Assembly: GCA_017439555.1 (NCBI GenBank)
Contig: JAFSIZ010000072.1
Location: 1-38,760, forward strand
Source: Oscillospiraceae bacterium
GTDB taxonomy: Bacteria > Bacillota > Clostridia > Oscillospirales > JAAYXM01
Direction of reading: 5' to 3'
Length of the DNA stretch: 38,760 bases
Shown: one piece after another, positions 1 to 38,760 of the stretch
Layout: every line of letters begins with the position of its first letter
How positions within the stretch are numbered: the stretch's first letter is position 1
Program-made: the position numbers and the translations under genes
The notes under the pieces: generated by a model
The model's input: the letters and a program-made list of their open reading frames with translations, nothing else
Databases searched by the model: none
What the model was told of the DNA's origin: nothing

Positions 1-7
1 CAAGCGG

Positions 8-42
8 AAAATCCCTTGAAACTCGATGTTTCAAGGGATTTT
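8..42. terminator. Perfect 15-bp hairpin, bidirectional terminator-like
   Basis: Arms 8-22 and 28-42 are perfect reverse complements around a 5-base loop. The stem has a GC-rich middle, A-rich and T-rich ends, and a run of four T on either strand. It lies 130 bases past the end of the amidase-domain gene, so it could end that transcript or one entering from the left edge. The T runs are short, so termination is inferred. Confidence 0.6.
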
Positions 43-72
43 GTCAAACTTTGATTCAAACGCAAAAGTTGC

Positions 73-95
73 GGGCGGATAATATCCGCCCCTAC
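73..95 (-). repeat. REP-like palindrome preceded by GTAG
   Basis: On the minus strand the tetranucleotide GTAG (95-92) is followed directly by a palindrome with arms 91-85 and 79-73 (GGGCGGA / TCCGCCC, extendable by two A/T pairs). A GTAG head plus an imperfect palindrome is the signature of REP sequences mobilised by REP-associated tyrosine transposases. No transposase lies in the window, and a single copy cannot prove that the sequence is repetitive. Confidence 0.5.
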
Positions 96-173
96 AATAT
101 ATTTTCTCTGCTTGCGGTCTCATGCCTTTTTCGACAGTCTGAGGAATCCGAAGACTTCACCGTTTCCTTTACA

Positions 174-665
174 TCAAGGCTCGCGCACCCCATCTATATG
201 AATCAACCTCGCGTTTGTATAGCTGTATGTGCTCATACGGCGCCGATAGACATCGCGCGTATGTGCGGCAAGAAGTATGTTCTGCGGCATCGGCACTCTG
301 CCGACGGAGACGACCATCAGCGTGTGTGAGAAGAAATCGTTTCCATTATAGGCAAACTGGATAACATCGCCCGGGCGAGCCTCTGAAAGCTCTGCTTCGT
401 GCCCGAACGGGCCGGGACCTTCGTTTGTTGTCATAAAGTTATAGAAATATTGCACACTCGTCCAGGCTGGTGCGCGAAGCTCGGGCGAGATATAATACCA
501 GCCGAAGTCAGGCGTGAAATTCATCACTCCTGCGCCTGCATATACCGCCTGTGAAACATAGTTTGTGCAGTCGCCTCCGATTTCGTCGAAATTATAATAT
601 ATCGGGTTTCTGCGAAACGCCCACCGCCGCGCATATTGAACCGCGGCAAATCTGTTATATTCCAA
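174..665 (-). CDS. Stand-alone amidase-domain protein (Amidase_6-like)
   Basis: A 163-residue protein resembling the putative amidase domain family found alone or at the end of wall-associated proteins in Clostridia. Residues 30-39 (GGDCTNYVSQ) hold the expected catalytic Cys, and the His in FSHTLMVVS near residue 113 fits the second catalytic residue of this papain-like fold. The Trp- and Tyr-rich N-terminus (about residues 5-27) is typical of the short stand-alone form. No signal peptide or membrane segment is visible, so the site of action and the substrate are unknown. The start is TTG at 665, nine bases after AAGGAGG. No ATG or GTG lies between the TTG and the preceding in-frame stop at 714-716. 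The ribosome binding site sits inside a terminator hairpin, described separately. Confidence 0.8.
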   Translation of the reverse strand: MEYNRFAAVQYARRWAFRRNPIYYNFDEIGGDCTNYVSQAVYAGAGVMNFTPDFGWYYISPELRAPAWTSVQYFYNFMTTNEGPGPFGHEAELSEARPGDVIQFAYNGNDFFSHTLMVVSVGRVPMPQNILLAAHTRDVYRRRMSTYSYTNARLIHIDGVREP

Positions 666-710
666 AAAAATCCGCCTCCTTGCTGCCAGTATATGCAGGA
701 GACGGATTTT
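664..710 (-). terminator. Terminator of the M20 gene that embeds the amidase gene's ribosome binding site
   Basis: On the minus strand, bases 710-695 pair with 683-667 (about 15 pairs, one mismatch and one bulge), followed by seven T at 670-664. It begins about 17 bases after the M20 stop codon and has the form of an intrinsic terminator. Its 3' arm contains AAGGAGG, the only good ribosome binding site for the amidase gene, and the T run leads into that gene's TTG start (665-663). The stem could therefore both stop transcription and mask the start. Confidence 0.75.
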
Positions 711-726
711 CCGTTATTTTATATCA

Positions 727-2061
727 TCAGAGACGGCACACCGCGCCATTTTCGCCATATTCTATGCAATCTCCGGAGCGGATGAAGCTGTCGATGCAAT
801 CGAAATATTCTTCTTTCGATGCAAAGATTGGGGTGAATTCATCGATGATTTTCTTTGCTCTTTCGCCGTTTTCAGAAAGCAGAAGTGAAAGCATTTCAAG
901 CTGCCATTTCGCCGATGCAACACACGCAAGCTCCGGATCTGCGATTCTGTAGTCAGAGCCGTGACTTGTGCCGACAGCACCCGGCGCATATGGATGAATA
1001 GCAGGCATAATGCAGGAAAGGTCTCCCATATCGGTGCAGCCTGTGCTGACATCATCACTTCTTTCAAACGGAACGCCGGGAATTGCCTTTGCGGCATCCT
1101 CCGCAAGGTCAATCATTGCAGGAGCGTTAAAGAGCGGACCATAGCCGGGAGAATCCTGAATGTCGATATTCGCGCCAAGCGAGAGTGCCGCGCCGACAAG
1201 CGCGCGGTTGACTTTGCTGTTCGCTTCGTGGATAGCATCAAACGTATAGCCGCGGACATAGCTCTCAAGCACAACTCTGTCAGGAATTGCATTGACAGCA
1301 TTTCCGCCGTTAGTTATGATTGGATGAACGCGTATGCGGTCAGCCTCCTTGAAGGTTTCACGCACGGAATTAATTGCAGAAAGCCCGAGATTTGCAGCAT
1401 AGAGAGCATTGACACCCTTCCACGGAGCTCCGCCTGCGTGAGCCGAAACACCCTTGTATACAATTCTCTTGCTCATACAGCCGACAGCGCCTGCAAGTGA
1501 CACAAAGTTCTCTCCCGAGGTTGTATGAACCATAAATGCTATGTCAACGCCATCGAAATATCCGCGGTAGAGGAACTCCGTCTTGCCGCCGAGATAGCGG
1601 ATAACGCCCTTTTCCACAAGACCTTTGCGATATTCAATCTCGATAAGCTCCTCTGCCGGAACTGCACAGAGGCGTATTCTTCCGCAGAGCGAATCGAGCG
1701 CACCCGGCTCACGGAGCGCAGCTGCAATTCCGATGAGCGCGGCACACTGCGCGCTATGACCGCAAACGTGGGCAGCACCTGTCTTCGGGTCTGCCTCCGG
1801 GTGGTCGGCACAGATGAGCGAATCAAGCTCGCCGAGAATGAGCACCTCAGGTCCGGGTCTTCCTGTGTCTATAACTGTATAAAATCCGGGAATGTCGCCT
1901 GCACGGATGAGCTCATAACCGAGCTTTTCGAATGCATCCTCCATATATTTGCCTGTCTTGACCTCGCGATATCCCGTTTCGGGATTCGCCCAGATATAAT
2001 TTTGAGTATCGATTATGAGATCTCTATATTTATCGACTGTTGCCTGAAATGAAAACGCCAT
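727..2061 (-). CDS. M20 family amidohydrolase / metallopeptidase
   Basis: A 444-residue zinc-type amidohydrolase of the M20 family, related to aminobenzoyl-glutamate and N-acyl amino acid hydrolases. Visible features are ELDSL near residue 78, the metal-site segment AAHVCGHSAQ near residues 96-105, the catalytic PAEE near residue 135, and the dimerisation-domain motif KGVSAHAGGAPW near residues 206-217. The usual GHD after the Cys is GHS here, a variation noted as a finding. No signal peptide is visible, so it is probably cytosolic. The start is ATG at 2061, nine bases after AGGAG; an upstream TTG at 2070 is less well placed. It has its own promoter and a strong terminator, so it is probably monocistronic. 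The substrate cannot be told from sequence. Confidence 0.9.
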   Translation of the reverse strand: MAFSFQATVDKYRDLIIDTQNYIWANPETGYREVKTGKYMEDAFEKLGYELIRAGDIPGFYTVIDTGRPGPEVLILGELDSLICADHPEADPKTGAAHVCGHSAQCAALIGIAAALREPGALDSLCGRIRLCAVPAEELIEIEYRKGLVEKGVIRYLGGKTEFLYRGYFDGVDIAFMVHTTSGENFVSLAGAVGCMSKRIVYKGVSAHAGGAPWKGVNALYAANLGLSAINSVRETFKEADRIRVHPIITNGGNAVNAIPDRVVLESYVRGYTFDAIHEANSKVNRALVGAALSLGANIDIQDSPGYGPLFNAPAMIDLAEDAAKAIPGVPFERSDDVSTGCTDMGDLSCIMPAIHPYAPGAVGTSHGSDYRIADPELACVASAKWQLEMLSLLLSENGERAKKIIDEFTPIFASKEEYFDCIDSFIRSGDCIEYGENGAVCRL

Positions 2062-2092
2062 TATAACCAACTCCTAATATATTTATAAATTA

Positions 2093-2121
2093 AGTATATC
2101 TATATTCCGGCGAAAAATCAA
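2093..2121 (-). promoter_or_regulatory. Promoter for the M20 amidohydrolase
   Basis: TTGATT (2121-2116), a 17-base spacer and TATACT (2098-2093) match a housekeeping sigma promoter. Transcription would start about 25 bases before the ATG at 2061. Confidence 0.7.
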
Positions 2122-2165
2122 CCGTGATATTTGAACAAATGACGGGAAAGCATATATTTTCCGCC

Positions 2166-2468
2166 TTATGTCGATATCCATTTAAAGAAAAGAAATGCAA
2201 GAATCCCCAAGCTCAACAGCGTTTCTATTGCGTCCCGACTTGCGCCGTCCGCGATGAAGAATATCAGCATCAGAACGACAATTACGATAACGATCCAGCT
2301 GCAGCCGAAGCCTTTGCCACCGCCGCAGTTTCCGCTCTCCCCTCCGGATTCACCGCCGCAGTTTTTAAAAGCATAGTAATCATCCATATCATTCATCGCA
2401 TACCTGCGCGCCGATAGAGCCTGCCCCGGCTCAATATATATCAATTCCGCAGCTTTCCTTTCCTTCAC
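2166..2468 (-). CDS. Small Gly/Cys-rich membrane protein, function unknown
   Basis: A 100-residue protein of unknown function. After a charged N-terminus there is an acidic-aromatic patch (MNDMDDYYAF), then a Gly-, Ser- and Cys-rich stretch with three Cys (about residues 37-56), a hydrophobic helix (about 57-73) and a second one (about 83-97) ending near the C-terminus. This suggests two membrane segments joined by a short loop. GTG at 2468 is chosen because AAAGGTGG lies seven bases upstream; an adjacent TTG at 2471 is too close to that site, and the internal ATG at 2396 has no good site. A promoter with an extended -10 lies just upstream. The Gly-rich-then-hydrophobic layout superficially recalls small sporulation proteins of the YjcZ type, but I would not assign it there. 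Confidence 0.7.
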   Translation of the reverse strand: MKERKAAELIYIEPGQALSARRYAMNDMDDYYAFKNCGGESGGESGNCGGGKGFGCSWIVIVIVVLMLIFFIADGASRDAIETLLSLGILAFLFFKWIST

Positions 2469-2489
2469 CAAACCGCCACCTTTTATCAG

Positions 2490-2518
2490 ATTATATCACA
2501 CATCGTAAAATCAATCAA
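2490..2518 (-). promoter_or_regulatory. Promoter for the small membrane protein, overlapping a palindromic element
   Basis: TTGATT (2518-2513), a 17-base spacer and TATAAT (2495-2490), with TG one base upstream of the -10 box (extended -10). The first three bases of the -35 box belong to the outer hairpin (2516-2531) of the palindromic mosaic next to it. The predicted leader is only about 15 bases long. Confidence 0.75.
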
Positions 2519-2702
2519 GGCGTAAGCCTTGTATATCATCAATTCCAAAGGAATTGCATATTGCCAACACGAAGTGTTGTATATCATCAAGCCGACAGAT
2601 TTATACACGCTGAAGCGTGATAAGATACAAGGGTGGAAAACCGCCCTTGATGATATACACCTTGCTTCGCGCGGTGATGATATACCAAGCCTGTCGGCTT
2701 GG
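2516..2702. repeat. Mosaic of short hairpins linked by TATATCATCAA / TTGATGATATA
   Basis: The stretch is almost wholly made of small stem-loops: 2516-2531, 2540-2556, 2565-2579, 2606-2619, 2628-2649 and 2685-2702. A linker TATATCATCAA occurs at 2532-2542 and 2580-2590 and in inverse form at 2647-2657 and, with one change, 2674-2684. An 11-base perfect inverted repeat (2588-2598 with 2691-2701) brackets the right half. No sensible coding frame runs through it. The layout fits a miniature palindromic element that spreads in trans or by slippage. That class is my inference, since copies elsewhere cannot be seen from one window. Confidence 0.75.
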
Positions 2703-2705
2703 ATA

Positions 2706-2747
2706 AAAAAAGAAGCAACTTTTGGCAGACAAAAGTTGCTTCTTTTT
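2706..2747 (-). terminator. Terminator directly after tRNA-Leu
   Basis: Nearly perfect 18-19 bp arms (2706-2724 and 2730-2748) around a 5-base loop. Reading the minus strand, six T follow the GC-containing stem core. The stem begins at the last base of the encoded CCA end of the tRNA, so it is that gene's terminator and probably the end of the dnaX-recR transcript. Confidence 0.9.
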
Positions 2748-2830
2748 TGGTGCGGGCGGTGGGACTTGAACCCACACGTCGAAGACATTGGCTCCTAAGA
2801 CCAACGTGTCTGCCATTCCACCACGCCCGC
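2748..2830 (-). tRNA. tRNA-Leu (anticodon UAG)
   Basis: An 83-base tRNA with the CCA end encoded (2750-2748). The 7-bp acceptor stem pairs GCGGGCG with CGCCCGC. The anticodon loop reads CTTAGGA, placing TAG at positions 34-36, which decodes CUA and other CUN leucine codons. A long variable arm is visible between the anticodon stem and the T arm, as expected for leucine tRNAs, and the T arm carries GGTTCAAGTCC. It follows recR by 34 bases and is closed by a strong terminator. Confidence 0.97.
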
Positions 2831-2836
2831 GTATGT

Positions 2837-2859
2837 AAACAACGCATTGTGCATTGTTT
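2837..2859 (-). other. Hairpin between recR and tRNA-Leu
   Basis: Arms 2837-2845 and 2851-2859 form nine pairs including one G-U, with a 5-base loop, six bases after the recR stop codon. Only three T follow it on the minus strand, so it may be a weak terminator or a processing and stability element separating the recR mRNA from the tRNA. Confidence 0.4.
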
Positions 2860-2864
2860 ATTTT

Positions 2865-3467
2865 TTAATCCATCGCCCGACGCCCTTCGATTGCTCTTGT
2901 AAGCGTCATTTCATCGGCGAATTCGAGATGACCGCCGACAGGGATGCCATATGCAAGGCGGCTTGCTCTTACTCCAAACGGCTTCATGAGCCTTGAAATA
3001 TACATAGCCGTCGCCTCGCCCTCCGTATCGGGGTTGGTCGCCATAATGACCTCTTTTATCTCTCCGCCTGCAACACGCGCAAGCAGTTCTTTTATGCGCA
3101 CATCATCAGGCCCGATGCCGTTCATCGGCGATATACAGCCGTGAAGCACGTGATAGAGCCCGTTGTATTCGCGCGTTTTTTCAATCGCCGCAACATCCTT
3201 CGGGTCTGAAACAACGCAGACCGTTGTTTTATCTCGCGCATTGTCAGAGCACAAGCTGCATATATCAGTGTCGGTAAGATTCTGGCAAACACTGCAGAAC
3301 TTGACCGTCTTTTTGGCGTTGATAACTGCGTTTGCGAAGCCCTCTGCCTCCTCCTCGGGGAGCGAAAGCACAAAGAATGCAAGGCGCTGCGCCGTTTTTC
3401 TTCCTATGCCCGGCAGCTTCTGGAATTGCTCTATCAAATTTTCGACCGGTTCCGTAAAAAAGCGCAT
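2865..3467 (-). CDS. recR: Recombination mediator protein RecR
   Basis: A 200-residue protein of full family length. RecR works with RecF and RecO to load RecA on gapped DNA. Visible in order are the helix-hairpin-helix LPGIGRKTAQRLAF (residues 18-31), a zinc finger with Cys58, Cys61, Cys70 and Cys73, and a Toprim domain starting at VCVVSDPKD with ATNPDTEGEAT near residue 142. A conserved GIPVGGHLEFADE follows near residue 175. GGAGG lies eight bases before the ATG. It is last in the classical dnaX-ybaB-recR cluster, 21 bases after ybaB, and is followed by tRNA-Leu. Confidence 0.98.
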   Translation of the reverse strand: MRFFTEPVENLIEQFQKLPGIGRKTAQRLAFFVLSLPEEEAEGFANAVINAKKTVKFCSVCQNLTDTDICSLCSDNARDKTTVCVVSDPKDVAAIEKTREYNGLYHVLHGCISPMNGIGPDDVRIKELLARVAGGEIKEVIMATNPDTEGEATAMYISRLMKPFGVRASRLAYGIPVGGHLEFADEMTLTRAIEGRRAMD

Positions 3468-3488
3468 CTCAACTGCCTCCGTAAATTT

Positions 3489-3827
3489 TTAGAACAGGCC
3501 GGGGATATTCATACCGCCTGTGATTTTCTTCATCTGATCTGCCGCAGCAGTTTCTGCCTGATTCATCGCCTCGCCGATAGCGGCCACGATGAGATCCTCA
3601 AGCATCTCGACATCATCGGGATCAACCGCCTCAGGGTTGATTTTGATTGCTGTTACACGGTTTTTACCGGTTACAGTCGCTTCGACAACACCGCCGCCTG
3701 CGCTTGCCGTGTATTCCTGCTCCTCAAGCTCCTGCTGCATACGAAGCATATCCTGCTGCATTCTCTGAGCCTGCTTCATCATATTGTTCATATTCATTCC
3801 GCCACCGGGAAATCCTCCACGTGCCAT
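3489..3827 (-). CDS. YbaB/EbfC family nucleoid-associated protein
   Basis: A 112-residue DNA-binding protein of the YbaB/EbfC family, which forms dimers with tweezer-like helices. The Gly- and Met-rich N-terminus (GGFPGGGMNMNNMMKQAQ) leads into a helix rich in Met and Gln, then the conserved TASAGGGVVEATVTG (about residues 40-54) and INPEAVDPDD (about 66-75). The position between dnaX and recR is the standard one. The stop of dnaX is 12 bases upstream, so the two are very likely cotranscribed. Confidence 0.95.
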   Translation of the reverse strand: MARGGFPGGGMNMNNMMKQAQRMQQDMLRMQQELEEQEYTASAGGGVVEATVTGKNRVTAIKINPEAVDPDDVEMLEDLIVAAIGEAMNQAETAAADQMKKITGGMNIPGLF

Positions 3828-3839
3828 ATCAAAAACTCC

Positions 3840-5489
3840 TCACTTTACAGTTATTTCAATATCATCGCCGAGCCCCTCGAGAAGCTCGTCTATTCCGCTT
3901 GTTTCAAACTTTGGCGCCTCAGCCTTCTTCCCTGCCGTCACAACGATTCCGGGAGCTGCCTGCGCTGCGGCACTTCTAAGTATATCCATATTTTCGCTTC
4001 GTGTCAACATCTGGAGCACAAAAGCATTTTCGCTCGAGAGCGATAAAGTGTTGTCTGAAAGCGTTGCCGAAACTCCTCCAAACAGCGGAACCACGCCGGG
4101 AGAAAGCTTTGGCTTTGCCGCAGCAAGGATTTTGCCCCATATTTCTCTTCCGTCGCCCTGAGGCACTGCAGCTCCTGACGAGGAAGGCTTTTGTTCTCTT
4201 TCCGCCATCGGAGAAGCCTCTGCCGGCTTTCTGACCTCAGGCACATCGCTCGCCGACTGTTTTGGCACATCCCCCTGTGATACCCTCGCAGGCTCCTTCA
4301 CAGGCGCCGCTGCAGAGATTGACGGTACTTCTGTAAAAACGCCGTTTTTCAGCTTATTCTCAAGCTCGTTGACACGGGAGATGAGTGCATCGACATCGCC
4401 CGAATCTGCCCCCTCACAGAGGCTCACACAGCAAAGCTCTGCGTCAATCCGCTTGTTTGAGCTTGCCGCTATCGCGCTTGTTGCATTCTGGAGCGCCGCT
4501 ATCGCGCGGCAAAGACGCATATTGTCAAACCGCTCGGCAAGGGAGCTCAGCTCACCGTCCGTATACCTTGCGCTAAGGCGCGGCAAGGCTTCACCGCAAG
4601 CGGTTTTTATAATCAGAACATCGCGGAATATCTCAGACAGCTCGCCCAACACCGAGGTCAGATTTTTTCCGCCTGTGTAGATTTCATTCAAGAATGTAAG
4701 CGTTTTTCCGAGATCACGGTCAGCAATGGCGAGAGCCATATCAAAGGTCTGCTTTCTGCCTGCAAGCCCGACAACGTTTTCGACGGTTTCTGCCGTAACC
4801 TCGCCGTCGCCGACGGAAATGCACTGGTCGAGAAGCGAAAGCGCATCGCGCATCGCGCCGTCAGACAGAGACGCGATATAGCCTGCCGCATCATCGGAAA
4901 GAGATGCTCCCTCACTGCGCGTGATGAACTGGAGCCGCTCTGCGATTGCTGTGAGCGGAATACGCTTGAATATGAACCGCTGGCACCTTGAGGCGATCGT
5001 CGCCGGTACCTTGTGGAGCTCAGTCGTTGCGAGGATAAATGCAACGTGCTCCGGCGGCTCTTCCATTATCTTCAGCAGCGCATTGAATGCACTTGTTGAG
5101 AACATATGCACCTCGTCTATTATGTAGACGCGCTTTCTGACGTTTGCCGGTGAATATATTGCCTCATCGCGAAGGTCGCGTACATAATCGACGCCATTGT
5201 TTGACGCCGCATCTATTTCAACGACATCCATAACCTCTCCGCTCGTTATACCGACACACGACGGGCATTTGTTACAAGGATTTCCGTGGAAGGGATTTTC
5301 GCAGTTTATAGCCTTTGCGAGAATCTTTGCACAGGTAGTCTTGCCCGTTCCACGCGAGCCTGAAAAAAGATATGCATGAGACGTTTTGCCCGTTTCGACC
5401 TGCTTTGTGAGCGTGTCGCATATTGCAGACTGCCCAACAACATCGGCAAAGGACTGCGGCCTCCATTTTCGATAAAGCGCCTGATACAT
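3840..5489 (-). CDS. dnaX: DNA polymerase III subunit gamma/tau
   Basis: A 549-residue clamp-loader ATPase that places the sliding clamp on primed DNA. The start is ATG at 5489, giving the conserved MYQALYRKWRP; AGAGGTAG lies just upstream, while a longer reading would run back into the SRP RNA. Walker A GSRGTGKT is at residues 44-51, the zinc module Cys63, Cys72, Cys75 and Cys78, Walker B IIDEVH at 123-128, and the SRC arginine finger at 167-169. Domain III follows, then a Pro-, Ser- and Ala-rich linker (about 385-435) and a short C-terminal tau-like domain. No slippery heptamer was seen where a gamma-producing frameshift would be expected, so a single product is likely. Confidence 0.97.
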   Translation of the reverse strand: MYQALYRKWRPQSFADVVGQSAICDTLTKQVETGKTSHAYLFSGSRGTGKTTCAKILAKAINCENPFHGNPCNKCPSCVGITSGEVMDVVEIDAASNNGVDYVRDLRDEAIYSPANVRKRVYIIDEVHMFSTSAFNALLKIMEEPPEHVAFILATTELHKVPATIASRCQRFIFKRIPLTAIAERLQFITRSEGASLSDDAAGYIASLSDGAMRDALSLLDQCISVGDGEVTAETVENVVGLAGRKQTFDMALAIADRDLGKTLTFLNEIYTGGKNLTSVLGELSEIFRDVLIIKTACGEALPRLSARYTDGELSSLAERFDNMRLCRAIAALQNATSAIAASSNKRIDAELCCVSLCEGADSGDVDALISRVNELENKLKNGVFTEVPSISAAAPVKEPARVSQGDVPKQSASDVPEVRKPAEASPMAEREQKPSSSGAAVPQGDGREIWGKILAAAKPKLSPGVVPLFGGVSATLSDNTLSLSSENAFVLQMLTRSENMDILRSAAAQAAPGIVVTAGKKAEAPKFETSGIDELLEGLGDDIEITVK

Positions 5490-5521
5490 ATTTCTACCTC
5501 TGCTTTTTGCCTTGTTTATTA

Positions 5522-5822
5522 TTTTGACCCATCGCACGACCGCACACCCATATCTCGAACGCAGATGCTGTGCGGAATTTATACAATCGACTCAAAGCCG
5601 GCGCACCCACGGCACACGCAGTAAACCGCTTAATGCTGCTCGGTTCCCCGCCTGACATGGTTCACAGCCCTACGCTGCGCGGGACCGACTTATCAACATC
5701 GACTGTATAACCCAGCCACACCACCTACGGCCTCAACACGGGAATTCACCCCTGCTATAGCGGATTGCAGGTACAGGGCACCGCTGACTCCCCGGTTAGT
5801 GCGGTCTTGCGATGGGTCAAAA
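5522..5822 (-). ncRNA. ffs: Signal recognition particle RNA, large Gram-positive type
   Basis: On the minus strand the Alu-domain segment near 5790-5735 carries the conserved GGTGCCCTGTACCTGCAA and CCGCTATAGCAGGG. The S domain near 5670-5625 carries CATGTCAGG, a GGAA tetraloop (5647-5644) closed by CGG/CCG, and AGCAGCATTAAG. The ends 5822-5799 and 5545-5522 form a 24-bp helix with a single mismatch. This RNA scaffolds Ffh for co-translational membrane targeting. Position immediately upstream of dnaX is the usual one in Firmicutes. The mature ends are estimated from the helix. With no obvious T run after it, it is probably cut from a longer transcript, RNase III being the likely enzyme by analogy with Bacillus. 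Confidence 0.95.
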
Positions 5823-5855
5823 TCTGACTCTACTCAAAATTTTCTGATGCTTATA

Positions 5856-6866
5856 TTACAAAAGCTTGATGCCGTGCTCTCCGCAAATTTCAACATCTGC
5901 CTTCGGCCACACGGAGGACTGAACCTCGCCTATGTGTGCACAATCGAGCATAAACATACACAACCTCGACTGGCCGATGCCTCCGCCGATTGTATAGGGA
6001 AGCTCGCCCGAAATCAAAGCCTTCTGGAACGGAAGCTCCAGCCTGTCTTCACAGCCCTCTGCACGGAGCTGATTCAGAAGCGCCTCTTCATCAACCCTGA
6101 TGCCCATTGAGGATATCTCAAACGGACAATCAAGAAGCGGATAATAGAGCACTATATCGCCGTTGAGCGTCCAATCGTCATAGTCGGGAGCTCTTCCGTC
6201 GTGTTTGCCGCCGGATTTGAGCCTTCCGCCTATCTGCGCGATGAATACTGCGCCGTGCTTTTTGGAAATTGCGTGCTCGCGCTCTTTTGCCGTGAGCGAC
6301 GGATACATCTCCTCAAGCTCGTGTGTCGTGACGAAGGTGATTTCGTCCGGAAGCTTTTTACTCGTTCCGAATTTCTCAGACACCTCGCGCTCTGCATCAC
6401 GCACGACACTGTATATTCTGCGCACTATATCATATAAAAATTCTGTTTTTCTATCTTCCTTTGAGATTACAAGCTCCCAGTCCCATTGATCGACATATAT
6501 GGAATGAAGATTGTCTGTCATCTCGTCGCGGCGGATTGCGTTCATATCTGTATATAAACCCTCGCCGACGCCGAAGCCATAGTTTTTAAGAGCCATACGC
6601 TTCCACTTTGCAAGCGAATGCACTATTTCATAGACGCTGCCCGGCTGTTCGAGAAGATCAAACGCAACGGGGCGCTCGATTCCGTTGAGGTTATCGTTGA
6701 GCCCTGTTCCGCTCTTTACAAACAGCGGTGCACTGACACGCTCGAGGTTCAAAGCCTTTGCAAGGCGTGATTCGAACATATCCTTTATCATCTTGACACC
6801 GCGCTCTGTGTCGCGTATCGTCATTTTTCTGCTGTAGCCCCGAGGCAATATAAGACGTTCTTTCAT
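5856..6866 (-). CDS. asnA: Aspartate-ammonia ligase (asparagine synthetase A)
   Basis: A 336-residue enzyme making asparagine from aspartate, ammonia and ATP, of the class II aminoacyl-tRNA synthetase fold. The start is ATG at 6866 (MKERLILPRGYSRKM) with AGAGGG eight bases upstream; a longer frame reaching into glnA has no ribosome binding site. Recognisable segments include VSAPLFVKSGTGLNDNLNG, SIYVDQWDWELVI, IGGRLKSGGKHDGRAPDYDDW (in part) and the C-terminal TIGGGIGQSRLCMF ATP-binding motif. It begins 11 bases after the glnA stop, so glutamine synthetase and this ammonia-using enzyme form one nitrogen-assimilation operon. The 3' end lies 33 bases before the SRP RNA helix. Confidence 0.97.
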   Translation of the reverse strand: MKERLILPRGYSRKMTIRDTERGVKMIKDMFESRLAKALNLERVSAPLFVKSGTGLNDNLNGIERPVAFDLLEQPGSVYEIVHSLAKWKRMALKNYGFGVGEGLYTDMNAIRRDEMTDNLHSIYVDQWDWELVISKEDRKTEFLYDIVRRIYSVVRDAEREVSEKFGTSKKLPDEITFVTTHELEEMYPSLTAKEREHAISKKHGAVFIAQIGGRLKSGGKHDGRAPDYDDWTLNGDIVLYYPLLDCPFEISSMGIRVDEEALLNQLRAEGCEDRLELPFQKALISGELPYTIGGGIGQSRLCMFMLDCAHIGEVQSSVWPKADVEICGEHGIKLL

Positions 6867-6877
6867 CGTTATCCCTC

Positions 6878-8206
6878 TTAATATTTCACGAGATATCTGT
6901 TGACTTCCCACTCGTGTACAGTGGTTATGTATTCGTGCCATTCAAGGCGCTTTGCTTCGATATATTTCGGAGCAATATGGCTTCCGATGGTATCCATAAG
7001 AAGCTCATCGTTTTCAAACTCATCAATCGCTTCGGAAAGATTTGCCGGAAGCGCACGGATGTTGTTGTTCTTAAGCTCGCGGTGTGACATTTCAAAGATG
7101 TTGGATTCTATTGAAGCAGGCGGCGTGAGATTTCTCTTGATTCCGTCAAGACCTGCCGCGAGAACCGCCGCAAATGCCAAATACGGATTTGCCGCAGGAT
7201 CAGGGTTTCTGATCTCAATGCGCGCGCCCTCGCCCGTCGCGCTCGGAACTCTGATGAGCGGACTTCTGTTTTTGGCTGACCACGCGATATATATCGGCGC
7301 TTCATAGCCTGCAACAAGGCGCTTATATGAATTTACTATCGGGTTTGTCACCGCACACATGCCGCGCGCGTGTTCTATGACGCCTGCGATGAAACAATAT
7401 GCCTCACGGCTTAAGCCAAGCTTATCCGACGGATCGAAGAATATGTTCTTTCCGTTCTTTGAAAGAGAAATATTTATATGCATACCCGAGCCTGCGATGC
7501 CATAGATCGGCTTTGGCATAAAGGTTGCGTGAAGCCCGTTTTTGTGGGCGATTGTCTTTACAAGAAGCTTGAAGGTTATAATGTTGTCTGCCGTTGTGAG
7601 CGCCTCGCCGTATTTGAAATCTATTTCGTGCTGGCTGTCAGCGTTTTCGTGATGGGATGCCTCGATTTCAAAGCCCATCTCCTCAAGATATTTGCACATC
7701 TCGCGGCGAACTGCCTCGTCTGTATCGACAGGGCCGAGGTCGAAATAACCTGCACGGTCGTTTCTTATGGCCGTCGGGTTGCCCTGCTCATCCGTCTTGA
7801 AGAGGAAGAACTCTGCCTCAGGTCCGATATTGACCGTATATCCCATATCTGCAGCCTCAGCCAGAACCCGTTTGAGCACACAGCGCGGATCGCCCATAAA
7901 CGGGTTTCCGTTTGTGTCATAAACATCGCAGATAAGACGTGCGACCTTGCCGCCGTCTTTAATCCAGGGCAATATCACAAATGAATTGAGATCCGGGCGG
8001 AGATACATATCAGACTCTTCAACGCGCACAAAGCCCTCGATGGACGAGCCATCGAACATGCACTTATTGTCAAGCGCACGCGAAAGCTGGCGCTCTGTGA
8101 TGGAAATATTTTTCATTGTGCCGAAAATATCGGTGAACTGAAGGCGTATGAACTTTACGTCTTCTTCTCTGACTATTCTTTCAATATCCTCTCGAGTGTA
8201 TCCCAT
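6878..8206 (-). CDS. glnA: Glutamine synthetase type I, feedback-regulated alpha form
   Basis: A 442-residue enzyme that makes glutamine from glutamate, ammonia and ATP, normally as a dodecamer. Visible motifs are the latch [10 protein letters not shown] (residues 50-59), the metal site [13 protein letters not shown] near residue 188, the ATP-binding [11 protein letters not shown], the glutamate-binding [13 protein letters not shown] and [13 protein letters not shown]. Arg61 in FVRVEESD aligns with the Bacillus arginine that mediates feedback inhibition by glutamine. The NLYD adenylylation region of the beta type is missing. Regulation is therefore expected by feedback, and the gene has its own promoter. 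TTGGAGG precedes the ATG. No GlnR-type operator was recognised in the short upstream gap. Confidence 0.98.
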
Positions 8207-8238
8207 ACTGTGCCTCCAATGTTCCGGATTATCGTTTT

Positions 8239-8267
8239 ATTTTACCACGTATCGCAAAGTTTTTCAA
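8239..8267 (-). promoter_or_regulatory. Promoter for glnA-asnA
   Basis: TTGAAA (8267-8262), a 17-base spacer and TAAAAT (8244-8239) with an extended TGG before the -10 box. It fills the 64-base gap between the radical SAM gene's stop codon and the glnA start, with GGAGG near the ATG. Confidence 0.75.
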
Positions 8268-8270
8268 GCA

Positions 8271-9278
8271 TTATTTATTAATGAATCTCAGATTCATCTC
8301 TCCGTCAGCAATCTCTGCATCGCCTCTGACCGTCACCGTATCGAAGCCATAGGCCTCACAGAGCGCCTTGCGGTTGCTTTTTTTCTGCCCACTCATCACT
8401 GAAACGCGCTTCGGGCATACGCTGATTTCAAGAGCCTTACCTCTTTCTTCACAGCTGTCTATAAGCTTCTTTGCACGCGCAAGATATCTCGCAGACTGCG
8501 CCATCTCGCCGAGCGCAGGATGATACGCCCCGGCAAGAGCTTCACCGCCGGAAAGATCGTCCGTCGGGTTCAGGCCGAATCTTATGACAGGTATGCCACT
8601 CTCTTCAAAAATATCGAGAAGAGTTGCCCCGAGAGCTGCTGCCTGCTCCGGTGTTGCAGGTGTGTAGCTTCCGTTTCTCCAAAGCCGCTCAAGCGCTGTG
8701 TCGCGGATTACAACCGTCGGATATATCCTCACCCCGTCAGGGCGAAGGCGGCATATCTCACGCGCGGTTTCTATATCCTTTGCTTCATCCGAGCCGGGAA
8801 GATGCGTCATCATCTGCAGAATAAGCTCAAAGCCATATTCCTTTATAAGCGCGGCGGCGCGGCGTGTATCTGAGGATGAGTGTCCGCGCCCCGAGGACGC
8901 GAGCACATCGTCACACATTGATTGCGTGCCGAGCTCTATCGTTCTGACACCGCTTGTCCTGAGGATTTCAAGGCGCTCTGCATCAATGCTGTCAGGGCGC
9001 GTTGACAGGCGCAGGCTTTCCGCAAGTCCGCTATCCACAAACGGCTTTGCCGCATCGAGATATTCACACATAAGTTCTCTCGGAACAGCCGTGAAGCTGC
9101 CGCCGTAGAAAGCAATCTGAGGCCGCTCTCCCGAATATCCGAGAGCATCCTCTATAATGCGCTTCACATCAGCGCCGTCCGGAGCCGTGAGCGTTCCTGC
9201 AATCTTTTTCTGATTGCAGAACACACAGTCGTGTGGGCATCCGACATGGGGAATAAAAACAGGGATTATCGCGCCCAT
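8271..9278 (-). CDS. Radical SAM protein, Elp3-like family
   Basis: A 335-residue radical SAM enzyme. The cluster-binding motif is CPHDCVFC (Cys14, Cys18, Cys21), the spacing C-x3-C-x2-C. Further SAM-fold landmarks are FYGGSFTAVP (about residues 58-67), RLSTRPDSID and TIELGTQSM. LILQMMTHLPGSDEAKD follows near residue 153. The relation to the N-terminal half of Elp3 and to YhcC-like proteins suggests a role in RNA or protein modification, but no substrate can be named. Its ATG overlaps the rnc stop codon by one base (TAATG), so the two are translationally linked. In many Clostridia a gene of this type sits next to rnc, which suggests a linked but unproven RNA function. Confidence 0.88.
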   Translation of the reverse strand: MGAIIPVFIPHVGCPHDCVFCNQKKIAGTLTAPDGADVKRIIEDALGYSGERPQIAFYGGSFTAVPRELMCEYLDAAKPFVDSGLAESLRLSTRPDSIDAERLEILRTSGVRTIELGTQSMCDDVLASSGRGHSSSDTRRAAALIKEYGFELILQMMTHLPGSDEAKDIETAREICRLRPDGVRIYPTVVIRDTALERLWRNGSYTPATPEQAAALGATLLDIFEESGIPVIRFGLNPTDDLSGGEALAGAYHPALGEMAQSARYLARAKKLIDSCEERGKALEISVCPKRVSVMSGQKKSNRKALCEAYGFDTVTVRGDAEIADGEMNLRFINK

Positions 9279-9979
9279 TATTCCATTCCCATAAGCTTGA
9301 GAGCTTCATGTGCAGCCATCTGCTCCGCCTCTTTCTTGCTGTGCCCATAGCCTGTGCCGATATGGTTGCTGTTTATCATAACCTCGACAGTAAAGCTTCT
9401 CTCGTGATCGGGTCCTGTGGATTCGATAACGCGATAGGAAAGCTTCTCGCCGCGGTTTTTCTGGACGATTTCCTGAAGCGTCGTCTTATAGTCAGTGATG
9501 CTCCATTCGCCGCCCTTTTCAAATTCAAAAACAAACTGCTTTATAAATGCACGTGCGCTCTCCTCGCCCGAGTCAAGATATATTGCGCCGATAACCGCCT
9601 CAAACGCATCGGCAAGGATTGAATCGCGGTCACGTCCTCCGCCGCTCTCCTCTCCGTGGCCGAGCCTGAGCTCTGCGCCGAGACCGATTGCCCTCGCACG
9701 CTCACAGAGCGAGCCTGTGCATACGAGAGACGAACGCATTTTTGTGAGCTCGCCCTCCGGCTCATCTGGATATTTGTTGAAGAGATATAGCGCCGTGTTC
9801 ATTCCGAGCACGGAATCGCCGAGAAACTCAAAGCGCTCGTTGTCCTGCACGCCGCTTGCGCGGTTTTCGTTTGCATAGGAGCTGTGTGTCAGCGCGCGCT
9901 CGAGCAAAGAAATATTTTTAAAGGTATAGCCTATTGTATTCTGGAATTTTTCATAATTGCCTGTGGTTTTCTTACTCAT
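9278..9979 (-). CDS. rnc: Ribonuclease III
   Basis: A 233-residue double-strand-specific endonuclease that matures rRNA and, in Firmicutes, the SRP RNA. The signature NERFEFLGDSVLG is at residues 47-59, with Glu51 and Asp55 in the active site. Asp124 and Glu127 in ADAFEAVIGAIYLD complete the metal site. A double-stranded RNA binding domain fills about residues 165-233 (TTLQEIVQK, SKKEAEQMAAHEAL). The start ATG lies inside the last codons of plsX with an 8-base ATGAGTAA overlap, implying translational coupling. acpP, which often sits between plsX and rnc, is absent here. Confidence 0.98.
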   Translation of the reverse strand: MSKKTTGNYEKFQNTIGYTFKNISLLERALTHSSYANENRASGVQDNERFEFLGDSVLGMNTALYLFNKYPDEPEGELTKMRSSLVCTGSLCERARAIGLGAELRLGHGEESGGGRDRDSILADAFEAVIGAIYLDSGEESARAFIKQFVFEFEKGGEWSITDYKTTLQEIVQKNRGEKLSYRVIESTGPDHERSFTVEVMINSNHIGTGYGHSKKEAEQMAAHEALKLMGME

Positions 9980-10997
9980 CTGCTTCGTTTCCTTCTTTCA
10001 GGCTCTCTGCAAGAGATGCCGCAATGCCGGATTCAACATATTCCGACGCCTGCACTATGCAATGGTAGACAGATCTTGCCTTTGTCGAGCCGTGAGCCTT
10101 TATGACAGGCTTTCTGATGCCGAGAAGCGGAGCGCCTCCTGCATCGTTGTAATCTATCTTCTTTTTAAAGCCTGCGATGTTTTTTCTGACCATAAGCCCT
10201 GCAAGCTTTCCGAGGAGCGAGGACATAAACATACCCTTGAGCTCACGCGCAAAGTAAAGCCCTACACCCTCAACAGTCTTGAGGTAGACATTACCCGAAA
10301 AGCCATCGGCCACTATGACGTCTGCCGCACCGAGCGGACCGTCGCGTCCCTCGATATTTCCTATGAAATTGATGATGCCCTTATCTCCTGCTGCCTTAAG
10401 AAGCTTATATGCCTCCTGATGCACAGCATCTCCCTTGTGCTCCTCCTCACCGTTGTTGAGAAGACCGACCTTCGGGCTCTTCACGCCCAGCGCACGCTCG
10501 GAATATGCCGAGCCCATAAGCGCAAACTGATAGAGATATTCGGGTGTACATTCGGCATTTGCACCGCTGTCTATGAGAATGGCAACGCCTGTTGCCGTCG
10601 GTATTATCGGAGCAAGTGCCGCGCGGCGAATGCCCCTGATACGTTTTACGATAAGCGTCGCCTGTGTCAGAAGTGCTCCCGTGTTGCCGCAGGAAACCAC
10701 AGCATCGCCTTTTCCTTCTGCAAGTGTGCGGAGCGCGACTGTCATCGAGGAATCAGGCTTTGCCTTCATAGATTTGAGCGGGTCATCGTGCATATCAACA
10801 ACCTCTGTGGCCGGAATGATGCTTATTTTTGCTGAATATTTGCCATCCGGGTCTTCCTGCTTCATAAGCGAGATCAGTTCATCCTCCGCGCCGACGAGAG
10901 CAATCTCAACATCGTGTTCGGCAAGCGACATATATGCGCCCTTGACAAATTCTGCGGCACCGTGGTCGCCGCCCATTGCATCAAGTATTATTCTCAT
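9972..10997 (-). CDS. plsX: Phosphate acyltransferase PlsX
   Basis: A 341-residue enzyme that moves fatty acyl groups from acyl carrier protein to phosphate, giving the acyl-phosphate used by PlsY in phospholipid synthesis. It is peripheral at the cytosolic face of the membrane. The N-terminus [13 protein letters not shown] is diagnostic, with [27 protein letters not shown] and [15 protein letters not shown] further along. The C-terminal [13 protein letters not shown] is also typical. It overlaps the trmFO stop by the 4-base ATGA and the rnc start by 8 bases. Usual partners fabD, fapR and acpP are not next to it. Confidence 0.98.
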
Positions 10998-12322
10998 ATC
11001 TCAACCAGCCCCATCTGTAAATTTTTTGCAATTTCATCTATAGCCTCAAGCGAGCGCGCCGCAAGCGCCGCGTTCTTTTCCTTTTTGACCTTAACGCGGT
11101 AGCCGAGCGGCGGCATTATTCCGAAATTTATGTTCATCGGCTGGAAATCGCCGACGCTTCCCGAGCTTACATACATCCCAAGCGCTCCGATTGCCGTCGT
11201 CTGCGGAAAAACAGGAGGCTCTTTCCCACACAGCCTGCACGCAAGTGAAAGCCCTGCGTACAGCCCGGAGGATGCTGATTCAACATAACCCTCAACGCCT
11301 GTCATCTGCCCTGCAAAATAGAGCTTGTTGTCGCCCTTTACCGAATAATCGGGATTAAGCAGACCCGGAGATTTTATATATGTGTTTCTGTGCATCACGC
11401 CATAGCGCACAAATTCCGCATTCTCAAGCCCCGGAATGAGCGAGAACACGCGCTTCTGCTCGCCGAATCTGAGGTGTGTCTGAAAGCCGACTATGTTATA
11501 GAGCGTGCCTTCGCGGTTGTCGCGGCGAAGCTGCACAACTGCAAACGGCGTCTGCCCCGTTTTCGGATCGCGAAGCCCGACAGGCTTGAGCGGACCGTAG
11601 CAAAGCGTATCAAAGCCGCGCCGTCCCATTACCTCAACAGGCATACAGCCCTCAAACACCTTATCGTCCTCAAAGCCGTGAACCTCTGCCTCCTCTGCGG
11701 ATATCAGCGCTTCACGGAATGTGCGGTATTCTTCCTCTGTCATCGGGCAATTTATATAATCTGCTGTGCCTTTGTCATAGCGCGATTTGAAATATGCACG
11801 CTCCATATTTATGCTTTCAAATGTAACTATAGGTGCGGCGGCATCGAAAAATCCGAGAAACTCCTGCCCACCGAAATATTCTCTTATGGAATTGCCGAGC
11901 GGTTCACGCGTGAGCGGACCCGTCGCAACTATGAGCGGCCTTTTATCGGAAAGCTCGGAAACCTCTTCGTTTACAACCGTTATATTTTTGTGGGAGCGTA
12001 TTTTCTCTGTTATATACTCCGAAAAACGCACACGGTCAACAGCGAGCGCACCGCCTGCTTCAACGCGAGTCGCATCCGCCGCTTCCATAACAAGCGAGCC
12101 AAGCCTTCTCATCTCTTCCTTGAGAAGCCCGACTGCGTTTTCAACACCTGCTGCGCGGAGGGAATTTGAGCAGACAAGCTCTGCAAACCCCTCTGATTTA
12201 TGCGCAGGCGTAAACGCCTTTGGCTTCATTTCATAAAGCGTTACCGACACGCCGCGGCGCGCAAGCTGCCAGGCTGCTTCGCAGCCTGCAAGCCCGGCAC
12301 CGTAAACATATGCATTACTCAC
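10994..12322 (-). CDS. trmFO: Methylenetetrahydrofolate-tRNA uridine-54 C5-methyltransferase TrmFO
   Basis: A 442-residue flavoprotein that makes 5-methyluridine 54 in the T loop of tRNAs, using methylenetetrahydrofolate and FADH2. The FAD fold starts at [28 protein letters not shown] and the Cys in [12 protein letters not shown] match the two catalytic cysteines. Later landmarks are [17 protein letters not shown] and [19 protein letters not shown]. The start is GTG at 12322, with GGAGAAG upstream; a longer frame upstream is only an antiframe of the Lys-rich topA tail. It overlaps the topA end by the 8 bases GTGAGTAA. Confidence 0.97.
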
Positions 12323-14531
12323 TCTTTTTCTTCTCCGCTGTCTTCTTTCTTCCCGCCGTTGATTTTTTGGCAGCTGTCTTTTTTGTCGCAGTCTTTGAGG
12401 AAGCCTTTTTAGCCGATTTCTTCGGCTTGTCTTCCTTCTTCTTATATTCCTGCGGCTCATATCTCTCGCAATCGGGGTTTGCGCAGAACGCCTTTTTCGG
12501 GCCTCTTCCCGAGCGCTTATACATCGTTTTGCCGCATATCTCACACTTTGCCTCCTGCGGAACATCCCAGGTCATAAACGTACACTCGGGGAAGTTCTCA
12601 CAGCCATAATAGGAATAGCCGTTCTTTGATTTTTTCTTGAGGATCTGGCCTCCGCACGTCGGGCACTCTCCCGGCGTTTTTTCGACAATCGCCTTGGTGT
12701 TCTTACACTCAGGGAATCCCGGGCAGGCAAGGAATTTGCCGAATCTGCCCGATTTTATGACCATATTTTTTCCGCAGAGCTCGCAGACCTCATCCGTCAC
12801 CTCATCCGGGACCTTGAGACGTTTTCCCTCGAGAGCCGTCTCTGCGGCCTCAAGCTCTTCTGCAAACGGGCCATAGAAATCAGAAAGCGTGCTCTTCCAA
12901 TCCTTCTTGCCCTCCTCGACCTCGTCGAGAGTTTCTTCCATATGTGCCGTGAATTCGACATCCACAATATCGCTGAACTGATCAACCATAAGGCTGTTTA
13001 CAACCTCGCCAAGCGGCGTCGGCTTAAGGCTCTTGCCCTCTTTTATGACATACTCGCGATTGAGTATTGTCGTAATTGTCGGCGCATAGGTGCTCGGGCG
13101 CCCGACGCCCTTTTCCTCCATCGCCTTGATGAGGCTTCCGTCTGTATAGCGCGCAGGCGGTGCTGTGAAATGCTGCTCGCTCTTCTCGCCCTCAAATATG
13201 AGCTTCTCGCCCTCGCGAAGATCGGGAAGCACCTGATTCTCCGTTTCCTCCTGCTCTGCCGCCATATCCGAATAAACCGCAGTGTAGCCGCGGAAGGCAA
13301 TGCGAGAGCTGGTTGCGCGGAAAATATATTCATTCGCCGCAATATCTACGCTCATTGTGTCATATACAGCTGTTTCCATCTGACACGCCACAAATCTCGA
13401 CCATATGACGCGATAGAGCTTATACTGATCTGCCGTGAGGCTCTTCTTTATCCTATCCGGCGTCAGGAACACGTCTGCAGGGCGGATTGCCTCGTGGGCA
13501 TCCTGTGCGCTCTTCTTCGTCTTGAACACGCGGCGCGATTTCGGAAGGTATTCCGCACCATAGGCATCCGTGATATAGTTGCGCACTGCATAAATCGCCT
13601 CATCTGCGATACGCAGTGAGTCTGTTCTCATATATGTGATGAGACCGGTCGAGCCCATTCCCTCGATATCGACACCTTCATAAAGCTGCTGTGCTATCGT
13701 CATCGTGCGGCTCGGCGACATTCCGAAGCGGCGCGAAGCCTCCTGCTGGAGCGTTGAGGTTATGAACGGCGGCACAGGTGAGCGCTTTTTCTGACCGCGC
13801 TTTATTGTCTTGACAAAAAACTCGGCATTTCTGATGCTCTGAATAATCTTGTCTGTTTCCTCTGCCGATTCAGGCTCTATCTTTTTCTTCTCTGTGCCAT
13901 GGAACTTCGCAGGGAAGCGCCCCTCGTCAGGAGCAATGCGCGAGAAATTCGCGTCTATCGTCCAGAATTCACGCGGCACAAATTCGCGGATTTCGTTTTC
14001 GCGGTCGATAACGAGACGTGTTGCAACAGACTGCACACGCCCTGCCGAAAGACCGTAGCGCACCTTTTTCCAGAGCAGTGGCGAAAGCTTATAGCCGACG
14101 ATTCTGTCAAGCAATCTTCTCGCCTGCTGTGCGTTTACGAGATTTTCATCTATATCGCGCGGATTCTTTATACCTTCGAGGATTGCATTTTTTGTAATCT
14201 CATTGAAGGTTACGCGCTTTGTCTTTTTCGGGTCAAGCCCCAGAAGCTCTTTAAGGTGCCACGATATTGCCTCGCCCTCGCGGTCAGGGTCAGTTGCGAG
14301 ATATATTGCATCGCTTTCCTCCGCGAGTGAGCGAAGCTCCTTTATAAGCGCGCTCTTACCCCGGATTGCGAGATATTTCGGCACGAAACCGCCTTCAATA
14401 TCTATTCCTATATCGCTTTTGGGCAGGTCTCTCAGATGCCCCATCGAGGCCATTACCTTATATTTGCTTCCCAGATGCTTTCCTATTGTCTTGACCTTGG
14501 TGGGAGACTCCACTATTACAAGATATGACAT
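12315..14531 (-). CDS. topA: DNA topoisomerase I
   Basis: A 738-residue type IA topoisomerase that relaxes negative supercoils. The Toprim domain spans about residues 1-115 with DPDREGE at 81-87. The active-site Tyr300 is in [10 protein letters not shown], and [13 protein letters not shown] is at 255-267. Three C-terminal zinc ribbons follow: Cys583/586/603/609, Cys623/626/644/650 and Cys663/666/683/688. The last 40 residues are a Lys- and Ala-rich, histone H1-like tail (about 698-738) likely to grip DNA. ACGGAGCG lies before the ATG. The dprA stop is 44 bases upstream, giving the classical dprA-topA-trmFO order. Confidence 0.98.
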
Positions 14532-14575
14532 ATATTCGCTCCGTTTCCGCCGCGAAACCGCGGCTTATGTGTAAA

Positions 14576-15724
14576 CTATTTCTTTATATTTACCGTAAAC
14601 CTTCCGCCCGGAAGCTGCTTTACGCATCCGCGTATTTCAAGCAACGTCAGAAGTGAAAGGACCTTTTGCATTTTCATTCCGCACTGCCGGGCAATGTCAT
14701 CTGCACGAAGCTCAGACATGCCTATCGTTGCGATAATTTTCCGGTCATCTGAAGAGAATTTTTCAAGATAACCTTCAGGAAGCGATTCTTCCTTCTTTTC
14801 CACAGTTTTTTCCGGAACTCTGACTTTTCTTTCCAGATCGATACTGCCACCCAAAACGCCTTCATATTCCGAAAGCACATCGCGCCCGGACATAACCGGG
14901 ATTGCTCCGTCCCTCAGAAGCCTGTTCGAGCCTGCTCCTGCACCGTCGAGAATTCCTGACGGCACAACAAACACATCGCGGTTCTGCTCAAGTGCATGCG
15001 AGGCGGTTATCAGTGCGCCGCTCTTCTCCGGCGCTTCTATCAGGACAGTGCCGAGGCTTATTCCGCTTATCAGCCTGTTGCGTATCGGAAAGGTGCTCCT
15101 CGAAGGGCCGACGCCCGGAGCATATTCGGATATTACCGTTCCGTTTTTTATTACCTTTTCAAGCAGCGATTTATTCTCTCTCGGATAGCATATGTCAACG
15201 CCGCAGCCAAACACGGCAATCACTTTGCCGCCGGCATCAAGCGCGCCGCGCGCGGCTGACGAATCTATCCCCTTTGCAAGCCCCGTGACTACTGTCGCCC
15301 CATAGGACGCAAGCTCACCGCCGAGCTTTTCCGCTGACGCTTTACCGGCATCTGTGGCATTGCGCGTGCCGACTATGGCAATCGACACACCGCCGGCATC
15401 AAGCTCTGCTCCCCTTGCATAGAGCACACACGGCGGATTTGATATATTGAGAAGCTGCGGCGGATATTCGCTGCTTTCTCTTGTTATGATACGTATTCCT
15501 TTTTTTCTGCAGGTGATAACGATTTTCTCCGCTTCGTCAAGGCTCTTTTCACAGAGCTTTGCTATGCTGCGCGGATTTCTTGTTTCCAATATCCTTATAT
15601 ATTCCTCGCGGCCTGCTGAATAAACCGCATTCGCTGTGCCGAAATACGAAAGGAGGCGATGTGACTTTTGTGATCCTGCACCGGATGCAAGAGAGAGCCA
15701 CACCCATTTTTCAAGCTCTGCCAT
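14576..15724 (-). CDS. dprA: DNA processing protein DprA
   Basis: A 382-residue protein that protects incoming single-stranded DNA and loads RecA during transformation. An N-terminal helical region leads into the Rossmann-like core (SIAIVGTRNATDAG near residues 112-125, TGLAKGIDSSAARGAL, VFGCGVDICYPREN, SEYAPG, FPIRNRLISG). A winged helix, DprA_WH type, covers about residues 325-382 (ADDIARQCGMKMQKVLSLL). ATG at 15724 is chosen because AGGTGAGG sits six bases upstream; GTG at 15736 is too close to that site. No other competence gene is in the window. Confidence 0.96.
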   Translation of the reverse strand: MAELEKWVWLSLASGAGSQKSHRLLSYFGTANAVYSAGREEYIRILETRNPRSIAKLCEKSLDEAEKIVITCRKKGIRIITRESSEYPPQLLNISNPPCVLYARGAELDAGGVSIAIVGTRNATDAGKASAEKLGGELASYGATVVTGLAKGIDSSAARGALDAGGKVIAVFGCGVDICYPRENKSLLEKVIKNGTVISEYAPGVGPSRSTFPIRNRLISGISLGTVLIEAPEKSGALITASHALEQNRDVFVVPSGILDGAGAGSNRLLRDGAIPVMSGRDVLSEYEGVLGGSIDLERKVRVPEKTVEKKEESLPEGYLEKFSSDDRKIIATIGMSELRADDIARQCGMKMQKVLSLLTLLEIRGCVKQLPGGRFTVNIKK

Positions 15725-15732
15725 ACAAAACC

Positions 15733-16485
15733 TCACCTTCCGCTCATCTTATACATAAATATCGATGCCGCAACCGCTGCGTTGAGTGACTCTGCACCGC
15801 CGCGCATCGGGATAATGACGCTTGCATCAGCAAGCTGCGCCACCTCGCGGCGGACACCGTTTCCTTCGTTTCCTATGATGACGGCGGCATTGTTAAGATC
15901 TGTATCCGGAAGCTCCATAACGTCTCCGTAAAGCTCAGAGGCATATACCTTCATTCCCTCTGCACGAAGGCGCGGAATAAGCTCTGTGAAGTCTGCCGAA
16001 ACAACCGGGACTCTGAAAATAGAGCCCATAGCCGAGCGCACCGTCTTGGGATTGTATATGTCTGCACAGCCGTCCTCAAACACTGCACCTATTCCGAAAG
16101 CATCTGCAGTGCGGATAATCGTGCCGAGGTTTCCCGTGTCCTGCAATCTGTCGAGCAGGAGGGCACACGGCATAGCTTTATATTCCGCCTTTTTCATTCT
16201 GCACGTGAAGATGACACTCTGTGCGGTTTTGAGCGTCGTTATGCTGTCCAGAATGTCCTGAGGTGCAACACATATCTTCGCACCCGGAATATCCGGAAGC
16301 CTCTCTGCCGCAACCTCGCTTGCCAGCACAAGAGGTATCTCCATATGCTCGGCCACAGCCTCAAGCAAAAGCTTTTCGCCGTCGCACACAAACTCACCTG
16401 CGCTGTGGCGCAGATCACGTTCACGTGAGAGCGCACGGATATATTTGACCGTCTTGTTCTGGCGGCTTGTAATTCTTTCAATCAT
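15733..16485 (-). CDS. TrmH-family (SpoU) 23S rRNA 2'-O-methyltransferase
   Basis: A 250-residue knotted methyltransferase. The N-terminal substrate-binding domain begins with ITSRQNKTVKYIRALSRERD and the EFVCDGEKLL segment. The catalytic SPOUT domain has LLDRLQDTGNLGTIIRTADA (motif 1), IIGNEGNGVRREV (motif 2) and IIPMRGGAESLNAAVAASI (motif 3). This is the RlmB/YsgA-like branch, which methylates ribose in 23S rRNA or tRNA; the exact site cannot be assigned. It ends eight bases before the dprA start. AGGTGC lies close to the ATG. Confidence 0.92.
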   Translation of the reverse strand: MIERITSRQNKTVKYIRALSRERDLRHSAGEFVCDGEKLLLEAVAEHMEIPLVLASEVAAERLPDIPGAKICVAPQDILDSITTLKTAQSVIFTCRMKKAEYKAMPCALLLDRLQDTGNLGTIIRTADAFGIGAVFEDGCADIYNPKTVRSAMGSIFRVPVVSADFTELIPRLRAEGMKVYASELYGDVMELPDTDLNNAAVIIGNEGNGVRREVAQLADASVIIPMRGGAESLNAAVAASIFMYKMSGR

Positions 16486-16512
16486 ATCCGTGCACCTCCC
16501 GTTGCATTTTTC

Positions 16513-17241
16513 TTATTTTCCCGAAAGAAGCCCTGAAAGCACAATGCCTGCTGTTTCATATTTTTTGGCTATGCGCTCGTTCTTCATTCTCGGCTCTGTC
16601 TTTACCTTTATTGCGGCATAGATGCCGTCTCTGTGGTTTATTCCGATTTTCTCTATTATCGGAAGCTCGTCCACTCTTACATAATATTCGTTCTCGCTTT
16701 CGATGCCGAAGCCTGAAAGCGGCTCAAACGCGCCTTCCTTTGCATACCACTCTGCATATCTGCGGTCAAAGAAGAAGAGCAGCACCTCATCGTTTGCCAT
16801 GCTTACCGATATCTTATCACGGCTTGCTGCGCTGTATTCGTCAACAGCCAGAGCCTGATCACCCGAGCCCATAATGCTCTCAACACTCAGCATCTGATGG
16901 CCGACCTTCGGCTTTTGCACTTCCCCATCGTCAGGGTCTTCATCAACAACCTCAATAAATCCACCGAGGTAATCGGAAAACTCTCTCATCTGCTCAACAT
17001 CCGCAAACACCGAGCCTGCGAGAATATAATCGAGATCGTTATATTCGCGGTTTGTGACATCCGATATCAGCATACACGCAAGAACGATTGCGACAATCAC
17101 GCCGAGCGTCAGCCAGCGAAAATGGAACCAATAGACGTTTTTGAACCAATATTTCAATTTTTCCCAAAAGCTCGCATCCCCCATAAAGCTCCCCGGCTTG
17201 AACACCGCGAAAACATCGCGTGAATCTCTGCTCTTTTTCAT
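16513..17241 (-). CDS. Single-pass membrane protein, function unknown
   Basis: A 242-residue protein not recognised as a named family. About 42 N-terminal residues, rich in aromatic and basic residues (WEKLKYWFKNVYWFHF), precede one membrane helix at about 43-60 (LTLGVIVAIVLACMLISD). The remaining 180 residues would lie outside if the positive-inside rule holds. They are acidic around EVVDEDPDDGEV and mixed alpha/beta later. No lipobox or signal peptidase site is visible. The start is ATG at 17241 with AGAAAGGA upstream. It lies 39 bases after lysS and 27 bases before the methyltransferase gene, so it is probably part of the same run. A role in membrane or wall biology is only a guess. Confidence 0.75.
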   Translation of the reverse strand: MKKSRDSRDVFAVFKPGSFMGDASFWEKLKYWFKNVYWFHFRWLTLGVIVAIVLACMLISDVTNREYNDLDYILAGSVFADVEQMREFSDYLGGFIEVVDEDPDDGEVQKPKVGHQMLSVESIMGSGDQALAVDEYSAASRDKISVSMANDEVLLFFFDRRYAEWYAKEGAFEPLSGFGIESENEYYVRVDELPIIEKIGINHRDGIYAAIKVKTEPRMKNERIAKKYETAGIVLSGLLSGK

Positions 17242-17280
17242 ATTCTGCGATTCCTTTCTTGCTTTATGGATTTATCCCTC

Positions 17281-18789
17281 TTATTCCTTTTCTGTCTTCA
17301 TCGTCGGGAAGAGGAGAACATCGCGGATTGCCGCGCTGTCTGTCAGAAGCATCGTCATGCGGTCGATACCGAAGCCGATACCGCCTGTCGGCGGCATACC
17401 GATTTCAAGAGCATTGAGGAAGTCCTCGTCTGTCGTGTTTGCCTCATCGTTGCCCTGTGAAAGCTGCTCCTCCTGATCCTTGAAGCGCTCGCGCTGGTCA
17501 ATCGGGTCATTGAGCTCGGAATATGCGTTTGCCATTTCCCAGCCATTCATAAAGAACTCAAAGCGCTCAACATAGTTCGGGTCCTCAGGCTTTTTCTTTG
17601 TGAGCGGAGAAATCTCAATCGGGTGGTCCATAACGAATGTCGGCTGAATGAGATGCTCTTCGACAAACTCCTCAAAGAAGAGGTTGAGTATGTCACCCTT
17701 CTTGTGGCGCGGCTCGACCTCGATGTGCTTTTCCTTCGCAATAGCGCGCGCTTCCTCAAGCGTTTTGATCTCGTTGAAGTCAACGCCCGAATATTTCTTG
17801 ACAGCGTCAACCATCGTGATGCGCTCAAACGGTTTTCCAAGATCCATTTCAATGCCGTTGTATACAATCTTTGTCGTTCCGAGAACCTCCTGAGCAACGT
17901 GGCGATACATATTCTCTGTGAGATCCATCATGCCGTGATAGTCCGTGTATGCCTGATAGAGCTCCATAAGAGTGAACTCAGGGTTGTGACGTGTGTCAAG
18001 GCCCTCGTTTCTGAAAACTCTGCCTATCTCATAGACTCTTTCAAGGCCACCGACTATGAGGCGCTTGAGATAGAGCTCGAGAGAAATTCTGAGCTTGAAA
18101 TCCTCATCAAGTGCGTTGAAATGAGTTTCAAACGGACGTGCTGCTGCGCCGCCTGCATTTGAAACGAGCATCGGGGTTTCAACCTCCATAAAGCCCTGGC
18201 CGTCGAGATAGCGGCGGATAGAGCTTATGATCTTTGAACGCTTGACAAATGTATCCTTTACCTCGGGGTTCATAATAAGGTCAACATATCTCTGGCGATA
18301 ACGGATATCTGTGTTTGTCAGGCCGTGGTATTTCTCAGGCAGCGGCTTGAGCGACTTTGAAAGGAGTGTTATCTCTGTCACGTGGACAGAAATCTCGCCC
18401 ATTCTTGTGCGGAAAACAGTTCCCTTTGCACCGACGATATCACCGATGTCATATTTGCGGAACTTCGCAAAATTCTCCTCACCGATATCGTTTATGCGAA
18501 CATAAATCTGAATCTTTCCCTTGAGGTCCTGAATGTCGCAGAAGGAAGCCTTGCCCATTCCGCGGCGGCTCATCATACGGCCTGCGATTGATACCTCACT
18601 GCCCTCAAGAGTCTCAAAGTTTTCAATGACATCAACAGAATGATGAGTTCTGTCATATTTAACGATTTCAAACGGATTTTCGCCTGCCTCAACGAGGTTT
18701 GCAAGCTTTTCGCGGCGCACGCGGAGAATTTCGTTCAAATCCTCAGCAGGTGCCTGTGCTTCGTTTGTTCTTGTTTCTTCAGTAGCCAT
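17281..18789 (-). CDS. lysS: Lysine-tRNA ligase, class II
   Basis: A 502-residue class II aminoacyl-tRNA synthetase. The anticodon-binding OB fold is at about residues 55-165 ([20 protein letters not shown]). Motif 1 is [15 protein letters not shown], motif 2 is [20 protein letters not shown], and motif 3 is [11 protein letters not shown] near the C-terminus. Start ATG at 18789 gives [10 protein letters not shown], with TTGGAGGA correctly placed; a longer frame upstream lacks a site. It follows greA by 67 bases, the usual greA-lysS pairing in Firmicutes. No T-box leader was seen, so expression probably depends on the greA promoter. Confidence 0.98.
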
Positions 18790-18856
18790 TTTTTGTGTCC
18801 TCCAATATTCAAGTATGCCGGGGCGGGCGCTAAGGTCGCGCTCTGCCCCGGTCAAA

Positions 18857-19327
18857 TTAGTTACCTATCTCAACGATCTTATATTCGATAACGCCACACG
18901 GAGCCTCAACCCCGACAATGTCGCCCAGCTTGCTACCGATAAGTGCGCGTCCGAACGGTGATTCATCCGAAATGCGCCCCTTATACGGGTCTGCCTCCTG
19001 CGAGCCGACAATCCAATATTCCTCTTCCGAGTCATCGGAAACGTCGCATACCTTGACACGAGAGCCGGTTCTTACCTCATCTGTGTCTTCGGAAAACTCG
19101 ATTATCTCTGCATTTGCGAGGATGTTTTCAATCTCTGCCTTTCTGGAGAAGAGCTTGCCCTGCTCGTTTTTCGCCTCATCATACTCGCTGTTTTCCGAAA
19201 GGTCGCCGAATGAGCGCGCTTCTTTTATGAGCTCTGCAACCTCTTTCTCGCGCACGTTCTTGAGATAGTCGAGCTCAGCGCGAAGCTCCTCGAGCCTTTT
19301 TGCTGTGAGTTTGTATGTTTTTGCCAT
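18857..19327 (-). CDS. greA: Transcription elongation factor GreA
   Basis: A 156-residue factor that enters the RNA polymerase secondary channel and rescues backtracked complexes by stimulating transcript cleavage. The N-terminal coiled coil (about residues 5-75) contains [17 protein letters not shown] and the loop [20 protein letters not shown], whose acidic residues act at the polymerase active site. The C-terminal FKBP-like domain has [23 protein letters not shown] lies seven bases upstream of the ATG. It is the first gene of a long co-directional run and has a perfect consensus promoter. Confidence 0.98.
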
Positions 19328-19403
19328 GTTTACTCCCTCTTTTTCCTAATTATATTTTTCTTTTCTACTATATAAATAATAAAACGCCATTGCAATCTAT
19401 CAT

Positions 19404-19432
19404 ATTATAGATAGCTTACGTCGAATTGTCAA
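19404..19432 (-). promoter_or_regulatory. Perfect consensus promoter for greA
   Basis: TTGACA (19432-19427), a 17-base spacer and TATAAT (19409-19404), an exact match to the housekeeping consensus. The -35 box and part of the spacer overlap the last codons of the preceding gene (ends at 19416). The predicted leader is about 70 bases long and AT-rich with no clear hairpin. Strong constitutive transcription of greA-lysS and perhaps the genes beyond is expected. Confidence 0.9.
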
Positions 19433-20141
19433 GCAAAAGATTTGTAAATTTTGAAATTTTTTTCGGAGAATATTCGACTTTTATCTCATTTTCCCTCAAA
19501 AAACCGCTTATTTCGAGCAACGAAGCAAGGCGCCTGAGATCGCTTTCGGAAAGCTCTTTTAAAAGATTTTCCGAAAACCTGACTCTGAAATCCCCGGAAT
19601 CTGCAAAAAAATCTTCATACGAAATAAATTCACCGCTGCCGAGATTTACACTTATCACATTTTCCGGCACGTCTCTTCTCACGCTCGCCCCTGTCTCGGA
19701 AAAGAGCACATCGGCAATTTCCTCGAATGACGGATGCCCGACATAGACAGTTTTGCGAAACTTCAGAAGCTCACACGCGGTTTTGATCAAATCTGCCGCT
19801 GAACCTCCCGTTATGAGAAAATCAACATTCTGCGCCGTGACGGCGGCGAACTCTCTCGCCGCAGCAGCCGCCTTTGTTTTCAGGATTCGGGTGTCATCGA
19901 AAAAAAGCTCAATACCGAAAGCCCTTACCGGCAGAAAACTTTCTTCGCCGACACACAGGCTTATTCCTGCCCTTTTAAGCTCTGCGGCGCATTTCCTCAC
20001 ACGCCGCAAAAAACGGCGTTTCCCTTCGCATTTCTCCACAGAGGTGACATACACCTCCACTGCGCCAATTTTTCCGATCAAGGCGATTTTCGCCTTTTTC
20101 TGCGGTATCGGATATCCTTCGCATATAACGCCGATACGCAA
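19416..20141 (-). CDS. Uncharacterised 241-residue protein
   Basis: Not recognised. The basic N-terminal half (KKAKIALIGKIGAVEVYVTS, KRRFLRRVRKCAAELKRAG) reads like alternating beta strands and helices. A later LITGGSAADLIKTACELL and KTVYVGHPSFEEIADVLF suggest a Rossmann-like or solute-binding-like alpha/beta fold. The C-terminus is helical and charged. It has no signal peptide or membrane helix. The start is TTG at 20141 with GGAGGTG five bases upstream. It lies between the ctpA-like protease and greA, and its 3' end carries the greA -35 box. Low similarity to known families is likely. Confidence 0.7.
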   Translation of the reverse strand: MRIGVICEGYPIPQKKAKIALIGKIGAVEVYVTSVEKCEGKRRFLRRVRKCAAELKRAGISLCVGEESFLPVRAFGIELFFDDTRILKTKAAAAAREFAAVTAQNVDFLITGGSAADLIKTACELLKFRKTVYVGHPSFEEIADVLFSETGASVRRDVPENVISVNLGSGEFISYEDFFADSGDFRVRFSENLLKELSESDLRRLASLLEISGFLRENEIKVEYSPKKISKFTNLLLDNST

Positions 20142-20209
20142 GAGCGCACCTCCGAAAACCTTCTTTACATTGCTATGATATTAAGTTTCTCGCAAAATAT
20201 TACATAAGA

Positions 20210-20237
20210 CGGACGAAGCGCCGCAACACTTCGTCCG
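20210..20237 (-). terminator. Hairpin after the S41 protease gene
   Basis: A perfect 9-bp stem (20210-20218 with 20229-20237) around a 10-base loop, 11 bases past the S41 stop codon. No continuous T run follows on the minus strand, only a TCTTATGTAATATTTT stretch, so termination may be partial. Confidence 0.45.
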
Positions 20238-20247
20238 AAAAATGATT

Positions 20248-21468
20248 TTATCCCTGCTCTTCCGTGGTCTCCTTCTGACCCTTTACTATCTCGATTGCTG
20301 CCTGAAGCTGCGGATCCTCATGATCTTTAAGGAGATAGAATCTTTTTGTCTGATCCTCAGTCAGCTCCACAACCTTATCAGGCTTTATGCCGCCTGTGTC
20401 AACAAGGCTTGTGCCGCGTCCCGTATAATATTTGCTGACCGAAAGAATCAGCCCCGAGCCGTCTTTGAGCGGAATCTGGCTCTGAGCAAGACCCTTGCCC
20501 GTCGTCGGAGTTCCGACAACCTTTCCCTTTCCGCTTTCCTGAATTGCGGCCGCAAAGAATTCCGCAGCGCTTATTGAATATTCGTTTGTTATAACCGCCA
20601 TCGGAAGATTGAGCTCATTTTTATCGGAAAAATGAGTCATCGACTTTCCTTCTTTGTTCTCTTCGCTGATGATTATTCCTTCCGGGAGAAGCGGATCAAG
20701 CGTTTTTACAAGCACATTGAGAAGGCCGCCCGGGTTGTTGCGCACATCAAATACAATGCCCTTGACATCCGCTTTTTTCAGGTTTGCAAGTGCTGTCGCA
20801 AAGTCCTTATCCACGTTTGCATCAAAGCTCGATATCTTGATGTAGCCTATGTTTCCGTCAAGAATCTTTGACTTGACGCTCTGCACATCTATCTCCCTGC
20901 GCGTTATGCTCAGGGTTATGAGATTCGGCGCACCCTCGCGCTTCACGGAAATCGAAACGACAGTTCCTGCAACTCCCTGAATCTTCTTGACGGCGGCATC
21001 ATATCCGATCTGCGAAACGTCTGCGCCATCGACATTTACGATGCGGTCGAACGGCTGGAGCTTTGCATCTTCTGCAGGAGAGTCTTCAAACACATCAAGA
21101 ACGATAAGCTCACCGGCATCGGAATCATATGATGCATTTATTCCGATTCCGACAATCTTTCCGCTTGTTGAGTTGACAACAGCCGAAAATTCCTCTGCCG
21201 GAAGATAATATGACCAACGGTCTCCGAGCATTGCAACCATACCGTAAAGCGCGCCGTCTGTTATATCCTTCTCTTCATAGTCCTCGACAAAATATTTGTC
21301 GATATAGCCGCGCACCTCGGCAATCTTTGCATATTCCGCCTCGCGCTCGCTTAAATTCGCAAGCTTTGCGTTATACTCGCGTTCGGATGCATACAACGTT
21401 ATGCAATAGGTTATTGCTGCAGTGAGCAGCATAAGCGCAACCGTTGTCATTATTTGCTTCTTACGCAT
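20248..21468 (-). CDS. S41 family C-terminal processing protease (CtpA/CtpB-like)
   Basis: A 406-residue membrane-anchored serine protease. An uncleaved signal anchor is at about residues 7-27, a PDZ domain at about 100-190, and the catalytic core after it. Ser300 in YSISAAEF and Lys325 in PTTGKGLAQ are 25 residues apart, the spacing of the Prc/CtpB Ser-Lys dyad. It is the last gene of the ftsE-ftsX-M23 operon. In Firmicutes such proteases sit beside ftsEX-controlled wall hydrolases and are thought to process hydrolases or signalling proteins outside the cell. The substrate here is unknown. TTGGAGG precedes the start. Confidence 0.95.
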   Translation of the reverse strand: MRKKQIMTTVALMLLTAAITYCITLYASEREYNAKLANLSEREAEYAKIAEVRGYIDKYFVEDYEEKDITDGALYGMVAMLGDRWSYYLPAEEFSAVVNSTSGKIVGIGINASYDSDAGELIVLDVFEDSPAEDAKLQPFDRIVNVDGADVSQIGYDAAVKKIQGVAGTVVSISVKREGAPNLITLSITRREIDVQSVKSKILDGNIGYIKISSFDANVDKDFATALANLKKADVKGIVFDVRNNPGGLLNVLVKTLDPLLPEGIIISEENKEGKSMTHFSDKNELNLPMAVITNEYSISAAEFFAAAIQESGKGKVVGTPTTGKGLAQSQIPLKDGSGLILSVSKYYTGRGTSLVDTGGIKPDKVVELTEDQTKRFYLLKDHEDPQLQAAIEIVKGQKETTEEQG

Positions 21469-21497
21469 AATATTCCTCCAATTTCATAAAATGGGAC

Positions 21498-21517
21498 GAC
21501 GGGAGCAAGCCCCCGTC
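21498..21517. other. Short GC-rich hairpin between the M23 and S41 genes
   Basis: Arms 21498-21503 and 21512-21517 (GACGGG / CCCGTC) pair perfectly, with possible further pairing in the loop. It falls inside an operon, 28 bases after the M23 stop codon, and could modulate read-through or mRNA decay. Confidence 0.35.
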
Positions 21518-21545
21518 ATACAATATGTTTAATTTTACAAAAGAA

Positions 21546-22727
21546 TTACGCTTTGTTGAAATATTTCATCGGATCCGTATGTTTTCCGTTTATGAGAATC
21601 TCAAAATGAAGATGTGGCCCCGTCGAATAGCCTGTTGAGCCGACAAGCCCGATAACATCGCCCTTTGTCACCTTCGCGCCCTTCTTCGTCTTTATTTTGC
21701 TCATATGGGCATACAACGTCGATTTGCCGCCGCCATGGTCAATAACGACATAGTTTCCATAGCCCTTGCTCGACCAACCTGCCACAACAACCGTTCCGCT
21801 GTTGGCAGCATATATCTCCGTACCCATACCGGAGCCTATATCAATACCTGTATGCATTGAGCTTTTTTTCGTAATCGGGTCTTTTCTCGTGCCATAGTAT
21901 GATGTGATTCTCGTCGCCTTCGTCGGCCAACGGAATTCACCGCCGACATATTTTGACGATGTCGAAGTCGAGAGCAGCTTCTGAAGCGATGCACGTGTCG
22001 AAGCCATTGCCCTTTCAGCCTCATCAAACGCCTTCTCGTATTCGGCTGCGGATGCGTTGAGCGATTTTATAAGGGTATTTGCCTCTTTATATTGGCTCTC
22101 GAGAGAGTTCTGCCTGTCAACAAGTGTTCTCTTCGCGTTTGCCTGTTCTGCGCGCGAATTATCAAGAACAGCCTTTTTCTCGGCTATCTTTGAGCGCGTT
22201 TCGGCTATCTGCGCCAGAAGCTTTTTATCTCCCTCAACAATGCTGCCTATGAGCTCGGTGCGCGTTATCATATCAGAAAAGCTGTCTGCGGAAAGAATGA
22301 TGCCTATCATAGAGGGCGTGCCCTCTTCCTCCATCACCCTGACACGCGTGAGAAACGCCTCGGTCTGCTCGCGCTCCTCAGCCTCGGCAGCCGCAAGCTC
22401 CGCTGCCGCCTCCGCTATTTGAACATCGAGAGCTTTTATGAGCGAATTTATTGTATCAATCTCGCGCTCCGTTACGTCTATCTGCTGATCGAGCGCGGCC
22501 TTTTTCGTCATCGTTGACTGTTTTTTCGCCTCTATTGCCTTGAGCTCTTTTTGAATCTTTGCTTTTTCATTCTGAAGATTCGTGAGCTGCTTGTTAAGGC
22601 TTGACACCGTCTGCGCGGCAGAGGCCTTGCCATATATCGCAATCTCCGCAACAAGAGCGAAAACAAGCGTAAAGGCAATGACGCCTGCAATGATTGCGGA
22701 TATTATGCGTACTGTTTTTTGGCTCAT
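21546..22727 (-). CDS. EnvC-like murein hydrolase activator / M23 peptidase with coiled coil
   Basis: A 393-residue wall enzyme or hydrolase activator. An N-terminal membrane anchor or signal (about residues 8-30) is followed by a long coiled coil (about 33-250, with LTNLQNEKAKIQKELKAIEAKK) and an M23 LytM domain at about 262-393. The metal ligands are intact: HTGIDIG and GPHLHFEI, so it is likely a zinc endopeptidase itself and not only an activator, as EnvC is. It lies directly after ftsX; in E. coli and Firmicutes FtsEX drives such coiled-coil partners across the membrane during division. AAGGAGG precedes the ATG. Confidence 0.94.
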   Translation of the reverse strand: MSQKTVRIISAIIAGVIAFTLVFALVAEIAIYGKASAAQTVSSLNKQLTNLQNEKAKIQKELKAIEAKKQSTMTKKAALDQQIDVTEREIDTINSLIKALDVQIAEAAAELAAAEAEEREQTEAFLTRVRVMEEEGTPSMIGIILSADSFSDMITRTELIGSIVEGDKKLLAQIAETRSKIAEKKAVLDNSRAEQANAKRTLVDRQNSLESQYKEANTLIKSLNASAAEYEKAFDEAERAMASTRASLQKLLSTSTSSKYVGGEFRWPTKATRITSYYGTRKDPITKKSSMHTGIDIGSGMGTEIYAANSGTVVVAGWSSKGYGNYVVIDHGGGKSTLYAHMSKIKTKKGAKVTKGDVIGLVGSTGYSTGPHLHFEILINGKHTDPMKYFNKA

Positions 22728-22781
22728 GCTGCAGCCTCCTTGTTTTTATAAAATATATCTCCGGCTCTGTAGCTTTAAACT

Positions 22782-23669
22782 TTATACCTTCAGGAACTTT
22801 CTCAATGTTATCGCGCTTCCCAGCCCTCCGACGAGCAAAGCCACACCATAGAACATAATCAGAATAAGCGACATACATTCGCCGAAGGCTACAACCGGCA
22901 TAAAGCTGAGCGTTGAGAGCGCACCGACAACAAGATACTCATATACTATCCATTGCAGCCCAAGCGCAAGCGTTGCACCGGCAAGGCCAATGAGTACACC
23001 CTCGATAATAAACGGAATTCGCACGAATCCGTTTGTTGCTCCTATCATTTTCATAATTGCTATTTCCTCGCGGCGGTTGAACATCGTGAGGTTTACTGTG
23101 TTGGAAATGATAAATATCGATACGAACATAAGGATGAGGATGAGAACTGTGCATATTGCTGTCGTGACATCTCTCACCTGCATAATTTTATCGGTTATAT
23201 CACTTCTCGCACGGACATTCGCAACACCCTCTATCGTCTCAAGAGCATCGGCTACTGCCTGTGTTTGCGAAATGTCGCGGAGGGTTATCGTAAATCTGTC
23301 GCGCAGGGGGTTTCGCGCATCAAGCCCGTCGAGAATTCCGCTTTCGTCTCCGAAGTCCTTTTTGAAATTGTCAAGAGCCTCCGTCTTTGTCATAAACGAT
23401 GCCGAAGCGACGCCGTCTATATCTGTTATCTGCGTCTCAAGAGAGCGCGCCTGCTCCTCCGTGTAGGTCTCATTTACAAAAGCAACTATTTCGTTTTTGT
23501 TTTCGACATCCTCTAAAAGCTTGTCTATGTTCACCGCAACGAGCGAGAAGCTTCCCATAAGCAAAAGGCAGGCGGTGATAACACTCATTGCCGCAAAACT
23601 CATAAGGCGATGGGAGAAGATGCTTGAAATTCCCTCGCGCAGAAAATATGTAATATTATAAATTTTCAT
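22782..23669 (-). CDS. ftsX: Cell division ABC transporter permease FtsX
   Basis: A 295-residue permease with a helix at about residues 24-47, a long extracellular loop (about 48-160) that should contact the wall hydrolase, and three helices at about 163-190, 210-235 and 260-285. Conserved features are NTVNLTMFNRREEIAIMKMIGA on the cytosolic side and a C-terminal MRKFL-like end. ATG at 23669 is preferred: it gives the normal MKIYNITYFLREG start, and GGGTGGG lies ten bases before it. It overlaps ftsE by 14 bases. Confidence 0.97.
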   Translation of the reverse strand: MKIYNITYFLREGISSIFSHRLMSFAAMSVITACLLLMGSFSLVAVNIDKLLEDVENKNEIVAFVNETYTEEQARSLETQITDIDGVASASFMTKTEALDNFKKDFGDESGILDGLDARNPLRDRFTITLRDISQTQAVADALETIEGVANVRARSDITDKIMQVRDVTTAICTVLILILMFVSIFIISNTVNLTMFNRREEIAIMKMIGATNGFVRIPFIIEGVLIGLAGATLALGLQWIVYEYLVVGALSTLSFMPVVAFGECMSLILIMFYGVALLVGGLGSAITLRKFLKV

Positions 23670-24345
23670 TCTGATAATACCCACCCATTTTGTCGCTGAT
23701 AATGCGCCCCTGGTCTATTGCAATAACACGCTTTGAAAACTCGTTTACAAGCTCGCGCTCATGTGTTACGACAAGCATCGTCGTTCCAAGCTCGTTTATC
23801 TTTTCGAGCAGGCTCATAATTTCTATCGACATCTTCGGGTCGAGATTTCCTGTCGGCTCGTCTGCGATTATCATACTCGGATTATTCACAAGAGCACGCG
23901 CAACCGCGACTCTCTGCCGCTCGCCGCCCGAAAGCTCGTTCGGGAACGATTTCATCTTGTGTTCAAGCCCGACAAGCTGAAGCACATAGGGCACACGCTT
24001 TTTTATTATACGCGGCGGTGCACCGACAGCGCGCATAGCAAATGCGACATTTTCATATACCGTCTTTTTGTCTATGAGCCTGAAATCCTGGAACACTATT
24101 CCGACAGACCTTCTCAGCTCAGGTATCTTCGACGGCTTGATGCGATTGAGGTTAAAGCCGTTTACAATACCTCTGCCCGAGGTCATTTTGACTTCGCTCG
24201 TCAGTATCTTCACTATTGTCGATTTTCCCGAAGCTGACGAACCGACGAGGAATACAAACTCCCCATCGTCTATCTTGAGATTGATACCCGACAGAGCAGG
24301 TGTGCCGTTTTCATACACCTTGCATACATCGAGAAGTCTTACCAT
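23656..24345 (-). CDS. ftsE: Cell division ATP-binding protein FtsE
   Basis: A 229-residue ABC ATPase. Walker A GSSASGKS is at residues 35-42, the Q loop is in GIVFQDFRL (82-90), the signature LSGGE is at 138-142, and Walker B MIIADEP is at 158-164. Together with FtsX it couples ATP hydrolysis to wall-hydrolase activation at division. It starts 21 bases after the CdaR-type regulator, overlaps ftsX, and is part of one operon. A Gly-to-Ala-like choice in the Walker A loop is normal. Confidence 0.97.
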   Translation of the reverse strand: MVRLLDVCKVYENGTPALSGINLKIDDGEFVFLVGSSASGKSTIVKILTSEVKMTSGRGIVNGFNLNRIKPSKIPELRRSVGIVFQDFRLIDKKTVYENVAFAMRAVGAPPRIIKKRVPYVLQLVGLEHKMKSFPNELSGGERQRVAVARALVNNPSMIIADEPTGNLDPKMSIEIMSLLEKINELGTTMLVVTHERELVNEFSKRVIAIDQGRIISDKMGGYYQNENL

Positions 24346-24366
24346 TTTCCCACATTCCTTTCAGCT

Positions 24367-25458
24367 TTAAAAAGCAGATCCCTGTATGGACAGATATTTC
24401 TTGACCATAAGCGCAACCTTGAAGATGATTGCGTGATCAAACTCGCGAAGGTCAAGCCCTGTGATTTTCTTTATTTTTTCAAGGCGGTAGACGAGCGTGT
24501 TTCTGTGAACAAAGAGGTTTCTTGAAGTCTCCGAAACATTGAGGTTATTCTCAAAAAACTTCTGTATTGTCATAAGTGTTTCGGAATCGAGCGCATCGAG
24601 GGAATTGTTTTTGAAAACCTCCGACAGGAACATCTCACAAAGTGTTGTCGGCAGCTGATATATGATGCGGCCGATGCCGAGGCTCTCATAGCTCATAACA
24701 TCGCGCTCTGTATCGAATATTTTGCCGACATTGATTGCCGACTGCGCCTCTTTATATGACACTGCAAGGTCCTTGAGCGACGGCGCAACCGTGCCGATGC
24801 CTATTTCCGTCTTCAGAAGAAGCTCTGCCTTGAGCGTGTCGCGGATGCTTTCGGCAACCTTTATGAATTCCTTCGGATCTGTATTCTCGTTCGTCTCACA
24901 GATAAGAGCAATCTCCTCTTCGCTGATGCTCACAACAAAATCCTTTGACTTGTCAGGGAACATATTTGCAACGATGTCAACTGCGGCATTGTCGCAATTC
25001 TCAACCTGACGGATGAGATAGACCACATATGGCACATCCTGCGGCATACGCAGCTCATTCGCCTTCATATATATGTCACCTGAAAGAATGTTGTCTAAAA
25101 TGATGTTTTTGATAAAGGTCGCGCGGTCGTGCTTTTCGTCATAATATTTTTTTGCATTTCCGACTGCAAGCGCAGCCATCACGCAAAGGCTTTTTGCATA
25201 TTCATCCTCGCCCGAAACGAACACGACATATTCAAACCTCGCGCCGGGAGTGGCAACGGGTTTATAGGTGTCTCCGTCCTGGACGATATATGAACCGATC
25301 ATTTCCTCAAGGGCATCAAGCGCACCTGCACGGACAGTGCCTTTGAGAGCCGGGTCCGTACACGCGACGATCTCGCCGCTTATGTTGATAACACCGATGA
25401 TGCGATCGGTTGCCTCCTTCATCTGAAGTATTGTGTTCTGAAGCATTCTCCAAGCCAT
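24367..25458 (-). CDS. CdaR/PucR-family transcriptional regulator
   Basis: About 363 residues. A sensor-like N-terminal region with a GAF-type look (IIGVINISGEIVACTDP near residues 20-36) leads to a GGDEF-like middle domain (about 165-260). The C-terminal PucR helix-turn-helix is clear: LNVSETSRNLFVHRNTLVYR and KKITGLDLREFDHAIIFKVAL, at about residues 309-350. Such proteins usually respond to a metabolite and act on nearby genes. Here the gene is first in the ftsEX operon and has its own promoter, so it may control its own operon. ATG at 25458 is a best guess; ATG at 25470 has no room for a ribosome binding site, since AAGG touches it. Confidence 0.88.
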   Translation of the reverse strand: MAWRMLQNTILQMKEATDRIIGVINISGEIVACTDPALKGTVRAGALDALEEMIGSYIVQDGDTYKPVATPGARFEYVVFVSGEDEYAKSLCVMAALAVGNAKKYYDEKHDRATFIKNIILDNILSGDIYMKANELRMPQDVPYVVYLIRQVENCDNAAVDIVANMFPDKSKDFVVSISEEEIALICETNENTDPKEFIKVAESIRDTLKAELLLKTEIGIGTVAPSLKDLAVSYKEAQSAINVGKIFDTERDVMSYESLGIGRIIYQLPTTLCEMFLSEVFKNNSLDALDSETLMTIQKFFENNLNVSETSRNLFVHRNTLVYRLEKIKKITGLDLREFDHAIIFKVALMVKKYLSIQGSAF

Positions 25459-25501
25459 ACGTTCAACCATCCTTAAAAATTGACATACTGAGTCGTATTA
25501 T

Positions 25502-25530
25502 ATTGTAACAAATAAACAGCCTAAAATCAA
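25502..25530 (-). promoter_or_regulatory. Promoter for the regulator-ftsEX operon
   Basis: TTGATT (25530-25525), a 17-base spacer and TACAAT (25507-25502). A second TATAAT-like box follows a few bases downstream. It begins right after the ribF stop codon (25551). Confidence 0.75.
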
Positions 25531-25550
25531 TGAATTTTCTGTAAAAATAT

Positions 25551-26435
25551 CTAAAAAAGTCTCTTCACAGCCTCCACGTCACGTGCAATCTGCTCACGCA
25601 GAAGCCCGACGTTCTCAAAACGCATTTCATCGCGGACAAAGCTTATGAGCTCTGTCTTTATCACCTTTCCGTATAAATCCCCGGAAAAACCGAATATGTT
25701 TGTTTCTGCGCGCGGCATAGACACTTCCGAAACCGTCGGGCGCGTGCCGATATTCGTTATTCCGCCAAAGCTCTTTCCCTCAAACGTCACGCGCGAGGCA
25801 TAGACACCGAAGCGCGGAAGCAGAAGCTCTTTGGAAAGCTCCTGATTTACAGTCGGAAATCCCATCGTCCCTCCGAGCCTTGCACCATGAGAAATTTCGG
25901 ATATTATACAATGATTATGCCCGAGCAGCTTTGCGGCATTCTCCATCTCACCCATTTCGATGCATCTGCGGATGCGCGAAGAGCTGACAGGCTCTCCGCC
26001 GACCGTAACCGCGTCTATGATATCACATCCGATGCCACGTTGCGCGCAGAGACGGCGCAAAGTCTCCGCGTCTCCCGCTCCGCTTTTTCCGAACCTGAAA
26101 TCAAAGCCTGCGACAACGTGGCAGGCGCCGAGCGAACCAAGAAGAGTTTCTTCAAAAAAGCGTTCACACGGCATAGCCGCATATTCGGGCGTGAAATCAG
26201 CAACTATTATGTCATCTATGCCATAAAGCTCTCTTATCAGCACACAGCGCTCATAAGTCGTGTTGATAAGCCTGACACAGCTCTTTCCGACAACTGCAGA
26301 CGGGTGGCGCGAATAGGTCAGCACCGCAGCCGATGCCCCGATTCTCTCTGCCGTTTCACGCGTTTTTTCAAGCAGAGCACCGTGACCTATGTGCACCCCG
26401 TCAAAAAAGCCGAGTGCGACAACTCTCTTTTTCAT
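25551..26435 (-). CDS. ribF: Bifunctional riboflavin kinase / FAD synthetase
   Basis: A 294-residue enzyme making FMN then FAD from riboflavin. The nucleotidyltransferase domain carries GFFDGVHIGHGALL (residues 9-22, the HxGH site) and the GFDFRFGK segment; SSSRIRR near residue 152 is also conserved. The flavokinase domain starts near residue 160 (ISHGARLGGTMGFPTVN) with TNIGTRPTV. It is the last gene of the nusA operon, three bases after truB, with GAGGTG before the ATG. No terminator is obvious before the next promoter. Confidence 0.96.
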   Translation of the reverse strand: MKKRVVALGFFDGVHIGHGALLEKTRETAERIGASAAVLTYSRHPSAVVGKSCVRLINTTYERCVLIRELYGIDDIIVADFTPEYAAMPCERFFEETLLGSLGACHVVAGFDFRFGKSGAGDAETLRRLCAQRGIGCDIIDAVTVGGEPVSSSRIRRCIEMGEMENAAKLLGHNHCIISEISHGARLGGTMGFPTVNQELSKELLLPRFGVYASRVTFEGKSFGGITNIGTRPTVSEVSMPRAETNIFGFSGDLYGKVIKTELISFVRDEMRFENVGLLREQIARDVEAVKRLF

Positions 26436-26438
26436 AGC

Positions 26439-27293
26439 CTACACCTCAAAAAAGCTCTTTACGGTTTTGAGTGCGCCATCCTCCGCACCTTCGCCAACCA
26501 TAAGAAACTCTCCGCTTTCGCTGTATACGCGATACTTCACACCGTTTTCGGCAGACGACGGAACAGGAGCGCCGTTGCGGCATTTCTTCTCGCCTTTCGA
26601 ATCTATCGTTATTGCAGGATATTGCTCAAACATAAAATCAACCGGAAGAAGCGAAGGCGATGCCTCTATCTCCTCTATTGTGCGCGCCTTATCTATCGTG
26701 AATATTCCCGATTTCGTCCTTCTGAGAGCAGTCATCGAAGCGCCGCAGCCAAGCTTTTCACCTATATCGAATATAAGAGTGCGGATATATGTACCCTTCG
26801 AGCATACAACATCAATCTCATATTCATCATCCGAAACACGGCGCGGCTCTATTGAATGAACCGTTATCGCGCGAGCTTCACGCTCGACACTTTTGCCCTC
26901 ACGCGCAAGCTTATAGAGCGGCACGCCATCTATCTTGAGCGCCGAAAACATCGGCGGTGTCTGCATAATATCGCCGCAAAAGCTGCGGCATGCGGCAAAA
27001 ACCTCTTCACATCCGGCTTTCACATCCCTCTCACACAACACCTCACCCGTGATATCCTGAGTGTCTGTCACTATGCCGATGCGAAACCTTGCCGTATATG
27101 CCTTTTCATCAGAAAGCGCAAACTCGCAGGCGCGCGTCGCTCTTCCGACAAAAACAGGCAGCACACCTGTCGCCATAGGGTCAAGCGTGCCCGAATGGCC
27201 GACGCGCCGTGTTCCGAAAATTCTCCGCATACGCGACACGACATCGTGGGATGTGATGCCCTCGGGTTTATCTACAATTACTATACCGTTCAT
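26439..27293 (-). CDS. truB: tRNA pseudouridine-55 synthase
   Basis: A 284-residue enzyme that makes pseudouridine 55 in the T loop of tRNA. The catalytic motif GHSGTLDPMATGVLPV holds Asp38. YTARFRIGIVTDTQDITGEV and GTYIRTLIFDIGEKLG are also typical. The C-terminal part is a short PUA-like segment (PAITIDSKGEKKCRNGAP). GGAAGG lies before the ATG. TruB and TrmFO in this window modify neighbouring bases (55 and 54) of the same loop. The usual gap after rbfA contains a hairpin. Confidence 0.97.
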   Translation of the reverse strand: MNGIVIVDKPEGITSHDVVSRMRRIFGTRRVGHSGTLDPMATGVLPVFVGRATRACEFALSDEKAYTARFRIGIVTDTQDITGEVLCERDVKAGCEEVFAACRSFCGDIMQTPPMFSALKIDGVPLYKLAREGKSVEREARAITVHSIEPRRVSDDEYEIDVVCSKGTYIRTLIFDIGEKLGCGASMTALRRTKSGIFTIDKARTIEEIEASPSLLPVDFMFEQYPAITIDSKGEKKCRNGAPVPSSAENGVKYRVYSESGEFLMVGEGAEDGALKTVKSFFEV

Positions 27294-27328
27294 TTTATAC
27301 CTTCCGAATATATATCTTCCTAATTGAC

Positions 27329-27359
27329 TTTGCGGAACACAAAATATGTGTTCCGCAAA
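27329..27359 (-). other. Perfect 13-bp hairpin between the rbfA-nrnA fusion and truB
   Basis: Arms 27329-27341 and 27347-27359 are perfect complements around a 5-base loop, four bases after the fusion's stop codon. No T run follows on the minus strand, so it is not a standard terminator. It may protect the upstream mRNA from decay or be a cut site. Confidence 0.55.
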
Positions 27360-27362
27360 AGC

Positions 27363-28667
27363 CTAAAATAATTCAAGTTCTTCAATCTTTGCGCAGATGA
27401 GCTTTTCCGCATCATCAACAGACACTTCAAGCGTGCAGCCTGCCGCGCGCTCGTGTCCGCCGCCGCCGAAATGGGCGCAGAACGCCGCTGAATCGACCTT
27501 TTCATCAGAGCGGAGCGACACCTTTGCCGCGCCGTCCTTTTCGTGGATATAGATGCCGAGCGAAACGCCCTTTGCAACACGTGCAAGCGCAGAGAGCCCG
27601 TCGAGATCGTCTTCTGTTGCGCCGATCCTCCTGACAGTCTCATCAGAAAGCTTTATTATCGCAACTCTGCCGCCGAAGCAGATGTTCATACCTCCGAGCA
27701 GCTCAGCCTCGAGAGCTATGCGCGCAGGTGTTTTCTCTGTGAAAAACTCGCGGTTGATGCGCACAAAATCAGCGCCGCGTGCAATGAGCTCCGCCGCTTT
27801 TCTATGAGTTTCGGGGGTTGTGTTACTGTGGAGAAAGCGACCTGTGTCCGTCGAGATAGCAACATAAAGGGCATCTGAAAGCTTTTTAGTGAGCTTCACT
27901 CCCATTTCCGAGGCAAGATCATATATGATCTCGCCGCAGGCAGCTGCATCCGCATTCACACACGTGCGGCTTGCATATTCCCTATGTGTTATATGATGGT
28001 CGATTGCGATGGCAATATCATCCGCATATTCCTCAGAGCCCTTTGAAAGCAGCTTTTTATCCGCACAGTCAACCGCCGCAACGCACATCGGTGAAAAGCC
28101 CTCCGGCGCAAGATATGGCTTTACAAGCTTGCGCAGCTTTTTATTGAACTCGGGATTTTCAAACACATATGCCTCTTTCCCTGATGCACGGAGAATTGCG
28201 GCAAGAGCCACAGCCGAGCCGACAGTATCGCCGTCCGGGCTCTTGTGTGTGAGAATGAGTATATCATCGCGCGTTTTCAGAAACTCCGCCGCTCCCGCAA
28301 CATCGAGGCTGCGCTTTTTGCTGTCATCGCGCGAGGTTTTGTCTATAAGCTCCATAATGTGAGTTCCGGACACTATCGAATCGTCCGCAATAAACGTAAG
28401 CTCAGGCGTATAGCGCAGGCGAAGCTTGCGCGCTGCCTCGCGGCGCAGATATCCCGATGCCGCAGTAAGCCCCTTTATGCAGTCGCGCGCATTATCACCC
28501 GAGCCGAGCACGCTGACAAATACGCGTGCGCTGCCAAGATCCGGCGCAGTTTCGACCCTGACAATACTGACAAGGCCGCTGACGCGCGGATCACGGACAG
28601 TTCTCAGAAGCTCAGAGAGAACTCTCATAAGCTCGTCGTTTACACGACCAATACGTACACTTCCCAT
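27363..28667 (-). CDS. Fusion of ribosome-binding factor A and DHH phosphoesterase NrnA
   Basis: A 434-residue two-domain protein. Residues 1-113 are a full RbfA: RIGRVNDELMRVLSELLR, DPRVSGLVSIVRVETAPD and ARVFVSVLG, then the helix ending at HIMELIDK. Residues about 117-434 are an NrnA-type nano-RNase/pAp phosphatase: HKSPDGDTVGSA (141-152), DHH at 223-225, STDTGRF near 272, and the DHHA1 motif GGGGHERAAG at 401-410. The joint is a short charged linker (TSRDDSKKRS, 111-120) with no stop codon. RbfA matures the 30S subunit, while NrnA degrades 2-5 nt RNAs. In most Firmicutes these are adjacent separate genes. Confidence 0.93.
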   Translation of the reverse strand: MGSVRIGRVNDELMRVLSELLRTVRDPRVSGLVSIVRVETAPDLGSARVFVSVLGSGDNARDCIKGLTAASGYLRREAARKLRLRYTPELTFIADDSIVSGTHIMELIDKTSRDDSKKRSLDVAGAAEFLKTRDDILILTHKSPDGDTVGSAVALAAILRASGKEAYVFENPEFNKKLRKLVKPYLAPEGFSPMCVAAVDCADKKLLSKGSEEYADDIAIAIDHHITHREYASRTCVNADAAACGEIIYDLASEMGVKLTKKLSDALYVAISTDTGRFLHSNTTPETHRKAAELIARGADFVRINREFFTEKTPARIALEAELLGGMNICFGGRVAIIKLSDETVRRIGATEDDLDGLSALARVAKGVSLGIYIHEKDGAAKVSLRSDEKVDSAAFCAHFGGGGHERAAGCTLEVSVDDAEKLICAKIEELELF

Positions 28668-28673
28668 AAAACG

Positions 28674-31022
28674 TTAATCCTTTACCTGTACCATTTCATA
28701 TGCTTCAACAACGTCGCCTTCCTTGATGTCGTTGAAGTTTTCTATGCTGAGACCGCATTCATAGCCGGATGCGACCTCCTTTGCATCATCCTTGAATCTC
28801 TTGAGCGATGCAAGTGCGCCCTCGAATACAACAATACCGTCACGCACAATACGCACGCTTGCATTTCTTGTAATCTTTCCGTCTGTGACGTGGCAGCCGG
28901 CAATTGTGCCGATTTTCGAAACCTTGAAGGTCTGGCGGATTTCGGCGTGACCGAGAACCTCCTCGCGGAATTTCGGTGCGAGAAGACCCTTCATAGCTGC
29001 TTCCATCTCTTCGATGCAATCATAGATTATGCGATAGGTGCGGATATCCGTTCCCGATGCAGCCGCACTGTCACGCGCACCTGCGTCCGGGCGGACATTG
29101 AAGCCGACAACAATAGCATTCGATGCCGATGCAAGAAGAATATCGGATTCGTTGATAGCGCCGACACCTGTGTGGATAACACGGACGCGCACCTCTTCGT
29201 TTGTGAGCTTTTCGAGAGAAGCCTTGACAGCCTCCGCTGTTCCCTTAACGTCTGCCTTGACGATAATCGGAAGCTCCTTGATTTCGCCCTGCTGGATCTG
29301 ATCGAAGAGATCCTCGAGCGATACCTTGCGAGCCATAGATTTGTTTGCCTCGTCCTTTTCCGTCTGCTTGCGCTGCTCAACGAGTTCACGCGCCATACGC
29401 TCATCGTCTACCGCATAGAAGATGTCGCCTGCATTCGGAACCTCTGAGAGACCTATGATTTCAACAGGAACAGACGGGCCTGCTGTCTTGATTTTTCTGC
29501 CCTTGTCATCTGTCATTGCACGGATACGTCCGACGCTTGTGCCTGCAATAATGACATCGCCGGAATTGAGCGTGCCGTTTGATACGAGCAGCGTTGCAAC
29601 CGGGCCGCGGCCGCGGTCAAGCTTTGCCTCGACGACAGTTCCCTTTGCGGCTCTGTCCGGGTTTGCCTTGAGCTCGAGCATATCAGCTGTGAGGATGACC
29701 ATCTCGAGAAGATCGTCTATTCCGTCTCCGCGCTTTGCGGAAATCGGGCAGACTATCGTGCTGCCGCCCCATTCCTCGGGGACGAGCTCATATTCTGTGA
29801 GCTGCTGCTTTATTCTGTCGGGGTTTGCGCCCTCAACATCCATCTTATTTACCGCAACAACAATCGGAACGTTTGCAGCCTTTGCGTGGTTGATAGCTTC
29901 TATTGTCTGCGGCATGATTCCGTCGTCAGCTGCAACAACAAGGATAACAACGTCTGTTACCTGCGCACCTCTTGCGCGCATTGATGTGAACGCCTCGTGA
30001 CCCGGTGTGTCGAGGAAGGTGATTTTCCTTCCGTTTATCTCGACGCGGTAAGCACCGATGTGCTGTGTGATACCGCCTGCCTCACCGGATGCAACATTTG
30101 TCTTTCTGACAGCATCGAGAAGAGATGTCTTACCATGGTCAACGTGACCCATAACGACGACAACCGGATCTCTTCCCTTGAGGTCCTCAGCGCTGTCCTC
30201 GTGCTCATCGATAAGCTTATCTTCAATGGTTACAATAACCTCTTTTTCAACCTTTGCGCCCATTTCAAGCGCAACGATTGCCGCGGTGTCGTAATCGATA
30301 ACATCGGAAAGCGATGCCATAACACCGAGCTTTATAAGCTGTTTGACAACATCCGCGCCTGTTCTCTTCATTCTCGAAGCAAGCTCTCCGACGGAAATTT
30401 CATCAGGAATCTGAACTGTGACCTGAACCTTCTTCTGAACCTGCTGTTCAAGCCTTCTCATCTTATCCTGCTCTTCCTGGCGACGCTTCGAGGACTGGCT
30501 CTGCTGCTGGCGGCGATCTCCGCTCTTCTTTATCTTCTGCTTCTGAACGCCGATATCGCGGACCCTGTCCGGAACAAGGCTGTCCACGCGGTCGTCATAT
30601 TTTGAAAGGTCAACAGAGCCGCCGCGCGTGTCGATGACATGGGTCTGCACGCCCTTCTTTGAGGGAGCCGGAGCCTCCTCCTTCTTTGCAGGAGCTTCTT
30701 CCTCTGCTTTTTTTGCCGGAGCATCTGCCGGCGCAGGCTCTGCCTTCTTTGTTTTCTTTTTCGGAGCCTCTGCCTCTGCAGGTGCAGGTGCAGCTTCTCC
30801 CTTTTTATCGCTATAGGTTTCAGACATCAGCCTCTCAAAGCTCTCAACCTGATTTCTTGATGTGAGAACATCGAAAATGATATTGAGCTCTTCATCGCTC
30901 AATGCCTGCATATTGGATTTCGGCGCGGTTGCGTATTTCTCAAGAATCTCGCTTATCACCTTTGCCGTAACTTCAAAATCTTTTGCCACATCACGGACTC
31001 TGTATTTCTGTGCGCTGCTCAT
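28674..31022 (-). CDS. infB: Translation initiation factor IF-2
   Basis: A 782-residue GTPase that places initiator tRNA on the 30S subunit. The N-terminal IF2_N helix-rich segment (about 1-55) is followed by an Ala-, Pro-, Lys- and Glu-rich linker (about 75-125) and a basic Gln-rich stretch. The G domain has G1 GHVDHGKT at about 292-299, then DTPGHEAF and NKMD. EF-Tu-like domain II and the C-terminal domains complete it. ATG at 31022 has GGAGGTGG eight bases before; a GTG at 31034 is too close. It sits between ylxQ and the rbfA fusion, as in other Firmicutes. Confidence 0.98.
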
Positions 31023-31066
31023 ACAGCATTCCACCTCCGTTTGAATTTGGGTTTTGCCACGATTGT

Positions 31067-31459
31067 CTATTTTTTCTTACCTTTATTTTTACGTGCCGCT
31101 ATTTTCTTTGCGCGCGCTTCTATTTCGGGAAGCCGCTCTGCTGCTTCTTCATTGACAGCCGCAAGCTTTTTGACTATTGCCGCCGCAAGGCCTATGTCAC
31201 ACACCGCAACCGTCGCACACGGGCGGCGGCCGAGCGCGTTGCCGAGCTCTTCGCGGCTCTCACTCACCTTTATGTGAGGGACATTTACATTCTCAGTCAG
31301 AAACGAGAACGTTCCATAGGTTCTTTCCGACGCATCGGACGCCGTCAATATGAGCCTTACCTTGCCTGCATTAAGCGCCGCACGGCAAGCCTCATCGCCC
31401 GCTTCAACAAAGGACGCGCGCTTTGCAAGACCAAGAAGGCCGAGATAACTATTTTCCAT
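31067..31459 (-). CDS. L7Ae-family RNA-binding protein (YlxQ type)
   Basis: A 130-residue small RNA-binding protein of the L7Ae/L30e family, related to the kink-turn binders. The fold runs [21 protein letters not shown], then [14 protein letters not shown], then [17 protein letters not shown] Lys-, Arg- and Ala-rich tail follows ([19 protein letters not shown]). ATG at 31459 is backed by GGAGGGTGAAG. It overlaps ylxR by 11 bases. In many Firmicutes this gene lies between ylxR and infB; its RNA target is not known. Confidence 0.9.
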
Positions 31460-31730
31460 CTTCACCCTCCGCAAGCTTGTTTTCGAGCTCTGCATATACC
31501 TCAGGAGAAATCTGGCAGGAAAACGCACGCTCAAGCGCCTTTGATTTTTTCGCACGGGCAAGGCACTGTGCATCTGCACATATATATGCCCCGCGCCCCG
31601 GAAGCTTTCCGACAAAATCGAGCGATATTTCGCCCTCTTTTGATTTGACAGCCCGGATAAGCTCACGCTTCGGGCGCATTTCGCGGCAGCCGACGCATTG
31701 GCGCATCGGTATCTTTTTTTCTTTTATCAT
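31449..31730 (-). CDS. YlxR/RnpM family RNA-binding protein
   Basis: A 93-residue protein of the YlxR family (RnpM in Bacillus, reported to modulate RNase P). The conserved RQCVGCREMRPKRELIRAV (about residues 9-27) and GRGAYIC are present, along with CLARAKKSKALERAF. ATG at 31730 follows AAGGCGG; a GTG at 31739 is too near that site. It lies 22 bases after nusA and overlaps ylxQ. Confidence 0.93.
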   Translation of the reverse strand: MIKEKKIPMRQCVGCREMRPKRELIRAVKSKEGEISLDFVGKLPGRGAYICADAQCLARAKKSKALERAFSCQISPEVYAELENKLAEGEDGK

Positions 31731-31752
31731 GCCGCACACACCGCCTTTTTAT

Positions 31753-32808
31753 TTATATGACGGCGCTTGCGGGCTTGATGTCTATCTTGAAGCCTGTAAG
31801 CTTTGCGGCAAGACGCGCATTCTGGCCGTCCTTGCCTATTGCAAGCGAGAGCTGATCATCTGCAACAACCACGCGGCAGGTGCGCTCTTCTTCGTCTGTT
31901 TCAACGGACACAACATCTGCAGGAGCAAGAGCTGCCGCAACATATTCGCCCATATTTTCGGAATATTTAACGATATCGATCTTCTCGCCGCGGATTTCCT
32001 CAACAATCGCTGCGACACGGTTGCCGCGCGGACCTACGCAAGCGCCGATCGGGTCAACGTTTTCATCATTTGAATGAACAGCGATTTTCGTTCTTGAGCC
32101 TGCTTCACGCGCAATGCTCATAACCTCGACTGTGCCGTCATGAATTTCCGGAACCTCAATCTCAAACAGGCGGCGTACGAGGCCGGGATGTGTTCTCGAG
32201 ATGATGATCTGCGGTCCGCGGTCACTTCTCTTGACCTCGACAACATAGATCTTGATGCGGTCTCCTTCCTTGAGCACCTCGCCCGGGATGAGCTCTTTTG
32301 CGGAAATATAGACCTCTGTCTTGTCATTTGCGCCTGTTATCTCAATGGATGCGCCGCCGCTTCTCGGATCAGTGCGCGTTACAAGCGCTGTGATGATTTC
32401 GTGTTCCTTTGAGGTGAACTCGCGGAAAACAACGCCGCGCTCTGCCTCGCGGATACCCTGAATGATAACCTGCTTTGCCGTCTGAGCCGCAATTCTTCCG
32501 AAGTCGCGTGTTTCGATATCGATGTTCACAACATCGCCGATGCCGACCTTCTTTGAAATCTTCTTTGCATCGTCAAGGCTTATCTCCTCTGCCGGATTCT
32601 CGACAGCTTCAACAACAGTCTTTCTGACGAACATACGGAACTCTTTCTTCTCGCAATCCGGCTCTACGAAAACGTTGTCAACAACGCCTGCGTTGTCTCT
32701 CTTATATGCCGCGAGAAGAGCCTGGGCAATTTTGTCGAGCATATAGTCCTGAGGAATGCCCTTTTCCTTTTCGAGCTGCTCGATAGCAGCAAAAAATTCT
32801 GCGTTCAT
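31753..32808 (-). CDS. nusA: Transcription termination/antitermination factor NusA
   Basis: A 351-residue protein that binds RNA polymerase and RNA to control pausing and termination. An N-terminal domain (about 1-125), an S1 domain (about 130-200) with IKIYVVEVKRS, and KH domains (about 205-345) are visible. KH landmarks include GSRTKIAVHS, DPIGACVGPRGNRVAAIVEE and SLAIGKDGQNARLAAKLTG. There are no C-terminal acidic repeats, as usual for Firmicutes. It is the second gene of the operon, 38 bases after rimP. Confidence 0.98.
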   Translation of the reverse strand: MNAEFFAAIEQLEKEKGIPQDYMLDKIAQALLAAYKRDNAGVVDNVFVEPDCEKKEFRMFVRKTVVEAVENPAEEISLDDAKKISKKVGIGDVVNIDIETRDFGRIAAQTAKQVIIQGIREAERGVVFREFTSKEHEIITALVTRTDPRSGGASIEITGANDKTEVYISAKELIPGEVLKEGDRIKIYVVEVKRSDRGPQIIISRTHPGLVRRLFEIEVPEIHDGTVEVMSIAREAGSRTKIAVHSNDENVDPIGACVGPRGNRVAAIVEEIRGEKIDIVKYSENMGEYVAAALAPADVVSVETDEEERTCRVVVADDQLSLAIGKDGQNARLAAKLTGFKIDIKPASAVI

Positions 32809-32846
32809 TTTTATAACCGTCCCCTTTTTATATCTTATTTTTTGAT

Positions 32847-33302
32847 TTAAAATTCAACGCGCAGCCTTACGGACGCGATTTCCTTCTTTGTGAATTCAAT
32901 AATCTCGCCATCGTCATCAAGAGTGACGTTGCCGTCATCATAGCCTGCAAGCTTTCCCCAGAACTCTTTTCTGCCGTTTTTCGGAGAAAAGGTTTTAAGA
33001 GTTATCGCGCTGCCCATATATTTTTCAAAATCGCCCGGACGATAGAGCCTGCGCTCAAGCCCTGCACTCGATACCTCGAAAATATATGACTCCGCTATCG
33101 GGTCAGCATCATCAAGCACCTTGTCGAAAGCGCGTGAGAAGCTTTCACAATCATTGATATCGACACCGCTTTCCTTGTCGATATACACGCGGAGATATCT
33201 CTCTCCGCCCTCTTTCACGAACTCTACATCCCAGATTGAAAGCCCGAGCTTTTCTGCAATGGGAATTGCAAGAGCCGTAACGATCTCTGTTACCTTGTTC
33301 AA
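32847..33302 (-). CDS. rimP: Ribosome maturation factor RimP
   Basis: A 151-residue factor for 30S assembly. The N-terminal alpha/beta domain has LGLSIWDVEFVKEGGERYLRVYID (in part) and VDINDCESFSRAFDKVLD. The second, SH3-like domain contains SSAGLERRLYRPGDFEKYMG and WGKLAGYDDGNVTLDDDG. The start is TTG at 33302 with AAGGGG seven bases upstream; a longer frame would enter the leader hairpin. It is first in the operon. Promoter, long hairpin and ribosome binding site follow one another within 80 bases. Confidence 0.95.
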   Translation of the reverse strand: MNKVTEIVTALAIPIAEKLGLSIWDVEFVKEGGERYLRVYIDKESGVDINDCESFSRAFDKVLDDADPIAESYIFEVSSAGLERRLYRPGDFEKYMGSAITLKTFSPKNGRKEFWGKLAGYDDGNVTLDDDGEIIEFTKKEIASVRLRVEF

Positions 33303-33321
33303 AAAAACACCCCTTACAGTA

Positions 33322-33355
33322 ATTCGAGAGTGGACGTTTTCGCCCACTCTCGAAT
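33322..33355 (-). promoter_or_regulatory. Strong hairpin in the rimP-nusA leader
   Basis: Arms 33322-33333 and 33344-33355 give a perfect 12-bp stem. Three further inner pairs, one a G-U, leave an AAAA loop. It starts about 16 bases after the predicted transcription start and ends 19 bases before the TTG start. A run of seven T follows the ribosome binding site (33307-33301). In Bacillus subtilis the nusA operon is reported to be autoregulated by a NusA-dependent terminator in its leader; a similar role here is an inference. Confidence 0.6.
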
Positions 33356-33377
33356 CCTACTTACTTACTATATGGCG

Positions 33378-33406
33378 ATTATACCATATTTATCCTTAAA
33401 AAGCAA
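33378..33406 (-). promoter_or_regulatory. Promoter for the rimP-nusA-infB operon
   Basis: TTGCTT (33406-33401), a 17-base spacer and TATAAT (33383-33378), with an extended TGG before the -10 box. AT-rich sequence, suggestive of an UP element, lies upstream, toward the S41 protease stop codon. Confidence 0.85.
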
Positions 33407-33434
33407 GTTTTTTCTCAAAAAAGTTTTATTTTCG

Positions 33435-34922
33435 TTATCCTCGCTTGAAATCTATGACACTTTGATCGACACATTCAGCCTTTTTGTCAGATTCGGAATA
33501 TGTTTTTGCAATCTCTATCGCCTTTTCAAGCTGTGTATCATTCGGAACATATTTATATTCAAGCTTGTGTGCCGCATCGTCAATCTTCTGTATGAGCTCC
33601 CACTTACAGATGCTCGTTATCTGTGTAAGGTTATTGTCGCGGCAGAAAAGGTTTACGGCGTGGACGGTGCGCTTATCCCACACGTCATCAGGCGTCGAAT
33701 AGAAATAGCCGAGCTCACGCAGACGCTCCTCAAGCGCACGGACATTCTCAGTCTTTATCTTGCTTGCATCCATCTTTGATTTGAGCGGCGTGAGATAGGG
33801 CAGCTTATATTGCTCAAGGCGAAGCGACACCTTATAGTCAGGCTCTATGCCGATAGCGTCATAGCCGCCGCTTACAGGAAGCTTGAGCTCAAGCGCCGTG
33901 ACTACAGCCTCGTCACCCGTGCTCGTCTCCATATGCACCTGACCTCTGCCCTTGCCATAGGTTGTATCGCCGACAACAACAGCATATCCGAGATCCTGCA
34001 TTGCGCCTGCCATAATCTCAGATGCCGAAGCCGTCTGGCCGTTTACGAGAATTACAAACTTGTTGAACTCCCAGCCATAGCCCTCTGTTGTATATGTTGT
34101 GACTTTAAGCGGCTTTGCCTGCCACGTTGTAAGATAGGGCACATCTGCCTTCGGGATGATATTGTCCATAAGATTTATGAGGCAATCGAGCTGGCCACCC
34201 GGATTGTTGCGAAGATCGAGGATGACTGTGTTTATCCCCTTTTCTTCAAACTCATCATACACCTTCATAAAATCTATGAAAGAGGTTATTCCGTTAAAAT
34301 GAGAGAGCTTTATGTAACCGATTTTATCGTCTATATATGCGCTCGTGACATCAGATGTTGCAATCGTCGCACGCTTTACGTTGAAGGTCAGAAGCTCTTC
34401 TCCGCGAAGCACCTTGATTCTGACGCTTGTGCCCTCTTTTCCTTTTATGAAGTTTACCGCTTCCTCCGGAAGGTAGCCTTCGATATTCATTCCGTCAGCC
34501 TCGACAAGCTTGTCGCCGACCTGAATGCCGGCCTTTTTTGCCGGCCCCTCCGACACTCCCTGCACCGTCAGATACCCATCGTCCGTCGCGGCTATCACAA
34601 CACCGATACCGACCATTGTGTTTTCACTCTGATAGTTTTCCTCATAGCCTTCGCTTGAAAGGTAATGGGAATAGCGGTCATCGCGGCTGTAGATTCTTTC
34701 CATTATCTCATAGAAAAGATTGGGGTCTTCCTCCATCATCTCAACAATAGCCTCGCGCAGATAGTCTGTGTCGTCGTTGGAAAACAGCCCGAAGCTTTTA
34801 TAGATATCAAGAGCCTCGTCAATCTTCGCATTGTAATCGACGTCTGCCGCCGCTGCACACAGCGCGAGCATCATTACAACAGCAAGCAGCGTTGCCACGC
34901 TTCTTATAAAACCTTTTTTCAT
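33435..34922 (-). CDS. Secreted S41 family protease with PDZ and peptidoglycan-binding-like tail
   Basis: A 495-residue exported serine protease. A signal peptide (about residues 3-27, ending near ALCAAAADV) is followed by a prodomain and a PDZ domain (about 95-180). The core has Ser299 (QTASASEI) and Lys324 (TYGKGRGQ), 25 apart, the Prc/CtpB dyad. The C-terminal part (about 395-440, RALEERLRELGYFYS, DDVWDKRTVHAVNLF) resembles the PG_binding_1 repeat, suggesting wall attachment. ATG at 34922 fits GGAGG eight bases upstream. It follows the DUF1934 gene by 24 bases and is a paralogue of the protease at 20248. Confidence 0.94.
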   Translation of the reverse strand: MKKGFIRSVATLLAVVMMLALCAAAADVDYNAKIDEALDIYKSFGLFSNDDTDYLREAIVEMMEEDPNLFYEIMERIYSRDDRYSHYLSSEGYEENYQSENTMVGIGVVIAATDDGYLTVQGVSEGPAKKAGIQVGDKLVEADGMNIEGYLPEEAVNFIKGKEGTSVRIKVLRGEELLTFNVKRATIATSDVTSAYIDDKIGYIKLSHFNGITSFIDFMKVYDEFEEKGINTVILDLRNNPGGQLDCLINLMDNIIPKADVPYLTTWQAKPLKVTTYTTEGYGWEFNKFVILVNGQTASASEIMAGAMQDLGYAVVVGDTTYGKGRGQVHMETSTGDEAVVTALELKLPVSGGYDAIGIEPDYKVSLRLEQYKLPYLTPLKSKMDASKIKTENVRALEERLRELGYFYSTPDDVWDKRTVHAVNLFCRDNNLTQITSICKWELIQKIDDAAHKLEYKYVPNDTQLEKAIEIAKTYSESDKKAECVDQSVIDFKRG

Positions 34923-34946
34923 TTGCATTTCCTCCCTGTTCCCGAA

Positions 34947-35381
34947 TTAATTTGCAGCTTCGCGGATGTCCATACACAACGCACTTTCCCCGGCTACTGC
35001 ATTGTTTATCTCCATTGCATAATCTATCTTCATATGACCTCCGGTCTCACCGAAGCTCTTGTCGATGCTTCTCGTGCTGACTCCGACAGTAAGTGAGCCA
35101 AAGCCCATATCATAATATGAAATGTGCTTCTGCCCCTCTTCGAAAATCATATGTGTCTCAAGGTCTCCGAAGCGGATGACTGTTACCTTGTCCTTCTCGA
35201 CCTTGACCGTTGTCGTTGTGTTGCCGAGACCCGTGAGCTCGCTTTCCTTATATGATACATAATAGATGCCGTTCTTTTCATAGAAGCGGCCGCTTGTGAC
35301 AAGCTCTATATTCTCGTTTTCCGCTTCTTCAAAAGACTGAAGGCCGCGGATTGTTATTATAACGTCCTTTTTAATGCTCAT
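34947..35381 (-). CDS. DUF1934 domain protein (YwiB-like)
   Basis: A 144-residue protein of the DUF1934 family, predicted lipocalin-like beta barrel. The diagnostic DVIITIRGLQ start, ELVTSGRFYEKNGIYYVSYKE and GLGNTTTTVKVEKDKVTVIRFG are visible, with a C-terminal IDYAMEINN. No signal peptide is present. Function is unknown for the family. It sits between murI and a secreted protease, so a link with wall metabolism is only suggestive. Confidence 0.88.
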   Translation of the reverse strand: MSIKKDVIITIRGLQSFEEAENENIELVTSGRFYEKNGIYYVSYKESELTGLGNTTTTVKVEKDKVTVIRFGDLETHMIFEEGQKHISYYDMGFGSLTVGVSTRSIDKSFGETGGHMKIDYAMEINNAVAGESALCMDIREAAN

Positions 35382-35412
35382 TGATATTTCCTTTCCGTCA
35401 TAGCTTATCGCC

Positions 35413-36213
35413 TTATTTCCCGACAGTTTTCAGCTCCACCTCACCGCAGAGGCTTTTACCGAGAAACTTTGATGCATTTTCCGAAAAACCGTCGCGGTCA
35501 TCCGATACAAAAAACCTGCAGCTTCCTCCGCTCGCGTTCTGTGCAGCGCCGATACTCTGCTTTAAATAGCCTGCTGCCTCAAGCCCCGGGTTTATGAGCG
35601 CAGTCTTCTCCCCCATATATTTTGCGATTGCGCGCTCGATTATCGGATAGTGTGTGCATCCCATAATGAGCGTATCGACACCCTCCGCCTTTATCGGCGC
35701 GAGATATTCCTCTACCATCGTATACAATACGACATCGTCCGGGTCGCATCTTCCGTTTTCAACCAGCGGCACAAACAGCGGACAGGCAGCTGTGAATATT
35801 TTTGCTCCGGAGCAGAGCGACATTATCTCACGCTCATATGAGCGACTTCTGACAGTCGCGCTCGTTCCTATTATTCCTATCCTTCCGTTCTTCGTCGCCT
35901 CAACCGCCGCGCGCGATGCCGGCTCTACAACGCCGATTATCGGTATATCATATTCTTTCCTGATCCGCGGAAGCGATACGGAGCTGGCTGTTCCGCAAGC
36001 CATAATAACAGCCTTTATATCGAAGCTCTTTAGAAAATCAATATCCTCGCGGACATAGCGCATAATAGTATTCTCAGACCTTGTGCCATATGGCACGCGC
36101 GCAGTGTCGCCGAAATATACGATATCCTCTCCCGGGAGCAGCTTCATAATCTCCGCAACGGCAGTAAGCCCGCCAAGCCCCGAATCAAAAACGCCTATCG
36201 GACGGTTATCCAT
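35413..36213 (-). CDS. murI: Glutamate racemase
   Basis: A 266-residue enzyme giving D-glutamate for peptidoglycan. The N-terminal IGVFDSGLGGLTAV (residues 6-19) contains Asp10 and Ser11. Catalytic Cys73 is in MACGTASS and Cys186 in MGCTHYP (with His188). Position 74 is Gly where most members have Asn, an oddity that recurs in some Clostridia as far as I recall. The start lies two bases after ddl, with GGAGG inside the ddl end. The pairing with ddl puts two D-amino-acid steps of wall synthesis together. Confidence 0.97.
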   Translation of the reverse strand: MDNRPIGVFDSGLGGLTAVAEIMKLLPGEDIVYFGDTARVPYGTRSENTIMRYVREDIDFLKSFDIKAVIMACGTASSVSLPRIRKEYDIPIIGVVEPASRAAVEATKNGRIGIIGTSATVRSRSYEREIMSLCSGAKIFTAACPLFVPLVENGRCDPDDVVLYTMVEEYLAPIKAEGVDTLIMGCTHYPIIERAIAKYMGEKTALINPGLEAAGYLKQSIGAAQNASGGSCRFFVSDDRDGFSENASKFLGKSLCGEVELKTVGK

Positions 36214-36215
36214 CT

Positions 36216-37265
36216 CTAATCCTCCATCGCAAAGGCTATTATTTTGTCAAGCAATTCCGAAAAACCGATTCCGCACGCATCAAAGAGCTTTGCATACATG
36301 CTTATGCTTGTGAAGCCCGGAATCGTGTTTATCTCATTGAACACAATTCCGCCGTTGTCCTTATCGATGAAGAAATCGACCCTTGAAAGACCGCGGCATC
36401 CGATTGCCATATATATCTTCTTTGCATAGGCGCGGATTTCCTCTGCCGTCTGCTCCGGAATATTTGCCGGAATCGGAGTTTCTGAGGTGTTGTCTATATA
36501 TTTTGATTCATATGTATAAAACTCACGCGAGGGAATAACCTCGCCGCAGACTGAGACAACCGGATTGTCGTTGCCAAGCACCGCCGTCTCTATTTCGCGC
36601 GCGTTGATAAATTCCTCAACAAGCACCTTTCCGCCATAGCGGAGCGCATCGGAAAGCCCCTCGGAAAGCTGCTCTCTGTTTCTTGCCTTTGATGTGCCGA
36701 CAGACGAGCCCGTTCCTGCAGGCTTTATAAACACGGGGTATGTAAACTTTTTCTCAATCTCATCCATAATTGCATCGCCGAAGTTTCGCTTTGTAACGAG
36801 CATCCAGTCTGCCTGGCGCACGCCTGTGGTTGCAGCGACAAGCTTTGTGAGCGATTTATCCATCGATACAGCGCTTGCGGCACAGCCGGGTCCGACACAG
36901 GGGATACCTGCAAGCTCACACATTCCCTGCACTCTGCCATCCTCTCCGTTTTCGCCATGAAGCACAGGAAAAACGACATCGAGCGGAATAAGCTCTCCAC
37001 GATCAGGAAGCACGATACCGCTGTGGCTGCGGCTTATGGAAAAGGTGCAGCTGTGCTTGTCATCGCGGTTCCATACCTCTGCATTTATTTCATCAGCGGA
37101 AAGAGATGGAAAATAATACCAGTCCCCATCCTTTGTAATGCCTATAGCAGTGACGTTGTATTTGCTGCGGTCCAGCCCGCGGCATACGCTTGCAGCCGAC
37201 AGAAGAGACACATCGTGCTCGCTTGATGCGCCGCCAAACAGGACACCGAGATTAATTTTCTGCAT
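36216..37265 (-). CDS. ddl: D-alanine-D-alanine ligase
   Basis: A 349-residue ATP-grasp ligase that makes the D-Ala-D-Ala end of the wall precursor. Visible are GVLFGGASSEHDVSLLSA (about 7-24), PVLHGENGEDGRVQGMCELAGIP in part, the ATP lid GTGSSVGTSKARN and VEEFINAREIETAVLG. NEINTIPGFTSISMYAKL, which carries metal and product-binding residues, is near the C-terminus. TGGAG precedes the ATG by ten bases. It is the first gene of the ddl-murI-DUF1934-S41 operon. No clear minus-strand promoter could be called in the 110-base upstream gap. Confidence 0.97.
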   Translation of the reverse strand: MQKINLGVLFGGASSEHDVSLLSAASVCRGLDRSKYNVTAIGITKDGDWYYFPSLSADEINAEVWNRDDKHSCTFSISRSHSGIVLPDRGELIPLDVVFPVLHGENGEDGRVQGMCELAGIPCVGPGCAASAVSMDKSLTKLVAATTGVRQADWMLVTKRNFGDAIMDEIEKKFTYPVFIKPAGTGSSVGTSKARNREQLSEGLSDALRYGGKVLVEEFINAREIETAVLGNDNPVVSVCGEVIPSREFYTYESKYIDNTSETPIPANIPEQTAEEIRAYAKKIYMAIGCRGLSRVDFFIDKDNGGIVFNEINTIPGFTSISMYAKLFDACGIGFSELLDKIIAFAMED

Positions 37266-37320
37266 TTTATAACAACTCCATTACGGTTTTAAAATTTTTC
37301 TTCACCTGATTATTTATATG

Positions 37321-37349
37321 TGGAAAAAGAAACGCATATGTTGTATAAT
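37321..37349 (+). promoter_or_regulatory. Candidate promoter for the plus-strand hypothetical gene
   Basis: TATAAT at 37344-37349 with TGGAAA (37321-37326) 17 bases upstream, a 4 of 6 match to the -35 consensus. AAGGTG lies just before the ATG at 37376. Confidence 0.55.
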
Positions 37350-37375
37350 CATAAGTATTAAGGTAAGGTGATTAT

Positions 37376-37783
37376 ATGAATATAGAATTTACATCAAAGC
37401 AGTTCCGCAGGCTTTTAGACCTCGTCTATATAGGAAACTGGGTGCTCAACTCCGCACGCGGAAACGACAGAATCAAGGATTTCGACGATGTCGAGAGCTA
37501 TCTCTTTTCCCAGTGTCCGAGGTTTGATATGAACACTCTTTTCGAGATATCGGAGGGCGAGGTTATCCCTTCAAAGGCATTTTCGGAAGGCGGCATCCAC
37601 GAAGCAATTATGGACTATGAGGACACCGTGTTTTTCGAAATTCTCGCCGAAGAGCTTGCGCAGCGCGATATAACCGATGGCTCGTGCCCGAGCGATGAGC
37701 TTATGGCAAGGCGCGAGGGCTATATCCGCGAATTTGAGCGCAACGGAATTGCAAACGTCAGCGTTGACAGCTCAGATTTATGA
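37376..37783 (+). CDS. Hypothetical protein, the only plus-strand gene
   Basis: A 135-residue acidic protein of unknown function, with no membrane helix or signal. The N-terminus (FTSKQFRRLLDLVYIGNWVL) looks like an amphipathic helix, and the middle and C-terminal parts are rich in Asp and Glu (DYEDTVFFEILAEELAQRD). I have an impression of a conserved Clostridial family but cannot name it. AAGGTG lies five bases before the ATG, and a promoter-like pair is upstream. It is divergent from ddl and convergent with the hemolysin III gene, its stop codon five bases from that gene's stop. Confidence 0.8.
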   Translation: MNIEFTSKQFRRLLDLVYIGNWVLNSARGNDRIKDFDDVESYLFSQCPRFDMNTLFEISEGEVIPSKAFSEGGIHEAIMDYEDTVFFEILAEELAQRDITDGSCPSDELMARREGYIREFERNGIANVSVDSSDL

Positions 37784-37788
37784 TATAC

Positions 37789-38511
37789 CTATAATATAAC
37801 ATATCCGAAAATAGATATAAAGTGTAAAATACTTCCGCCGAGCGCGAGGAAATGAAAGACCGAATGCATATATTTTTTCTTCTTGCCGATGCCATAGAGC
37901 ACAGCGCCGACAGTATAGAGAATTCCTCCGCTGAGAAGAAGGATGAAGCCCGACTCCGGCACGCTTGCGATAAGATCGCGCCCTGAGAAAACAATCGTCC
38001 AGCCCATAGCTATATATATTATCATCGACACAATGCGGAATTTCTGCACATTGATTGCATTGAGCGTTATGCCGACAGCGGCCGCCGCCCACACAACAAG
38101 GAAGATTACAAAGCCTGTGTTTTCGCGCATTGCAACAAGGCAATATGGCGTATAGGTCCCTGCTATGAGAAAATATATGCTGCAGTGGTCAAGCGTTCGC
38201 ATAACCTTTTTTGCGCGGTTGATTCCCAGCGCGTGGTATATTGTCGATATCGAATAGAGAACGATCATCGATGCGCCATATACCGAGCTTGAAACAACCT
38301 TCCACACATCGCCCTGACGCGCACTGAACACAACACACAGCACAAGGGCAACGACGCCGAACACAGCGCCGAGACCATGTGATATTGAGTTTACGAGTTC
38401 TTCCCCGAGCGTATATTGAGGGAGCCCCAGGAGCTTGCGTTTTTCTTCTTTCTTTTCTCTTTTTTGCTTCTTTTTGAGTTTCTTTTCTTCTTTTTTAATA
38501 TTATCGCTCAT
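37789..38511 (-). CDS. Hemolysin III family (PAQR/HlyIII) membrane protein
   Basis: A 240-residue polytopic membrane protein. A highly charged N-terminus (KKEEKKLKKKQKREKKEEK, residues 6-24) precedes about seven helices. The conserved metal-site motifs are SISHGLGA near residue 44, STIYHAL near 85, DHCSIYFLIAGTYTP near 107 and HSVFHFLALGGSILHF near 214. Members are related to PAQR receptors and bacterial YqfA; the hemolysin name reflects history and does not show that it lyses cells. ATG at 38511 has AAGGAG eight bases upstream. It has its own promoter. Confidence 0.93.
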   Translation of the reverse strand: MSDNIKKEEKKLKKKQKREKKEEKRKLLGLPQYTLGEELVNSISHGLGAVFGVVALVLCVVFSARQGDVWKVVSSSVYGASMIVLYSISTIYHALGINRAKKVMRTLDHCSIYFLIAGTYTPYCLVAMRENTGFVIFLVVWAAAAVGITLNAINVQKFRIVSMIIYIAMGWTIVFSGRDLIASVPESGFILLLSGGILYTVGAVLYGIGKKKKYMHSVFHFLALGGSILHFISIFGYVIL

Positions 38512-38538
38512 ATTATTTTCTCCTTGTAGCCGTTTAAT

Positions 38539-38567
38539 ATAATACCACCTTTTAAAGGAAAATACAA
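38539..38567 (-). promoter_or_regulatory. Promoter for the hemolysin III family gene
   Basis: TTGTAT (38567-38562), a 17-base spacer and TATTAT (38544-38539) with an extended TGG before the -10 box. Confidence 0.7.
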
Positions 38568-38601
38568 CGCAATTTTTGTAAACAAATTTTACTTTTACAT
38601 A

Positions 38602-38649
38602 AAACACAAGTACCCTTTCCGTGTATTTTCGGAAAGGGTACTTGTGTTT
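38602..38649 (-). terminator. Perfect 20-bp terminator hairpin
   Basis: Arms 38602-38621 and 38630-38649 pair perfectly around an 8-base loop, 24 bases after the stop codon of the partial gene. A short T run follows on the minus strand. Confidence 0.88.
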
Positions 38650-38673
38650 ATATTTATTTTTTAGAAGCTAAGT

Positions 38674-38760
38674 CTATGCCTTTACGTCAAATTCCTTTTC
38701 AGCAGCAGTAAATGCCTTATCAAGAGCATCAAGCAGCTTATCTATCATCTCCTCCGAAAA
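38674..38760 (-). CDS. C-terminal end of an unidentified gene (partial)
   Basis: Only the last 28 codons lie in the window, ending in TAG at 38676-38674. The visible end reads FSEEMIDKLLDALDKAFTAA then EKEFDVKA, an amphipathic acidic helix. The frame is supported by its position just before a strong terminator. The family cannot be told from this much. Confidence 0.6.
   Translation of the reverse strand, partial: FSEEMIDKLLDALDKAFTAAEKEFDVKA

Follow-up and report, generated by a model that had tools for sequence, protein, structure and literature searches.

A genus-fixed and recurrent in-frame fusion of RbfA with an NrnA-type phosphoesterase, as read from clostridial genome sequences

The stretch of DNA analysed here (the window) is a contig of 38,760 nucleotides, one of the 200 contigs of a 2.7 Mb metagenome-assembled genome (MAG) that is 84% complete. 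On its minus strand, positions 27363..28667 hold a gene that runs as a single frame of 434 amino acids from an ATG at 28667 to a TAG stop at 27363-27365, and this open reading frame bears out the first-pass annotation, which had read two proteins, RbfA and NrnA, in one frame without naming the strand. The N-terminal part is an RbfA (KH-like) domain (residues 4-107; 28347..28658, minus strand; PF02033 and TIGR00082), and the C-terminal part, residues 121-434, is a complete NrnA-type DHH-DHHA1 phosphoesterase. They are connected by a charged joint of about SRDDSKKRSLDVAG (residues 111-124; 28296..28337, minus strand), the linker-spanning stretch of the protein lying around KTSRDDSKKRSLDVAGAAEF, and codon 105 (28353..28355, minus strand) is an in-frame ATG near this joint. 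The DHH domain (residues 135-270; 27858..28265, minus strand; PF01368) contains the motifs HKSPDGD (141-147), VDCAD (199-203) and DHH (223-225), with STDTGR (272-277) just past its end, while the DHHA1 domain (residues 349-423; 27399..27623, minus strand; PF02272) carries GGGGHERAAG at 401-410. The gene is preceded by infB (28674..31034, minus strand; TIGR00487) and followed by truB (26439..27293, minus strand; TIGR00431). Family-model matches give the order nusA-rnpM-L7Ae-infB-rbfA/nrnA-truB-ribF, and these genes form the usual operon of Bacillota.

A hairpin with a 13-bp perfect inverted repeat (27329..27359, minus strand) lies 3 nt past the stop codon of the fused gene, before truB. Its motif, TTTGCGGAAC...GTTCCGCAAA, occurs exactly once per genome and at the same site in all five genomes of the window's genus (g1), with nearly invariant arms and a variable loop. 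The sister genera, in which truB abuts or overlaps nrnA, have no such hairpin at that place. Since it has no U-tract it is not a standard terminator, and an Rfam search of positions 22000-38760 returned no match. Covariation is uninformative here, because 11 of the 12 pairs of the core never vary.

Both halves of the protein are recognized by family models, in agreement with the earlier claim that an intact RbfA is joined to an NrnA-type enzyme with its key motifs, DHH at 223-225 and GGGGHERAAG at 401-410, kept. The RbfA half reaches 101 bits against PF02033 (E 5e-29, cut-off 34.7) and 79.6 bits against TIGR00082 (cut-off 51.15); DHH (E 9e-16) and DHHA1 (E 4e-8) also score above their Pfam cut-offs, and no catalytic motif of the DHH-DHHA1 family is missing. 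The NCBIfam equivalog model for NrnA, NF053633, has a threshold of 350 bits that is not reached, the NrnA half scoring 101.8. For this reason we call the protein NrnA-type and not a certified NrnA equivalog, and a score of 102 out of 350 bits would leave the exact substrate of this half unproven. An AlphaFold model built from 64 rows has a mean pLDDT of 94.9 and a pTM of 0.74, with each domain confidently modelled; the joint is the least confident part, its blocks having pLDDT values of 71-79 compared with mostly more than 90 in the domains. In this model, where the interdomain placement is not fixed, the last RbfA helix (97-119) leads almost straight to the N-terminal helix of the NrnA half (123-131). 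The RbfA half (model residues 5-97) superposes on Thermus thermophilus RbfA (2dyj) with Z 16.1 and an rmsd of 1.5 A over 89 aligned residues, and the NrnA half superposes on the TM1595 phosphodiesterase (Z 39), Rv2837c (Z 37), S. aureus NrnA (Z 34) and Bacillus NrnA (Z 28).

Compared with known proteins, the RbfA half resembles members of PF02033 and TIGR00082 in having the whole KH-like domain with its C-terminal helix, and in its operon place after infB. However, RbfA ordinarily ends at about 115-130 residues, whereas this protein bears a C-terminal enzyme of some 310 residues. Likewise, the NrnA half shares the full DHH-DHHA1 fold and motifs with B. subtilis NrnA, S. aureus NrnA/Pde2, TM1595 and Rv2837c, but these are stand-alone enzymes, and the window protein, fused to RbfA, has 22-28% identity to its solved relatives. 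NrnA has been described as a stand-alone protein without extra domains (PMC12709177), a description from which the window protein departs by having RbfA in the same frame.

Is the fusion real, or did an assembly or sequencing artefact erase a stop codon or shift the frame? The window comes from a draft MAG, and a fusion found in one genome elsewhere (G413, discussed below) does lie on an A7 homopolymer next to a split sister species. Moreover, a random stretch of 14 codons stays open about half of the time, and so an open joint in a single genome would be weak evidence, while conservation is strong evidence. In this sense, the five species of the genus, separately assembled, all carry the identical 434-codon frame with no stop or indel; in a whole-genome search the fusion proteins of the other four were 72-78% identical to that of the window and of the same length. 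Synonymous differences among the five coding sequences are near saturation (pS 0.64-0.68 in the domains), and the fusion is seen in five more species, spread over three genera of a second family. An artefact is therefore of negligible probability: a slip cannot recur in this way in five species, and where a stop and a new start between the halves had been named as the pattern that would speak against a fusion, all close relatives within the genus are fused. The pN/pS ratios of the five species (0.20 for RbfA, 0.28 for NrnA and 0.45 for the joint) indicate that both halves are under purifying selection. Each of the five genomes of the genus gave a single RbfA match, and besides the fused gene the only NrnA-type match was a GdpP-like protein of 660-680 amino acids. 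The fused gene thus appears to be the sole source of both activities, within the 84-87% completeness of these MAGs, in whose missing sequence a second copy could sit.

The joint is conserved in length but not in sequence within the genus, as exemplified by SRDDSKKRSLDVAG, AREDSKKRTLDVAG, SKTEEKKKHLDVEG and AKKDDDKRKLIPET. The first-pass annotation had taken a conserved linker as a sign of a real fusion; the length part of this expectation holds, being fixed in five species, and the sequence part fails, as the joint has a pN/pS of 0.45 against 0.20 and 0.28 in the flanking halves. No start codon lies within the joint in any of the five species, nor did we find a Shine-Dalgarno sequence before any nearby start. 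The sole in-frame ATG near the joint common to all of them is codon 105. It could be argued that the two proteins are fused in sequence only and that free NrnA is also made, by initiation at this ATG or through proteolytic cleavage of the charged linker, given that the ATG is invariant and in frame in the five species and that the linker is the part modelled with the least confidence. Nevertheless, no Shine-Dalgarno motif precedes this ATG in any of them (0/5), a start there would leave about 20 surplus residues ahead of the NrnA domain, and its methionine belongs to an old RbfA residue pattern (IMEL) that recurs in three out of four relatives with split genes. We consider the production of free NrnA very unlikely.

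The split arrangement is seen in the nearest relatives of the genus. In four genomes of the same family, from three sister genera (G005-G008), rbfA and nrnA are separate genes and nrnA is in the +1 frame. In two of them (G005 and G008) the nrnA start precedes the rbfA stop codon by 8 or 11 nt, each time with GGAGG upstream; in G007 the start is 1 nt past the rbfA stop, and in G006 some 45-50 nt past it. More broadly, the two genes are neighbours across the Clostridia sampled, and in every split locus examined (113/113) they are adjacent on one strand, as expected from the earlier remark that they are separate neighbours in most relatives. In G089, of family f15, RbfA lies on contig C21 with no usual strong NrnA match, and the strongest NrnA-type matches are a pair of distant DHH-like frames in tandem (C38:23258-25074), which suggests that the operon nrnA was lost or replaced. 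In G199 (C6:5000-10500) the nrnA frame, at 2909-4144 of the locus, has about 412-418 amino acids, some 90 residues more than usual, possibly owing to a fusion to the next gene or to a C-terminal extension. Finally, in family f13, G075 (C47:20351-21277) and G366 (C3:7841-8755) have second NrnA-like copies, comparable in strength to the first, within frames of 618 and 613 amino acids that are perhaps another NrnA fusion architecture.

The first-pass annotation had advised looking for the same joint in independent genomes; besides its presence in all five members of the genus, 434 codons each, fused frames were found well outside it. The least biased count comes from an order-wide survey with the RbfA model and a complete listing of matches, where 9 of 121 RbfA-bearing genomes carry a fused RbfA frame: the five of the window's genus, three of genus g44 (family f15) and G068 (family f2). 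In a wider sample of the order at least two further genomes, G260 and G162, both of f15, are fused among the matches listed. Family f15 has five fused species in three genera, its other members being split or having no clear state, while G068 is the lone fused member of f2. A sample of the class added at least one fused frame, G413, among the matches listed, and in a sample of the phylum only the window passed as fused among the matches listed down to the score limit. The listings for the wider order, the class and the phylum were all cut by score, and weaker fusions may be missed in each of them. Some long frames were rejected as fusions. By frame length G009, G022 and G336 seemed fused but are split genes or out-of-frame readings of infB, the latter being the case of G022, the tenth long frame of the order sample; in G179 a frame of 486 amino acids is split by a TAA.

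A tree of the RbfA and NrnA domains, with the linker excluded, requires four changes of state, all forced by well-supported branches. At least three of them remain without G413, and two of the fused groups rest on several species each. A single origin for all fusions is rejected (AU test, p 0.0003), as is a clade joining genus g1 and f15 (p 0.0005). By this sequence phylogeny the fusion in f15, a different family of the order, has an origin of its own. The tree alone does not give the direction of change, and gain of the fusion is favoured over loss because nearly all relatives are split. G068, a single MAG that retains an ATG with GGAG upstream, probably represents an extra fusion. As a fourth fused lineage G413, a distant clostridial MAG, is doubtful, because its joint lies on an A7 run (near position 2530 of locus C270:19000-25000, where the frame is open), the genes are split in its sister species G566 and a TTG preceded by AGGA is still present in G413. 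In that sister species the two genes are separate and overlapping, with a TTG start, and an indel error at the G413 joint is possible. The linkers vary in sequence and length from lineage to lineage. Taken at the level of sequence, these data confirm the fusion as genuine, fixed in the genus and recurrent.

What this arrangement does may be considered from what is known of both partners. The 5' end of 16S rRNA has been linked to RbfA via the central pseudoknot, and it had been proposed at the outset that the fusion brings the RNase to 16S 5'-end processing. This proposal is not supported and fits poorly with the position of RbfA at the 3' side of 16S rRNA and with NrnA substrates of 2-4 nt. 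On 16S rRNA, RbfA binds to h28, to the two linkers h28/h44 and h44/h45 and to the 3' end; the C-terminal helix of the protein extends to uS7 and partly obstructs the path of the mRNA (PMC9917171). The NrnA of B. subtilis works as an exonuclease in the 5'-3' direction on RNA of 2-4 nt and is poor on pAp and c-di-AMP (PMC9757072), although NrnA relatives vary in substrate and their annotation is incomplete (PMC12709177). An enzyme limited to RNA of 2-4 nt would at most clear fragments that have already been trimmed. A tethered role at the 30S subunit is possible, and the enzyme would then sit on the 3'/mRNA-path side rather than at the 5' end in particular.

It is probable, in our judgement, that this is a true fusion within the operon yielding one two-domain protein in which each half would keep its usual job, co-expression having been turned into a single chain. 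Possibly the two genes already overlapped or lay almost end to end, and a small indel or deletion, the only change needed, united them. The RbfA half would still mature 30S subunits and the NrnA half would still degrade RNAs of 2-4 nt cell-wide, and the single translation start would fix their ratio at 1:1. While RbfA is bound, the nanoRNase would ride pre-30S particles, tethered by the C-terminal helix of RbfA near uS7 and the mRNA path, a location that is probably a by-product and not a purpose; our default assumption is that there is no functional interplay between the halves. Alternatively, selection may have favoured the fusion for an action of NrnA on the pre-30S particle, where it would clear fragments of 2-5 nt left by the trimming of 16S rRNA or take up the mRNA path. 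The existence of at least two independent origins with several species each agrees with such selection, and so does the position of the RbfA helix at uS7 and the mRNA path, where the C-terminal extension of mitochondrial RBFA (mtRBFA) has been suggested as a filler of the path, a part that, as the same authors suggest, another protein may play in bacteria (PMC9917171). Against it, all split genomes examined have the genes next to each other, often in frame, which makes fusion mutationally easy; besides, the fusion is rare in the order sample (9/121), the linkers differ between lineages in sequence and length, and NrnA acts on RNA of 2-4 nt (PMC9757072). We regard functional tethering as unlikely. 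Somewhat more doubtful is its specific form, in which the NrnA domain, held at the uS7/mRNA-path side, would remove tiny rRNA or mRNA fragments or block the mRNA channel as a bacterial counterpart of the mtRBFA extension. The mitochondrial protein is similar in having a C-terminus prolonged past the KH domain (PMC9917171), but its extension follows the mRNA channel whereas the fusion has a folded enzyme domain.

We return to the simpler reading, a two-domain protein born within the operon. It is like other fusions between adjacent genes of an operon, in which neighbours, presumably co-transcribed, have been joined several times independently, and it is in this sense an ordinary kind of event. 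In the literature searched we found no publication on an RbfA-NrnA fusion, in line with the first-pass annotation, which knew of none; papers naming both proteins were off topic by title and abstract, and no functional link between rbfA and nrnA was found in the same literature. The finding combines two known families in a new arrangement of domains, and any mechanism that goes further than what the two halves do by themselves stays hypothetical. Repeated independent fusion is a classical hint of a shared process or place, and the fused protein offers a natural, ready-made tether for asking whether the clearance of nanoRNAs touches ribosome assembly. If NrnA works on the assembling subunit, these fusions would reveal a connection, overlooked so far, of RbfA with nanoRNA turnover in Bacillota, a phylum in which rbfA and nrnA often lie next to each other. 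If they reflect only operon drift, annotation is still corrected, in that NrnA-type enzymes are not always stand-alone.
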